Source: Primulina eburnea | Taxonomy: Eukaryota > Streptophyta > Magnoliopsida > Lamiales > Gesneriaceae | Direction: 5' to 3' | DNA: 64,000 nucleotides | NCBI RefSeq assembly: GCF_022965805.1 | Contig: NC_133117.1 | Span: 13,788,183 to 13,852,182 of the forward strand | Shown here: piece by piece, positions 1 to 64,000 of the stretch | Layout: the number at the start of each line of letters is the position of its first letter | How positions within the stretch are numbered: position 1 is the stretch's first letter | Translations under genes and position numbers: made by a program | The notes under the pieces: generated by a model | Told to the model about the DNA's origin: nothing | Databases searched by the model: none | What the model saw: the letters and a program-made list of their open reading frames with translations, nothing else

Positions 1-40
1 AAAAAGATAAAAAGAAAGGGGAAACAGTAAACTCCCCTGA

Positions 41-1180
41 TCAAGCGTCCTCGTCATCATACTCCGGCGGTGGCACTCCTGCGGCCTCCTCATGCTGAGA
101 ATAATCATACTGGAACTGGAATGGGGGAGGAGGTAGTGGAGTCGGTGGAATGGTCGACGGGTCAACGCTCCCGTGCACAAGCAAAGAGCGCATCATGGAG
201 TCAATGTGCGATAAATGCTCCGTGACGTAAGAGTTGAACTGACTCTGATGCGCTTGGAAGGCGAGATTTTCATCCATCTTATCATTCTGAGTTCGCCTGC
301 GGGGTTGTGGTGGGAGGCGTTGTGGAACGGCAGTGCTTGATCCACCGGCATCCTCCGCCCGAGGGGGAAAGTCCGCTCGTCGTTTTGTCCTTTTGCGCTG
401 TTCATCCTCCCGACAAATTGGCTTCATCGGTTGAAGCCACTCCTCGTCGTCCCTGAAATGCACCCCAGCCCGTGCACACAATTCGGAAATGATGCTCGGG
501 AAGAAGAGACCTATGTGGCTGTTGTGGGTGCTCAGTGTGATTTGCGAGTTGATAAGTTTGCCCACATCGATGGCGTAACCTCGGTGCAACGAAAAAAGTA
601 ACACCGCACGCTCCTTTTGCACCTCGCTTTTGTGCGAGACTGGCATCATCCGTCGGGCCACAAACAGATACCACAAGGCAATATCAGCTCTCAAGTACTT
701 CTCATCAAAACAGCTCGGCGAGCCACCCAATGGCTTCCACATCGCGCCCGGGTGGCACAGAGTCTCGATAATCAGGTTGTAGTCAGGATTAACCATCAAT
801 GCCTGGAAAATAGAGTCATCTACCTCGGTCGATTCCAAAAGGGCGTTAATCGTGGCCGAGTGGAACGGCACAAGCTTGCCCCTAACAAAGGCCCTATCAT
901 CAGTTCGTTCAACGGCGTTGGCGTAGAATTCCCTAACCACCGACACCACAGCCGCCTTAGGTTGCTTGCCAAATTTATCCCATCCCCTTCTTCCCAAGTC
1001 CACAAGAGGTGGCATGTATCGATCCTCAAAAGTACGACGAAATCTCCTCTCGGTAATGGGGTTTCGGTGCATTTTCGCATGGTCATATCTAGCACGAGCC
1101 TCCATACTAAGAAAACGTGCCCTATCAAATGAGGATGAAGAGGAGGAGCTAGGATTACCTCTTTGCTTTTTGGGAGCCAT
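41..1180 (-). CDS. E1 third ORF, Athila-type 'putative plant transposon protein'
   Basis: This is an uninterrupted 379-codon ORF. I start it at the ATG at 1178-1180 (MAPKKQRG); the reading extends in frame to 1408 but without an ATG there, and that stretch looks non-coding. The N terminus is basic and serine-rich. The centre (about residues 30-260) has WKPLGGSPSCF, then LRADIALWYLFV and RRMMPVSHKSEV, which resemble the putative plant transposon domain found in the third ORF of Athila-group elements. The C terminus is proline- and acid-rich. It lies downstream of integrase, where Athila elements carry an 'env-like' ORF, but I see no signal peptide or membrane segment. Function is unknown. It is intact while gag-pol is broken. 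Confidence 0.7.
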   Translation of the reverse strand: MAPKKQRGNPSSSSSSSFDRARFLSMEARARYDHAKMHRNPITERRFRRTFEDRYMPPLVDLGRRGWDKFGKQPKAAVVSVVREFYANAVERTDDRAFVRGKLVPFHSATINALLESTEVDDSIFQALMVNPDYNLIIETLCHPGAMWKPLGGSPSCFDEKYLRADIALWYLFVARRMMPVSHKSEVQKERAVLLFSLHRGYAIDVGKLINSQITLSTHNSHIGLFFPSIISELCARAGVHFRDDEEWLQPMKPICREDEQRKRTKRRADFPPRAEDAGGSSTAVPQRLPPQPRRRTQNDKMDENLAFQAHQSQFNSYVTEHLSHIDSMMRSLLVHGSVDPSTIPPTPLPPPPFQFQYDYSQHEEAAGVPPPEYDDEDA

Positions 1181-1390
1181 TGTGTTGGACAAGTTGGATC
1201 TTTGAATTGGAGAATGGTGTTCTTGCTTCCCAAGGGAGATTGTGCCTTGCCGCCGGAAAATTGAGTGAAGATGGTGGTGCCTGCACAAGAAAATCAAAAA
1301 GGGAAAAATATGAGAGGAGTTAGGGATTTGGGGGTGAATTTGGGGGTGAATATTTCGTGCAGAATGAGGAAAGGGGAAGGGGTTCCGCGC

Positions 1391-1398
1391 TTTTAAAA
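1391..1398 (-). promoter_or_regulatory. TATA-like TTTTAAAA before the E1 third ORF
   Basis: TTTTAAAA sits 6 bp downstream (minus-strand sense) of the palindrome array and about 210 bp upstream of the ORF3 ATG. A promoter role is inference from this layout only. Confidence 0.3.
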
Positions 1399-1404
1399 GC
1401 AGTC

Positions 1405-1585
1405 GCACTCGAGCGGTAGAAAACTACCGCTCGAGCGCGAACCTCTCTGGAATTTATTTTCCAGAGTTAAGTGCTCGCGCTCGGGCGGTAGAAAACTACC
1501 GCCCGAGCGCCAACCTCTCGGGAAAATTTTGTTCACGAGGTAGACGTTCGCGCTCGGGCGGTATAAAATTACCGCTCGAGCGCGA
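1405..1585 (-). repeat. Three-unit palindromic array (72/73-bp period) between E1 pol and ORF3
   Basis: Three copies of a roughly 35-bp inverted repeat begin at 1405, 1477 and 1550. Each arm resembles GCGCTCGAGCGGTAG, with a loop of about four A/T bases, followed by the complementary arm. The period is 72 then 73 bp. The same unit with the same period occurs three times in the E1 5' LTR at 8279-8457. Together with the sequence up to 1785, this is the spacer between the integrase stop and ORF3. Confidence 0.85.
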
Positions 1586-1785
1586 ACCCCTCTGTTTTTT
1601 TTCTTTAAAATTTTTTTGTTATTTTTGTTTTTGTTTTTTGTTTTTATAAAAAAAAACAAGAATAAAATAAAACAAAAACAAGAGAAATAACTAAATTGAC
1701 ACGAAAGAAAATCTAAATCAAATGCGAGAGAAGGGGGAGAAAATAGTTCTCAATTTATAGTCGAGAGTTTGACTGTCGGTCTGTC

Positions 1786-3025
1786 TCAGTTCGGCATGTC
1801 TTGGAACCGGGTGATTCCAAGTTGTGGCTCAATTATGCCACCCATGTAGTGCTTCAGGCGATGGGCATTGACCGTAAATTTCCCATCCTTCCCATCTTTC
1901 ACTTCTACAGCTCCCGATGGATAAACCTTTGGGATCACGAATGGACCAGACCATCGCGACTTCAATTTTCCGGGAAATAGTCGCAACCGGGAGTTGTAGA
2001 GTAGGACACTTTCACCTTCTTTGAACTCTCTCTCGATGATCCGCTTGTCATGGGCCTTCTTCGTCTTTTCCTTGTAGGTTAGTGCGAGATCATATGCCAG
2101 ATTCCGGAATTCCTCCAACTGATCTAGTTGAAGTAAACGTCGTTCACCTGCATCAGTAAAGTTAAAGTTTAGTGCTTTTGTTGCCCAATATGCCCGATGC
2201 TCTAACTCTACAGGTAAGTGACATGCTTTACCAAACAATAATCTATACGGTGTCGTGCCTATTGGTGTTTTGAAAGCAGTCCTATACGCCCAAAGAGCAT
2301 CATCTAATCTCACCGACCAATCCTTCCTACTGACACCTACCACCTTCTCCAAAATTCGCTTTATCTCTCGGTTAGACACCTCAACTTGCCCACTCGTCTG
2401 AGGATGATAAGGGGTAGAGATTTTATGTGTGACACCATATTTGCTCAAAAGTTTTTCAAAGAGTTTGTTGCAAAAATGCGTGCCACCATCACTAATGATT
2501 GCTCGTGGTGTTCCAAATCGGTTAAAAATGTTTTTCTTTAAAAATTTTAGGACCACTTGAGCGTCATTAGTGGCATACGCTTCCGCCTCTACCCACTTAG
2601 ACACATAATCAACCGCCACCAAGATGTATTTTTTCGTGAAAGAGCTGGGGAACGGTCCCATGAAGTCTATTCCCCACACATCAAAAACCTCACATTCAAT
2701 GATATTATTTAACGGCATTTCATGACGGTTAGAGATGTTACTTGACCGCTGGTATTTATCACAGTGTAGCACATAAGAACGAGCATCTTTGAAAAGAGTT
2801 GGCCAATAAAAGCCACATTCAAGTACCTTGGATGCCGTCCTTGTTGGTCCAAAATGACCACCTACCTCACGGTCATGGCAATGGTTGAGGATTTGCCCAA
2901 ACTCTTCCTCTGCGACACATCTCCGAATCATGGCATCTGCACAAATTCTGAACAAGAAAGGTTCCTCCCAAAAATAATACTTCACGTCCGAAAAGAATTT
3001 CTTTCTTTGGTGAAATGTTAAATTT
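1786..3025 (-). pseudogene. E1 integrase (end of pol)
   Basis: The stretch encodes a Ty3/gypsy integrase. In order it has a zinc-binding HHCC region (around [13 protein letters not shown] and YVLHCDKYQ), the catalytic core with Asp in [10 protein letters not shown], Asp in IISDGGTHF and Glu in GQVEVSNRE, and a C-terminal domain with the GPF motif (SRWSGPFVI). All three catalytic residues are present and there is no internal stop from the zinc domain to the terminator at 1786. It is no longer in frame with RNase H because of the homopolymer at 3026-3046, so it belongs to a broken gag-pol. No chromodomain follows, as expected for Athila. Confidence 0.85.
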
Positions 3026-3046
3026 GGGGGGGGGGGGGGGGGGGGG
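3026..3046. repeat. 21-base poly-G tract inside E1 pol
   Basis: There are 21 consecutive G on the plus strand, read as poly-C in the coding sense. The RNase H-side frame and the integrase-side frame meet here, so tract length decides whether pol is continuous. It may be real slippage or an assembly length error. Confidence 0.9.
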
Positions 3047-5830
3047 TGAGCCTGTAACAAGAAAATTTGCAAAATGTGCATACCATGGACAATTCTTCAC
3101 CTCAAATAACTGCTCATCTGGAAACCAATCATTAATCGCATCATTCACACAATCATCACTGATAAATTCCAATCTAGACAAATGATCCGCAACCACATTC
3201 TCAACACCCTTCTTATCTTTTATTTCTACATCAAATTCTTGCAGTAATAAAATCTACAGAAGTAAGCGTAGCTTTGCATCTTTCTTGGCAAGTAAATACT
3301 TAAGGGCAAAGTGATCAGTAAACACAGTTACTTTCGACAAAACAAGGTATGAGTGGAACTTGTCAAGTGCATACACTACTGCAAGTAACTCTTTTTCAGT
3401 GGTGGCATAATTTAATTGTGCTTCATCTAGAGTCCTACTTGCATAGTATATATTGTGAAATACCTTGTTTAGTCTTTGGCCGAGGACAGCACCAACCGCA
3501 GTATCACTGGCATCGCACATGACCTCGAAAGCTAGATCCCAATCCGGTGCCACCAAGACAGGAGCCGTCACCAAGCGCTCCTTCAACTTCTCGTATGCCT
3601 GCAAACAATCCGAATTAAAATCAAAAGGTGCATCTTTCATGAGTAAAGAAGATAGAGGTTTTGCAATTTTAGAAAAATCTTTGATAAAACGCCGGTAGAA
3701 GCCGGCGTGGCCTAGAAAACTTCTAACTCCCTTTATGGACGCCGGAGGTGGTAAGTTCTTGATAACTTCAACTTTCGCCTTGTCCACCTCTATTCCGTGC
3801 CCCGAAATCTTGTGCCCTAGGACAATTCCCTCTTGTACCATGAAGTGGCATTTTTCCCAATTAAGTACCAAATTCGTCTCCTCGCATCTCCTCAACACCA
3901 CCTTCAAATTCTGCAAACAATCATCAAAAGAAGAGCCAAATATCGAGAAGTCATCCATGAAAATTTCAAGAAACGTTTCTATCATGTCGTGAAATATAGC
4001 AGTCATGCATCGCTGAAAAGTGGTCGGCGCATTACACAAACCAAATGGCATTCGTCTAAAAGCAAAAGTGCCGTAAGGACAAGTGAAAGTGGTCTTCTCT
4101 TGGTCCTCTGGCGCAATCATAATTTGGTTGTACCCTGAATACCCATCCAAAAAGCAATAAAATTCATGACCCGCTAACCTTTCAAGCATTTGATCGATAA
4201 AGGGAAGGGGAAAGTGATCTTTACGGGTGGCATCATTTAATTTCCTATAATCAATGCACACACGCCATCCCGTAACAGTCCTAGTGGGTATTAATTCGTT
4301 ATTCTCATTTGTAATCACAGTAATCCCACCCTTTTTTGGCACACACTGAACAGGACTTACCCATGCACTATCAGATATACGATAGATAATACCTGCATCG
4401 AGAAGCTTAATTGTTTCAGCCTTTACTACCTCTTGCATCTTTGGATTCAATCTTCGCTGAGGTTGCACATGAGGTGAGTATTTCTCTTCCATCAAAATCT
4501 TGTGCATGCAGACTGATGGATTAATCCCTTTGATATCCGCCACCTTCCACGCAAATGCACCCTTGTGTGCTTTCAATACCTCCAACAGTTTGTCCTCCAT
4601 CACATCTGTCAAAGCAGCAGAAATAATGACAGGTAAAGTGTTATTCTCACCTAAGTATACGTACTTGAGATGTGGAGGCAACAGCTTCAGCTCAAGTGTT
4701 GGTGGATCCTCGATGCTTGACCTTTGAGGGGTCAAATACCTCCGTTCTCCTAGATCCTCCAGTCGCATCCTCATTGGCTTTCTCCATGGATGATTGGTAT
4801 TAAAGTGTGCCACTATTTCAGCTCTTTCTTCATCCAACTCCTCCTCTGCCAATTCAGTATTTATAGTGGCCTCCAAAGGGTCCCTAAGAGCATCCTGCAC
4901 ATAGTGAGACGCAAGAGAGTCAAAAGCATCAATTTTAAAACAACTATCAGAATGCAGTGTGTGCTCAAGTGCATGAAAAACATCAAAAGTAATCTCATCC
5001 TCACCCACTCTCAGTTTCAACTTCCCCTCTTGCACATCAATCAATGCCTTGCCAGTGGCAAGGAACGGTCTACCCAAAATCAGAGGCATCTCCGCATCCT
5101 CCTCCATGTCAAGCACCACGAAGTCCGCAGGGAAAATGAATTTGTCCACTTTCACTAGCACATCCTCAATCACTCCACGGGGGTACTTGACAAATCTGTC
5201 AGCCAGTTGCAAGGACATCCTCGTCGGCTTAGGCTCTCCCAACCCGAGTTTCCTAAACACAGACAATGGCATAAGATTAATACTTGCACCAAGATCACAT
5301 AACTCTTTATGAAAAACAACATCACCAATCATGCAAGGAATAGAGAAACTCCCTGGGTCTTTCAGTTTCGGTGGGATTTTGTTTTGCACTAAGGCAGAGC
5401 AGCTTTCAGTCAAATTTACCGTCATGTGATCCTCCAACTTCCTCTTGTTTGCTAAGATGTCCTTAAGAAATTTAGCATAACTAGGCATTTGCATCAACGC
5501 ATCGGCAAAAGGAATATTGATATGCAATTTTTTAAATACCTCAAGAAATTTACCGAATTGTGCATCTAGTTTTGCTTTTTTCAATGCTGCAGGGAAAGGT
5601 GGAGGGATAACAATCTTAGCCTGCGTAGTGTGTGCCGGTGTAGGGTTAGATGACTTACCTTTTGATGTCGCATCTTGTTCATCCGGCACTTGGCTTTTCT
5701 CTTTTTCTCTAGGCTCCAAAACTTTTCCGCTCTTCAACTCAATGGCCTTCACTTGCTCTTTTGGATTAGTCTCGGTATTACATGGCAAGGTGCCCGGCTC
5801 TCTACTTCTATCATCTTTGCCAACTGTCCA
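3047..5830 (-). pseudogene. E1 protease, reverse transcriptase, RNase H
   Basis: The reading from about 5830 gives a retropepsin (DLGASINLMP, then PLILGRPFL), reverse transcriptase (WRVCIDYRKLN, FLDGYSGYNQI, MPFGLCNAP, and FMDDFSIFG carrying the catalytic DD pair) and RNase H (MCDASD, TTEKELLAVVYA, TDHFALKY). A TAG at 3254-3256 interrupts the RNase H end where relatives have Trp; the same frame then continues through VVADHLSRLE towards the poly-G tract. Upstream, gag and protease are in different frames, joined by a one-base frame change near 5800-5830. It would act in the cytoplasmic virus-like particle; this copy cannot make a full pol. Confidence 0.88.
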
Positions 5831-7122
5831 ATTTGATTCTCGAGCCCCTTTATTGATGCATCTTGGTTTTGGAGTCGAGTTTCAGTGGATGAAATAAACT
5901 TAGACATCATTTGTTCCAAGTTGGACTTTTCTTCTCTAGGAGGATCGGATCTATACATCGGTTGTTTTCCATATTGTTGTCCTCCTTGCGGTCTATTCTG
6001 ACTGTTTTGACCGCCCCACGAGAAGTTGGGATGTTGCCTCCACCCAGGATTGTATGTGTTCGAATAAGGGTCATTCCTTGGGCGGTTTTGGACTCCCACT
6101 TGATTCACCGGTGCCTCATTTTGCACATAGAAGGGATTTCCATCTTGACAGTCTTTCACCTAGTGCTCTCCTCCACACTTTTCACAGAATATCTCTTGAA
6201 GACGCATAGTCGTGCCACCCACATTCAAGCCGTCTATTTTCCTGTTTAAAGCATCAAGTTGTGCAGTAATAGCAGAAAAATGAGTTACCTGGTGAACTCC
6301 TGCACTTCTCCGCTGGTTGTTCCTGTCAGATTGAGGATGATAGCTGCTAGCAGCCATTTCCTCTAACAATTCATATCCTTCCTCCACGGTCTTTCTCAAC
6401 AGGTTTCCACAAGCAGCCGCATCTATCATAGTACGGTTAGGAGTAATCAAACCATAATAAAATGTTTGAACGACTAACCCAAGTGGTAACTCGTGATGTG
6501 GGCATCTTCGTAGTAGATCCTTGAAACGCTCTCATGCCTCATATAGAGATTCCTGATCGAATTGAGCAAATGTTGTAATGTCTGCCCGCAACTTCATGGT
6601 TTTTGATGGAGGAAAGTATTTGATAAGAAACGCTTTCGCCATGTCTTCCCATGTGGTGATTGAACCTACAGGCAAACAATTCAACCATGCTTTAGCTTTA
6701 TCACGTAAAGAGAAAGGAAATAAACGCAACCTAACAGCATCATCAGAAACTCCATTGAATTTAAAAGTATCGCAAATCCCAAGAAAATCCGCGATGTGCG
6801 TGTTTGGGTCATCTGCTGCAGTTCCTCCGAATTGGACTGTGTTCTGAATCATCTGGATTATAGTTGGCTTGATTTCAAAGTGATTTGCCCGCACAATAGG
6901 CCTCACAATGCTAGGGCGTGCACCATCCAAATAAGGCTGGGCATACTCTAACATTGGTATGCGGCGTGGCATCTCAAGATGTCTCTCTTCACGGCGCTCC
7001 TCCTCATGCTCTTGCTCGTGCCTCTCCATTAGTTCCTTCAGTCTTTGCTGCTGTCTTCTCCTGCGAAAAGTTCTTTCAATTTCAGGGTCGAACTCAAGCT
7101 CCACGTCAAGTGACTTTGGCAT
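5800..7122 (-). pseudogene. E1 gag
   Basis: This is the Athila-type capsid polyprotein. It starts at an ATG near 7122 (MPKSLDVELEF), has a charged coiled-coil-like N terminus rich in Arg/Glu, then the conserved capsid region (WLNCLPVGSITTW, KYFPPSKTMKLRADI). A TGA at 6532-6534 follows SLYEA where relatives have Trp (TGG). A TAG at 6160-6162 lies in a Cys/His region (FCEKCGGEH). The reading frame is otherwise maintained to about 5830, then shifts into pol. The C-terminal part is rich in Asn, Gln and Gly and has a late coiled-coil segment (LENQIGQLAKM). Two nonsense codons and a frameshift make it non-functional. Confidence 0.85.
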
Positions 7123-7222
7123 GCACTAGACAAGATACCTGGAATAAAATATGGAGTGTCAGCTCAAGAATAATAAGACAATGCTAAAGCAAATAACTAA
7201 AAATAAAATTGTAGATTAACAG

Positions 7223-7240
7223 TCCCCGGCAACGGCGCCA
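7223..7240 (-). other. E1 primer-binding site, tRNA-Asp type
   Basis: The minus strand reads TGGCGCCGTTGCCGGGGA, complementary to the 3' end of plant tRNA-Asp. It sits 6 bp from the LTR end (7247), as in other Athila elements. Confidence 0.9.
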
Positions 7241-7246
7241 AAAACT

Positions 7247-8663
7247 TGATCGAGCAAAACTTGCACAGTGAAATCCCCAATGAAATATTATTTTGTATGC
7301 TCAAAAATTAATCGCAAGTGCACGATGTCAAGTAATAATATAGTGTACGTGAGTACGAGTATCGTTCCAATGAAGACTGTGTTTTACAATTATTATTTTC
7401 AGTTATTTAACATGTAGCAACGAAAGTTGAGTTGATTGTTTTATTACTACTAAAATCATATACGAATGCAAATAAAAAGATTCAAAATCATGTAATGAGA
7501 TATAATGTCTAAAATGGTTGAGTAAAATTCAATGAAAAATGGATTTGTTGGGAATCTTGGTTCACCTACCCCTCGTTAATTCATTAATTCGTTCGATCGT
7601 GATCTATGCTTCCGACAGGATTTCCTAATCTATTGAACACACTCTTTCGAGCTATGCCAAACTAATTCCACTCAATGAAGTAATTAAATATCTTTAATTA
7701 TTTATCACGAGCGAATCGCATTTCGATCTATAAAATCCCCTAGTTTTCGACCCTGAGTACTATGACTATCGGCACGTATCCAATTTCATATATCTATGTA
7801 AATTGTAGATCCGCGAATTCTACTACTCGATCCTATCACTCGTTATTCTCTCGAACTCACTCGTAATATGAAAACGTCGTTAAAGTTAGCTACGCTTTAA
7901 TCACACGATAAAACAGTAGTAAAATCAAGAATAACGCACAATCGAAATACAAATTAATTCAAACCACGTTCGGGGTAGGATCCCCTTTAATCCCAACAAA
8001 TAATGAAGTTAGCTACTAGAATTCATAGTAAAAATAAATGCAACAATGTTTAAAACGATAAAAACTAGATTAGAAATACTAGGCGAGACGAAATCTGCGA
8101 AGAACGGTGCTCGGAAAGCTTCAAATCTTCAATCCAAGCGCAAGAGTGCTCTCCAAACTTGTGACGGCTGCAAAAACGAAGTCTGAATAATCCTGAATTC
8201 GTGCCTCTCCCCTACCATATCTTCCCTCTTCAGAATTAAGGAATGGAACTGAGATTGATCTTTTTCCAAAAATAGGTGGCGCTCGGGCGGTAGAAAAGTA
8301 CCGCTCGAGCGCCACACCTTCTGTAAATCTCCTTGAGGCGTTCGGCATTCGCGCTCGAGCGGTAGAAAACTACCGCCCGAGCGCCAACTTTTCTGTCGAG
8401 ATGTTTCGGCATTTCTCTCCTCGCGCTCGGGCGGTAGAAAACTACCGCTCGAGCGCCAACTCCTCTGTCCTTTTTGTCTTGACTTGGCACTTGGCTCCGA
8501 TTTTGGTTCTTCCGGTCGTGTTTCCTGCAAATTCATCATGCCCGAGTGAGATAGGATAAAATGCAAATATTTATTCTAAAATGAACAGAATGTGATTGAA
8601 ACAAACGATGCGCAATGCAAAACACACACAGATTAATGCAATAAAACACGTAAAAACGACACA
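7247..8663 (-). repeat. E1 5' LTR
   Basis: The inner end is TG at 7247-7248 next to the primer-binding site; the outer end is CA at about 8662-8663, where E2 integrase sequence resumes. It is about 1417 bp. On its minus-strand sense the U3 side holds the 72-bp palindromic array, immediately followed by a weak TATA-like TATTTTTG at 8267-8274. Only one LTR is in the window, so the outer end may be off by a few bases. Confidence 0.75.
8279..8457 (-). repeat. Three-unit palindromic array, exact 72-bp period, in E1 LTR U3
   Basis: Inverted-repeat units start at 8279, 8351 and 8423, exactly 72 bp apart. Each has arms of about 15 bp rich in CpG (GCGCTCG[A/G]GCGGTAG) around an AAAA loop. The array lies about 205-385 bp from the LTR start on the transcribed strand. 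Open readings across it that look like repeated SGSFLPPERE are by-products of the palindromes. Confidence 0.9.
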
Positions 8664-11465
8664 TATCATGGATCTTGGCGACTAAATCTGTTGTATGTGA
8701 TTTGCACATCCTCCCACAGAGTGCCTCGTATGGTGTCAATCCTATAGACGACTGATATTTGTTGTTATAGGTGAACTCTACTAGAGGTAGCTTTGGTTAC
8801 CAACTCCCTTGGAAATCGATCAAGAATGCTCGGAGCAGATCCTCTAGAATCTGTACTACTCTCTCAGATTGACCGTCTGTCTGTGGATGAAATGATGTGC
8901 TGAATAGTAGCTTTGTCCCCATAGTTGCATTCACACTCTTCCAAAATGATGAAGTAAATCGTGTGTCTCTGTCTGACACTATGGAAACTGGAATTCCATG
9001 CAGTCTGACTATCTTTCGAATATATAGTTCTGCTTACTGAGTCCTGGAGAAAGTTGTCTTTATCTATGGGAAATGTGTTGACTTAGCAAGACGGTCCACT
9101 ATTACCCAAATAGCATTGAATCATTTTACCGTCTTTGGTAAACATACTATGAAGTCCAACATAATGTTCTCCCCTTTCTACTCCAGGATGGGAAAGGGTC
9201 GGACTCTTGCTGGCCTTTGATGCTCTATCTCCACTTGTTGGCACGTCAAGCATTCGAATACGAAGCGTGTAATGTCTCGTTTCATACCCGGCACAAATAT
9301 AGAAGTTGAAGGTCCTTTTACATTTTTGTGCTTCCGGGGTGTATAGAATAAGGGGTATTATGGCTTCTGTCGAAATTTCAACTCTAAGAGAATCTCCACT
9401 AGGAACCTATAGTCAACCTTGACATTTGATAATGTCTCCGTCGACTGAGTATAACATCCTGCCTTTGATTCATCTCGTTGTCTCCATTTCTGTAGTTGCT
9501 CCAGCAATCTGCCAGGCTTGAATTTTGTCTCGCAGAGTAGATTACACTGTTAAAGTAGCAATATTAGGAGCCTTGCCCCTAGTATAAACTTCAAGATCGA
9601 ACCTTTGAATTTCCATCTGTAGAGGTTTCTGTACTGATAATTGAGCCAAGACTGTCATTTTTCTGCTCAAAACGTCTGCAACTACATTAGCTTTCCTGGG
9701 ATAATAGCTAATGTTGCAATCATAGTCTTTTAAAAGTTCTAGTCATCTATGTTGTCTCATTTCAGCTCCTTTTGGGTGAAGAAATATTTGAGACTTTTGT
9801 GATCCGTAAAGATCTTGCTTTTTTCACCATATAGGTAGTCTCTCCAAATTTTAAGCGCAAATACGACTGCTGCAAGTTCAAGGTCATGCGTCGGATAATT
9901 CTTCTCGTGGACTTTCAACTATCTAGATGCAAATGCGATCACCCGATCATGTTGTACGAGAACTGCACCCAATCCTAGCTTCGAAACATCGGTATACAAC
10001 ACATACTCCCCTTGTTCTATCGGCATAGCTAGAACTGTTGCGGTAGTGAGAACTTGCTTCAACAGATCAAACCACTTAGACACTCTGGTCCCCATACAAA
10101 TTTTGCATTCTTCTTCGTTAGGATGTCAAGGGTTCTGCAATGGATGAAAACCCCTTGATGAACTTGCGATAGTAGCCAGCTAAGCCCAAGAAACTGTGGA
10201 TTTTTGTTACACTTTTAGGAACCGTCCACTCTTTAACTGCCTCGAACTTAGATGGGTTAACTTCTATTCCTTCTCTCGAAATGATGTAGCCTAAAAATTC
10301 CACCTTGTCTAGTTAAAACTCGCACTTGCTGAACTTTGCATATAACTTTTGGTTTTATAATACCTGCAAAGTAGTCTGCAAGTGATGATCATGCTCCTCT
10401 CGGCTCTTGGAATAGATAAAAATATCATCTATGAAGACAATAAAAAACCAGTCAAGGTAAGGTTGAAACGCGCGATTCATGAGATCCATGAAGATCGCTG
10501 GGGCATTAGTCAGTCCGAAAGGCATCATCAAAAATTCATAATGCCCATAGTGCGTTCTCAAAAGCGTCTTATGCACATCTGCCTCCTTCACTTTCACGTA
10601 ATGATAACCCGATCGAATATCTATATTTGAAAATACTTGGGCTCCTTTCACCTGATCGAACAAATCCTCAATTCGGGGAAATGGATACTTGTTCTTCACT
10701 GTCACTCTATTCAGTTCTCGATAATCGATGCAGAGTCTCATATTCCCATCATTTTTCTTCACGAACAAAACCGGCCCGCCCCATGGAAAGAAACTTGGGA
10801 GAATAAATCATTTGTCTAGCTGCTCTTGAATTTGATATTTCAACTCTTTCATCTTAGCAGATGCTAGATGATACAGTGCCGAATAGATCGGAACAGTACC
10901 CGACATCAACTCAATAGCAAACTCCACATCTCTCTCAGGTAAACATCGTCAGGAAACACATCTAGAAAGTTATTGACAACCTCCACATCATCAATCGTTC
11001 GACTGCCAGTGTCAGGTACGGAGATAATATTGGCAAGAAAAACCTTGCAGCCCTTCCGAATAATTTTCTTTGCACGCATGCAAAATGATGTGCATCATCT
11101 GTCTGTTCTGTGCAGCCTCGAAAATAAACGATTTCCCATCGGACGTTCTAATAGATACAGATCTATGCTGGAAATCGATGGTATCTCCAATCAGTGCGAG
11201 CAAATCAATGCCTAAAATAATATCGATTTCGGGAAATATGATAAGATCTTCCCGTACAGTATTCTTCTCAAAACTTAGCTCTGCATCCTTCACCATGCTC
11301 GTAGACATCATATGCTCACCCGAAGGCAATGAGACTCTGAATCCCGACTATACGTCCTCCGATAAGATTTTCAATCGTTTCCTGAATGATTCAGATGTGA
11401 AAGAATGTGTAGCTCCAGAATCTAGCAAAGCGTAAATAGATACACCGCTAACAATATTCTGCATG
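8664..11465 (-). pseudogene. E2 pol: protease, RT, RNase H, integrase
   Basis: Protease begins near 11460 with ALLDSGATHSF, then a stop near 11346, then IILGIDLL. Reverse transcriptase at 10355-10785 has [20 protein letters not shown] and VFIDDI (DD pair present). The connection (FLGLAGYYRKFIKGFS) lies near 10120-10300. RNase H near 9770-9990 retains its three acidic positions ([19 protein letters not shown]). Integrase near 8740-9200 has SDRDTRF and GQSERVVQ, then breaks off shortly after TPYEALCG where E1 inserted. A block after CKSH in integrase looks deleted. Many stops and frameshifts are present. Confidence 0.82.
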
Positions 11466-11469
11466 CTAT

Positions 11470-12009
11470 AATAATCGCATTATACTCAAAAAAGGCCATG
11501 AATTTAAAAAATTTCCTATCATCTAGGCCTTACTAGTTTCCCATGTTAGCAAGTTAGTCCTTAATGTCTCGAACATATTGCAAAACGGCCCTTAATTTTT
11601 TAAAATTCAAAAACATCCTTTATACCCTTCGAAAATTGCCAAATGAACCTAAAAAATTTCGAATTAATGCAATTTATCCCAAACGTTTTAGGACTCTTCA
11701 AAATCAACTCACTTTTCTCCATTTATGCACTTAAAGTTTTTGTTTTCATGCAATTAAGCCCCCAACATTTCAAATTATGGAAATTTACCCCCAATATTTT
11801 CGAGTTATGTCAATTTTACCCTCAGTTATTTTTGAAAAAATAGCTAATTATTCCTTTAAATTTATAAATTGACATAATTCAGTCCCTAAGTATTCAATCC
11901 TTCACAATTCGATCCCCATAGCTAATAATTTTGAAATACAACTCCTAAAGACTTAGTATTTGAAACATGAAATTCTAAATCATCAAGTTCAATGCACCTC
12001 AAAATAATC
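11470..12009. other. AT-rich non-coding insert at the E2 gag/protease junction (left part)
   Basis: E2 zinc-knuckle coding stops near 32747 and protease coding resumes near 11465. Apart from E3, about 590 bp (11470-12009 plus 32698-32747) lie between them and fit neither gag nor protease. The left part has a degenerate motif like CAATT(T/C)ANTCCC at about 11669, 11750, 11779, 11809, 11873 and 11903, often about 30 bp apart. GT and AG dinucleotides occur at the two ends, but removing the stretch there would not keep the frame. Origin unknown; possibly an older solo-LTR-like insertion. Confidence 0.5.
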
Positions 12010-12997
12010 TGTTAGGATCGGTTATTGACTAAGGAGTGTTTAGAAGGGGGGGGAGGGGGGTTTTGAATAAACACTTCTAGGAATTTAAATGTTTTTCGAA
12101 AAAGGTAGTTCAGTTTTGTTACAAACTGAACTAAGTATCCCGTCGGTCAATATCAATTAGTAAAACTGAATAAGCAGTTGCGGAAAATAAACTGATTGAA
12201 AGATAGAATATCTAATTGGAAATAAAAAGCTGAAGTAAAGATAACACAATATGTTTCTGGATGTTCGGAGAATTGAATAACTCCTACGTCACCCCTTCTA
12301 TCACAAGGATAGGATATTCACTAAAAGACTTTGATCGAGTACAACGCTTGTACAGACCCACTTCAGTTAGGACTTATCTATTGCCTGAACTGAAACTCTT
12401 AGTATAATACAATGATCTCTGTAAGTAACTGGACTTAGCACTTATCGAATTATCAATATTTCAGAGTGCTAGTTTGCTCAATGTGTAGCCTAGATTGCTA
12501 CGAATAGATCTGATAAGTGTGAGCTGAGATTTTGACAGAGTAATGGCAAGTTTGAGATTGGTCAATCTTATCTACTGTCAACTGCTCTTTAGTCATATTT
12601 ATAGACTTATCTTTCAACGGTAATTTTGAATTCTCGTATCCGTTGATTGCCACCTTATCATTTCTTGGACAATGTTCTTGATTGCCGCTTCATCATTTAT
12701 TGTAAGACGGCGTATTAATCTCAATAGCCGAAATACGTTTTTCTATGCAGTGCGGCTTTCCATATTCAGTTGCTGTCTGATATGTCTTTTTGTCTGTTGA
12801 ATGATCTTTCCCGAGGTATCTTCAGTTGAGAAGCTTTAATGTTTTCGGCTGAATGTTTTAACTGATCAGTTCTCAACTGATCAGTTTGTGTCAACTGATT
12901 TTAGTTGAATGTTCAGCTGCCGAATTTGCTTTCATGTACTAGTTGATTTGATCGATTGGTTTATGTTTTGTCAAACTCCAGAATTTAGTTTCCAACA
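12010..12997 (-). repeat. E3 3' LTR
   Basis: 988 bp, starts TGTTAGGATC and ends TTTCCAACA on the plus strand. It differs from the 5' LTR mainly by length of a G-rich run near 12046-12061 and scattered substitutions, implying recent insertion. It is dense in AACTGATCAGT/CAACTGA-type words. Confidence 0.95.
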
Positions 12998-13010
12998 ATT
13001 TCCCCCTTTA
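12998..13010 (-). other. E3 polypurine tract
   Basis: The minus strand reads AAAGGGGGAAAT immediately upstream of the 3' LTR, the expected plus-strand primer of reverse transcription. Confidence 0.85.
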
Positions 13011-13196
13011 TGGTGTTTGACAAAACCAAGAAATTTAGCTCAGCTCGCAACTGAATCATAAAATATCTGGGTTTCTTGTAAATAATATAGAAGTCTGAGA
13101 AGATGATATCAGTTGATAATAATAGCTTGATTAATTCTTCATCTAATTCTTGCATAACTGAATCATAAAATAACTGGTCAAATGATATCAGTTGCT

Positions 13197-15394
13197 TCAG
13201 CTGCTTTCCCCCTTTTTGTCAAATACATCCATCTTGTCAGATAGCTTGCGAACGTGAGAAGAAAGAACCGTGACAGAGGATGACATATTTTCAATAGCAG
13301 TAGTCATTGTGACTTGCAGTAGTTCAATTTTCCGAGACATAAGCGATTCCACACTGTTGACGCGTTCGGTAATTAATTCTTGAGTGGCAGTCAGACTGGA
13401 CATGATACCTCTATTTTTCTGAATATCACCAACTGCAAAAGAAAGAGCGGTAACAGCAGATTGAATATCCTTCAGTCTTTTCAAGGATTCCTGATTATCA
13501 TCCAACTTCAGACTGTGCGAAAGTTGTGTATTTTGAATTTTGGAGATGGCAGTAATTATTTGACTCATACTGTCCTGCATATGTTGGATTTCTTCAAAAA
13601 TGAGATCAAAATCTGCTGAAGATGGAGGATTGGATTGTCGAGAAGTGCTTTGTTTACTTGTATCAAGTTCAGAAACGATCAAGGCTTGATCAGTTGAAAT
13701 TGTTTCAGTAACATTTCGAACTGAAACATCATCAGCAGGGATTTCTGCTTGATCCCGAGGTGGTGAGGAAGGATTTTGGTCAGTTGATGGTGACACAACC
13801 TGAACTGATGTCTCTAGGGAATGATCGATTGAGTCATCTGGCATATCAGTTGGTATGACCTGATCAGCAGATTGATCTGGCTGAACAATTTCTACTGAAG
13901 GAATAGTGACCTCTGGATTGGTTTGATCAACAGAGTGATCAACTTTATCATTTACTGGTGCACTAAGGTGGGATTCCTTTACCACGGCTTGAATTACTTC
14001 ATCAATATTAGCGAAAGACAGCTCAGCTTCAGTATATAGTTGTTGTTCAACAGGTGGTGAAGAAAGCTTATCAGAAACTGGCTCTTCAGTTGGAACAAGA
14101 ACTAAAGCTGATGATGGTTCTGTTGTGTTAGAGGGTGCTTCTTCAACTAGTTCCACATCATCATCATCTGAATCTTCTTGGTATACTACTAGTTCTTGAT
14201 CTAATTCCCAAAATTTGATTCGAGAAAGTAGTCCTATAAGGTCAGTGTCAAGCTGAGTAATTACAGCTTGATCAGCATATGCAGTAGGACCAGTTGGCAA
14301 GTAGTTGTTTTTAAGCTTTGCTACAAATTGAGCCAACTTCTTCGCTCTCATCAGATCAAAAAAATAACTTTTCCTCTCTAAGGCTTGAGCAATAGAGGCA
14401 GCTTTGACAGTTCGAAGAACAAAGGCCTCCAGCTTGATGAATTTTCTGAGCTCGGACTTTTCCTTTAGTTGCTTGGAAAAAACTTCAGTACGATAGGCTA
14501 CCCAAGCATCATAGGACTTAGTCTTTGCAGCAGCAAAATTGTTCAATTTTCCCCATACAAGATCAATATGAGTTTGAATCGGGTTGGAGGGTCTGGGTTA
14601 TACAATCAATTTCCCTTTCCCTTTATCAGTACTCATGATATGAGGAATTTCCAGTCCTGTTCGAGTTGATTCAATTTGTTCTACAAACTTTATTCCTTTG
14701 GGTCTGGCAGGTGCTACACCAATTGGTCGAGGTATTTGAGTAACAGGAGCTTGGGTCCTAACTGATTTCTTTATGGTACTTACTGAATCAGCTTGTGGAA
14801 TGATCTGTAGAGGAACTGCTTCTATAGGCTGCTGATCAGTAAAGGAAATCATTTTGTCAGTAGGAGTGGATACCTCAGAAGTAGTTTTGACCCTTTGAGT
14901 TCTTGGCTTCTTCGCAATTTGATGTGATGAAGTTTTTTCTGACTCGGATGTACTCAAAATCAACTTCCTTTTGGCAACCTTCAGTTGGGCCAACGTTTTG
15001 GTTTTCTTGACTGATTTGGGAGCAGCTATCTGAGTCCCAATTTCCTGTTTGATTCGCACAAACTCAGTAGGAGATATGTCCATTTTGGATTTGATTGGCA
15101 TCGTGTTCTTTGCATTGAACACCTTAAATTTCGACGTCTTCTCAGATTCCTCAGCCACTAAACCTTTTGCTTTCAGCAGATAACTGATTTGAACGGCAAA
15201 ACCCTAGGATTGTTTAGAAGACAGAAACATATTCTTCAAAACATTAAATATGAGATGCTTCCAGTTAAATTTGTGATTAGCCATTATTACAGTAATGGCC
15301 TGAAATTTCTCCAAAGTTAGGGCAGCAAATGATCCAGCTTTTGCCAAAAGCCCTTTAGCAATTACGTCAGCCAGCAATTGAACTTCATGCTTGA
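13197..15394 (-). pseudogene. E3 third ORF (env-position protein), 3' part
   Basis: This is the larger part of a long ORF interrupted by E4. It continues the segment at 24263-24651 once E4 and one duplication copy are set aside. Two in-frame stops break it: one near 15205 and one at 14598-14600; the frame is the same on both sides. The N-terminal portion is helical (LADVIAKGLLAKAGSF), the middle is Lys/Thr/Ser-rich and basic, then an acidic low-complexity region with many Asp-Gln pairs (about 13700-14200), and a C-terminal coiled coil (about 13200-13600). No signal peptide or transmembrane helix is visible, so 'env-like' is positional only. From memory the family recurs in Lamiales genomes; function unknown. 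Confidence 0.7.
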
Positions 15395-15399
15395 GTTCC

Positions 15400-17392
15400 T
15401 GTGGGGACCCGGGCTCTAATTCTTTTCTTTGGGATTAAAACGGATCATTAATATAAAAAGTGGGTCAAATTTTTGCTTTTACATTAACTCAAATGAAAGC
15501 TAACATAAGAAGTCTCTATGGTATTCAACAACATAATATACAAACATAAGATACAAATATGTCTGGTTCCAAACCATATTCGACAACTAGTAATTAAATA
15601 CAGTACATGCCAAAGGTACAACTACTAGTTCTTCTGCTATGCCCGAGATCACCACGCTATGTCCATCTCTCATCCTCTGCGTGACCCAGATCCTGCCCCA
15701 CCTGTTGTTATGCACACATACAGACATAACAACAGCCGGAAAACCGGTGAGAACAAATCCCAGTATAAACATGTATACATGCATATAATCAATTAAACAT
15801 GAAACATGCTATCATGAATGACATCATATGCACATGCAATGCAATGCGAATCAAACCATGTCTGGACTCGACTCGACTAGAACTCTAGGGATCCCGGTGT
15901 GAATAAGACGTCACTACCTACCCTCCAATCGGGGTAATGTACGTCTCATTCCTAGACTTCGGTCTGAGCTGTATCAACGGCGTCAATAAGAGTAATACCT
16001 ACTCCTATGCTGAGATACACCGAAACATTTAGCTATTTGACAATGCCTGTCAAAGACTCTCCTATCTTAGATGCAATGAATATCAATATGTAAACAAAGT
16101 ATAATCATATTCATATCTGAATATCACACTGATCATACATGCTTGAATACAATTCTGAAATCAAAGCATAAACATGTTAAAAGATTGAATATAATGCTAT
16201 ACACAATTCATAAACATGTTACAATCTATCTAATAATACTAGTATGTGATTTTGGTTGGGAAACTCAAATAATATCTTATTTGAGTTACATCTCCCCAAA
16301 CAAAACATGACTTATACCTTTCGTCGTAGAATCGCTGTCACGGTCGTCAATACGAATCTGAAATGGAAATGTGGATACGCACTCTATCAATTTCTAATCT
16401 AAATCAACACATAACCAAGTCACTACGTGATCTCAATACAATTTGACGGCATAACGACGTAATTCTCGATACCGGTCAATCCAAATCTCAACAAATATCA
16501 ACACTATCTCATTTTCAGTCATAATCTAATACAATATCCATCCAAAACACAATAATTCTGCCCCAATAATTCATAAACCATACTGAAATTCATAGGAAAT
16601 GTATATGATATCATTTCTTTGATCTGTTTACAAATATATTATGCTCAATACGTCAAGAACACAATATAACTAGCATACTCTCATTTCCTTAACATCTGAA
16701 TTTCGAAACTTACTGGAATCGAATAAAACTTACATCACTTTGTAGATAATGAAGAGAGAAGCTCAAAACCAATGTCGGATTTGAATTTGGATGACTAAAT
16801 CTTCTAAAATCACAATTACAAGTGAAAGGAAACTTGAAAGCCTTTCTTCCTCAGAATTTCTCGATTCTTGCTACTGAAAATGAGAAGGAATCGTGGCAAA
16901 TTTGTATATATACCTTGCATGTTTTCGTACACATGGCAATCCATTTGGACTACACGTCTCGCGCATATGCGCGGCATTACTCGCGCATATGCGCCGCACC
17001 TACTGTCTCGGCAGATTTAGCACTCGCGCATATTTAGCACTCGCGCATATGCGCCACTAAACTCGCGCATATGCGCCAATGGTTCTGGACGCTCCGCGCA
17101 CGCGCATATGCGCCACTACTCTCGTGCATATACGCCAAGGCTGCTGTACATGTCGCGCATATGCGCCACTCTTTCCGCGCATATGCGCCAATGCTACTGG
17201 AATTCTCATGCATATGCACGCATTCCTTCGCGCATATACGCCATAGCTTCGGCCTTACTTATTCTTTTGACTATCTTTCACATCTTTATTATACATTTCC
17301 CTTTCTTTTTTAGTCCAATGAAATACATCTACAATTATCTTAATTATCAACAAATCCATCTGATTATGATAACTAAATCTTCGAGCCTTACA
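15400..17392 (-). repeat. E4 3' LTR
   Basis: 1993 bp. Relative to the 5' LTR it has a 17-bp tandem duplication near 17019-17050 and 6 extra bases near 17097, both within the palindromic array (16961-17241), plus point changes that decay several palindromes. The ORF-like readings inside have no known homology and recur identically in the other LTR. Confidence 0.95.
16961..17241 (-). repeat. GCGCATATGCGC palindrome array in E4 3' LTR
   Basis: About ten or eleven copies of the 12-bp palindrome GCGCATATGCGC or derivatives, spaced roughly 22-40 bp. Some are decayed by transitions (for example GTGCATATACGCC) compared with the 5' LTR copy. Confidence 0.9.
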
Positions 17393-17407
17393 TTTCTCCC
17401 CCTCTAA
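17393..17407 (-). other. E4 polypurine tract
   Basis: The minus strand reads TTAGAGGGGGAGAAA directly before the 3' LTR. Confidence 0.85.
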
Positions 17408-17493
17408 GAAATTATTTCGCCCTCAAAATCGCCCATCATTCTATCAATGAAAGCATCAAAAGTAATAGTATCAAAGTTAGATCAATACTTACA

Positions 17494-20400
17494 TTATTGA
17501 AATAACTCGGGGTGCTTTTGTCGTATGTTGGCTTCTGTCTCCCATGTCGCTTCCTCAATGCCATGACGACTCCACTGAAATTTCACGAGTGGAATATTCT
17601 TCGTTCTGTGCTTCTTTTCTTTCCGATCAAGAATCTGTATCGGTTGTTCCACATAGCTCAAGGTCTGATCAAGCTCAGCTTCGTCAGGCTGAATGACATG
17701 AGAAATATCTGGCATATACTTACGCAACATCGATACATGAAAGACATCATGTATCCCGGATAGAGAAGGAGGAAGTGCAAGTCGATAAGCTCGATCGCCA
17801 ATCTTCTCAAGAATCTCGTAAGGACCAATGTATCGAGGAGATAGTTTCCCGCGTTTGACAAATCGAACAACGCCTCTGAATGGAGAAATCTTTAAGAATA
17901 CTCTATCTCCCGCCTCAAAAACTAATGGTCTACGTCTGATATTGGCATACTTTGCTTGTCGATCTTGTGCTGTCTTCATCCTCTTCTGAATGAGTTTCAC
18001 CTTCTCTGTCATGTCACGAATCATATCTGGCCCAAGTTCTGGTACCTCTGAAACGTCATCCCAGTATAGCGGAGATCTGCACTTCTTGCCATACAAAGCT
18101 TCAAACGGTGCCATCTCGATACTCGTCTGATAGCTATTATTGTAAGAGAATTTGCAAAGAGGTAGGGAATCTTGCCAACCAATGCCAAAATCTAGCACGA
18201 CGGCTCTCAACATATCCTCTAAAGTCTGGATAGTCCGCTCTGACTGTCCGTCTGTCTGAGGATGGTAAGCAGTACTCAGGTGTAACGTCGTACCTAAGGC
18301 CTGCTGTAGACTGTGCCAGAAGTGTGAAGTGAATCGTGGATCACGATCTGATACGATAGACTTCGGTAATCCATGCAATCTGACTACCTCACGAATATAA
18401 ATCTCCGCCATCTGATCCTATCTATACGTCATTCTGTATGGGATGAAACAAGCAGATTTGGTCAATCTGTCAATAATAACCCAAATCACATCACAGCCTC
18501 GGGAAGATCGGGGTAACTTTGTCACAAAATCCATGGAAATGTGGTCCCATTTCCATTCAGGAATAGACAAACTCTGAAGTAACCCTCCGGGCTTCTTCCT
18601 CTCGGCCTTCACTTGTTGGCAGTTCAAACATTTAGACACAAATTAGGCAATGTCTGACTTCATTTGTTTCCACCAGAACTGTGTCTTCAAGTCATTGTAC
18701 ATCTTCCTGCCACCAGGATGAATGCTGAACCGACTACAATGTGACTCTGTCAGAATCTGCTGTCTCAAATCTGCAACATCTGGCACAACTAGACGGTTAT
18801 TCACGTACAACACATGATCTCGTACCTGATATTCTGATACATGCCCTGATCTGACCATTTGGATTGATTTCTGCACATTCTGATCGGTTCTTTGTGCTTC
18901 CTTGATCCTCATAATCAAATTGGGCTCAACTTGGATCGTAAAAAGTCGTAGTGGCTTACTATCTGTATCAAACTCTAATCCAGATGTACAGCAATTTTCA
19001 ACTAACTTGTTAACACCTATCGTCGATAAGGACAAAGAACATACCTTACGACTCAAGGCATCTGCTGCTGCATTTGACTTCCCTGGATAATATTTGATTT
19101 CACAGTCAAAATCTTTCAGAAGATCTAGCCATCTACGCTACCTCATGTTCAGTTCTGATTGAGAGAATAGGTACTTTAGGCTCTTGTGATCGGAGAAGAT
19201 CTCAAATTTCTCGCCGTAGAGATAATGACGCCAAATCTTTAATGCAAATACGATAGCCGCCAATTCAAGATCGTGAATGGGGTATCGAACTTCATGTGGC
19301 TTCAATTGTCTCGAGGCGTATGCGATCACATGACCTCGCTGCATAAGAACACATCCCAAACCTCTGTGAGAAGCATCACAATATACAACGAAATCACCCG
19401 TACCTGAAGGTATCGTCAGTACTGGAGCACTGGTCAGCCTTTTCTTCAACTCTAGAAAGCTAGACTCGCACTCCTCTGACCAAACAAATGGTGCATTTTT
19501 TTGCGTCAATTGAGTTATTGGCTTTGCAATGCTGGAGAAATCCTTGATAAATCTTCTATAGTATCCGGCTAGGCCCATGAAACTGCGTATTTCTGGTACA
19601 GAAGTCGGTCTTGACCAACTGATCACAGCTTCAACTTTACTCGGATCTACAGAAATACCATCTCCAGATATAATGTGTCCCAAAAAGACAACTCGATTCA
19701 ACCAAAACTCACATTTTGACAATTTAGCATACAGTCGCTCGTTTCTCAACGTCTGCAAAACAATTCTGAGATGCTCTGCATGCTCATTTCTGTTATTCGA
19801 ATACACCAAAATATCATCTATGAAAACGATCACAAAATCATCTAAATACCTCTGAAACACTTGGTTCATCAAGCCCATAAATACCGCAGGAGCATTTGTT
19901 AAACCGAAAGGCATGACAATAAATTCGTAATGTCCATACCTAGTTCGAAATGCTGTCTTCGGTATGTCTATATCTCGAACTCGGAGCTGATGATATCCAG
20001 ATCGCAAATCAATCTTAGAATACACAGAGGATCCCTGCAACTGATCAAATAGGTCATCGATCCTAGGCAAAGAATATTTATTCTTGATCGTTGCCTTGTT
20101 CAGTTGCCTGTAATCAATACACAAACGCATCGAACCATCTTTCTTCCGCACAAACAGCACCGGAGCGCCCCAAGGAGATACACTAGGTCTGATATATCCC
20201 TTGGCCAGAAGATCTTCTAACTGTGCTTTCAGTTCTTTTAGTTCGATGGGTGCCATCCTATACGGAGCTCTCGAAATAGGGACGGTACCTGGTGTAAGAT
20301 CAATACTAAAGTCTACCTCACGAACCGGAGGTAATCCTGGGATCTCATCTGGAAAAATATCAGCAAATTCCCGCACTACTGGTATATCTGCCAACTCCGG

Positions 20401-20650
20401 GCTCGACTTTTGCATATCTACAGCATAAATAAAGAAACCATCTGCTCCTTTTTGCAATAATCTGTTCATAGTAAGAGCCGAAATCAAGGGAATCCGAGAT
20501 CTGGAACCCTTCCCGTAGAATTTCCACTCGTCTGTCATCTCGGGTCTGAATCTGACAATCTTGTGGAAACAATCCACGGTAGCTCTGTACTTTGTTAGCA
20601 TGTCAATCCCGACTATACAATCAAAATCAGCCAGAACACTATACACTCTA
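17494..20650 (-). pseudogene. E4 pol: RT, RNase H, integrase, chromodomain-like tail
   Basis: A single frame holds reverse transcriptase ([30 protein letters not shown] with the DD pair), RNase H ([30 protein letters not shown]), integrase zinc domain, catalytic core (MDFVTKLP, SDRDPRF, GQSERTIQTLED) and the GPY/F region (RYIGPYEIL). The end (IPLVKFQWSRHGIEEATWE) resembles the Tekay/Del chromodomain, which is thought to target integration to heterochromatin. In-frame stops: TAG at 19138-19140 (Gln expected), TAA at 18643-18645 and TAG at 18418-18420. At the 5' side a frameshift near 20640 separates it from gag-protease. Terminator at 17494. Confidence 0.92.
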
Positions 20651-22025
20651 GGTCAATTTCATGCCCCTCAAACCGTAGAATGCAATGTCTAACCGTAGTT
20701 ACCGATATCAAACCACTTCCTAACGGAGAAGTAATAGACACGACATCTAGTAACGACTCAACAGGCAGAGAATGCAATAATGCAAATCGTTCTGATATGA
20801 ATGTATGCGATGCACCCGTATCTATCAATATATAAGCAGGATAACCGCAAAGGAAACAGTTACCTGCAATGACATCATCTGGGGCATCCTGTGCTTGCTC
20901 TTCAGTCAAGGCAAACACCTGAGCCTGTTGTCTCTGAGGCTGACTCCCTGGCTGGCCACCTCTGGTTCGAGGCTGGGTCTGTGTTGGTGGCGGCTGAAAT
21001 GAGTGAACAGATGAAGTTTGCCTCTCAGGCTGAGTCACGGAGGCAGACGATCCTGCAGCCTGGAATCTCGATGCACCACTTCTCTGAGGACAGACCTTGG
21101 CATAATGCCCCGGTTGCTTGCATACGTTACACCTGCCCACTACACCTTGACACTGTTCTGTGGCATGCTTGCCTCCACAAGTACTGCAATATCCACTTGC
21201 CACCTCTAGACTCTGGCCAAAACCTCTCTGTCTTGACCCGCTGGAGCTCGAAGAACTGCTCCCTGCCCTCTTAAACTGTTTACCCTTTGCTTTCAACTGA
21301 TCTTTGCGTCCGCTGCTGCTACCACCACTTTCGAATCGGGGAGGAGGTTGTACTGGAGGTAATGGCGGTCTTGGACTCGGAGCCACATACGGAACACTCC
21401 GTTGCCTAAGCAATCCTGCTTCAGCTCCTTTGGCACGATTCAATGCTTCAGTGAAATTATTAGGTCTCCCAGTATTGACCAATGTGAAGACATCAGGATT
21501 TAAGCCGTTTATAAACTGATCTGCCATGGCCTCATCATTGCCTGAAACGTGAGGTGCAAAGCGAAGCAAAGAAGAAAATTTAGCAACGTACTCTTCAATG
21601 TTCAATTGCCCTTGCCTCAGGTTTGCAAATTCAGCGCCTTTATCTTTGCGATAGGATACAGGGAAGAATCGCTGATAGAACTCCGTTTTGAATGCTTTCC
21701 ATGTAACCTTGGTGCCACGCTGTTCTAGTGCTCTCCTTATATTCACCCACCAATACTTAGCCACATCTTGCAGTTGATGGCCAATGAGTTTCACTCGTTT
21801 CTCGTCACTATATTCCAGAGACTCGAATAACATCTCGATATCCTCCAACCAGCTTTCACATTCAATTGCATTTTCTGTACCCTTTAAAGTCGGGGGTCGG
21901 AATGACTGGAATCGTTTTAATAGAGTCTCCATGGGCGTAGCAGTGACGTCCATCGTATCTCCGGATGTGCTACCCTGCTCTGGCGCTGGTGATCGTAAAG
22001 GAACGGCTGCTCTTCTAGGAGGCAT
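20613..22025 (-). CDS. E4 gag-protease
   Basis: An uninterrupted 470-codon reading from the ATG at 22023-22025 ([10 protein letters not shown]). Residues about 30-220 are the retrotransposon gag capsid domain ([24 protein letters not shown]). A Ser/Gly-rich linker follows, then two zinc knuckles ([13 protein letters not shown] and [14 protein letters not shown], about 285-315), a Gln-rich stretch, and a retropepsin with [12 protein letters not shown] (about 405). The reading ends early after a one-base frameshift near 20640; the expected next protease/RT residues ([11 protein letters not shown]) follow in another frame. Gag would form the virus-like particle; the protease is truncated here. 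Confidence 0.92.
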
Positions 22026-22270
22026 GTATCTAATAATCCAACTGATTAGAATACAAGATATACAACTGTCTCAGCCCTTCTCTAGTCAGTTACCTCTGAT
22101 CTAGAATCGGTTCTGATTCAGTCTTTACTAACACATGTTGTAATACAAGTCAGATAATCATACAACATGCAATAATGAAAGCACTAAATCATGCTAGCAC
22201 ATCATAAAGCAAGGAAGAAGACTCGATCTACCCCGCTCATTCTATTCTATCTCAATCTATAGAACTTATG

Positions 22271-22282
22271 GCTCTGATACCA
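22271..22282 (-). other. E4 primer-binding site, initiator tRNA-Met type
   Basis: The minus strand reads TGGTATCAGAGC, 5 bp from the 5' LTR end at 22288. Confidence 0.9.
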
Positions 22283-23792
22283 CCTGTTGTGGGGACCCGG
22301 GCTCTAATTCTTTTCTTTGGGATTAAAACGGATCATTAATATAAAAAGTGGGTCAAATTTTTGCTTTTACATTAACTCAAATGAAAGCTAACATAAGAAG
22401 TCTCTATGGTATTCAACAACATAATATACAAACATAAGATACAAATATGTCTGATTCCAAACCATATTCGACAACTAGTAATTAAATACAGTACATGCCA
22501 AAGGTACAACTACTAGTTCTTCTGCTATGCCCGAGATCACCACGCTATGTCCATCTCTCATCCTCTGCGTGACCCAGATCCTGCCCCACCTGTTGTTATG
22601 CACACATACAGACATAACAACAGCCGGAAAACCGGTGAGAACAAATCCCAGTATAAACATGTATACATGCATATAATCAATTAAACATGAAACATGCTAT
22701 CATGAATGACATCATATGCACATGCAATGCAATGCGAATCAAACCATGTCTGGACTCGACTCGACTAGAACTCTAGGGATCCCGGTGTGAATAAGACGTC
22801 ACTACCTACCCTCCAATCGGGGTAATGTACGTCTCATTCCTAGACTTCGGTCTGAGCTGTATCAACGGCGGCAATAAGAGTAATACCTACTCCTATGCTG
22901 AGATACACCGAAACGTCTAGCTATTTGACAATGCCTGTCAAAGACTCTCCTATCTTAGATGCAATGAATATCAATATGTAAACAAAGTATAATCATATTC
23001 ATATCTGAATATCACACTGATCATACATGCTTGAATACAATTCTGAAATCAAAGCATAAACATGTTAAAAGATTGAATATAATGCTATACACAATTCATA
23101 AACATGTTACAATCTATCTAATAATACTAGTATGTGATTTTGGTTGGGAAACTCAAATAATATCTTATTTGAGTTACATCTCCCCAAACAAAACATGACT
23201 TATACCTTTCGTCGTAGAATCGCTGTCACGGTCGTCAATACGAATCTGAAATGGAAATGTGGATACGCACTCTATCAATTTCTAATCTAAATCAACACAT
23301 AACCAAGTCACTACGTGATCTCAATACAATTTGACGGCATAACGACGTAATTCTCGATACCGGTCAATCCAAATCTCAACAAATATCAACACTATCTCAT
23401 TTTCAGTCATAATCTAATACAATATCCATCCAAAACACAATAATTCTGCCCCAATAATTCATAAACCATACTGAAATTCATAGGAAATGTATATGATATC
23501 ATTTCTTTGATCCGTTTACAAATATATTATGCTCAATACGTCAAGAACACAATATAACTAGCATACTCTCATTTCCTTAACATCTGAATTTCGAAACTTA
23601 CTGGAATCGAATAAAACTTACATCACTTTGTAGATAATGAAGAGAGAAGCTCAAAACCAATGTCGGATTTGAATTTGGATGAGTAAATCTTCTAAAATCA
23701 CAATTACAAGTGAAAGGAAACTTGAAAGCCTTTCTTCCTCAGAATTTCTCGATTCTTGCTACTGAAAATGAGAAGGAATCGTGGCAAATTTG

Positions 23793-23800
23793 TATATATA
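23793..23800 (-). promoter_or_regulatory. TATA box of E4 5' LTR
   Basis: The minus strand reads GGTATATATACA around this point. It lies 48 bp downstream of the nearest palindrome. Confidence 0.6.
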
Positions 23801-23848
23801 CCTTGCATGTTTTCGTACACATGGCAATCCATTTGGACTACACGTCTC

Positions 23849-24106
23849 GCGCATATGCGCGGCATTACTCGCGCATATGCGCCGCACCTACTGTCTCGGC
23901 AGATTTAGCACTCGCGCATATGCGCCACTAAACTCGCGCATATGCGCCAATGGTTCTGGACGCTCCGCGCATATGCGCCACTACTCTCGCGCATATGCGC
24001 CAAGGCTGCTGTACATGTCGCGCATATGCGCCACTCTTTCCGCGCATATGCGCCAATGCTACTGGAATTCTCATGCATATGCACGCATTCCTTCGCGCAT
24101 ATGCGC
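23849..24106 (-). repeat. GCGCATATGCGC palindrome array in E4 5' LTR
   Basis: Nine perfect 12-bp palindromes GCGCATATGCGC start at 23849, 23871, 23914, 23936, 23967, 23989, 24020, 24042 and 24095, plus one derivative TGCATATGCA at 24074. Start-to-start spacing alternates near 22 and 31 bp (22, 43, 22, 31, 22, 31, 22). Confidence 0.95.
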
Positions 24107-24262
24107 CATAGCTTCGGCCTTACTTATTCTTTTGACTATCTTTCACATCTTTATTATACATTTCCCTTTCTTTTCTAGTCCAATGAAATACATCTACAAT
24201 TATCTTAATTATCAACAAATCCATCTGATTATGATAACTAAATCTTCGAGCCTTACAGTTCC

Positions 24263-24651
24263 TTTTTAGGATCAGAAACTTTAATCTTCTGTCCATCAGC
24301 AGAGAGAAGGGTTTGCATTTCCTCAATATCAGATGCTTTGACATCCGAAAGTTGTGCCATTCCTTCAGAAGGTAAGAGAAATAAATCACCAAGAGAATCT
24401 TCAGAGATGATCAGTAACTGACCATTGATAGTAGAATTAATATTTCCCTCAGAATCAATCACGCCAGAAGAGTAGAAATCCTGAAGTTCTTTGGGATAGA
24501 TATCCTGAGAGGATTGTCCCAAAAATGTTCTTAGACCAGCAGATTCAAGTTTCTGAAATACTTTCTGGACTTCAGCATCGCCGAAGGATAAGATAGATCC
24601 AAAATTGATGGCCATAGCATTTAGCATGAAAGCGGGAATTTGAGTCGCCAT
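24263..24651 (-). pseudogene. E3 third ORF, 5' part
   Basis: The ATG at 24649-24651 begins MATQIPAFML; about 130 codons follow before E4 interrupts. It includes VQKVFQKLESAGLRTFLG and DSLGDLFLLPSEG, conserved in the family of long plant copia third ORFs as I remember it. The downstream continuation is at 13197-15394. The interrupted gene would be about 860 codons. Upstream, 24652-25201 is AT-rich with no gene on this strand. Confidence 0.7.
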
Positions 24652-25201
24652 TGGTAACTGAAAAATTTCCTGAAAGAGAATTCGAATGATGAGGTAGTTC
24701 TTGCTCTAAAGAAGATTTGAAGTAGTCGAAAAGTAAAACTGAAATGAAGCGGGTAATTGTACTAATGTTTGTGACTGTTTGAATTTTTGGACACGTGTCA
24801 GTCCAGTAAAAATTTTGAGTAAAAAATATGTGTACGTGTGCTATTATCGTGTGTGTAATATAATGAGCGGTTAAAATTGATTCCACGTCATAAATTAAAA
24901 TTCATCATTAGTTTAGCAGTCAGTCACATCATTTGATTTGAAATATAATTGGTTAAATAGTTAACTTATATTAGAAGATTAGTGGAAAATTCGACTGGTA
25001 GATCAGTTGATAAGACTAGGTTATTTCAGTCGAGAGTTCACTAACAACTGTCTTCTCAGTTAACTTCTTGAACCATTATTCCCCCTTAATAAATGTATTA
25101 ACGCAAAATTACGGCAATGGTCAGTAATGATTAAAGATGAGTATTGTGCTCGGCATAGCAAACGTCACAGAGTGAAGTGTCCTTTCGTTTCCCTTTTGGC
25201 C

Positions 25202-25209
25202 TATAAATA
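25202..25209 (+). promoter_or_regulatory. TATA box before opposite-strand ORF A
   Basis: TATAAATA, 64 bp upstream of the ATG at 25266, on the strand opposite to E3 gag-pol. Confidence 0.5.
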
Positions 25210-25265
25210 AGAGTGAAAGGGTTAGCCAAAATTATCTCAGCAAGTAAGTTTCAAAGATAAGGAAA

Positions 25266-25658
25266 ATGGCAGAAGCTGGAAGCTCAAGCGACGCTCAGTT
25301 TACACTGCAGGCCAGGAAACAGTCCATAGAAGATGAAGTCTTCTACGCTAGCCTTCCTTACTGGGAGGAGATGCAGGAACTGGAGTTCCTGTATTACTCT
25401 GGGCGGGTCTCTTCTTTCAGGCGAAAGGCCCAACTTCAAGAGGTGCGAGAGCTCCTAGAGGTTCCTGCGGGGGTGGACCTTTTTAAAGAGTGTTATCTCT
25501 ACAAGCTCTTTCTTCTGAAGGAGCTAGAGATCCTCCGCCGCATCGCTGCCTCCCACAATTTCTGCAAAACCTCTTCCTCAGCACTAGCTGCATGGATGAG
25601 TTTGTGGATAATTGCTGTGGAGAAAGAATATGAAATTGTAACCGGCTCCTCTTCTTAA
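25266..25658 (+). CDS. E3 opposite-strand ORF A, 130 aa, unknown
   Basis: An uninterrupted ORF on the plus strand, antisense to the E3 genes, between pol and the third ORF. It starts MAEAGSSSDAQF, is predicted largely helical and charged, and has LPYWEEMQELEF, YYSGRVSSF, GVDLFKECYLYKLFLLKE and ALAAWMSLW. I recognise no domain. It has a TATA box 64 bp upstream and an AATAAA overlapping its stop (25657-25662). ORF B, about 430 bp downstream, is related in spacing of Trp, Ser-Gly, Leu-Phe and Lys-Glu positions and in its 3' flank. Likely a nuclear-expressed accessory gene of E3 with unknown function; expression is unproven. Confidence 0.6.
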   Translation: MAEAGSSSDAQFTLQARKQSIEDEVFYASLPYWEEMQELEFLYYSGRVSSFRRKAQLQEVRELLEVPAGVDLFKECYLYKLFLLKELEILRRIAASHNFCKTSSSALAAWMSLWIIAVEKEYEIVTGSSS

Positions 25659-26035
25659 TAAAATATTTATTATGTTTTATCGTCTTTGTTCTTTTATTTC
25701 TGCCTGCAATGATCTAGAAGAGATATAATCATAAACACTTGCTGACATCAGTTAAGAACTTATAAGAATAAGCAACTCAGTTATATATTCAGTAAAACAG
25801 CAATAAAGGTTAACAGCAAATTATGACCAATGATCATGTAATCCTGTTATATGATCTAATGACATGCTAACAGTCATCAGTTTTGATAAGTAAACAAATG
25901 AACTGATGAAATACTAATTGATAAATAACTAATAAAATTCAAACTGTTATTAACTGATATCTTAAATGTCCTCGGTAAATGTGAGAGTTGTTTTAATTGA
26001 CTTGTGATTCTTCAACTTCTTCAACACCTTTTTCT

Positions 26036-26043
26036 TATAAATG
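26036..26043 (+). promoter_or_regulatory. TATA box before opposite-strand ORF B
   Basis: TATAAATG, 52 bp upstream of the ATG at 26088; same arrangement as for ORF A. Confidence 0.4.
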
Positions 26044-26087
26044 AGATGATAGTGGTGATAATGTGATCAGTTCAAAATTATTTCAAC

Positions 26088-26510
26088 ATGTCTGATTCTG
26101 ATGCATGTAGTAGCACGCACGTTCATGTGACTGAACAGTCAGCCCCTCGTTTAGCTGAAATTAAAAGAAAGATGGAGAAATATGTTTTTCAGAAGGTATT
26201 GACAACCTGGGAAAAGATTGATGAGTTGAAGATGGTGAGTGATAGTGGTGTCATTCCTACTCGTGCTTAGGAGAGAAGAGCACTGAAATACCTTGCTCGT
26301 TTTGAGGTTATCCACGTTAATGATTTGGTTGAAGACAAATGTCTTTTTGAAGCAATGCTATGGAAGGAGTGGCATGTTGTGGATAAGATTTCAAAGTCAA
26401 GGGCATTTGCTGGAGTTCGAATTTATGAGTTGAATGACTGGGTTAGGGCATGGCTAGATACAGTTGGATCTATGATTTCTTCTGTACATTGGGAACGTTG
26501 GTATTCTTAA
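26088..26510 (+). pseudogene. E3 opposite-strand ORF B, paralogue of ORF A with one stop
   Basis: Reads MSDSDACSSTHVHV onward with one in-frame TAG at 26268-26270; the frame is open on both sides (60 codons, then about 79 to the stop at 26508-26510). Shared with ORF A: TWEKIDEL against YWEEMQEL, a following Ser-Gly, then DLVEDKCLFEAMLWKE against DLFKECYLYKLFLLKE, then a C-terminal Leu..Trp..Trp pattern. The sequence after the stop also resembles that of ORF A (TTCTTAAT[A/G]AAATATT). Its stop lies 13 bp from the pol stop on the other strand, so the two genes converge tail to tail. Confidence 0.55.
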
Positions 26511-26523
26511 TGAAATATTATTA

Positions 26524-29500
26524 TCAATTTGTTGTATTTTTATTTTCTGCACTTAATTCTGTTAGTGAAGTTATATCAATTAAACCAAGAATATTTCGGA
26601 AATAAGAAATTTTAGCCTCTGGTAACGGTTTTGTGAAGATGTCTGCTGCTTGTTGTTCCGTTGAGACGTATTCTAATCTGATGTTCTTCTTTAGTGCATG
26701 ATCTCTGATGAAATGATGTCTGACATCTATATGCTTAGTCCTGGAGTGAAGAACTGGATTGTATGCAATAGCTATTGTACTAGTGTTGTCACAGAATATT
26801 GGTGATTCCTTTGCATCAACACCATAATCTTTCAGTTGTTGCTGAATCCAGAGTAGTTGGGCACAGCAGCTTCCAGCAGCAAGATATTATGCTTCAGTTG
26901 TGGAAGTTGCTATGGATGTTTGCTTCTTACTGAACCAAGAGATCAGTCTGTCTCCAAGAAACTGACATGATCCACTTGTACTTTTACGATCAAGCTTGCA
27001 TCCTGCATAATCTGCATCTGAATAGCCAACTAAATTAAAGATGAGTCTTTAGAGTACCATAAACCAACATTTTCCGTGCCTTTAAGATATCTCAAGATAC
27101 GTTTGGCCGCAGAAAAATGTGATTGCTTGGGGTTAGCTTGAAATCTCGCACATATACATACAACAAACATAATATCAGGACGACTAGCAGTTAGGTACAA
27201 TAAAGAACCTATTAAACCTCTGTATAGTGTCGTCTCAACTGATATTCCACCTTGATCAGTGTCTAATTTAACTGATGAACTCATTGGAGTGCTTGCTGCT
27301 GAACAAGATTCCATGCCAAATTTTCTTAGCAATTCCTTGGTATATTTGGTTTGACTAATAAATGTTCCTGAATCCAGTTGCTTTACTTGTAAACCAAGAA
27401 AGAATGTCAGCTCACCCATCATGCTCATCTCGAATTTATCCTGCATCAGCTTGGAAAATTTCTTGCATAATTTGGGGTTAGTTGACCCAAAAATAATATC
27501 ATCAACGTAAATTTGAACAAGTAAGATATGATCATTTTTTGAGAATTTAAACAAAGTCTTATCAACTGATCTAACAGAAAAATCATGATCAGTTAGGAAT
27601 TTTGAGAGAGTTTCATACCAAGCCCGTGGAGCTTGTTTGAGACCATATAATGCTTTGTTCAAATGATAAACGTGATCAGGAAAATTATGATTGACAAAAC
27701 CTGGAGGTTGTTCAACGTAGACTTCTTCTTGAAATTGTCCATTTAGGAATGCACTTTTCACATCCATTTGATAGACTTTAAAGTTTTTGAAGGATGCATA
27801 GGCAAGAAATATTCTGATTGCCTCCAGTCTTGCAACTGGTGCATATGTTTCATCATAATCAATTCCTTCTTCTTGTCTATACCCTTGTGCCACTAACCTT
27901 GCTTTGTTGCGCACAACTGAACCATCTTCGTTCAGTTTGTTTCTGTACACCCATTTTGTACCTATAACAGTTTTAGAAACTGGTCTTGGAACTAAGTTCC
28001 AGACATTGTTATGAACAAACTGATTTAGCTCTTCTTGCATTGCATTAATCCAATTAGGATCAGCAAGAGCTTCGGCAGTTTTTGTTGGTTCGATTTGAGA
28101 TACAAAAGCTGAATGAATAAATAAATTGAGCATCTGATTTCTTGTTCTTACTGGATCAGATGGGTTACCTATTACCAGTTCTGGAGGATGTGATTTCTTC
28201 CATCTAAATTCAGCATTGGGTACTTCACAGCCAGCAAATTCTTCATTAGGTAACTGAATGTTCTCAGTTTCAGTTGGAGCTGATTCAGTTGATAATTGAT
28301 TTCCATTAGTTTGCTCCACTAACTGATTGTCAAGATTTGCTTCCAATTCAGCTGGTTGATCCAATATCTCAGGTTCAAGTGTATGAAAGATATTCTGATT
28401 ATTACGACTTTCGTCTGAGTCATCATCTTCCAGACTGATATCTGTAAAACGATCAGCTAGCTCAACTTGATCAGTTGGCTTATCGATTAGTGCAGTTTCA
28501 TCAAAATCAACATGTGCAGATTCTTCAACATTCAAGGTTTTCTTATTAAATACTCTGTAAGCTATGCTAACTGATGAATATCCAAGGAATATTCCTTCTG
28601 CTGATTTGACATCGAATGCTTTTAGATAATTTTTACCATTGTTATGAATAAAACATCTACAACCAAATATTTTGAAGTAAGTGATTATGCTTTTTCTTCC
28701 ATGCCAGATCTCATATGGTATTTTCATGTGATTTTTATTAATCATTGATCTGTTCTGAGTGTAGCATGCAGTGTTTACTGCTTCTGCCCAAAATCTTTGA
28801 GAAATACCTGAATCAGCAAGCATCGTTCTAGCGGCTTCCTTAAGAGTCCGATTCCTTCTCTCAGCTACACCGTTTTGCTGAGGTGTTCTTGCTGCTGAGA
28901 ACTCATGCTTGATTCCAGTATTTTCTAAAAAGTTTGAAAGTGTTTGATTGATGAATTCAGTTCCTCGATCAGATCTGATTCGATCAATCCCAACTGATTT
29001 TTCATTTAAAAGTCTTTTGAAGAGTTTAATCAGTTGTGCAACAGTATGGTATTTGGATTTGAGAAATATAACTCAAGTAAATCTTGAAAAGTCATCTACG
29101 ACCACCAAGGTGTATTTCATTCCCCCTAAGCTCATGACTGGTATTGGACCAAAGAGATCCATGTGCAATAATTCTAAGCATCGGGATGAAGATTTACAGC
29201 CTTTGTTTTTGAAAGAGGATCGAACTTGTTTTCCATACTGACATGCTGAACAAAGTTTTTCTTTTGAAAAATTTATTTTGGGCAAACCAGTTACAAGTTC
29301 ATGCTTACTCAGATGGGCAATAGATTTAAAATTTAAATGATTTAACCGTTTATGCCACAACCAGTTTTGAGATGATTTAGACGCAATAAAACATACTGGT
29401 GTATAAGGTTGATCATTCCAGCTGACTTTGTAAGTGTTTCCACACCTTTTGCCAGTTAGAATAATTTCTTCAGTTGAGTTTTTGACTGAACAAGAGTGTT

Positions 29501-29750
29501 TTTCAAACTGAACTGAGAATCCATTATCGCATAACTGACTAATGCTTATCAGATTATACTTAAGATTCTCGACTAATAAAATATCATTAATGGTGAAGTT
29601 ACCATGGATAAGCTTACCCACAGTTTTACCTTTGGAATTATCCCCAAAACTGATGTTTGGACCATTGTATTTGACCAGTTGAGACAATAAGTTTGAATCT
29701 CTTGTCATGTGTCGTGAACATCCACTGTCCAGATACCATATTGATCCAAT
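26524..29750 (-). pseudogene. E3 pol: protease, integrase, RT, RNase H
   Basis: Order is copia-type. Protease has YLDSGCSRHMT near 29705-29735. Integrase has the pre-integrase zinc region (LWHKRLNHLN, CSACQYGK), then [20 protein letters not shown] and [12 protein letters not shown] with the three acidic residues. A long acidic Glu/Asp/Gln-rich linker follows, then RT ([31 protein letters not shown] with DD) and RNase H (YSDADYAGC, then TKPLPEA near the end). Lesions: TGA at 29073-29075 (Trp expected), a frameshift near 27040 and a TAA near 26887. Gag is in another frame; 29751-29971 holds only broken coding. The stop is near 26524. Confidence 0.9.
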
Positions 29751-29971
29751 GCTTGTTCCTATTGCCTGTAATTAAACACAAAATAAGATTCTAGTACCCT
29801 TTTCTATTTGGGTCCAAAGTTGATTAGTCCTTTAGGAATCCAGACTTGAATCAGCCGATATCTTTTCTGAATTGGCTTACTGTTGTAGTAGTTTGAGTAG
29901 CCATATGAATATTTTCTGCTGAGATTTTTTGGTTGCTGATTCCATGAGTCAGTCTTACCCTTTGGATTATA

Positions 29972-31654
29972 TCAAATTCCACATCTCATGCCTTTAATCA
30001 TATTCTGAGATGGCTGTTCAATCAGTTTGCTCGACTCTTCTTGATTTTGTACCATAACTGATTTTACAAAGTGAATATATTTCCCTTTGTTCATATTTAG
30101 TTTTGGTTGAGTATCTTGGGAAGACAAATCATCTTTACTACAGAATCCTAAACCAGTTTTATCATCAACTGATTTCTGAGAATTCTGTATATTAGTTAAA
30201 GCTTTAGATGATTTGTTCCAAACTTGAATGAGCTCATTGAGCTTTGTATTTTCAAGCGACATTTTTTGAATCATTGATTGATTCCTGCTTCTTTCATCAG
30301 TGAGTTCAGCAATCTCCCTTCTCAGACTCAACATTTCAACTGATTCATCAGTTTTTGTTTTGTTGTCTTTGGGATCATCTTGCTTTGCTCTGAGTTTTTC
30401 AAATGATAAAGCAAGCTTTTGATACTCATTGACCATGTCATGAAGAGTTGAGATGAGTTCTTCTCGTGTAAAATCAATAGAGCTAAAATCAAATACCTGC
30501 TCGCAGCTTGATTGATCTTCTATTTTATCTGCCATTAGACATGTTACTTCTTCCTCATCCTCACTTGAACTGCAAGAGCTTTCTGGATCTGACTCTTCGC
30601 TGTCAGTTTCTGCCCATTTGGCTTTTCTATCTTCAGCTAGGAGTACTTCATGTTTCTTCTTGTAAGGCTTCTTTTCGTCCTTAGATCTTCTTTTGTGCTC
30701 ATACATCTTCTTCTTTCTTTCAGTTGTGGTTTGATTATCCTTTTTAGGCTTTGGACAGTTGGCAATAAAGTGACCGGATTTGCCACAGTTGAAACATACA
30801 TTAGACTCTTCTCTGGAGTTGTTTCTTTGATAATTCTTCTGAAAATTTCCTTGATTTTTCCTCATGAATCTTCCAAATTTCTTAATGAATAGAGACATGG
30901 CATCATTGCTCAGCTGATCAGCAGTTTTCTCAACTGGACCAGTTGATTCATTTCTAACAGCAGTCAAGACAGTAGTTGCTGCTGGAGTAGATGGTTCTCC
31001 TTCTCGAGTTTGAAGTTCAAACTCATATGCTTTTAGATCTGCAAATAAATCATGAAGTTCAACTTTGTTAAGATCTTTGGATTCCCTCATTGCCATAGTT
31101 TTGACATCCCATTCTTTGGGAAGTCCTCTGATTACTTTCAACGCTACTTCTTTATTTGTATGCACTTTTCCAAGTGCATTTAGTTCGTTGATGATACAGC
31201 TTGTTCTTTCATCATACTCATCCATTGTTTCTCCCATCTTCATTCTGATGATGTCGAACTTCTGCATAGCAACTGAAAGTTTGTTTTCTTTTGTTTGATC
31301 ATTTCCTTCGCAAAGTTGAATTAACTTCTCCCAAATTTCTTTGGCGGTTTTGCACATTTTGATCTTACTGAACGTTACTTTGTCCAGTGTCTTATACAAT
31401 ATGTCTTTTGCAACGTTGTCTAGATTTGCCTTTCTTTTGTCCTCTGTAGTCCACTCATCTCGAGGCTTTTCAATTCGGTGAGGTGCCCCTTCAGTAATAG
31501 CAACAGCTGTGTTTGCTTTCAAAATCTTCATGGGTCCGTCAGTTATGACGTACCACATGTCATCGTCTTGTGCAGCTAGATGAGCCTGCATTCTGATTTT
31601 CCAATCATCGAAATCTTCCCTGGAGAACATTGTAATCTTATTGAATGAAGACAT
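29972..31654 (-). CDS. E3 gag
   Basis: Open from the ATG at 31652-31654 (MSSFNKITMFSRE), about 560 codons. Copia-type gag core in residues about 1-240 (DDWKIRMQAHL, IWEKLIQLCEGND, MDEYDERTSCIINEL, VIRGLPKEW), one zinc knuckle (CFNCGGKSGHFIANC-like: CFNCGKSGHFIANC, about residues 310-325), a Lys-rich then acidic Glu/Ser tract, and a long C-terminal coiled coil, a Sirevirus hallmark. It ends at 29972 before protease, which is in a different frame; whether this is natural or a lesion is unclear. It would form the virus-like particle. Confidence 0.9.
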   Translation of the reverse strand: MSSFNKITMFSREDFDDWKIRMQAHLAAQDDDMWYVITDGPMKILKANTAVAITEGAPHRIEKPRDEWTTEDKRKANLDNVAKDILYKTLDKVTFSKIKMCKTAKEIWEKLIQLCEGNDQTKENKLSVAMQKFDIIRMKMGETMDEYDERTSCIINELNALGKVHTNKEVALKVIRGLPKEWDVKTMAMRESKDLNKVELHDLFADLKAYEFELQTREGEPSTPAATTVLTAVRNESTGPVEKTADQLSNDAMSLFIKKFGRFMRKNQGNFQKNYQRNNSREESNVCFNCGKSGHFIANCPKPKKDNQTTTERKKKMYEHKRRSKDEKKPYKKKHEVLLAEDRKAKWAETDSEESDPESSCSSSEDEEEVTCLMADKIEDQSSCEQVFDFSSIDFTREELISTLHDMVNEYQKLALSFEKLRAKQDDPKDNKTKTDESVEMLSLRREIAELTDERSRNQSMIQKMSLENTKLNELIQVWNKSSKALTNIQNSQKSVDDKTGLGFCSKDDLSSQDTQPKLNMNKGKYIHFVKSVMVQNQEESSKLIEQPSQNMIKGMRCGI

Positions 31655-31698
31655 AGTGATTAGATTGAGGATAGATAATCTTTGACAGGATATGCATT

Positions 31699-31710
31699 GC
31701 TCTGATACCA
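31699..31710 (-). other. E3 primer-binding site, initiator tRNA-Met type
   Basis: Minus strand TGGTATCAGAGC, two bases from the LTR end at 31713. Confidence 0.95.
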
Positions 31711-31712
31711 CT

Positions 31713-32692
31713 TGTTAGGATCGGTTATTGACTAAGGAGTGTTTAGAAGGGGGGGGGTTGAATAAAAACTTCTAGGAATTTAAATGTTTTTCGAAAAAGG
31801 TAGTTCAGTTTTGTTACAAACTGAACTAAGTATCCTGTCGGTCAATATCAATCAGTTAAACTGAATAAGCAGTTGCGGAAAATAAACTGATTGAAAGATA
31901 GAATATCTAATTGGAAATAAAAAGCTGAAGTAAAGATAACACCATATGTTTCTGGATGTTCGGAGAATTGAATAACTCCTACGTCACCCCTTCTATCACA
32001 AGGATAGGATATTCACTAAAAGACTTTGATCGAGTACAACGCTTGTACAGACCCACTTCAGTTAGGACTTATCTATTGCCTGAACTGAAACTCTTAGTAT
32101 AATACAATGATCTCTGTAAGTAACTGGACTTAGCACTTATCGAATTATCAATATTTCAGAGTGCTAGTTTGCTCAATGTGTAGCCTAGATTGCTACGAAT
32201 AGATCTGATAAGTGTGAGCTGAGATTTTGACAGAGTAATGGCAAGTTTGAGATTGGTCAATCTTATCTACTGTCAAATGCTCTTTAGTCATATTTATAGA
32301 CTTATCTTTCAACGGTAATTTTGAATTCTCGTATCCGTTGATTGCCACCTTATCATTTCTTGGACAATGTTCTTGATTGCCGCTTCATCATTTATTGTAA
32401 GACGGCGTATTAATCTCAATAGCCGAAATACGTTTTTCTATGCAGTGCGGATTTCCATATTCAGTTGCTGTCTGATATGTCTTTTTGTCTGTTGAATGAT
32501 CTTTCCCGAGGTATCTTCAGTTGAGAAGCTTTAATGTTTTCGGCTGAATGTTTTAACTGATCAGTTCTCAACTGATCAGTTTGTGTCAACTGATTTTAGT
32601 TGAATGTTCAGCTGCCGAATTTGCTTTCATGTACTAGTTGATTTGATCGATTGGTTTATGTTTTGTCAAACTCCAGAATTTAGTTTCCAACA
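31713..32692 (-). repeat. E3 5' LTR
   Basis: 980 bp, nearly identical to 12010-12997. Flanked on the right by the target duplication TAATC (32693-32697). Confidence 0.95.
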
Positions 32693-32744
32693 TAATCCTT
32701 GCATCCATGCTTATTGATTAAAGAAATAAAGAAATATAAAATGT

Positions 32745-32990
32745 TTAAATAGCCGAAATACCTCTAATAAGCATAGTGTCTGGCTCCGTTTCCACAGCAT
32801 GCATCACATACACTCGTCCAGTCAAAGGCTGCCTCATCTTTGAGAAGTCTGTAGCTTTATGCATGTCGCCTCCACAATTGAAGCACTTGTAGGTGCCCCA
32901 CATGCATGTGCCAAAGTGTTGGCGATCGCATTCTTTACACCGCGGATTCTTTATAGAGCAACCACCCATGAAGCAGCATCCAGGGGTGGT
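32745..32990 (-). pseudogene. E2 gag remnant with two zinc knuckles
   Basis: Encodes CKECDRQHFGTC then CFNCGGDMHKATDF, followed by LTGRVYVMHAVETEPDTML, the typical end of Tekay/Del gag just before protease. In the second knuckle the last Cys is Phe. The capsid domain that should precede it is absent: only about 240 bp separate the knuckles from the primer-binding site, so most of gag was deleted. Its protease continuation is at 11465 beyond E3. Confidence 0.75.
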
Positions 32991-33231
32991 CGAGATACCA
33001 CCTTAGTATTCATGGGAATAGCAAGTCTATGATGCATCATTGTACGCATCGCCCAACCATGTAACCATCATGCATTTAAATTTAAAAATACATATAACAT
33101 CCTAATTCATATATCATATAAGCATTTATAATTCAGCATATAATATTTTAAGCAGTAAAACTCACAGACTTTGAAGCTTGGCTTTTTGAGCTTCTCGGAG
33201 TGGCAGTAACACAATCATTTCGGGATCCTTC

Positions 33232-33243
33232 GCTCTAATACCA
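33232..33243 (-). other. E2 primer-binding site, Met-type with one mismatch
   Basis: Minus strand TGGTATTAGAGC, two bases from the LTR end at 33246. Confidence 0.8.
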
Positions 33244-33245
33244 AC

Positions 33246-33821
33246 TGAGATGTCCCTTACTTTTAAATATAAAATATGGCAATTTTTTTCTTTATATAAT
33301 CATAAATCAGGAAATTTGAAACTCTCACTTTAAAAATAAACTCAACATTTAAAAATCTTTAATTGCATAAAATCTCACAAAACTTCAACCGTAAAACGTC
33401 CATTTAAAATATTTCAAGACTAAACCTCAAAACAAAGCATAAATATTTAATAAAATAATTATCAAAATCTTTACTTTAAATTTAAAGTTAAGTCTACTAG
33501 TGCGAAAAATGAAAGTCTAATGACTCAGCACGTTCTAACCATACATAGCAAATAGTACATATACAGACACATGATGCTCTAAAATAAATCTTTTAATAAA
33601 ATAAATTGACGTAAAAACTCGTAAGCGTATTTAAATACGTAATATCATCAGCTTCTTTAGTGTAAATTTTTTCACATACAACATCATAAATCATTTCCTC
33701 ATCATATATCATTTTGGGTGAAATTTGATCCTTGAAAGTGACTATTCTTTATCCGTTATCATTCATCCTCTGGTCGAGTGATCAGTCTATATACACAAAG
33801 TAACTTGGGGCGGGGTGTCAT
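33246..33821 (-). repeat. E2 5' LTR, inner part (interrupted by E5)
   Basis: Begins TGAGATGTCCC on the plus strand and is AT-rich. It is cut by E5 at GTCAT (33817-33821) and continues at 43157. Whole LTR about 2.3 kb. Confidence 0.8.
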
Positions 33822-35974
33822 TGTTAGAGTAGTTGCCCGTCGAGCCAAGTGTTGGCCGAGTGTTCACAATGAAACTCTATGTATAACCATCTTTATTTTA
33901 ATAATATTTGAAATTATTGTTTTGGCAAATCTTTATCTGTATACCCATGCTAGCTGCATAGATAAAGCCCTTGAATATACAAATAGTAGAAAGAATATGA
34001 GATGCTCATATGATGAGTATCATGAAACTCATATTTGGAATACAGCATATTCTAAAAAGTTCCTAGTCGATTCAGTCGCCACTAAGAAGAATATAGGCCG
34101 CTCGAGTTTGAGACTAGTATCTACGATGTGAGTACCATGTTTCATTGGTAGGGGACATTGTGATGTCCGAGCATGCAGATACGTGCTCCTGGTAGAGTGC
34201 ACTGAACAACCCTCCATAAAAGGACTTTCCAAGTGGTTCTCACTTATCGAGTGGGAACGTCCTAGTTTATGGATGTACAACATTAGTCCTTATGACCTGG
34301 GACAACATTGAGATTCTATGTGCTAGAATTACACTTTGACTTGTTTACCGACTCTCATGGGGTCATCAGGTGGCAAGGTTGGGTGTTCTGTCGAAACATA
34401 TAGGAGTCGATGCATTGTAGTCGGGGATTCACCGCTTACCTTCGGGTATGGATATCCTATGTGTTATCATGTGTATGTAGGTTGAAATCTCTGATCAGAT
34501 TATGGTGGTAATTATGAAAGGGGTTTCATAGATTACACCATCGATGCAACTACGACATGACACTTAGTATCGATTCATTGACAACTCTCGATATACCAAT
34601 GGTTGTCGAATCGGTCGGGATATATGAGTTGAAGGGACCGTACTGTACGCTAACCATAATTGAATGGTTCTTGCAGGCACTATCATTTGATACCTAGGGA
34701 ATCATGTAAGCGATGATGCTAGGCGTTTAACATGACTGGTTGGGTACTATCAGACTTGAGTTTTGACGTTCTTGTTATCAAGGAGTTGATAAGTAAGAAT
34801 GGAGCAATTGGGGTATGCTCATATAAGGACATGTTTAGTCCGAATCACATGGAGATGTGAACCCACGGCTAGTTGTATCAATGAACCATTGAGGGCCACA
34901 CAAGTACTAGCTTTCTAGATCCCGTTGAGAATTAAAATAGTTCAATGTGTTGAACGGCTTATAAAGGAGTTTATAAGCGTAAAGAAAAATTAGAAGTATG
35001 ACTTCTATAAAGGAGAAAATAGTTCAATGTGTTGAACGGCTTATAAATGAGTTTATATGCGTAAAGAAAAATAGAAGTATTACTTCTATGAGAGAAATGT
35101 AAATTTTGATTTATGAATGTGTTCCTAAATTAAAAGTTGGCCAAGTGAATAATGTATTTGAAAATTGTGATTTTCATAAACATTATTATGGACTAAATTA
35201 AATTAATTCAAGTGTTGAATTAATTAAACACTAGTGGACCTAGTAGAGTCTAAATAATTAAATTAATTAAAGTGTTTAATTAATTAAATTATATTGAGTC
35301 TTGTAGAGCTCAATTTAAATAAATTATTTAACTAGTGGACTTGAGTAAATTCAAGTAATGTTTAATTAATCTCAAAAATGTTTGAGATAATTAAATTAAG
35401 TCCATGGATTTTTAATTTGTTAAAAACCATATAATATATGCATGCATGGGAGGTGAAGGGTTGGAGACTACTTTTTGTGTTATCAAGGCATGGCATGCAA
35501 AAAGGTGTTTTTGCTTTTAGTTTTTTGCAAGTCCAAGACAAGTCTCCCTTTCCCATTACACACTCTCCATGGCCGAAACTTGCACATGATTCTCTCCCAT
35601 TTTCTCTCAATTTTTGTTCTTCAATTTGTTGAGGAAGAAATATAATTCAATTTGAAAAATCCTCTTAATTTTCTAGTACAAATTAAGAGGGGATCTACCT
35701 AGTTGGTGGTGGTCTTAATAGTTGAGCAAGGAGTGCTCAAAGGAAGCTTGAAGATTGTTTCTACCATTGAAGAGCTAAGGTGTTTACACCTTAGTTGGAG
35801 CCATACATCAATCCTTGTGATTGATAGGTACATTTCTTAACACACTATGAATGTCATTTTGTGTTTATTGTATTTGCTACACATTATATAAGGGGTGGCC
35901 GAAAATATTCCATGAAAAATCAAATTTTATAAACTTCCGTTGCGCTTCCGGTCACCGTAACCGATCCCCTTTCA
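33822..35974 (+). repeat. E5 left LTR, plus orientation (inverted relative to gag-pol)
   Basis: 2153 bp; starts TGTTAGAGTAG and ends GATCCCCTTTCA. By eye it is roughly 93-95 percent identical to the reverse complement of 40998-43151 where compared. It contains a tandem duplication of about 72 bp near 34938-35100, shared with the other copy. No gene inside; short readings recur antisense in the other LTR. Confidence 0.93.
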
Positions 35975-36009
35975 ACTTGCACTAGAGCCAACTACCCATA
36001 TGCTTCAAA

Positions 36010-38340
36010 CCCATTGAATAATGGTCCAGGTAAAGGCTTAGCTAGTGGATCAGCAACATTATCTTTGGATCCGACTATGTCAAAAGACACTTCTTCCTCT
36101 TTCCACAATCTCTCCGAGGATGTGGTACTTTCTCAATACATGTTTGGACTTTTGATGAGACCTTGGCTCCTTTGCTTGAGCTAAAGCTCCCATGTTGTCA
36201 CACAACACCGGGACATGAGCAACTCCATTAGGAATGACGTCCAACTCTTAAACAAAATTCGTTATCCAAAAAGCCTCCCTTGCTGCATCTGATGCAGCAA
36301 TGTATTCGGCCTCTGTGCTGGAATCCGCAGTTTTGTCTTGCTTGGAACTCTTCCAAGAGACAGCAGCACCATTGAGCATGAATACAAACCCAGAGGTTGA
36401 ATTCGAGTCATCGATATCGCTTTGGAAGCTAGAGTCGGTATAGCCTTCCAATTTCAGTTCTCCACCCCATAGACCAAGAACAATTTATTGGTCCTTCTCA
36501 AATACTTGAGGATGTCTTTCACAACTTTCAATGTGGAAGACAAGGGTTCGATTGATATCTACTCACTACACTTAGTGCGAAAGCCACGTCAGGACATGTA
36601 GATATCATCTCATACATGATGCTACCAATCGCAAATGCATAAGGAATGCTTGTCATCGCCACTATCTCCGCATCAGTCTTGGGAGACATAGACTTGGATA
36701 GGGACACGCCATGACACATTGGTAGATGTCCTCTCTTGGACTCATCTATCGAGAACCGCTTCACGATGGTATCAATGTATGTGGACTGGGTGAGACCAAG
36801 CAATCTTCTTGATCTATCTCTATAGATCTGTATTCCCAATACAAAAGATGCTTCACCCAAGTCCTATATCGAGAACTCACTTGCTAACCATATTTTAGTT
36901 GATTGCAACATTCCTACATCATTCCCAATGATTAGAATGTCATCAACATACAGCACCAGGAATGTCACAGCACTCCCACTGACCTTATTATACACACAGG
37001 GTTCCTCAGGATTCTTAGTAAAACCAAACTCTTTGATTGTACTATCGAATCTAAGGTTCCAACTCCTAGATGCTTGCTTTAGACCATAAATGGATCTTTG
37101 AAGTTTGCATACCATATGCTCACTTCCGACAGATGTAAACCCTTCAGGTTGAGACATGTAAATCTCTTCTTTAATATCCCCATTAAGAAAGGCTGTCTTG
37201 ACATCCATCTGCCATATCTCATATTCATACCATGCAGATATGGCTAGCAATATCCTTATGGACTTGAACATCGCAACTGGAGAAAAGGTTTCCTCAAAGT
37301 CAACTCCTTGTCTTTGAGTTTATACTTTTGCTACCAATCGCGCCTTGAAGGTCAATACCTTCCCATCCGCCCCAAGTTTCCTCTTGTAAATCCATTTACA
37401 CCCTATGGGAACAATTCCCTCAGGTGGATCCACGAGATTCCACACTTGGTTCGAATGCATGGAATTCATCTCAGATTCCATTGCTTCAAGCCACTTTGGA
37501 TTAATCGGCATCAGATAATGCTTCCTTGAAGGTCCTTGGATCACATCCATGGATAGGCTCATCATGGCCCTCTTCAAGAAGCAGAACATACATCATAGGT
37601 GGTCTCGAGACTCTCTCGGATCTTCTAGGAGCTTGTATCTTCTCTCTTGGCTCTTCGGGTGTGGGTTCTATAATTGTGGGTGTCTCTCGAACTTCTTCGA
37701 GTTCTATCATCTCCCCTTTTCTATCCAATAGAAATTCCTTTTCCAAAAAGGTTGCATTCCTAGAAACAAACACCTTTGTTTCTTGGGGATGATAGAAATG
37801 ATATCCAATTGAATTACTTGGATATCCCACAAATAAACATAAAATGGATTGACTATCTGTCTCCCACTACCTGCTTCACATAAGGAGGGCACCCCCATAT
37901 TCTAAGATCATAATATTTGGGTGGCTTACCCATCCATATCTCATATGGTGTCTGCCTATAAATGGACAATTAGTGGAATATCTTTCAATTTTAAGTTATA
38001 GAGATCGTTTTCAAGTTCACCAGTACCAATCAAACATTCATTCTTGTAAATATTGCAAACACCTTTGCTAAAAAAACAAGAATATCCATCTTTATCAACA
38101 TAGAAATGGAAACAATGTTTTTCAAAAAATTAGGTACAAACAAAACATCTCATAAAATTAACTTAAAACTATTGTTCAACAATAAGTAAACATATTCAAT
38201 AGCCTTGGCAGCAACTCTTGCTCCATTGCCCATCCTCAAGAAGGTCACACCTTCCCTAGGCCTCCTACTTCTTTCCATCACCTATAACTCATTACAGAGA
38301 TGTGAGCCACAACCGGTATCCAATACCTAAGAAGTAGAGT
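36010..38340 (-). pseudogene. E5 pol remnant lacking the integrase core
   Basis: Protease VLDTGCGSHLC lies near 38300-38335. About 320 bp later the reading jumps near 37965-37990 from the pre-integrase spacer to YRQTPYEIW, which normally follows the integrase catalytic core, so the zinc domain and DDE core are missing. Then PRRSERVSRPP, RT (CKWIYKRKLGADG, MDVKTAFLNGDI, LYVDDILIIGND with DD), a stop-containing link, and RNase H ([28 protein letters not shown]). The 3' end is broken by frameshifts and stops. It ends at 35975, next to the reversed LTR. Confidence 0.85.
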
Positions 38341-38413
38341 TAATTGAAATGTTTACTTTATTTTAGAACATACTGTTTCCAGAACTCTGCTGGGCCAGAT
38401 ATTCCTTGCAATT

Positions 38414-39229
38414 TCAACTCCAATGTCCAGGCTTCTTGCAGTGATGACAAACATCACTAGTCTTGTCAGCCTTAACTGGTGTGGCTGCCACAACGGGATT
38501 CGGAGATTGCCTCAACAAGGGCATGTTCTTCTTGGGACGTTGGAAAGAACGCTTCTTTCCCTTCCCATGTGGATCAATCTTCGTACCAGATGAAGAACCA
38601 ACATAAAGAACCAACTTCTCTTTCTTGATGGTTGATTCAAACGTAACAAGCATATTCACCAACTCCTCAAGGGTCGGCTCCATCTTGTTCATGTTGAAGT
38701 TCACCACAAAAGTATCAAATTAGCTAGGCAGCGATAAGAGCAACACGTCTGTGGTCAACTTCGAAGGCAAGATCAGATCCATGCCAACGAGCTTGTCCAC
38801 GAGCCCAATCAACTTCAGGCCATGCTCATGGACCGAGGCCCCATCTCGCATGCTCAAAGTGATCAGCTCCTTGTCGGTAGCATGCCTAAGAGGCCGTGTT
38901 TGCTCATCAAAGAGCTCCTTGAGATGCAAATGAATGTCAGCAGCACACTTTGCATCCTCAAAACGCCTCTGCAGCTCATCATTCATAGAAGTCAGCATAT
39001 AACACCTGGCTATCAAGTCATGGTCACACCATTCCTTGTAAGCATGCAATTCCTCAGGAGTGCAGTCAGTCGGAGCCTCAACAGGGGGCGACTCAGTCAG
39101 TGTATATGCTACCCTTTCCGAATTCAAGACGATTTTTAGGTTTCTTAGCCAAGTGAGGTAATTAGGTCCAGTTAATATGTGTTTGTCGAGTATTACGGAT
39201 ATCGGATTGCGAATCGAAGACATTTTCAA
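38414..39229 (-). pseudogene. E5 gag
   Basis: Copia gag: MSSIRNPISVILDKHILTG start (about 39223), LTWLRNLKIVLNSE, ELFDEQTRP, then TLEELVNMLVTFES and a zinc knuckle CHHCKKPGHW near 38420-38450. A stop at 38720-38722 splits it and a TGA at 38414-38416 cuts the knuckle. The protease follows in E5 pol. Confidence 0.8.
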
Positions 39230-40983
39230 TTTGTATTGAAAAGTTAAAACAGATAAATGTTGATGACTATTTTAAAATATTTAGTAAGATATGAAGTTTG
39301 GACTTTTACTTCATAAATATTTGTTCCCACTGTTTTGACATCTTTCACTACCCTCTAGTGAAAACGGGAAACTCCTTTCCTCAGTAGGTACGTAAGGTCC
39401 AATTAGCGAATTATGATCCCGAATAATATCAGCCAATCACAATTCCTAAAAGATAGTTTCCAATTGCATCACAATGCAACCCTCTACGTAAACTTTTGTC
39501 TCACGTTTGATTAGGACCCAATAATATGACGTCATTCATCTTCACGTGTCAAGCCTTACCCATCGATGTTGAACCTTGATGGACGGTCGCCATGAGTTCC
39601 CCCAATAATATGAGCCAAAATCATGGGAATTTCACGTAGTTCACATCACCATGTCAATGGATGTCACAGCTTTCCGTTACCCAGAGCTCCACCAATAATA
39701 TGAGCCGAGCCCCGAGTACGGGTAGCGTTCATCATGCACCCATTGTCGATGGAAGACATGGAAATTATAAACAAATTTATAATTCCTCTTTTCGGGCTTG
39801 ATATTAATTTTGCATCTTATTCAAAATGAGGGTTTTTTAATTTTGAAAGGTCTCATCATTAATTTTATTTAAAAGCTCGTCATGTTTGATCGTATGTTTG
39901 CCGGATTCATGCAACTTTGTTATTATCATAATAATAACGCACATACTCATTATTTATAACATATCATGCATATATTATAAACAGTAAACAAAACAAGGAT
40001 GATCAATCGCCCCAATACTAATGGCCTGTGTGAGCTAAACACGGGCCTAGGTCCAATCCTAGGAAAATGCATGGGATGCAAATGCAACTATTACATTAGC
40101 TTCAAATATTTACATGTCTTCGATCTTCATAATCATCATGGCCACCATCTTCCAATCTTGATCATCCACTATACTAATATTTACAAATAAATATCCATGG
40201 CAAATACGGATACATCCCATGGGGGTGGGAACGGACCATAAACCAAACCCACTTTAAATTTGATAATTATTACAATCATTCAACACAAAATATCCTAGCA
40301 TACACCTAGAAAATTGGGCTTGGGCTTTTGATCATCCTTCATGCATAATATCTCATATCATACACCATCAATTAATTATCACAATAATTAATCGATCCAA
40401 TATTATATATCTTGATCCAATCACTAACCGCCACGATTATAAACTCAATTAACAAGTATACAAACACCTTTGTCTACTTTCCAATTAATTTATTTATAAC
40501 CGAATTTCTTATAAATCACAATTTACTATAAATAATTAAAGTCCAATTTCAATTATTTATTTTATGAGAAAAAATTTGCAACTTTTGTAATTTTAAACTT
40601 AAGGGCCCAAAAACTTATTTTTCACCAAAAACATTTTGGCCCATTTAAAATTCACAAATATGTTAGCCATCTAATGGCCCAAAAACTCAAGGCCCATGAC
40701 ACTTTGATTATCCAAAGAACTTTTGAAACCCTAGTCGTCATCGCCGTCGCCGGAGCTCCGTCGCCGGATTCCGGCCAACTTGGGAAAATTTTTTTTTTTT
40801 AATAAAATGTAGGGGCTGTTCGGGCAGCCCCTCGGACAACCCAAGCTGCCCGAAATGGGCAGCAACTAGCTGCCCAAAATTCCCCGAAACCGGCCTTGAT
40901 TCGATGCAAAATTTTGTTCTCATGCGGTTAGAAATCGATCTCAACATAATATCTTGTAATTGCTACACAAAATCGTAACCATA
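39230..40983 (-). other. E5 leader, 1.75 kb without a gene
   Basis: Unusually long for a copia leader. It holds a degenerate repeat with the motif CCAATAATATGAGCC at about 39421, 39526, 39601 and 39691, spaced roughly 75-105 bp, and a GC-rich stem-prone stretch at about 40735-40910 (repeats of CAGCCCC and GCTGCCC) beside a T-run. No ORF of note. Confidence 0.6.
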
Positions 40984-40995
40984 GCTCGAATACCA
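40984..40995 (-). other. E5 primer-binding site, Met-like with mismatches
   Basis: Minus strand TGGTATTCGAGC, two bases from the right LTR end at 40998. It marks the right LTR as the 5' LTR of the minus-strand gag-pol. Confidence 0.7.
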
Positions 40996-40997
40996 CT

Positions 40998-43151
40998 TGA
41001 AAGGGGATCGGTTACGGTGACCGAAAGCGCAACGGAAGTTTATAAATTTTGATTTTTCATGGAATATTTTCGGCCACCCTTATATAATGGGTAGCAAATA
41101 CAATAAACACAAAATGACATTCATAGTGTGTTAAGAAATGTACCTATCAATCACAAGGATTGATGTATGGCTCCAACTAAGGTGTAAACACCTTAGCTCT
41201 TCAATGGTAGAAACTATCTTCAAGCTTCCTCTGACCACTCCTTGCTCAACTATTAAGCCCACCACCAACTAGGTAGATCCCCTCTTAATTTGCACTAGAA
41301 AATTAAGAGGATTTTTCAAAGAGAAGTATATTTCTTCCTCAACAAATTGAAGAACAAAAATTGAGAGAAAATGGGAGAGAATCATGTGCAAGTTTCGGCC
41401 ATGGAGAGTGTGCAATGGGGAAGGGAGACTTATCTTGGACTTGCAAAAAGCTAAAAGCAAAAACACCTTTTTGCATGCCATGCCTTGATAACCCAAAAAG
41501 TAGTCACCAACCCTTCACCTCCCATGCATGCATATATTATATGGTTTTTAACAAATTAAAAACCCATGGACTTAATTTAATTATCTCAAACATTTTTTAG
41601 ATTAATTAAACATTACTTGAATTTACTCAAGTCCACTAGTTAAATCATTTATTTAAATTGAGCTCTACAAGACTCAATATAATTTAATTAATTCAACACT
41701 TGAATTAATTTAATTATTTGGACTCTACTAGGTCCACTAGTGTTTAATTAATTCAACACTTGAATTAATTTAATTTAGTCCATAATAATGTTTATGAAAA
41801 TCACAAATTCAAATACATTATTCACTTGGCCAACTTTTAATTTAAGAACACATTCATAAATTAAAATTTACATTTCTCTCATAGAAGTAATACTTCTATT
41901 TTTCTTTACGCTTATAAACTAATTTATAAGCCGTTCAACATATTGAACTATTTTCTCCTTTATAGAAGTCATACTTTTAATTTTTCTTTACGGTTATAAA
42001 CTCCTTTATAAGCCGTTCAACACAATGAACTATTTTTACTTCTCAACGGGATCTAGAAAGCTAGTACTTGTGTGGACCTCAATGGTTCATTGATAAAACT
42101 AGCCGTGGGTTCACATCTCCATGTGATTCGGACTAAACATGTCCTTATATGAGCATACCCCAATTGCTCCATTCTTATTTATCAACTCCTTGATAACAAG
42201 AACGTCAGAACTCAAGTCTGATAGTACCCAACCAATCATGTTAAACGCCTAGCAGCATCGCTTACATGATTCCCTAGGTATCAAATGATAGTGCCTGCAA
42301 TAACAATTCAATTATGGTTAGCGTACAGTACGGTCCCTTCAACTCATATATCCCGACCGATTCGACAACCATTGGTATATCAAGAGTTGTCAATGAATCG
42401 ATACTATGTGTCATGTCGTAGTTGCATCGATGGTGTAATCTATGAAACCCCTTTCATAATTACCACCATAATCTGATCAGAGATTTCAACCTACATACAC
42501 ATGATAACACATAGGATATCCATACCCGAAAGTAAGCGGTGAATCCCCGACTACAATGCATCGACTCCTATATGTTTCGACAGAACACCCAACCTTGCCA
42601 CCTGATGACCCCATGAGAGTCGGTAAACAAATCAAAGTGTAATTCTAGCACATAGAGTCTCAATGTTGTCACGGGTCATAAGGACTAATGGTGTACAACC
42701 ATAAACTAGGACGTTTCCACTCGATAAGTGAGAACCACTTGGAAAGTCTTTTTATGGAGGGTTGTTCAGTGCACTCTAACAGGAGCACCTATCTGCATGC
42801 TCGGACATCACAATGTCCCCTACCAATGAAACATGGTACTCACATCGCAGATACTAGTCTCGAACTCGAGCGGCCTATATCATTCTTAGCGGCGGCTGAA
42901 TCGACTAGGAACTGTTTAGAATATACAGTATTCCAAATATGAGTTTCATGATACTCATCATATGAGCATCTCATATTCTTTCTAATATTTTGTATATTCA
43001 AGGGCTTTATCTATGCAACTAGCATGGGTATACAGATAAAGATTTGCCGAAACAATAATTTCAAATATTATTAAAAGAAAGATTGCTTATACATTGAGTT
43101 TCATTGTGAACACTCGACCAACACTTGGCTCGACGGGCACCTACTCTAACA
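40998..43151 (-). repeat. E5 right LTR (5' LTR of gag-pol)
   Basis: 2154 bp. On the minus strand TGTTAGAG...CCTTTCA, flanked outside by GTCAT. Inverted copy of 33822-35974. Confidence 0.93.
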
Positions 43152-43156
43152 GTCAT

Positions 43157-44881
43157 CAACTCTCGTGACTGAGCCATGACAATATATGGAATACGATCGT
43201 CAGACTCTCTCTAGGGCCTTATCCGATAAATGGGCTCTCTCTGGGGCCTTTTCCCTCACGATATTCTCATTTGTATACTCTTTGTCACAGTCAATTCACA
43301 TCATTCAAAATATTTCTCCCTTTTATTTTATTTATAAAATATCATTTTCTTCCAAAAATCGTAAAATAACATTTGTTTTCATGAAAAATTGTACAAACTG
43401 TGCATATAAAATAAAAAAAATCAATTTTTCATTATATCATTTGGCATGTGTCATGATTCGTCAGGACACTATAAAATCTCTCGTACTATGCTAAAGGTTA
43501 TTTTAAATGTCTATAATGATTCTTCAGGACACTATCAGATCTCTCGTACCCCTGGACCTCGAACTTCCCACTTTCTGGCTTTGAACTTCCCAATTTTGAT
43601 TTTTTTTTCTTTACTTGACTCGAGCCTATCCATAGCATAATCTAATCATATTTTTGACTTATAATATTTTTATTAGACTTATATCCAAGCTTTTCGATTT
43701 AATTACCTAATAGCTAAACCGTGAAGCGTTTTGAACTCAAATAAATTCAAAACTTAAATTTTCTTCCCAATTTTAAAATTAGAATTTTCATCCCTAAACT
43801 ACCCCCATCAACAATGATCCAGCCCTTGTGAACCACGGTTCGAGCCTATCTCTTTCCTTGGCCAAAACCGAGCCTACTTCATCCCTAGAACCATTCGCAT
43901 CTCCCAAACCATGAGCCACCACCGAGCCTCCCTGGACCAGACCTTGTCCAGCCTCTCCCGAGCGCGAATCCTTCTAGATTTTGTGCAGCCTTCATCGTGT
44001 ACATAAACAACCCTTTTCCCATCCCTTAAATCTCTTGTATTGGCAGTGTGTCCCTTAGAACATATAACACGACTCATACATGCATAGAAACGTTAAAAAC
44101 ATTGAAAATATATATCCAAAAATTAAATAATTTGATCTCAGCACTTTTCATGCCTGAAAACGTAAATCATGAATAATATGATCTGAATGGTGCAGAACAA
44201 AGTTTAGAAGCATGCCTTTTGCGTTAAAAATGCTCGAATATTCGATCTTTGGCGCGGGTTGCGAAGTAGAACGAGTGGGGGACGTACAACCTTGGATTTT
44301 TAGTGTCAATTTCTTTTCAAAAATTTGGTTTGTATGTTGGTTGCAACTAGGAGTCTTAGATCCCTAGGTTTTATTTTTTGGATAAATTTCGAAATTCTTG
44401 TTTTTAGAGGTTAGGATTTTAGGTTTTAATTAGGCCAAATAATCCTTAAATTAGCTATATTAAGGCCCATTTAATCATAAAATAAAGTTTATGAAAGAAA
44501 CTTTTTAAAATAAAAACTTTTGAGCCCTGAGAATTCTTTGGTTTGACTAAAATTGACTTCTCGGATAAAATTAGGCTCGAATCATAAAATAATTTGGACT
44601 CTAGCACTTTTAGAAAATTTTCATCATATTTAATCATATAGTCGGGCCTTAAAAATTTTTATCAAAAAATATTTTCATCTTGGTCATCCCCGGTCTCCTT
44701 TCCCCGACTTAATATCGAATATCCGGAAAAAAATATTTAATTTCATGAAATTATGAAATTTAAACATTTAATCGGAAAAAATATATCATTTAAATATTTA
44801 AAATTAATTGAATAAAATAAACAAGAGATTTAAATAATTTTCATGCATGTGGTTTACGTGGGCTGATTTTCGGGCATTACA
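43157..44881 (-). repeat. E2 5' LTR, outer part
   Basis: Continues 33246-33821 and ends GGGCATTACA at 44881, i.e. TGTAATGCCC on the transcribed strand. Contains a direct repeat of about 33 bp (TGATTC[G/T]TCAGGACACTAT...) at 43453 and 43518. No gene. Confidence 0.8.
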
Positions 44882-45880
44882 CAGTGACATTCCTAGTACT
44901 TTATGTTGATGATATCCTACTCATTGAGAATGATATGGGATTACTGCAATCAACTAAAGCATGGTTAGCAAGTTAATTCTCTGTAAAAGACATGGGTGAA
45001 GCATCATATGTATTGGGAATACAAATCTGTAGATATAGATCAAAGAGGATGTTGAGGCTCACTCAAGCGACTTATATCGATAGAATTCTGAAAAGATTCT
45101 CAATAGAAGTGTCCAAGAGAGGATATTTACCAATGTGTCATGGTGTTACTCTATCTAAAGAAATGTGCACCAAAACTGGTGAAGAGATAGAGATGATGTC
45201 ACATATTCCATATGCGTCGTCCATTGGTAGTATAATGGATGACATGATATCAACGTGCCCTGGTATTGTTTACGATTTGAGTGTTACATGAATATATCAG
45301 GTGAACCCTAGTCCAATGCATTGGTAGGCTGTGAAAGATATTGTTAAGTACCTAAGGAAAACTAAGAACTTGTTCATGGTCAATGAGGGTGGATGAATAA
45401 AATGGAAAGGCTGCACTGATTCTAGCTTTCAAAGTGATGTAGCGATTTGAAATCGACCTCTGGTTTTGAATTCATGCTCAATGGTGTGGCTGTCTCTTGG
45501 AAGAGTTTCAAGCAACACACTATTGAGGATTCCACGATTGAAGCTAAATACGTTGTTGCATCTGCTGCAGCAAAAAAGGCATCTTGGACGAGGAATTTCC
45601 TCAAAGAGTTGGGCATTATTCTTAATGAAGTTGATCCAGTCTCGGTGTACTGCGACAACACTGGTGTGGTTGCACAAGAAAAGGAAGCAGGGTCGCATCA
45701 TCGATGAAAACATATACTGAAGAAATTACACATCATCCCGGAGATTGTGGGCAGATGAATATTTCAGTCAAGAGAGTCAACTCTGCAGATAACATTGCTA
45801 GTCCACTTACAAAGCCCTTTCCAGAACCATTGTATGAGAAGCATCAGGAAACAATGTGATTAAAGTTTATGGATAGTTGG
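44882..45880 (+). pseudogene. E6: copia RT-RNase H relic, same family as E5
   Basis: Begins in mid-RT at FLVLYVDDILLIEND because E2 inserted here; the 5' part lies outside the window. Then DMGEASYVLGIQI, LPMCHGVTLSKEM, IPYASSIGSIM, several stops, RNase H fragments (TIEAKYVVASAAA, YCDNTGVVAQ) and the terminal PLTKPFPEPLYEKH-like end. It closely matches the E5 pol reading and shows what an unaltered 3' end of the family looks like. Confidence 0.8.
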
Positions 45881-45898
45881 TTCTAGGGCAAGTGAGAG

Positions 45899-47350
45899 AT
45901 TTTTAGAGTAGATGCCCTGTAAACAAACGATTGGCTATGTAATTTATTGACTCAGTTGTAATTAACATTCTTTATTTTAATATAATTCACATTTCATGGT
46001 TTTCATTTTGTTTTATCTGTATACCCATGTAATCGACATAAATAAATACATTCATTATACGTTAATACAAATGAATCGTAATTCAATTTTAAAACTCATT
46101 TGTAAACACTGTACATTATAAATTTGTTCCTGGTTGATTTAGCAGTCTAAAAACAAGGATAAATGCCACTTGAGCTTGAGACTAGCTTCTGTGATGTTAT
46201 GTACTATATTTCATGGTAAGGGAATATAGATGTCCAATCATGTAGATGGACAATTTTATGATGATTTTACCGAACAACCCTCCCTTAGACTTTTCAAGTA
46301 ATTATCATTTATCGAGAAAAAAAGTATGTGGTTATGATTGTACATCATTAGTCCTTGCAACCCGAGAAAACATTGAGGCTCTACATACTAGGATTTTTCT
46401 TTGACTCGTTTTTCAAGTTCGCGAGGGTTACGAGGTGGCGAGGTTAGGTACAATTGCGACATATGTAGGAGAATGTGCATAGTAGTCATGAAACCACCGC
46501 TCACTTACAAGTGTGGATATCCTATGTGATCTAATGAAGTATTAGCACATGAAATCTCTGGCCAGAGTATCAGATGTATGGGATCAGGATTCTCTAGTTG
46601 TGCATGGGATGACACTATGAATATTTCATGAACACATCAAATATCTATCGAATCTAATATACAATTGTCGATGAACTAATGGTTGCAGATTCTATTTGGA
46701 CATATGAGATGAAGAAACTGTAATGTACGTTAATCATAACCGATTGGTTCTTGCAGGTACTATCAGTGATCCCTAGGGAATCATGGGAGGATGCTCGCTT
46801 TTATCATGATTCGATGGTTTTAATTAAAAAATTATTTCTAACATTCTCATTATCAAATGTGGGTACATAGAATGGGGCAAATAATGGTAAGCCCTAAAGG
46901 ACAATGTCCCGAATTACAAAGAGTTTGGAACCCACGGCTAGCTGTATCCCTAGACCATTGATGGTCACAAAACACTGGATCATTTGTTACCGTTGAGACA
47001 ATAAATTCAATGAGTTGAATTTATAAAAATTATGAGATAGTAAATTAAAGGAGTTGAATTTATGATAACTAAAATTTGGAGAGAATAAATTCAAGAAGTT
47101 GAATTTATGAAAATTGATAGTTTAAAATATTAAAATCAAAAGGTGAGTTTATGAAAGATTAAATTAAATGTAATGAGCGTATGTATAATAGAATTGCAGT
47201 AGTACAAGTTCAACATGCTAATTAATTAAAGCCCTTAATGGACTTTGATATATTAATTAATTAAACTTGAAACGTCTACTATTTAAAATATTACTATTTC
47301 TTTTTTTTGTAAACTAAATCTAAAAAAATATCTTTTTATGCATGCATGCA
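45899..47350 (+). repeat. E6 3' LTR, truncated and diverged
   Basis: Preceded by the purine-rich GCAAGTGAGAGAT. It begins TTTTAGAGTAGATGCCC, a decayed TGTTAGAG start, and tracks the E5 LTR in order (ATACCCATG, target of AACAACCCTCC, ATCATTAGTCCTT, TATGCATGCATG) at low identity. Similarity fades near 47350. Confidence 0.65.
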
Positions 47351-47726
47351 ATAACAAATGTAAATCACACATTTTAAATTAAAGTATTCCACTATCCGTA
47401 AAAATACTGCAGTTAAACATAAGACAAATGGTCAACCCTAGACTGTCGTGTTAAAAAATTCAAAATTGAAAAATGAAAAAAATCCTGAAATACCATCAAT
47501 GGTAAAAACGAAAGTGTATGAAAATATCAACGATCTCTCCTAACTCGAAAACATATGTGCGGAAAAGTATGGTCATCGGGTTAGCTTGCACACATCCAGC
47601 CCCGCCTACTCAGTTTTTGGCGCCTCCAATCTACTCATCAATATGCTCACCTGGATCATTCACACCTAGTAAGTCTAAAGACTCAACGCACCTGAATCTT
47701 GATAACAAATACATATACATAACATG
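47351..47726. other. Unassigned AT-rich stretch
   Basis: I see no gene, repeat boundary or RNA here. It may be residual host DNA or eroded E6. Confidence 0.4.
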
Positions 47727-49406
47727 TGTCACGCCCCGAGTTGGAAGCGTCGTCGACATCTGGCATTGTTTAGCAATTACATTGAAAACAATAAAGCCTC
47801 GTATCAAATCAACAAGTCTTTTTCATAAATAGAATGGTGTCTTACAATGAAAAAAGAATAAACTTTTATATCAGAGTTTGCAGAAGCTAAACAAAAAAAG
47901 AGGAGTACAATTCTCGATTCCTGATCTCGAAATCTGATCACCATCCCCAGAACGCTTCTTGCTCCTCCTTGTTTACTTGCTCTTCATTTTTATCTGAAAT
48001 TTGTAAGGGGTGAATGTTTTGGGAAACACTCAGCAATTGAAGGTCGATCGATTCCAAGATACATATAAAACTTAGTTTTCTTAAAACGTCCTTTTAACAG
48101 ACTTTCTAAAGTTAATATTCTTAATTTATCATGAGAGAAACGAATCGAATAAATGACAGAATTTATCAGATGATTCAGAGCAATTAAGAAACAGATCAAA
48201 TCAAACGGACACGACACTGCTACTCATCTCATTTCCATGGTCAAATTGTCCCCAATATGTTAGTCCTCCAAGGGTTGAGGCCAGAACATGGTTTTATACC
48301 CACCAATGGGGGCCAGAACAGAACATGGTTTTATACGCACCAATGGGGCCAGAACAGAACTAAAAGTCTCGTCCCATTTCAAATTCAAATCGTAAAAATG
48401 CAAACAAAATTCAAAAGTAACAGACAGAACTTTTCAGATTTTCAGATTTCAGAGTTTTCATACAGACACTGCGGAACCAAGAATTTCGATGCATAAAAGA
48501 GAACACATAACCGATCGAAATTTTAAAAGAAACATAATAATTTTTTCGAAAAAAGGGACACACCTTCATTTATGTCGCATTATTTATTTCAAAGTTTAAA
48601 AATACAACAAAATATTTAACAAAAGCCCACTTACAGATTTTTGTAGTAAATTTCTTGTCGAAAATCGAGCAGCACTTCGACGTAACCTTGGCAAATGTTG
48701 TCTTTGATCGTGCAGCACTTAGACTCAGGATTGCAACTCTGGTCAACACAAAATTCCCTTCTTCTTCTTTGCTTTGCTTGGCCGAAACTTGGAGAGGTTT
48801 GAATAGGGTGAGGACCGAATTTTTTATGCTTATTTTGGATCACATTTCCTTCAACCTTGATGTCTTATTTATAGGAAATTTTTGGTCCTTTATCCTCCCC
48901 CATGGCCGAACTCTTGTTCCCCAAGAAAGGATTTATCGTGCTCATAATGGTGGTCAAAGGCATGCCAAGCATCAAGAGTCATTCTTTGCATAATAAAGAT
49001 GTCCTAGCCCTTAGCTCCTCTCGCAGCTCCTTCATGAGTTAATGCAAATGTTATTTCCTGCACATTTAACTTGTCCAAACTCTTGGCTCAACTTATAGCT
49101 CCTTTTTTGGTCTTGTTAGGACAAGCTTGGTTGAGCTTCTTTGAGCTGAATGATCGAGTCCTTGAGCTGGGGTTTTACTGCTCCCATGACAATACTTCGA
49201 CGGATGTGGTTACTTGCAGCTTGAGTTCTTGTAGAATTATTCTTTGAGCTTTGAAGCTATTTTCTCGAGTTAAGTTTGATTAAAATCTAAGTTAAAATTT
49301 AAGTTATGTATTTGGAACGGAAATTTTTGAGCTTAGTTTGAGTTAAACTTCAAGTTTGTATTACTTACTTGATTTGCTTTGGATCGAAAAATCTCTGGTT
49401 CTCACA
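47727..49406 (-). repeat. E7 3' LTR
   Basis: About 1680 bp, TGTCACGCCCCGAG...TTCTCACA. On the minus strand it starts TGTGAGAACCAGAG. It has a near-perfect 37-bp direct repeat (CCAGAACATGGTTTTATAC...) at 48281 and about 48318. ORF-like readings inside lack homology. Confidence 0.8.
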
Positions 49407-49421
49407 TCCTTCCCTCCTTAT
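49407..49421 (-). other. E7 polypurine tract
   Basis: Minus strand AAGGAGGGAAGGA immediately before the LTR. Confidence 0.75.
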
Positions 49422-49439
49422 TGAAAGTTTCGTCCTCGA

Positions 49440-52130
49440 AACTTGCATTAGCTCGATCTTTCGAACAGATGAGGGTATTGTGCTCGTATTTTCTCCTTGA
49501 GCTCCCAGGTGGCCTCCCTTTCAGTATGATTTGATCACTGTACCTTGACATAAGGTATTGTTCGGTGCCTCAACATTTGGTCTTTTGTGTCCACTATCGA
49601 ATAGGGACTTCTTCGTATTTGAGTTCTTCATTGAGGTTTCCTTCAATCATCAGTGGTGCAACTTTGAGTACGTTACTAGGGTCTGAGACATATTTTCTCA
49701 GCTATGAGATGTTGAAAAAATTATGTATCCTGGACATGTCTGGTGGTAACGCCACTCGGTAAGCTAAGGGTCCTACCTTCTCCAGTATTTCGAACGGTCC
49801 CACATACCTTGGATTTAGCTTTCTGGATTTACTGAACCGAACTACTCCCTTCATAGGAGAGACCTTGACGTAAGCCTTTTCGCCAATCTCCAATTCTAAC
49901 GGTCTTCTCTTCAAATCTGCCCAGCTCTTTTGTCCATCTTGGGCTGCTTTGAGTCTTTCCTTGATTATGACCACTTTTCCACGGTTAATTGAAAAAGTTC
50001 TGGTCCAGTAACAGCTTTTTCTCCGACTTCGTCCCAATATAGAGGCGACCTACACTTTCTACCATACAAAGCTTCATACGGAGCCATCTCGATGCTGCTG
50101 TGATAGCTGTTGTTATAGGCGAATTCTATCAGAGGTAACTATTCACTCCAATTTCCAGAAAAATAGAGTGCACATTCCCATGTGCCCTCAGCATATTCTC
50201 GAGGGTTTGATTTGTCCTTTCAGTTTGGCCATCAGTCTGAGGATAATAGGCCGTGCTGAGAGTAACCTTGGTCCCCATAGCCTTCTAGAAACTTTTCCAA
50301 AATCTTGATACAAATCTTGGATCTCGATCTGTCAGACAGTATACTTGTCGGGACTCCGTGTAGCCTTACTATGTTGTCCATATACAAGGTAGCAAGCTTA
50401 TCCAGGTTGTAAGTCATCCGCACCGGTAAGAAATGTGCAGACTTAGTCAATCTATCAACGATTACCCATATTCCATCATGACCTTGTCTTGATTTTGGTA
50501 GCCCGACTACAAAGTCCATGGAGATATTATCCTACTTCCATGTTGGTATTTCCAATGGCTGTAAAAGTCCTCCAGGCTGTTGATGTTCTGCCTTGACTTG
50601 TTGACAGGTAAGGCACTTGGAAACAAAGACAGTCACGTATTTCTTCATTCCGTTCCACCAGTAATTATTTTTAAGTCTCTGTACATTTTAGTACTCCCTG
50701 GATGTACATAAAATCTCGATTCATGTGCCTCGTTCATTACCTATTCTCGAATTCAATCGACGTTTGGCACATACAATCATCCTTTCATCCAGAGTATCGT
50801 ATTTTCATCAATTTGAAATTCTGGAACTTTTCCTTCTTGGATTTGTTCTTTAATTTTAAAAATGGAGGTGTCTTGACTCTGCTTCAATTTGATGGTCTCT
50901 CGGAGACCTGGTTGTACTGATAGTGAAGATAAGTTCACCTTCCCAGGGTTCCTCCGGCACAACGCATCTGCCACTTTATTTGCCTTACCCGAATGGTAAT
51001 TGATTGACAAATCATAGTCTTTGAGAAGTTCCATCCGTCTTCTTTGCCTCATGTTTAATTCTTTTTGGGTAAAAATGTACTTGAGGCTCTGGGGATCAGT
51101 AAAAACTTCGTATTTTACTCCATAAAGATAGTGCCTCCAGATTTTAAGTGCAAATACTATTGCGGCTAACTCCAAGTCATGAGTGGGGTAATTCTGATCA
51201 TATGGTTTTAGTTGTCGTGAGGCATAAGCAATTACCTGACCCTCTTGCATAAGCACACATCCTAATCCTCCCTTTAAAGCGTCACTGTATATAGTGAAAT
51301 TCTTACCATCCTTGGGAAGAAATAATACTGGTGTGGATGCGAGTTTTGTCTTCAGGATTTCAAAACTTCTTTCACACGCTTAATCCCAAATAAATTTCGA
51401 ATTTTTCTGAGTAAGTTTGGTGAGTGAAATGGCTATCGAAGAAAATCCTTCCACAAATTTTCTTTAGTAGCCAGCTAAACCCAAAAAACTCCTTACTTCA
51501 GTCACTGTTCTTGGTTGTGGCCAATCCTTGATTGCTTCCACCTTCTTACGGTCTACTAACACCCCTAATCAGAAATTACATGACCTAGGAACGCCACACT
51601 TTTTAACCAAAATTCACATTTCTTGAATTTGACGTATAGTTCTGTTTCTCACAGTGTCTGCAAAGTGAGACGCAGATGTTCTCTGTGTTCTTCTTCACTT
51701 GGTGAGTACAGAAGGATATCATCTATGAAAACAACCACAAATTTGTCGAGGTGTGGTTTGAACACTCGATTCATCAGGTCCATAAATGCTGCATGAGCAT
51801 TTTTTAGGCCAAAAGGAATTACTGTGAATTCGTAATGTCCATACCTTGTCCTAAAAGCAGTTTTAGGGATATCCTCAGTTTTGACTTTCAGCTGGTCATA
51901 GCTAGATCTTAGATCGAGTTTTGAGAAACTTTGGCTCCTTTTAACTGATCAAAAAGATCGTCAATTCTCGTGAGTGGATACTTATTCTTTATGGTTATCT
52001 TGTTTAACTCCCGGTAATCAATACATAGCCTCATGCTTCCGTCCTTTTTCTTTAAAAAGAGCACTGGTGCTCCCAACGGGGATGCACTAGGGAGGACCTG
52101 CTTCTTATCCAGTAATTCCTGAAGTTGCTC
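49440..52130 (-). pseudogene. E7 pol: RT, RNase H, integrase, chromodomain
   Basis: RT fragments occupy about 51400-52100, with several frame changes. RNase H is clear at 50777-51256 ([34 protein letters not shown]). Integrase: [13 protein letters not shown] and SILSDR near 50300-50519, then the GPF region (RYVGPFEILEKVG) near 49790. The chromodomain-like end (TIPYVKVQ, REATWELKEK) near 49490-49560 has a TGA in place of Trp. Heavily broken. Confidence 0.8.
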
Positions 52131-52141
52131 CTTTAATTCCT

Positions 52142-53831
52142 TTAATTCAGCTGGAGTGCCTTTGAGATTGGTGCAGCACCAGGGACCAAATTGATTTCAA
52201 ATTCTACTTCTCTATCGGGTATCTCTCCCGGTAATTCCTCGGGGAAAACATCTGGAAATTCTTGAACAATTGGAATATCTTCTAGCCTTGGGACTTCTTC
52301 CTCTTTGACTTCATTGATTACTGCCAGATAAATCTCTTCACCTCCTTTTATGGCCTTCCCGACTTGTGAGGCAGATAGTAGAGATTTTCGTTCTTTGGAT
52401 TTCCGTGGTATATGACTTCCTCCATAGTTGGAGTCTGAAGTTTGATGTCTTTCCTCTGGCAATCTACTATGGCATGGTTTTTAGCTAACCAGTCCATTCC
52501 AAGAATGACGTCAAACTCAATCATGTTGAGTTGGATTAGTTCTGCCTCAAAATCCTGTCTATTGATACAAATTTGAAATTTTCGATACACTTTGCGGGTT
52601 TCAATTATTTTACTGGCAGGTGTTGCCACTCTTAACGGTTCACTAAGAATATCATGCTCAAGTTTAAGCTTCTTAGCAAATCTTTTAGACACAAATGAAT
52701 GTGTGGCACCACAATCAAACAAAGTATATGCAGGGATTTTATTGAGTAAGATGGTACTTGCCACCACTTCGTTGGTATTATCAGCTTCCTCTTGGGTTAT
52801 TGCGTAAACCCGAGCATTAGTCTTGTTTTCATGTTGTTTACTGGACCCCGACCCTTTGTCCTTGTTGTCTAGACAATCTTTAATTCTATGAGCCACCTTT
52901 CCGCATTTAAAACAAGTGCCTATCTTCCGATAACATTCTCCAACATGCTTCTGTCGACATGTGTCGCACCACTTTCCTTCGGTGTTGCCAGCACCGTTAA
53001 AATTTCCTCTTGGAGGTCCACTTGAATGATTCGGCTTCTTAAATTTGGGACCATTTTGAGTAGTTTGGTTGACCAACGGTCTCTTATTCCTGTTTTCATC
53101 TTCACGACTCTTAATATCTGTTTCCGCACTCATTGCCGCGCCCATCAAATCAGAAAAGTTGTTTGGTTTGAACACCGCCAAAGCCGATTGAATCCGGTTG
53201 TTCAATCCTCTCTTAAAACGATGCATCTTCAAGGTTTCATCAGATATAATTGTTGGGACGTAGGTTCCCAGATTATTAAACCTAGAGGTATATTCCAGTA
53301 CTGTCATATCCGGCGTCTATCTGAAATTTTCAAATTCATTCAGCTTCTGCAGACGAAATTTGGCTGGATAGTATTGTTTCAAAAACTCTCTCTTAAAAAT
53401 CTACCATGTGATATCTTCCACTTCGGCTAGAGATTGTGACACGGTTTCCACCATTTTCGTGCTCTGTCTTCAAGAAACAGTGTTACAACCTCTATTCTCA
53501 ATTCTTCAGGCACTTCAAGTAGGTGTAATTGCTATTCGACGTTTTTGAGCCAGTTATGACTGACTTCTGGGTCTGGGTTCCAATCGAAAGTTGGAACTCG
53601 ATTTCTTCTCAAAGATTCATAATGGTATTTAATCCCACGCGGTTGTGGTTCTTGAGGTGGTTGAATAGCATTAGCCAATGGGTTCACGAATTCTTGCAAC
53701 GTCGCTGCTACGATAGTAGCTATCGCCATCATATCTTCTTGACTGAGATTTACTCTCGGAGGTGGTGGTGGGTTTTCATCTTGGTTAGCGCCACAAGGGT
53801 TACGGTTGTTTCAGGGTGGTCTGCCTGCCAT
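52142..53831 (-). pseudogene. E7 gag-protease
   Basis: Starts at the ATG at 53829-53831 (MAGRPP) with an immediate TGA. Proline stretch, PTFDWNPDPEVSHNWLKNVE, capsid end LNNRIQSALAVF, zinc knuckles CDTCRQKHVGEC and CFKCGKVAHRIKDC, then protease TLFDCGATHSFVS and VILGMDWLAKN. The usual protease Asp-Ser/Thr-Gly is Asp-Cys-Gly here. A long frame runs 52348-53307; the rest is broken by stops and shifts. The end (IPIVQEFPDVFPEELPG) leads into RT. Confidence 0.8.
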
Positions 53832-53993
53832 TTCTTATAAACATGTATTTTATTAATTTGTTTGCCACCATATTTAATCGAAAAAAATAATTTCATTAAA
53901 TTGTAGAGATTTTTCATACAACTGATCTTTTCAAAACAAATGATTAATCAAATATTTCCAGATACAATCAAGGCCTTTTCTAGTACTCTCTCT

Positions 53994-54551
53994 CTACTCG
54001 TCTATTACTTCTCTGTCTCCTACTGCTTCATTAATATCTTCTTCCACAGGGTTTTCTTCCAGTTGTTCCATGAGTTCTTCCATATTGACCATCTCATTTC
54101 GTAGATGCTCGATGTAATTCTGCAATTGTGTGTTGTCGTGATCGAGGTTGTTTACTTGATCCTGTAGTTCTTGTATTGTTGATTGGCTTACTTTCTCATC
54201 AATTTCTTGTTCGTCTATTCGTTCTTCAAGACGGCGTTGCATTTTGAGGAGACTATCTTCACGGATTTCGAGCGTAAGAATTATATCCTGAGCTTTGTTC
54301 AACTCTTGCTTGGTGATCTCGTGCTGACGCTCCGACTATAGATGATAAGCAGCGTAATGTCTAACATCTTCGCGTAGTTTCTTCTCTTCCACTCTGGCCT
54401 CACGAAGATCCTCCATCATGCACACGTTATTCCCGTCTAGCTGGAAGTTATCTCTCTCGAGTTTTTGATTTTTTTGTTTCAGTGTTTTAATTTCTGACTC
54501 CTTTTCTTGAAGTTGTTTCTGAAGTTCATTTATAATGCTTTGAAAGTCCAT
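53994..54551 (-). pseudogene. E7 leader ORF 1, coiled-coil protein with one stop
   Basis: From the ATG at 54549-54551 (MDFQSIINELQKQLQEK) about 185 codons in one frame, with a TAG at 54336-54338. Nearly all heptad-type Leu/Glu/Lys/Gln sequence (ESEIKTLKQKNQKLERD, QDQVNNLDHDNTQLQNYI), ending acidic. It sits upstream of gag on the same strand, 163 bp from the gag ATG. A splice-acceptor-like TTATCTTATAG lies just before its start. I recognise no family; structural or RNA-binding role is guesswork. Confidence 0.5.
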
Positions 54552-54716
54552 GTTGGTTTCCTATAAGATAAAATCATTTTTATAAATAAGATACTCATCA
54601 ATTTTTAAATATGCAATAATAGAAAGATAATAGAAAGTTTCAAAATAATTTGGTACACATAATATTTTCTCAGTCACAAGTTTACTACAATCCAGATACT
54701 TTATTATAACGCTAAT

Positions 54717-54926
54717 CTAATCGAACATCTCTCCGCCGTCGCTGTCACTGTCGTCTCTGGCCACCTCCATCGGTGTTACCTCCTCTTCCTCCATGTTCTC
54801 TATAACCAAATGTAGGTAGTTGTTCTGCTTTTGAAGCCTCTCCATGGTGCCGTGGAGCTTGGAAATGTACCGATCCTGCTTGGCGTTCAACTTTTCTTGA
54901 CACTGACGAGCCCTAGTAGCACGTCT
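54717..54926 (-). pseudogene. E7 leader ORF 2, coiled-coil, 5'-truncated
   Basis: Same frame as leader ORF 1. From about 54926 it reads RRATRARQCQEKLNAK, then a coiled coil (YISKLHGTMERLQKQNNYL) and an acidic end (DDSDSDGGEMFD), stop at 54717. Residues upstream of 54926 come from the E8 LTR. The 165 bp between the two ORFs are AT-rich and could be an intron. Confidence 0.45.
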
Positions 54927-55645
54927 GTGAGACCCCGAGACTAAAATAGCTTTGATGGCATTTTGGTAAATAAGTTGAAAAATATTCAATTTATTTTGAT
55001 GTCATTTTCGTAGATAAGTTGAAAAATAATGAATTAATTTTAAGGGCAAAATGGTAATTATGTTATGGATTTTAACATAATTGTCCGAATATTAGCCAAA
55101 ATGATTTGAGATTTGGATATGACGTAGAAAACTCAAAGATAAAGAAGTTTCATGTTTTGAGTTTTGGAAAATTTGATTGTTTGACTGATCCAAAGGGATA
55201 TACCGAAGTTAAAATGTTAAATAGTATATATTATATTATATTATATTATTATTAATATGAGGCTTGGAATCAAAGAGGAATCTGATACGTGGCATTGTTA
55301 TACCAAACTTTTCCTTAGTGGCTTTCGCACACATGGAAGTTATTGGTTTCCAGCCTATATACCATTTTCAACTCAAATTGAGCTAAGAAAAGGAGAAATT
55401 TAAACTCCAGAATAATAATGAATATAAGATTCTTGTTTGGAATTTTACGAAACATAAAAGGATTTACGAAAGATATTCCAGAGAAATTTAACAACAGAGG
55501 ATTTATCGAGGGCCCAAAGAATCATAAATTCATAAAAAATCACCCATAAACGCCTTAAACGCCATTTCTCGGCTAAGCAGGCTGAAGGGCTACAACATGA
55601 ATTTATTCTTCCCGGATAAACTCGAACCTTGTGTTAACTATTTCC
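54927..55645 (+). repeat. E8: LTR-like fragment, plus orientation
   Basis: Begins TGTGAGACCCCGAGAC, includes an (TATAT)n tract at about 55223-55255 and a TATA box in CCTATATACC near 55357, suggesting plus-strand transcription. No matching CA end is found before E9. It differs from the E7 LTR and has no primer-binding site beside it, so it is not the E7 5' LTR. Confidence 0.45.
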
Positions 55646-55900
55646 TGGTTCATCTTCTTACCTTATGTTCTAACCAAAGATTCTTATATTACATTAGATT
55701 CCAGAAATTTAAATAAATCTTTTATTATATCAATCTGATTCCAAGTTACAAATAAATATAGATCATGTCATAGTAAGGAAAATAATTTAGCACGAATACT
55801 TTAGCCTGTCATTTAGGCTAATCACTGAAATATTTAAATTAAAAATAAAAACAAAAAATAAAACAATAAACTTACAAGGTTGTAAGCAGAACTTCAAACT

Positions 55901-55906
55901 TTTATT
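55901..55906 (-). terminator. E9 poly(A) signal
   Basis: AATAAA on the minus strand, about 90 bp downstream of the TATA box, the usual caulimovirid order in which promoter and poly(A) signal lie close together and define a terminally redundant RNA. Confidence 0.55.
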
Positions 55907-55990
55907 GATTTACTTCAGAAGGGTTTTGTACAAGAGAGAGTAGAGAGGGGAGCAAACTCGACCGTGTCCTTCTAAGAACACAGAAATAGC

Positions 55991-56000
55991 CTATATATAG
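55991..56000 (-). promoter_or_regulatory. E9 full-length-RNA promoter TATA box
   Basis: CTATATATAG, followed on the minus strand by a CT-rich leader (CTCTCTACTCTCTCTTG) and the poly(A) signal. Resembles a pararetrovirus 35S-type promoter; activity not shown. Confidence 0.55.
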
Positions 56001-56193
56001 ATAGAAGAGCCGGACATCAAACCCCGGATTCCATCTTAAAATAAAAATAGTAAATGCTTTATTAAAGCAAAAGTAACATGGTTACAAAATTCAAAAAGTA
56101 AATAGTGATATGCACCCACTTTTTGTCATGATATGCCATGATGATGTGTTATTTCACCAACTCTTGAATAGTGAGATTCCACTTTCAACGATT

Positions 56194-57601
56194 TTAATCA
56201 TCTTTAGTATTATCTTTAAGAGATTTCTTCAAACTTTCAAATATATCCTCAATTTGAGATAATTGAGGAATATCCTCATCTGGATCCTGTGCATCATGCA
56301 TCTTCATTAGATGTATGAATTGATTATCACTGGAATCTGAAGCCATTGATTGGTCTGATTTTGAATCGGAGCATCCCATATTCTTATAAAGATCTTTTTT
56401 CATTTCATCAATGTAGATTTCTACCATCTTTTCTTTAGAATAGATCTCTGAATATTTTTGAGTCAGAATTTTAAATGGACTCATTGCATCTTTTTCTTTT
56501 TGTTGTTGATTCAACAAATCTTTCTGATATGAAGAAATTTTTTCTTCCATTTGAAGTAAGGTGTCATGACCATGAAGTTTTCCAGATACTGGATCTTCTC
56601 GTAACATTTTATCCCAAAATTTTGTAGAGCTAGTTCTCCATAGACAAGGGATACCTTCATCTGTATAACCAAATTCTGGCTGCCATTTCCAGATCCATGG
56701 AATACCGAATTCCGTGAAGAATAGACATAAAGTCTTTCCATCAATCCAATGTTCAGAAAAACTTTTTTGTAATAATTGGTGCAACATTCAACCAAGTATC
56801 GAATGGTTTTATAAAAACTTCTGGCAAAATCTTTGCTGATGGACCAAATATTTTCCACCAAATAAAAAACCAATTTGGAATAGGATAATTGAAAACATTT
56901 TCACAAATCTTAAGAAACCATGTATGTTTCCTTTTTTTCATTTTCATACAGTAAAGTTTTATTAAAACTTTCAATATAATCCCAGAAATTGAATTTAAAA
57001 CTGGTTTTATGATTTTCTGAGTAAAACTCTTTTTCAACCAATGGAGATATACCCCATTCTTCAATAGATATAATCTTTTTAATAATAAACTTAGAGAAGT
57101 TATAACTTCCTTTTTGTTGAGTATTACTGAAAAAGTGAGTAATATCAACACTTTTTGTAGATATGAGAAGATTCTCATAATATCCTCGTTGCTTATAAGC
57201 ACCATATACATATGATGTATTGGTAAAATATCTTTCCATAATAATCCAAGGAGTTTTTTCCCATTGGATATCTTTTTCTTCTATAAGAAGAATTAATTCT
57301 TTATGTTTTGACTCTGTATAAAGAGCTGTATCATTATCATCTTTTTGATGATATTAGCATATGATGCTGAAGACTGAGAATCAGAATTATTTTTCTGCTT
57401 TTGTTTCAAGAATTCTTGAAATTCATTATATAACTCATTCTGCTCAGTATTACTGGCTGATGACGAATTAGATAAATTCTGGGCTATTAGCCTCTGTTTA
57501 CCATGTTGAGCAATAATATTAGGGGGTTTTCCCCTGCCACCTCGCCCTCTATAAGAGGACTCTCCTCTGCCTCGGGAGTTCATATCTGTAGATAAAAACA
57601 T
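56194..57601 (-). pseudogene. E9 downstream ORF, broken by frameshifts
   Basis: The ATG at 57599-57601 overlaps the polyprotein stop (TAATG). The first part (to about 57330) is Arg/Gly- then Ser/Gln-rich. The rest is spread over three further frame segments, changing near 57250-57330, near 56940 and near 56765. The middle is rich in aromatic residues (WFFIWWKIFGPS, IPWIWKWQPE) and the C terminus is helical and acidic. Position after RT/RNase H is where caulimovirids often encode the translational transactivator/inclusion protein, but I cannot confirm that identity. It is not translatable as one protein here. Confidence 0.55.
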
Positions 57602-60600
57602 TAAGATAAATATTCTCGAGTTAAGAAATCTGGTAGATGATTATCCTCACCTTTTTTATAAATAATCTCAAAATCAAAAGGAGCTAAATGAGTCTGCCAT
57701 CTAGCAAACATTTGCTTAGACACATCATGTTTAAAATCTTTATTAAACATAAATTTTGCAGTTTTGCAATCAGTTTTTATAATAAACTTTTGATTATATA
57801 AATCATCTTGAAATTTTAAAATACATCTAACAATAGCTAAGATTTCTTTTGCTACTGTGGAGTAATTTTTCTGGGCATTATTCCACTTTCCAGAATAAAA
57901 TCTTATAAGATATTCTTGTTTTGTTTGAGGATCTTTTTGTTTTAAAATTCCTCCAAAACCTATATCTGAGGCATCAGTTTCTACAATTTTATCCCATAAA
58001 GGATTTGCCAGCATAAGACAAGGAAGATTTTTAACTTTATCTTTAATAATTTGAACAGCTTTAGTATGCTTCTCTGTCCAAGGTAAAGGATTTTTCTTCA
58101 GTCTATCATATAAGATAGCAGAATCTTTAGTAAGATTTTGAATATAAGGAGAAATATAATTTAAACTCCCTAAAAATCTTTGTAACTGAGTTTTATCAGT
58201 TATTATATCTGGAAATTTTGAACCAAATTCAATACTTCTTTGGATAGGAATTATTTTTCCTTTTTCAATCATATGACCAAGAAAACGAATATTAGTTTGG
58301 AATAAAATCATTTTAGATTTTGAAATAACTAAACCATTTTGAATAACAATATTTTTAAACATTTCTAAATGTTTAAAATGTGTTTCAATATCATTAGAAA
58401 ATACTAAGATATCATCTATATAAACAATTATAAAATTGCTATAGTTATAAAAAATATCATTCATAATTTGTTGAAATTCTGAAGGGGCATTTTTAAGGCC
58501 AAATGGCATTACTGTCCATTCATAATGTCCTATTGGAACATTAAAAGCAGTTTTATATCTATCAGATTCTTGTATTTGAATCTGCCAAAATCCTGATTTT
58601 AAATCAAATTTGGAAAATATAATTGCATGAACTAATCTGTCTAATAAATCTTTTTTATTAGGAATAGGATGTCTAATCCATTTCAAAACCTTATTAAGAG
58701 GTTTATAATTTATAACTAATCTAGGAACTCCTCTTTCCTGCTCTGAATGTTTATTAACATAAAAAGCAGTACAAGACCAAGGAGATTGAGAAGGTTTTAT
58801 TAAACCTTTATCTAACAAAGAATGAATTTCATTCTTGCATAATTCTAAATATTCAGAATTCATTTGACAAGGACGAGCCTTAGTAGGAATATTTCTCTCA
58901 TCAAAAGTTTCTTCATATGGAAGAGATATAATATGCTTCTTTCTATTCCAAAAAGCATTTGGAAGATCATTACATATTTCTAATGAAAATTTATTATAAA
59001 TAATTTTTATTTTTTCCTGTAATTTAGGATTCTGTAATTTTTCATCAATTGTAAGAAATTTTATTTCTTCTTTTAAAGAGTTTATTTGAAAGGTTTTTCT
59101 TTCAATCTGTTCTTGTAGCTCATTTAAAATTCTATAAACAGGTTTAGTTATAAACTGAAAAGAAATAGGATTACCTTGATAAGTTCCTATTATACCTGTT
59201 TCATCAACATGTGTTAAAGGATAAATTTGATAAATAAAAGGAAGACCAAGTATTAGTTGGCTAGAAATGTCTTTAGCTAATAAAAAACTGGTTTGAATAC
59301 AGTTTTTATCTTTGCAAATATAAGCTTTAGGTAATTTATAATTTATTTCTAAAGGTTCTCCTCCTGCATGAGAGAGAGAATGAGTAGTTTTATGAAAATA
59401 TTTTGTAGGAATTAATCCTTCCTGTATTACGTTTAAATCTGCACCACTATCTATCATAGCAATGAAATTCTTTTTATAAGAATTATCAATTAATAAAGTA
59501 ATATTAGTATACCATTTTTGAGATATAATCATACTCAAAACAGATAAATGTTTCTGATTATTATCAGGAAATGAAATATCTTGAATATTTTCAAAACTTT
59601 CAGAAATTGAATTATTATGATTTTCAATGACTGAAATACGATAATTTAAACTATTATTATTATCATGTAAAAATTTTATTTGTTGTTTAAGATTATCAAT
59701 CTCTTTAACTAAATCCTGTATAGTAACTGGATTTTGTTGGCTATATTTTTTCTGTAAAAGATTTTTAACTTCTTTCATAGAATAAGCTTGTTCTTGTTTA
59801 ACAAGAATGTTATTATCATTATTGCTTGTTGAAGCAGTATTTTCCATTTGATCAATAATTGTAGATTTTAATATTGGGTCCTTAATCATTTTAAGGAATT
59901 CTAAAATATTATTGTTAGTTAAAACATTAATATTTAAATCTTGAAATTGAGACATAAGTTTATAAAACTCATCATTTTTATTAATATCCTCTATAGGACT
60001 TATACAAGATTTTCCCTGTATACAATTATTGCATTCTTCTAAATCAGAAATATCTGATTCATTATCCAGAATTTCTTCTGAATTATAGGATTCTGAAGAA
60101 TTCTCAGTTTCACTATCAGAATTATTATTTGAATCCGTTATTATTTTAAATAATGCTTCTTTTAGATTATCATCTATATCTAAATTATTAATTTTGTTTT
60201 TAGCCCAACATTGATTAGCATAATGTCCTGCCTTTTTACATTTTCTACAAATTATTAATTTGTTTTTGTATTTATCTTTTTTCCTATCAGCTTTAGCTGA
60301 TTCACGAATTTCTTTTCTTTTCATTTTTCTTTCTTTTTGTCTTTCAGACAAATGTCTTTTCTTATAAATCTTATCATCCTTATCTTTAATTTTCTTCTTA
60401 CCTTTATTAGGTAAGTCCATACCAAATTGATCACAAAATTTTCCTAACTGTTTTTTCTCTAGTAAATTTTGTCTTTTAATTTGATTATTTAATTTTAATT
60501 CATTACAGAGAGCTAAACCCTCTAGAATACAAGTATTAATCAAATTACCATAAGTATAATTATCATAAGAGATATTTATATCATCTTTTCTTAATACTTT

Positions 60601-61926
60601 TCTAACCTTTTCAGCAAATAATAAAGGTAAGTCATCTATAAATTTAGCTTTCCACAGACTATTATTACAGTCTGGAATCTCATAAATACGAGATAGGAAA
60701 GTATCTTTATACCATCTAAAATCAGTAAGTGTTTTACATTTTAGATTACTTAATAAAGTTCTAATTTGTTCACTATTATCAGTGAATTTTCCTGTGAAAT
60801 GTTCAATCATAGTTAATATTAATGTATACACTACATTTTCTAATTGAATATTATTTTCCATTTTTATGGAGTTAAAGATTTCATCTTTTTGAGAATAATG
60901 TAAATAATTATCCCACCAACCTTTAAGTTGGCCAGTAAATCCTGCTGTTATCATTTTAGCAATATTCTTATCAGTATTACCTGATGATTTACACACAGTA
61001 CTATACATAAGCATTCTGTGAGCAGTATTATAAATTTGCCTATCACTATAACCATCAATATTCCATTCATAAATATTTTTTCCATTATAACTATTAGAAT
61101 AAATATATTCATTTTCTTCAATGAGAACATCCATGGGAGTAGGTTTATTATAGTAATATTTGGATGTAGTGGGTCTATCAGCCCATTTAATTTTATTAAT
61201 CTCATCTTCAGAATGATTATTAATCTTATATAATTCTTCAAACTCTTCATTAAGAGTATTTAAATTAAGATTTCTAAATTTTTCTTCTAATAATTTTTCT
61301 ATATCAGAAACAGAAGATTTAAATTTAAAATCTTTAATATCAGGAGGGGATTGAATGGATGATGTAGCAACAGAAACAATATTATTTTCTGGTTCTTCTA
61401 TATGAACATCTGATTTAATTTTATTAATAGCTAAAATAATTTTTTCAATACGATCTTTAAGAGAATTTATTTCTTCTCCTATAATCGTGAGATATAAATT
61501 TGTGTAATTCTGTTTTTCTATTATCTGATTAATATGTTTAACAGTGATTTGTAACATATCATTCTCAAATAATTTTGAAAAAGCAGTAAAATTTAAAATT
61601 TTATTATTCTTTTCTATAATAAAAGATTGTTGAGGAGGATAAACAGATTTTTGAATCTGTCCTGAAGAAAGTTTATAATTTCTTTCAAGAATAGAAATAT
61701 AATCTATAATAAATGTTTTAAAAAACCAAGGAACAAAATGTATAAGTTTATTCTGGTTTTCACAATATTTATAAAATGTTGAAACAATATATTCAAACTC
61801 TTCTTCAGAAAAACTTTTAAAGTACCAATTTCTGAAAGATTCCCATTTGGGTAAATAAAATTCTGCATTGATCTTTGCTCTAGCAGAAGATTCTTTAGTA
61901 AAATCAATCTTTGATTTACTATCCAT
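57601..61926 (-). CDS. E9 coat / protease / RT / RNase H polyprotein, intact reading
   Basis: 1441 uninterrupted codons from the ATG at 61924-61926. Residues about 1-540: coat-protein region, basic before a zinc knuckle CRKCKKAGHYANQC (about 557-570), a caulimovirid coat hallmark. Acidic Ser/Asn-rich segment and coiled coil (about 590-780). Aspartic protease MIDSGADLN near 824. RT with PRLVINYKPLN, MPFGLKNAP and VYIDDILVFS (DD near 1170). RNase H with ETDASDIGFGG, AKEILAIV and KTDCKTAKF (about 1314-1390). It starts and ends in TAATG overlaps with its neighbours, suggesting stop-reinitiation translation. An open frame of this length among decayed neighbours suggests a fairly young integration. 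Confidence 0.92.
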   Translation of the reverse strand: MDSKSKIDFTKESSARAKINAEFYLPKWESFRNWYFKSFSEEEFEYIVSTFYKYCENQNKLIHFVPWFFKTFIIDYISILERNYKLSSGQIQKSVYPPQQSFIIEKNNKILNFTAFSKLFENDMLQITVKHINQIIEKQNYTNLYLTIIGEEINSLKDRIEKIILAINKIKSDVHIEEPENNIVSVATSSIQSPPDIKDFKFKSSVSDIEKLLEEKFRNLNLNTLNEEFEELYKINNHSEDEINKIKWADRPTTSKYYYNKPTPMDVLIEENEYIYSNSYNGKNIYEWNIDGYSDRQIYNTAHRMLMYSTVCKSSGNTDKNIAKMITAGFTGQLKGWWDNYLHYSQKDEIFNSIKMENNIQLENVVYTLILTMIEHFTGKFTDNSEQIRTLLSNLKCKTLTDFRWYKDTFLSRIYEIPDCNNSLWKAKFIDDLPLLFAEKVRKVLRKDDINISYDNYTYGNLINTCILEGLALCNELKLNNQIKRQNLLEKKQLGKFCDQFGMDLPNKGKKKIKDKDDKIYKKRHLSERQKERKMKRKEIRESAKADRKKDKYKNKLIICRKCKKAGHYANQCWAKNKINNLDIDDNLKEALFKIITDSNNNSDSETENSSESYNSEEILDNESDISDLEECNNCIQGKSCISPIEDINKNDEFYKLMSQFQDLNINVLTNNNILEFLKMIKDPILKSTIIDQMENTASTSNNDNNILVKQEQAYSMKEVKNLLQKKYSQQNPVTIQDLVKEIDNLKQQIKFLHDNNNSLNYRISVIENHNNSISESFENIQDISFPDNNQKHLSVLSMIISQKWYTNITLLIDNSYKKNFIAMIDSGADLNVIQEGLIPTKYFHKTTHSLSHAGGEPLEINYKLPKAYICKDKNCIQTSFLLAKDISSQLILGLPFIYQIYPLTHVDETGIIGTYQGNPISFQFITKPVYRILNELQEQIERKTFQINSLKEEIKFLTIDEKLQNPKLQEKIKIIYNKFSLEICNDLPNAFWNRKKHIISLPYEETFDERNIPTKARPCQMNSEYLELCKNEIHSLLDKGLIKPSQSPWSCTAFYVNKHSEQERGVPRLVINYKPLNKVLKWIRHPIPNKKDLLDRLVHAIIFSKFDLKSGFWQIQIQESDRYKTAFNVPIGHYEWTVMPFGLKNAPSEFQQIMNDIFYNYSNFIIVYIDDILVFSNDIETHFKHLEMFKNIVIQNGLVISKSKMILFQTNIRFLGHMIEKGKIIPIQRSIEFGSKFPDIITDKTQLQRFLGSLNYISPYIQNLTKDSAILYDRLKKNPLPWTEKHTKAVQIIKDKVKNLPCLMLANPLWDKIVETDASDIGFGGILKQKDPQTKQEYLIRFYSGKWNNAQKNYSTVAKEILAIVRCILKFQDDLYNQKFIIKTDCKTAKFMFNKDFKHDVSKQMFARWQTHLAPFDFEIIYKKGEDNHLPDFLTREYLS

Positions 61927-62069
61927 TAAATACTAAAATTCATTTCTGAAACTGTATCAGTTTCTCTAACTTTTTGAAAGTTACTTTTATGAACTATATT
62001 GTTTTGATTTATGATTAAATCATCTACTATATTAATAGATTCTAATTCTTCTCTAATTTGAGAAGTAGA
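61926..62069 (-). pseudogene. E9 upstream ORF, C-terminal tail
   Basis: About 47 codons remain, ending at TAA (61926-61928), which overlaps the polyprotein ATG. Polar and probably helical (SQIREELESINIVDDL). By position the movement protein is the likeliest identity; its conserved core would lie beyond E10, outside the window, so this is inference. Interrupted at 62071 by the E10 LTR. Confidence 0.5.
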
Positions 62070-63195
62070 ATGTAGTGACCCGTTCCAGAATCACCTACTA
62101 ATCAAAAACTAAGCATGCAATTAACCTAATTAATTATAATCAGAGATAACAGCGGAAATATGGCCAACAACAATAGTTATACAACCCAATCGAAATCGAA
62201 GTCTAGACTAACTCAAAATGAAATATACAGTACAACAATATCGAATCAAATGGAAAACACTGAAAACTAAACCAACCAGCTACTCAACGTCCTCCTCCTG
62301 CTCCTCCTGAGCCATCCAACCTGAGGCCTGCCCCGAGGGAATGGGGTGTCCAAGAATAAACAAAACCGAGGACGTGAGCGATAAGAACGCCCAGTACTAA
62401 AGTATGAGTATACAAACCTATATGAAATGCACATGCTATGATATGATACCAGGGTAGTCAAGAAACAGGAATCACAAAGGATCTCAAAATGCTCAGTCTA
62501 GAGGCGCCAAGTGGATAGTGCCGCGCGGTCCAACCTCTGGGTCACTGCATCCACTACAAGACAGACGTGGACCTAAAATGTCCCGGACCACCGAAGCCCT
62601 CCCGACCCGTCGGCCACTGTGTACTCTCGGTGTCCATGCGTCCACAAGACAGGGCTCAGCGGCCCCAAGATATAGCTTATCTCGAAAGAGATACAGCTCA
62701 ACAGTAAAGGCTATCTCGAAGGAGATACGGCTCAACATGATATGCAATATGCATCATAACTCGTGACATAATAGCATGCATCATATGACATATAACAATG
62801 CAGCAAATACTCATGCAACACATATATGAATGTATACTCAACCAGGATATCTCGGATAGTACTTTCGTACCTCTATCACAGCAAGTCTAGCCTTACGCAA
62901 CACCGCTAATCAGGTCTAGCACAAGCCTACGCATCAAAAGCATACTCAATAAATACTACCATGCTCGACTAGCAAAACCAGTACTCCCTAGTACTACCAA
63001 AGGTTTAGGGTTTACCTTCGTCCGTCGACAGCCCTTTGATGTCGATTGCCTTGAAACTCAGGCGCCGCTACGCTACTACTCCTGGCAGCTCTTAGCTATC
63101 GCTCGACCAACAACTAACCCTAGAAACCTTCCAAACTCTCCAAAATGAGAGAAAACTCAAGAAATTGGCAAGTCAAAATGAGGAAATCCGAGCAC

Positions 63196-63203
63196 TATTT
63201 ATA
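63196..63203 (-). promoter_or_regulatory. TATA box of E10 LTR
   Basis: Minus strand TATAAATA (CCTATAAATAGTGC). 7 bp downstream of the nearest palindrome. Confidence 0.65.
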
Positions 63204-63210
63204 GGCCATG

Positions 63211-63436
63211 TTCGGATCCTCCGAACTACACTTCGGAACGTCCGAACGCTACGTGTCCATTGGCTCTTGACAGCTCATGATCGGATCCTCCGATCATACA
63301 CTTCGGACCGTCCGAACATGCATGGAAAATGACGTGTCGATCAACACTTGACACCTATGATCGGATTCACCGAACTACACTTCGGATCGTCCAAACTCTT
63401 CGGTGCTTCCGAACCCTCTTCGGTCCGTCCGATCAT
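63211..63436 (-). repeat. TTCGGN5TCCGAA palindrome cluster in E10 LTR U3
   Basis: About eight copies, some imperfect: TTCGGATCCTCCGAA at 63211, TTCGGAACGTCCGAA at 63232, a longer one centred on GGATCC at 63277-63297, TTCGGACCGTCCGAA at 63302, then diverged ones at about 63360, 63381, 63399 and 63419. Confidence 0.88.
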
Positions 63437-63518
63437 GACCATAGCCAAAATTACACCTTAAACCTTCTTAATCACCATTACTCCGTTAATTACCCAATTT
63501 GGAATTCGGGCTACTACA

Positions 63519-63533
63519 TTCTCCCCCCCTTAA
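63519..63533 (-). other. E10 polypurine tract
   Basis: Minus strand AAGGGGGGGAGAA directly before the LTR. Confidence 0.85.
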
Positions 63534-63668
63534 AAGATTTCGTCCTCGAAATCAGGCTTAGAGAATGAACAAAACGAAATAACAACATCATTAATACATC
63601 TCAATTGTTGTTGAATACAACTGATACTATGATTACAACTGAAAACACAAACTTATACAAAGCACAAC

Positions 63669-63998
63669 TCAAAAGAGCTCTGGATGCTCCGAACGCATAC
63701 GACTCTCTAACTCCCAAGTGGCTTCTTCAGTGCCTCGACGCTGCCACTGCACTAAGACAAGAGGAATGATCTTATTCCGCAACACCTTATCTTTGCGATC
63801 TAGAATCTGAACTGGTCGCTCCACGTAAGACAAATCCGTATCAAGTTGAACTTCAGATGGATGTAAGATGTGCGACTCATCTGCTACATAACGTCTCAAC
63901 AAGGATACGTGGAACACATCATGAATACTTGATAGGTACGGCGGCAACGCAAGTCTGTAAGCTAAATCTCCCACACATTCCAGTATCTCGAATGGACC
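63669..63998 (-). CDS. E10 integrase C terminus and chromodomain, partial
   Basis: Open from the window edge to the TGA at 63669-63671, about 109 codons. It has the GPF/EIL end of the GPY/F domain, LAYRLALPPYLSSIHDVFHVS, VQILDRKDKVLRNK and the chromodomain-like end LVLVQWQRRGTEEATWE, typical of Tekay/Del chromoviruses. No lesion in the visible part. The chromodomain is thought to bind chromatin marks and bias insertion into heterochromatin. Confidence 0.88.
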   Translation of the reverse strand, partial: GPFEILECVGDLAYRLALPPYLSSIHDVFHVSLLRRYVADESHILHPSEVQLDTDLSYVERPVQILDRKDKVLRNKIIPLVLVQWQRRGTEEATWELESRMRSEHPELF

Positions 63999-64000
63999 AA

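Follow-up and report, generated by a model that had tools for sequence, protein, structure and literature searches.

Autointegration of Ty1 was reportedly linked to the central DNA flap by Garfinkel in 2006. In retroviral systems and Ty1, processed CA ends that attack internal DNA produce deletion or inversion circles, which the excerpted text of PMC2644782 calls nonproductive. Ty autointegration can yield a circle with two inverted LTRs; in the same excerpts the junction analysis reports no signs of autointegration, and of six mosaic reads one fits autointegration to truncated circles and none an inverted 2-LTR circle (PMC4751563, in part). A fungal eccDNA study, in the portion of its text covered here, infers that several LTR elements autointegrate, the circles being truncated and carrying one LTR (PMC9694575). 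The partial texts on inverted LTRs that we retrieved deal with DIRS-1, with a marker method, with an LTR inserted into an intron, and with yeast LTRs belonging to separate elements (PMC5633606, PMC2151762, PMC8786324, PMC3536649, PMC3554576, PMC5065131). Inversion circles made by autointegration are known; an integrated, duplication-flanked element with inverted LTRs was not reported in the literature searched, some of it in extract and with most subscription journals outside its coverage. Aberrant cDNAs that were integrated once and are flanked by a 5-bp duplication have been described in Triticeae, rice and maize (Sabot and Schulman 2007, PMC1950507). These complex elements have three LTRs and two internal regions, and no inverted LTR is described for them.

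The window analyzed here is a 64,000-nucleotide stretch of a Primulina eburnea contig (NC_133117.1). It contains an element, E5, at positions 33822-43151 on the minus strand: a decayed Copia-type element whose right (5') LTR is normal and whose left LTR is inverted. It shares with the inversion circles of retroviruses and Ty1, as the excerpts describe them, the inverted LTRs and an LTR terminus joined to internal DNA in the manner of integrase chemistry; however, those circles are extrachromosomal, whereas E5 is a linear copy in the chromosome with a target-site duplication around it.

The flipped LTR (33822-35974, 2153 bp, plus strand) has its U3 end, TGTTAGAG, facing outward and its U5 end, CCCTTTCA, facing inward. 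The normal 5' LTR (40998-43151, 2154 bp, minus strand) has its U3 end at the right outer end of the element. Aligned end to end as reverse complements, the two LTRs are 96.5% identical, with 71 substitutions and five one-base gaps in 2156 columns; the inverted, full-length LTR pair of the original prediction is thereby confirmed. The comparison of the window with itself listed nine matches of at least 100 bp, three of them with more than 90% identity. The pair 33822-35988 and 43151-40984 was the sole inverted one among these three; the pairs at 15400/22288 and 12010/31713 were direct.

The internal region (35975-40997, 5023 bp, minus strand) is decayed and contains, from right to left, a primer-binding site (PBS), a long leader, gag, and reverse transcriptase (RT). 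The PBS, TGGTATTCGAGC (40984-40995, minus strand), begins after a 2-nt spacer, AG, that follows the U5 CA of the right LTR; we take it to be complementary to the initiator Met-tRNA. A neighboring Copia element at 31713 has the same arrangement after its LTR, an AG spacer and then TGGTATCAGAGC. The PBS lies next to the right LTR and the internal region ends, at its 3' side, next to the left one, which makes the right LTR the proper 5' LTR and identifies the left as flipped. The run of gag, SH3-like domain, and RT from right to left, starting at the right LTR, also makes the latter an ordinary 5' LTR. As had been predicted, the internal region agrees with the right LTR only.

We scanned 20 of the 22 internal fragments of at least 45 amino acids against Pfam, together with ten fragments of at least 20 amino acids from positions 37700-38420. 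The curated cut-offs were passed by an open gag fragment (Retrotran_gag_2, PF14223; 38723-39271, minus strand), the SH3-like domain, and an RT fragment (RVT_2, PF07727; 36867-37319, minus strand); a zinc knuckle below its cut-off lies between gag and the SH3-like domain. RNase H presumably follows the RT, as judged from a motif recognized by eye, and the fragment had no Pfam match. The gag fragment had 49 protein matches, led by one from Henckelia pumila (71% identity over 99%); most of the named ones came from Henckelia and Primulina, a result that by itself makes a Gesneriaceae plant the probable source of the window.

In the Copia domain order, the integrase core is located upstream of RT, between the protease region and the SH3-like domain. 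The expected site in E5 is a gap of about 160 bp (37930-38089, minus strand) from the end of a weak Pol_BBD match in the protease region to the start of a weak SH3-like match, both anchors being below the Pfam cut-offs (E 0.073 and 0.0091, respectively). This is too little for an integrase core and the domain before it, and neither the 20 longer fragments nor the ten short ones from 37700-38420 had an rve match. We read the missing core as a deletion in a Copia-derived copy; this copy is unable to supply integrase today.

E5 thus resembles Copia (Ty1-copia) elements in its Copia-type gag and RT, the PBS after the 5' LTR, its TG...CA ends, and its 5-bp duplication. It differs from them in that its two LTRs are not in direct orientation, its polypurine tract (PPT) is lost, and no integrase core was found. 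The element is Copia-derived and no standard member of the Copia LTR retrotransposons. DIRS elements use a tyrosine recombinase and make no 5-bp target duplication, whereas E5 has Copia-type gag and RT; the inverted orientation of the terminal repeats is common to E5 and to DIRS-1 as the excerpt of PMC5633606 describes it. Membership in DIRS was ruled out by the 5-bp duplication and by the lack of a recombinase match in the scanned fragments.

To the left and right of the element, we found two copies of GTCAT, at 33817-33821 and 43152-43156. The inner edges of the LTRs carry other 5-mers, ACTTG and CCACT, and comparison of the 5-mers at the outer and inner edges gave no duplication around either LTR alone. 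A 5-mer matches at one given place with a chance of about 0.001. The two elements with direct LTRs in the window have matching 5-bp duplications as well (TAATC/TAATC and GTTCC/GTTCC). The original prediction had both outer ends of the element as U3 ends within one duplication, and the comparison of the edges agrees: both are intact U3 termini. Since these intact termini share a single 5-bp duplication, the element was integrated in one concerted event through two U3 ends, and the flip most likely preceded integration.

At the abnormal junction (35974/35975), the terminal CA of U5 meets internal DNA where the PPT should begin (its 5' edge), and the expected tract, GRGAGAT, is missing. The internal sequence reads GTGCAAGT and is followed directly by TGAAAGGGG, the reverse of the U5 end. 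The flipped LTR ends in the same CCTTTCA as the normal LTR; since the CA is followed by AC, which is internal sequence, and not by AG, the spacer was left out when the U5 end was joined. The join falls at CA; should the A belong to the AG spacer as its first base, it falls at CAA instead. A processed CA end joined to internal DNA of the element is what autointegration leaves, and apart from this one ambiguous base it is what E5 has. The junction's U5 terminus resembles what integrase produces and fits strand transfer with the same reservation of one base. Alternative junctions, laid out with the spacer or with a copy of the PBS, differ from the observed one. Since the positive match in this scripted comparison had been constructed from the observed letters, it does not test the junction independently. 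A 23-mer across the junction had no match in viral_contigs, which, as a collection of viral contigs, is little informative here.

The loss of the tract was determined from E6, a truncated relative of E5 in the window with about 72% identity over 1014 bp of the internal region and about 68% in the LTR. From position 45886, E6 reads GGGCAAGT-GAGAGAT-TTTTAGAG, that is, the internal end, the PPT (45894-45900, plus strand), and the start of the LTR. The internal match between the two elements pairs 35975-36968 with 45893-44884, and the 7 nt present in E6 at the homologous position are absent from the E5 junction. A pattern scan for the tract gave a match only in E6 (2 mismatches). Because 29 of 100 shuffled sequences also matched, the loss of the PPT rests on the homologous position and not on the pattern. 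The predicted place of the junction, at the edge between internal region and LTR and with the purine tract lost, holds in this comparison.

The K2P distance between the LTRs of E5 is 0.034, with 71 substitutions in 2151 positions, as compared to 11/1974 and 8/980 in the control pairs. The differences are spread along the LTR (KS p=0.12). Polarization with E6 over 1322 columns placed 44 of the 71 differences: 22 on the left LTR, 16 on the right, and 6 unresolved (binomial p 0.42). The spread and the polarization would fit equal aging of both LTRs since one event, and do not prove it. Gene conversion between the inverted LTRs left no sign, the longest identical block being 125 bp. The E5 pair has 32 transitions and 39 transversions, a low share of transitions for methylated plant DNA; the control pairs (8/3 and 3/5) have too few for comparison.

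The explanation to which we give an even chance is that E5 is the chromosomal fossil of an autointegration, in which a single U5 end attacked at the PPT and the product was then integrated through two U3 ends. In the linear cDNA, integrase would trim the U5 end of the 3' LTR to CA-OH, and this end would attack not chromosomal DNA but the minus strand of the same cDNA, at the 5' edge of the PPT. The plus strand is interrupted at the PPT, since plus-strand synthesis starts there. Because this strand would already be open, a single attack would suffice to detach the LTR duplex and rejoin it back to front, and the linear form would result directly. The U3 end would then point outward, with a tail of about 7 nt complementary to the PPT, and repair would seal the junction. 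Integrase would trim the tail and insert the molecule through its two U3 ends, which would create the 5-bp duplication. As E5 is without an integrase core, the enzyme would have acted in trans, or the core may have been lost later. If the internal target was duplicated, its second copy would have been on the piece that was cut away at the final integration. The sequence itself shows the final structure, the U5 terminus at the junction, the missing tract, and the duplication common to both ends; we infer the order of steps, and with it the break at the PPT and the trans-acting integrase.

A single attack at the PPT would explain at once where the junction lies, why the tract was lost, and why the U5 end is exact. 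The original prediction had the U5 end of the 3' LTR attack the cDNA at its own LTR edge. Its anatomy was right and the U5 attack is still the best idea; we refined it to an attack on the minus strand at the PPT, which is not proved, because template jumping or end joining could give nearly the same product. Several points count against a single U5 attack: the ambiguous A after the CA may belong to the AG spacer, integrase would have had to trim about 7 nt instead of 2, equal aging is also expected if the LTRs come from two copies of one family, and the Ty junction analysis of PMC4751563 gave no signs of autointegration and no read that fits an inverted 2-LTR circle.

An autointegration in which both cDNA ends attack at the PPT would give an inversion circle, whose U3-U3 joint would be reopened by integrase before the molecule was integrated. 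We regard this as improbable. Inversion circles are a documented kind of product, going by the excerpts (PMC4751563, PMC2644782), and a circular route is possible because, in the part of PMC1180852 covered, the spumavirus integrase can cleave the palindromic LTR-LTR junction of 2-LTR circles. However, a joint with a spacer of about 12 nt would have to be opened as an additional step, and the route gives no reason for the break at the PPT beyond the point that breaks elsewhere would not be integrable.

A jump during reverse transcription would yield a product of the same outline, and we rate it no higher and no lower than the attack by both ends. Plus-strand strong-stop DNA (U3-R-U5) would leave its template at the U5 end and continue as minus strand on the RNA/DNA just upstream of the PPT, with a two-U3 cDNA as the result. 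Strong-stop DNA is expected to carry AG and a copy of the PBS at its 3' end, but neither is present at the E5 junction, and the pairing at the switch would be about 1 nt. Template switching has been proposed in plants for other complex elements flanked by duplications (PMC1950507).

Slightly less probable again is end joining, in which a break at the PPT would free the 3' LTR and host repair would religate it backwards before integration. Host repair alone would suffice, and the discontinuity of the plus strand makes a break at the PPT plausible. A whole, unprocessed end should, however, leave CT, the complement of AG, and this is absent; joining after 3' trimming would still be compatible with the junction.

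An assembly error, or two separate insertions that resemble one element, is very unlikely. The LTR difference (K2P 0.034; 71/2151 against 11/1974 and 8/980) would also fit separate insertions, but these would need a chance duplication (about 0.001) and exact adjacency. The original prediction had named a chance GTCAT between separate insertions as a case that would overturn it; we looked for this case, and the absence of a duplication around a single LTR, the exact adjacency, and the common outer duplication ruled out two independent insertions. Nor should a misassembly take away the PPT and leave a cut at the end of the LTR.

The least probable of these explanations is an inversion of the left LTR after normal integration. 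Genomes do undergo local inversions, but this one would need a break precisely at each end of the LTR and an outer duplication that stayed intact. Homologous recombination between the LTRs or neighboring elements was ruled out, since it would keep the local order and is unable to flip a single LTR.

A duplication-flanked copy with inverted LTRs would suggest that autointegration products are able to return to the chromosome and that, in vivo, two U3 ends are usable by integrase. Programs that find LTRs search for repeats in direct orientation, and a class of inverted-LTR elements may therefore be overlooked. We put forward, tentatively and with less confidence than the origin of E5 itself, that autointegration, usually regarded as a dead end, need not be suicidal in every case: one attack by U5 at the PPT break may yield an insertable linear molecule with two U3 ends, and may have left a class of inverted-LTR elements that the programs miss. 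The facing promoters of such elements could, if this is true, silence their own family.

A TATA-like box in the flipped LTR (35885-35891, plus strand), 90 bp from the U5 end, points into the internal region in antisense and faces the TATATA box of the normal LTR at about 41086 (minus strand), likewise about 90 bp from its U5 end. The predicted LTR promoters would thus face each other across 5 kb of internal sequence, a plausible candidate source of double-stranded RNA. Mu killer of maize is similar in being a rearranged element with an inverted repeat and potential double-stranded RNA; it differs in that it is proposed, in the excerpted text, to make a hairpin by readthrough (PMC3440606). A second TATA-like match is found at LTR position 1221, and 969 of the 2133 21-mers of the left LTR are also present in the right LTR.

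The leader of E5, the decayed Copia-derived element with one flipped LTR, extends from the primer-binding site to gag (39272-40997, approximately 1.7 kb). The longest open fragment in this leader is 74 amino acids, and the scan of seven of its fragments returned no domains above the cut-off. When the two E5 LTRs (33822-35974 and 40998-43151) were aligned, transversions outnumbered transitions, 39 to 32; few of the transitions, five, were in a CG context. E6, a truncated relative of E5 located at 44884-47019, carries an internal stretch matching E5's 3' end, along with a partial LTR. In the Pfam domain scan, its match to the reverse transcriptase domain RVT_2 scored 20 bits, below the cut-off.

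In a protein search with the E5 gag, the second-ranked match, at 63% identity over 96%, came from Zingiber officinale; the remaining matches around it were mostly from Gesneriaceae. This match possibly reflects horizontal transfer or contamination.

A 1441-amino-acid open reading frame is located on the minus strand at 57601-61926. Scanned in five pieces, it contained Caulimovirus coat, aspartic protease, reverse transcriptase, and RNase H domains; it is an endogenous pararetrovirus-like sequence. The window also harbors a Copia-type element with direct LTRs (12010-32692), flanked by a TAATC duplication, and nested inside it is a second element (15400-24257) with a GTTCC duplication.
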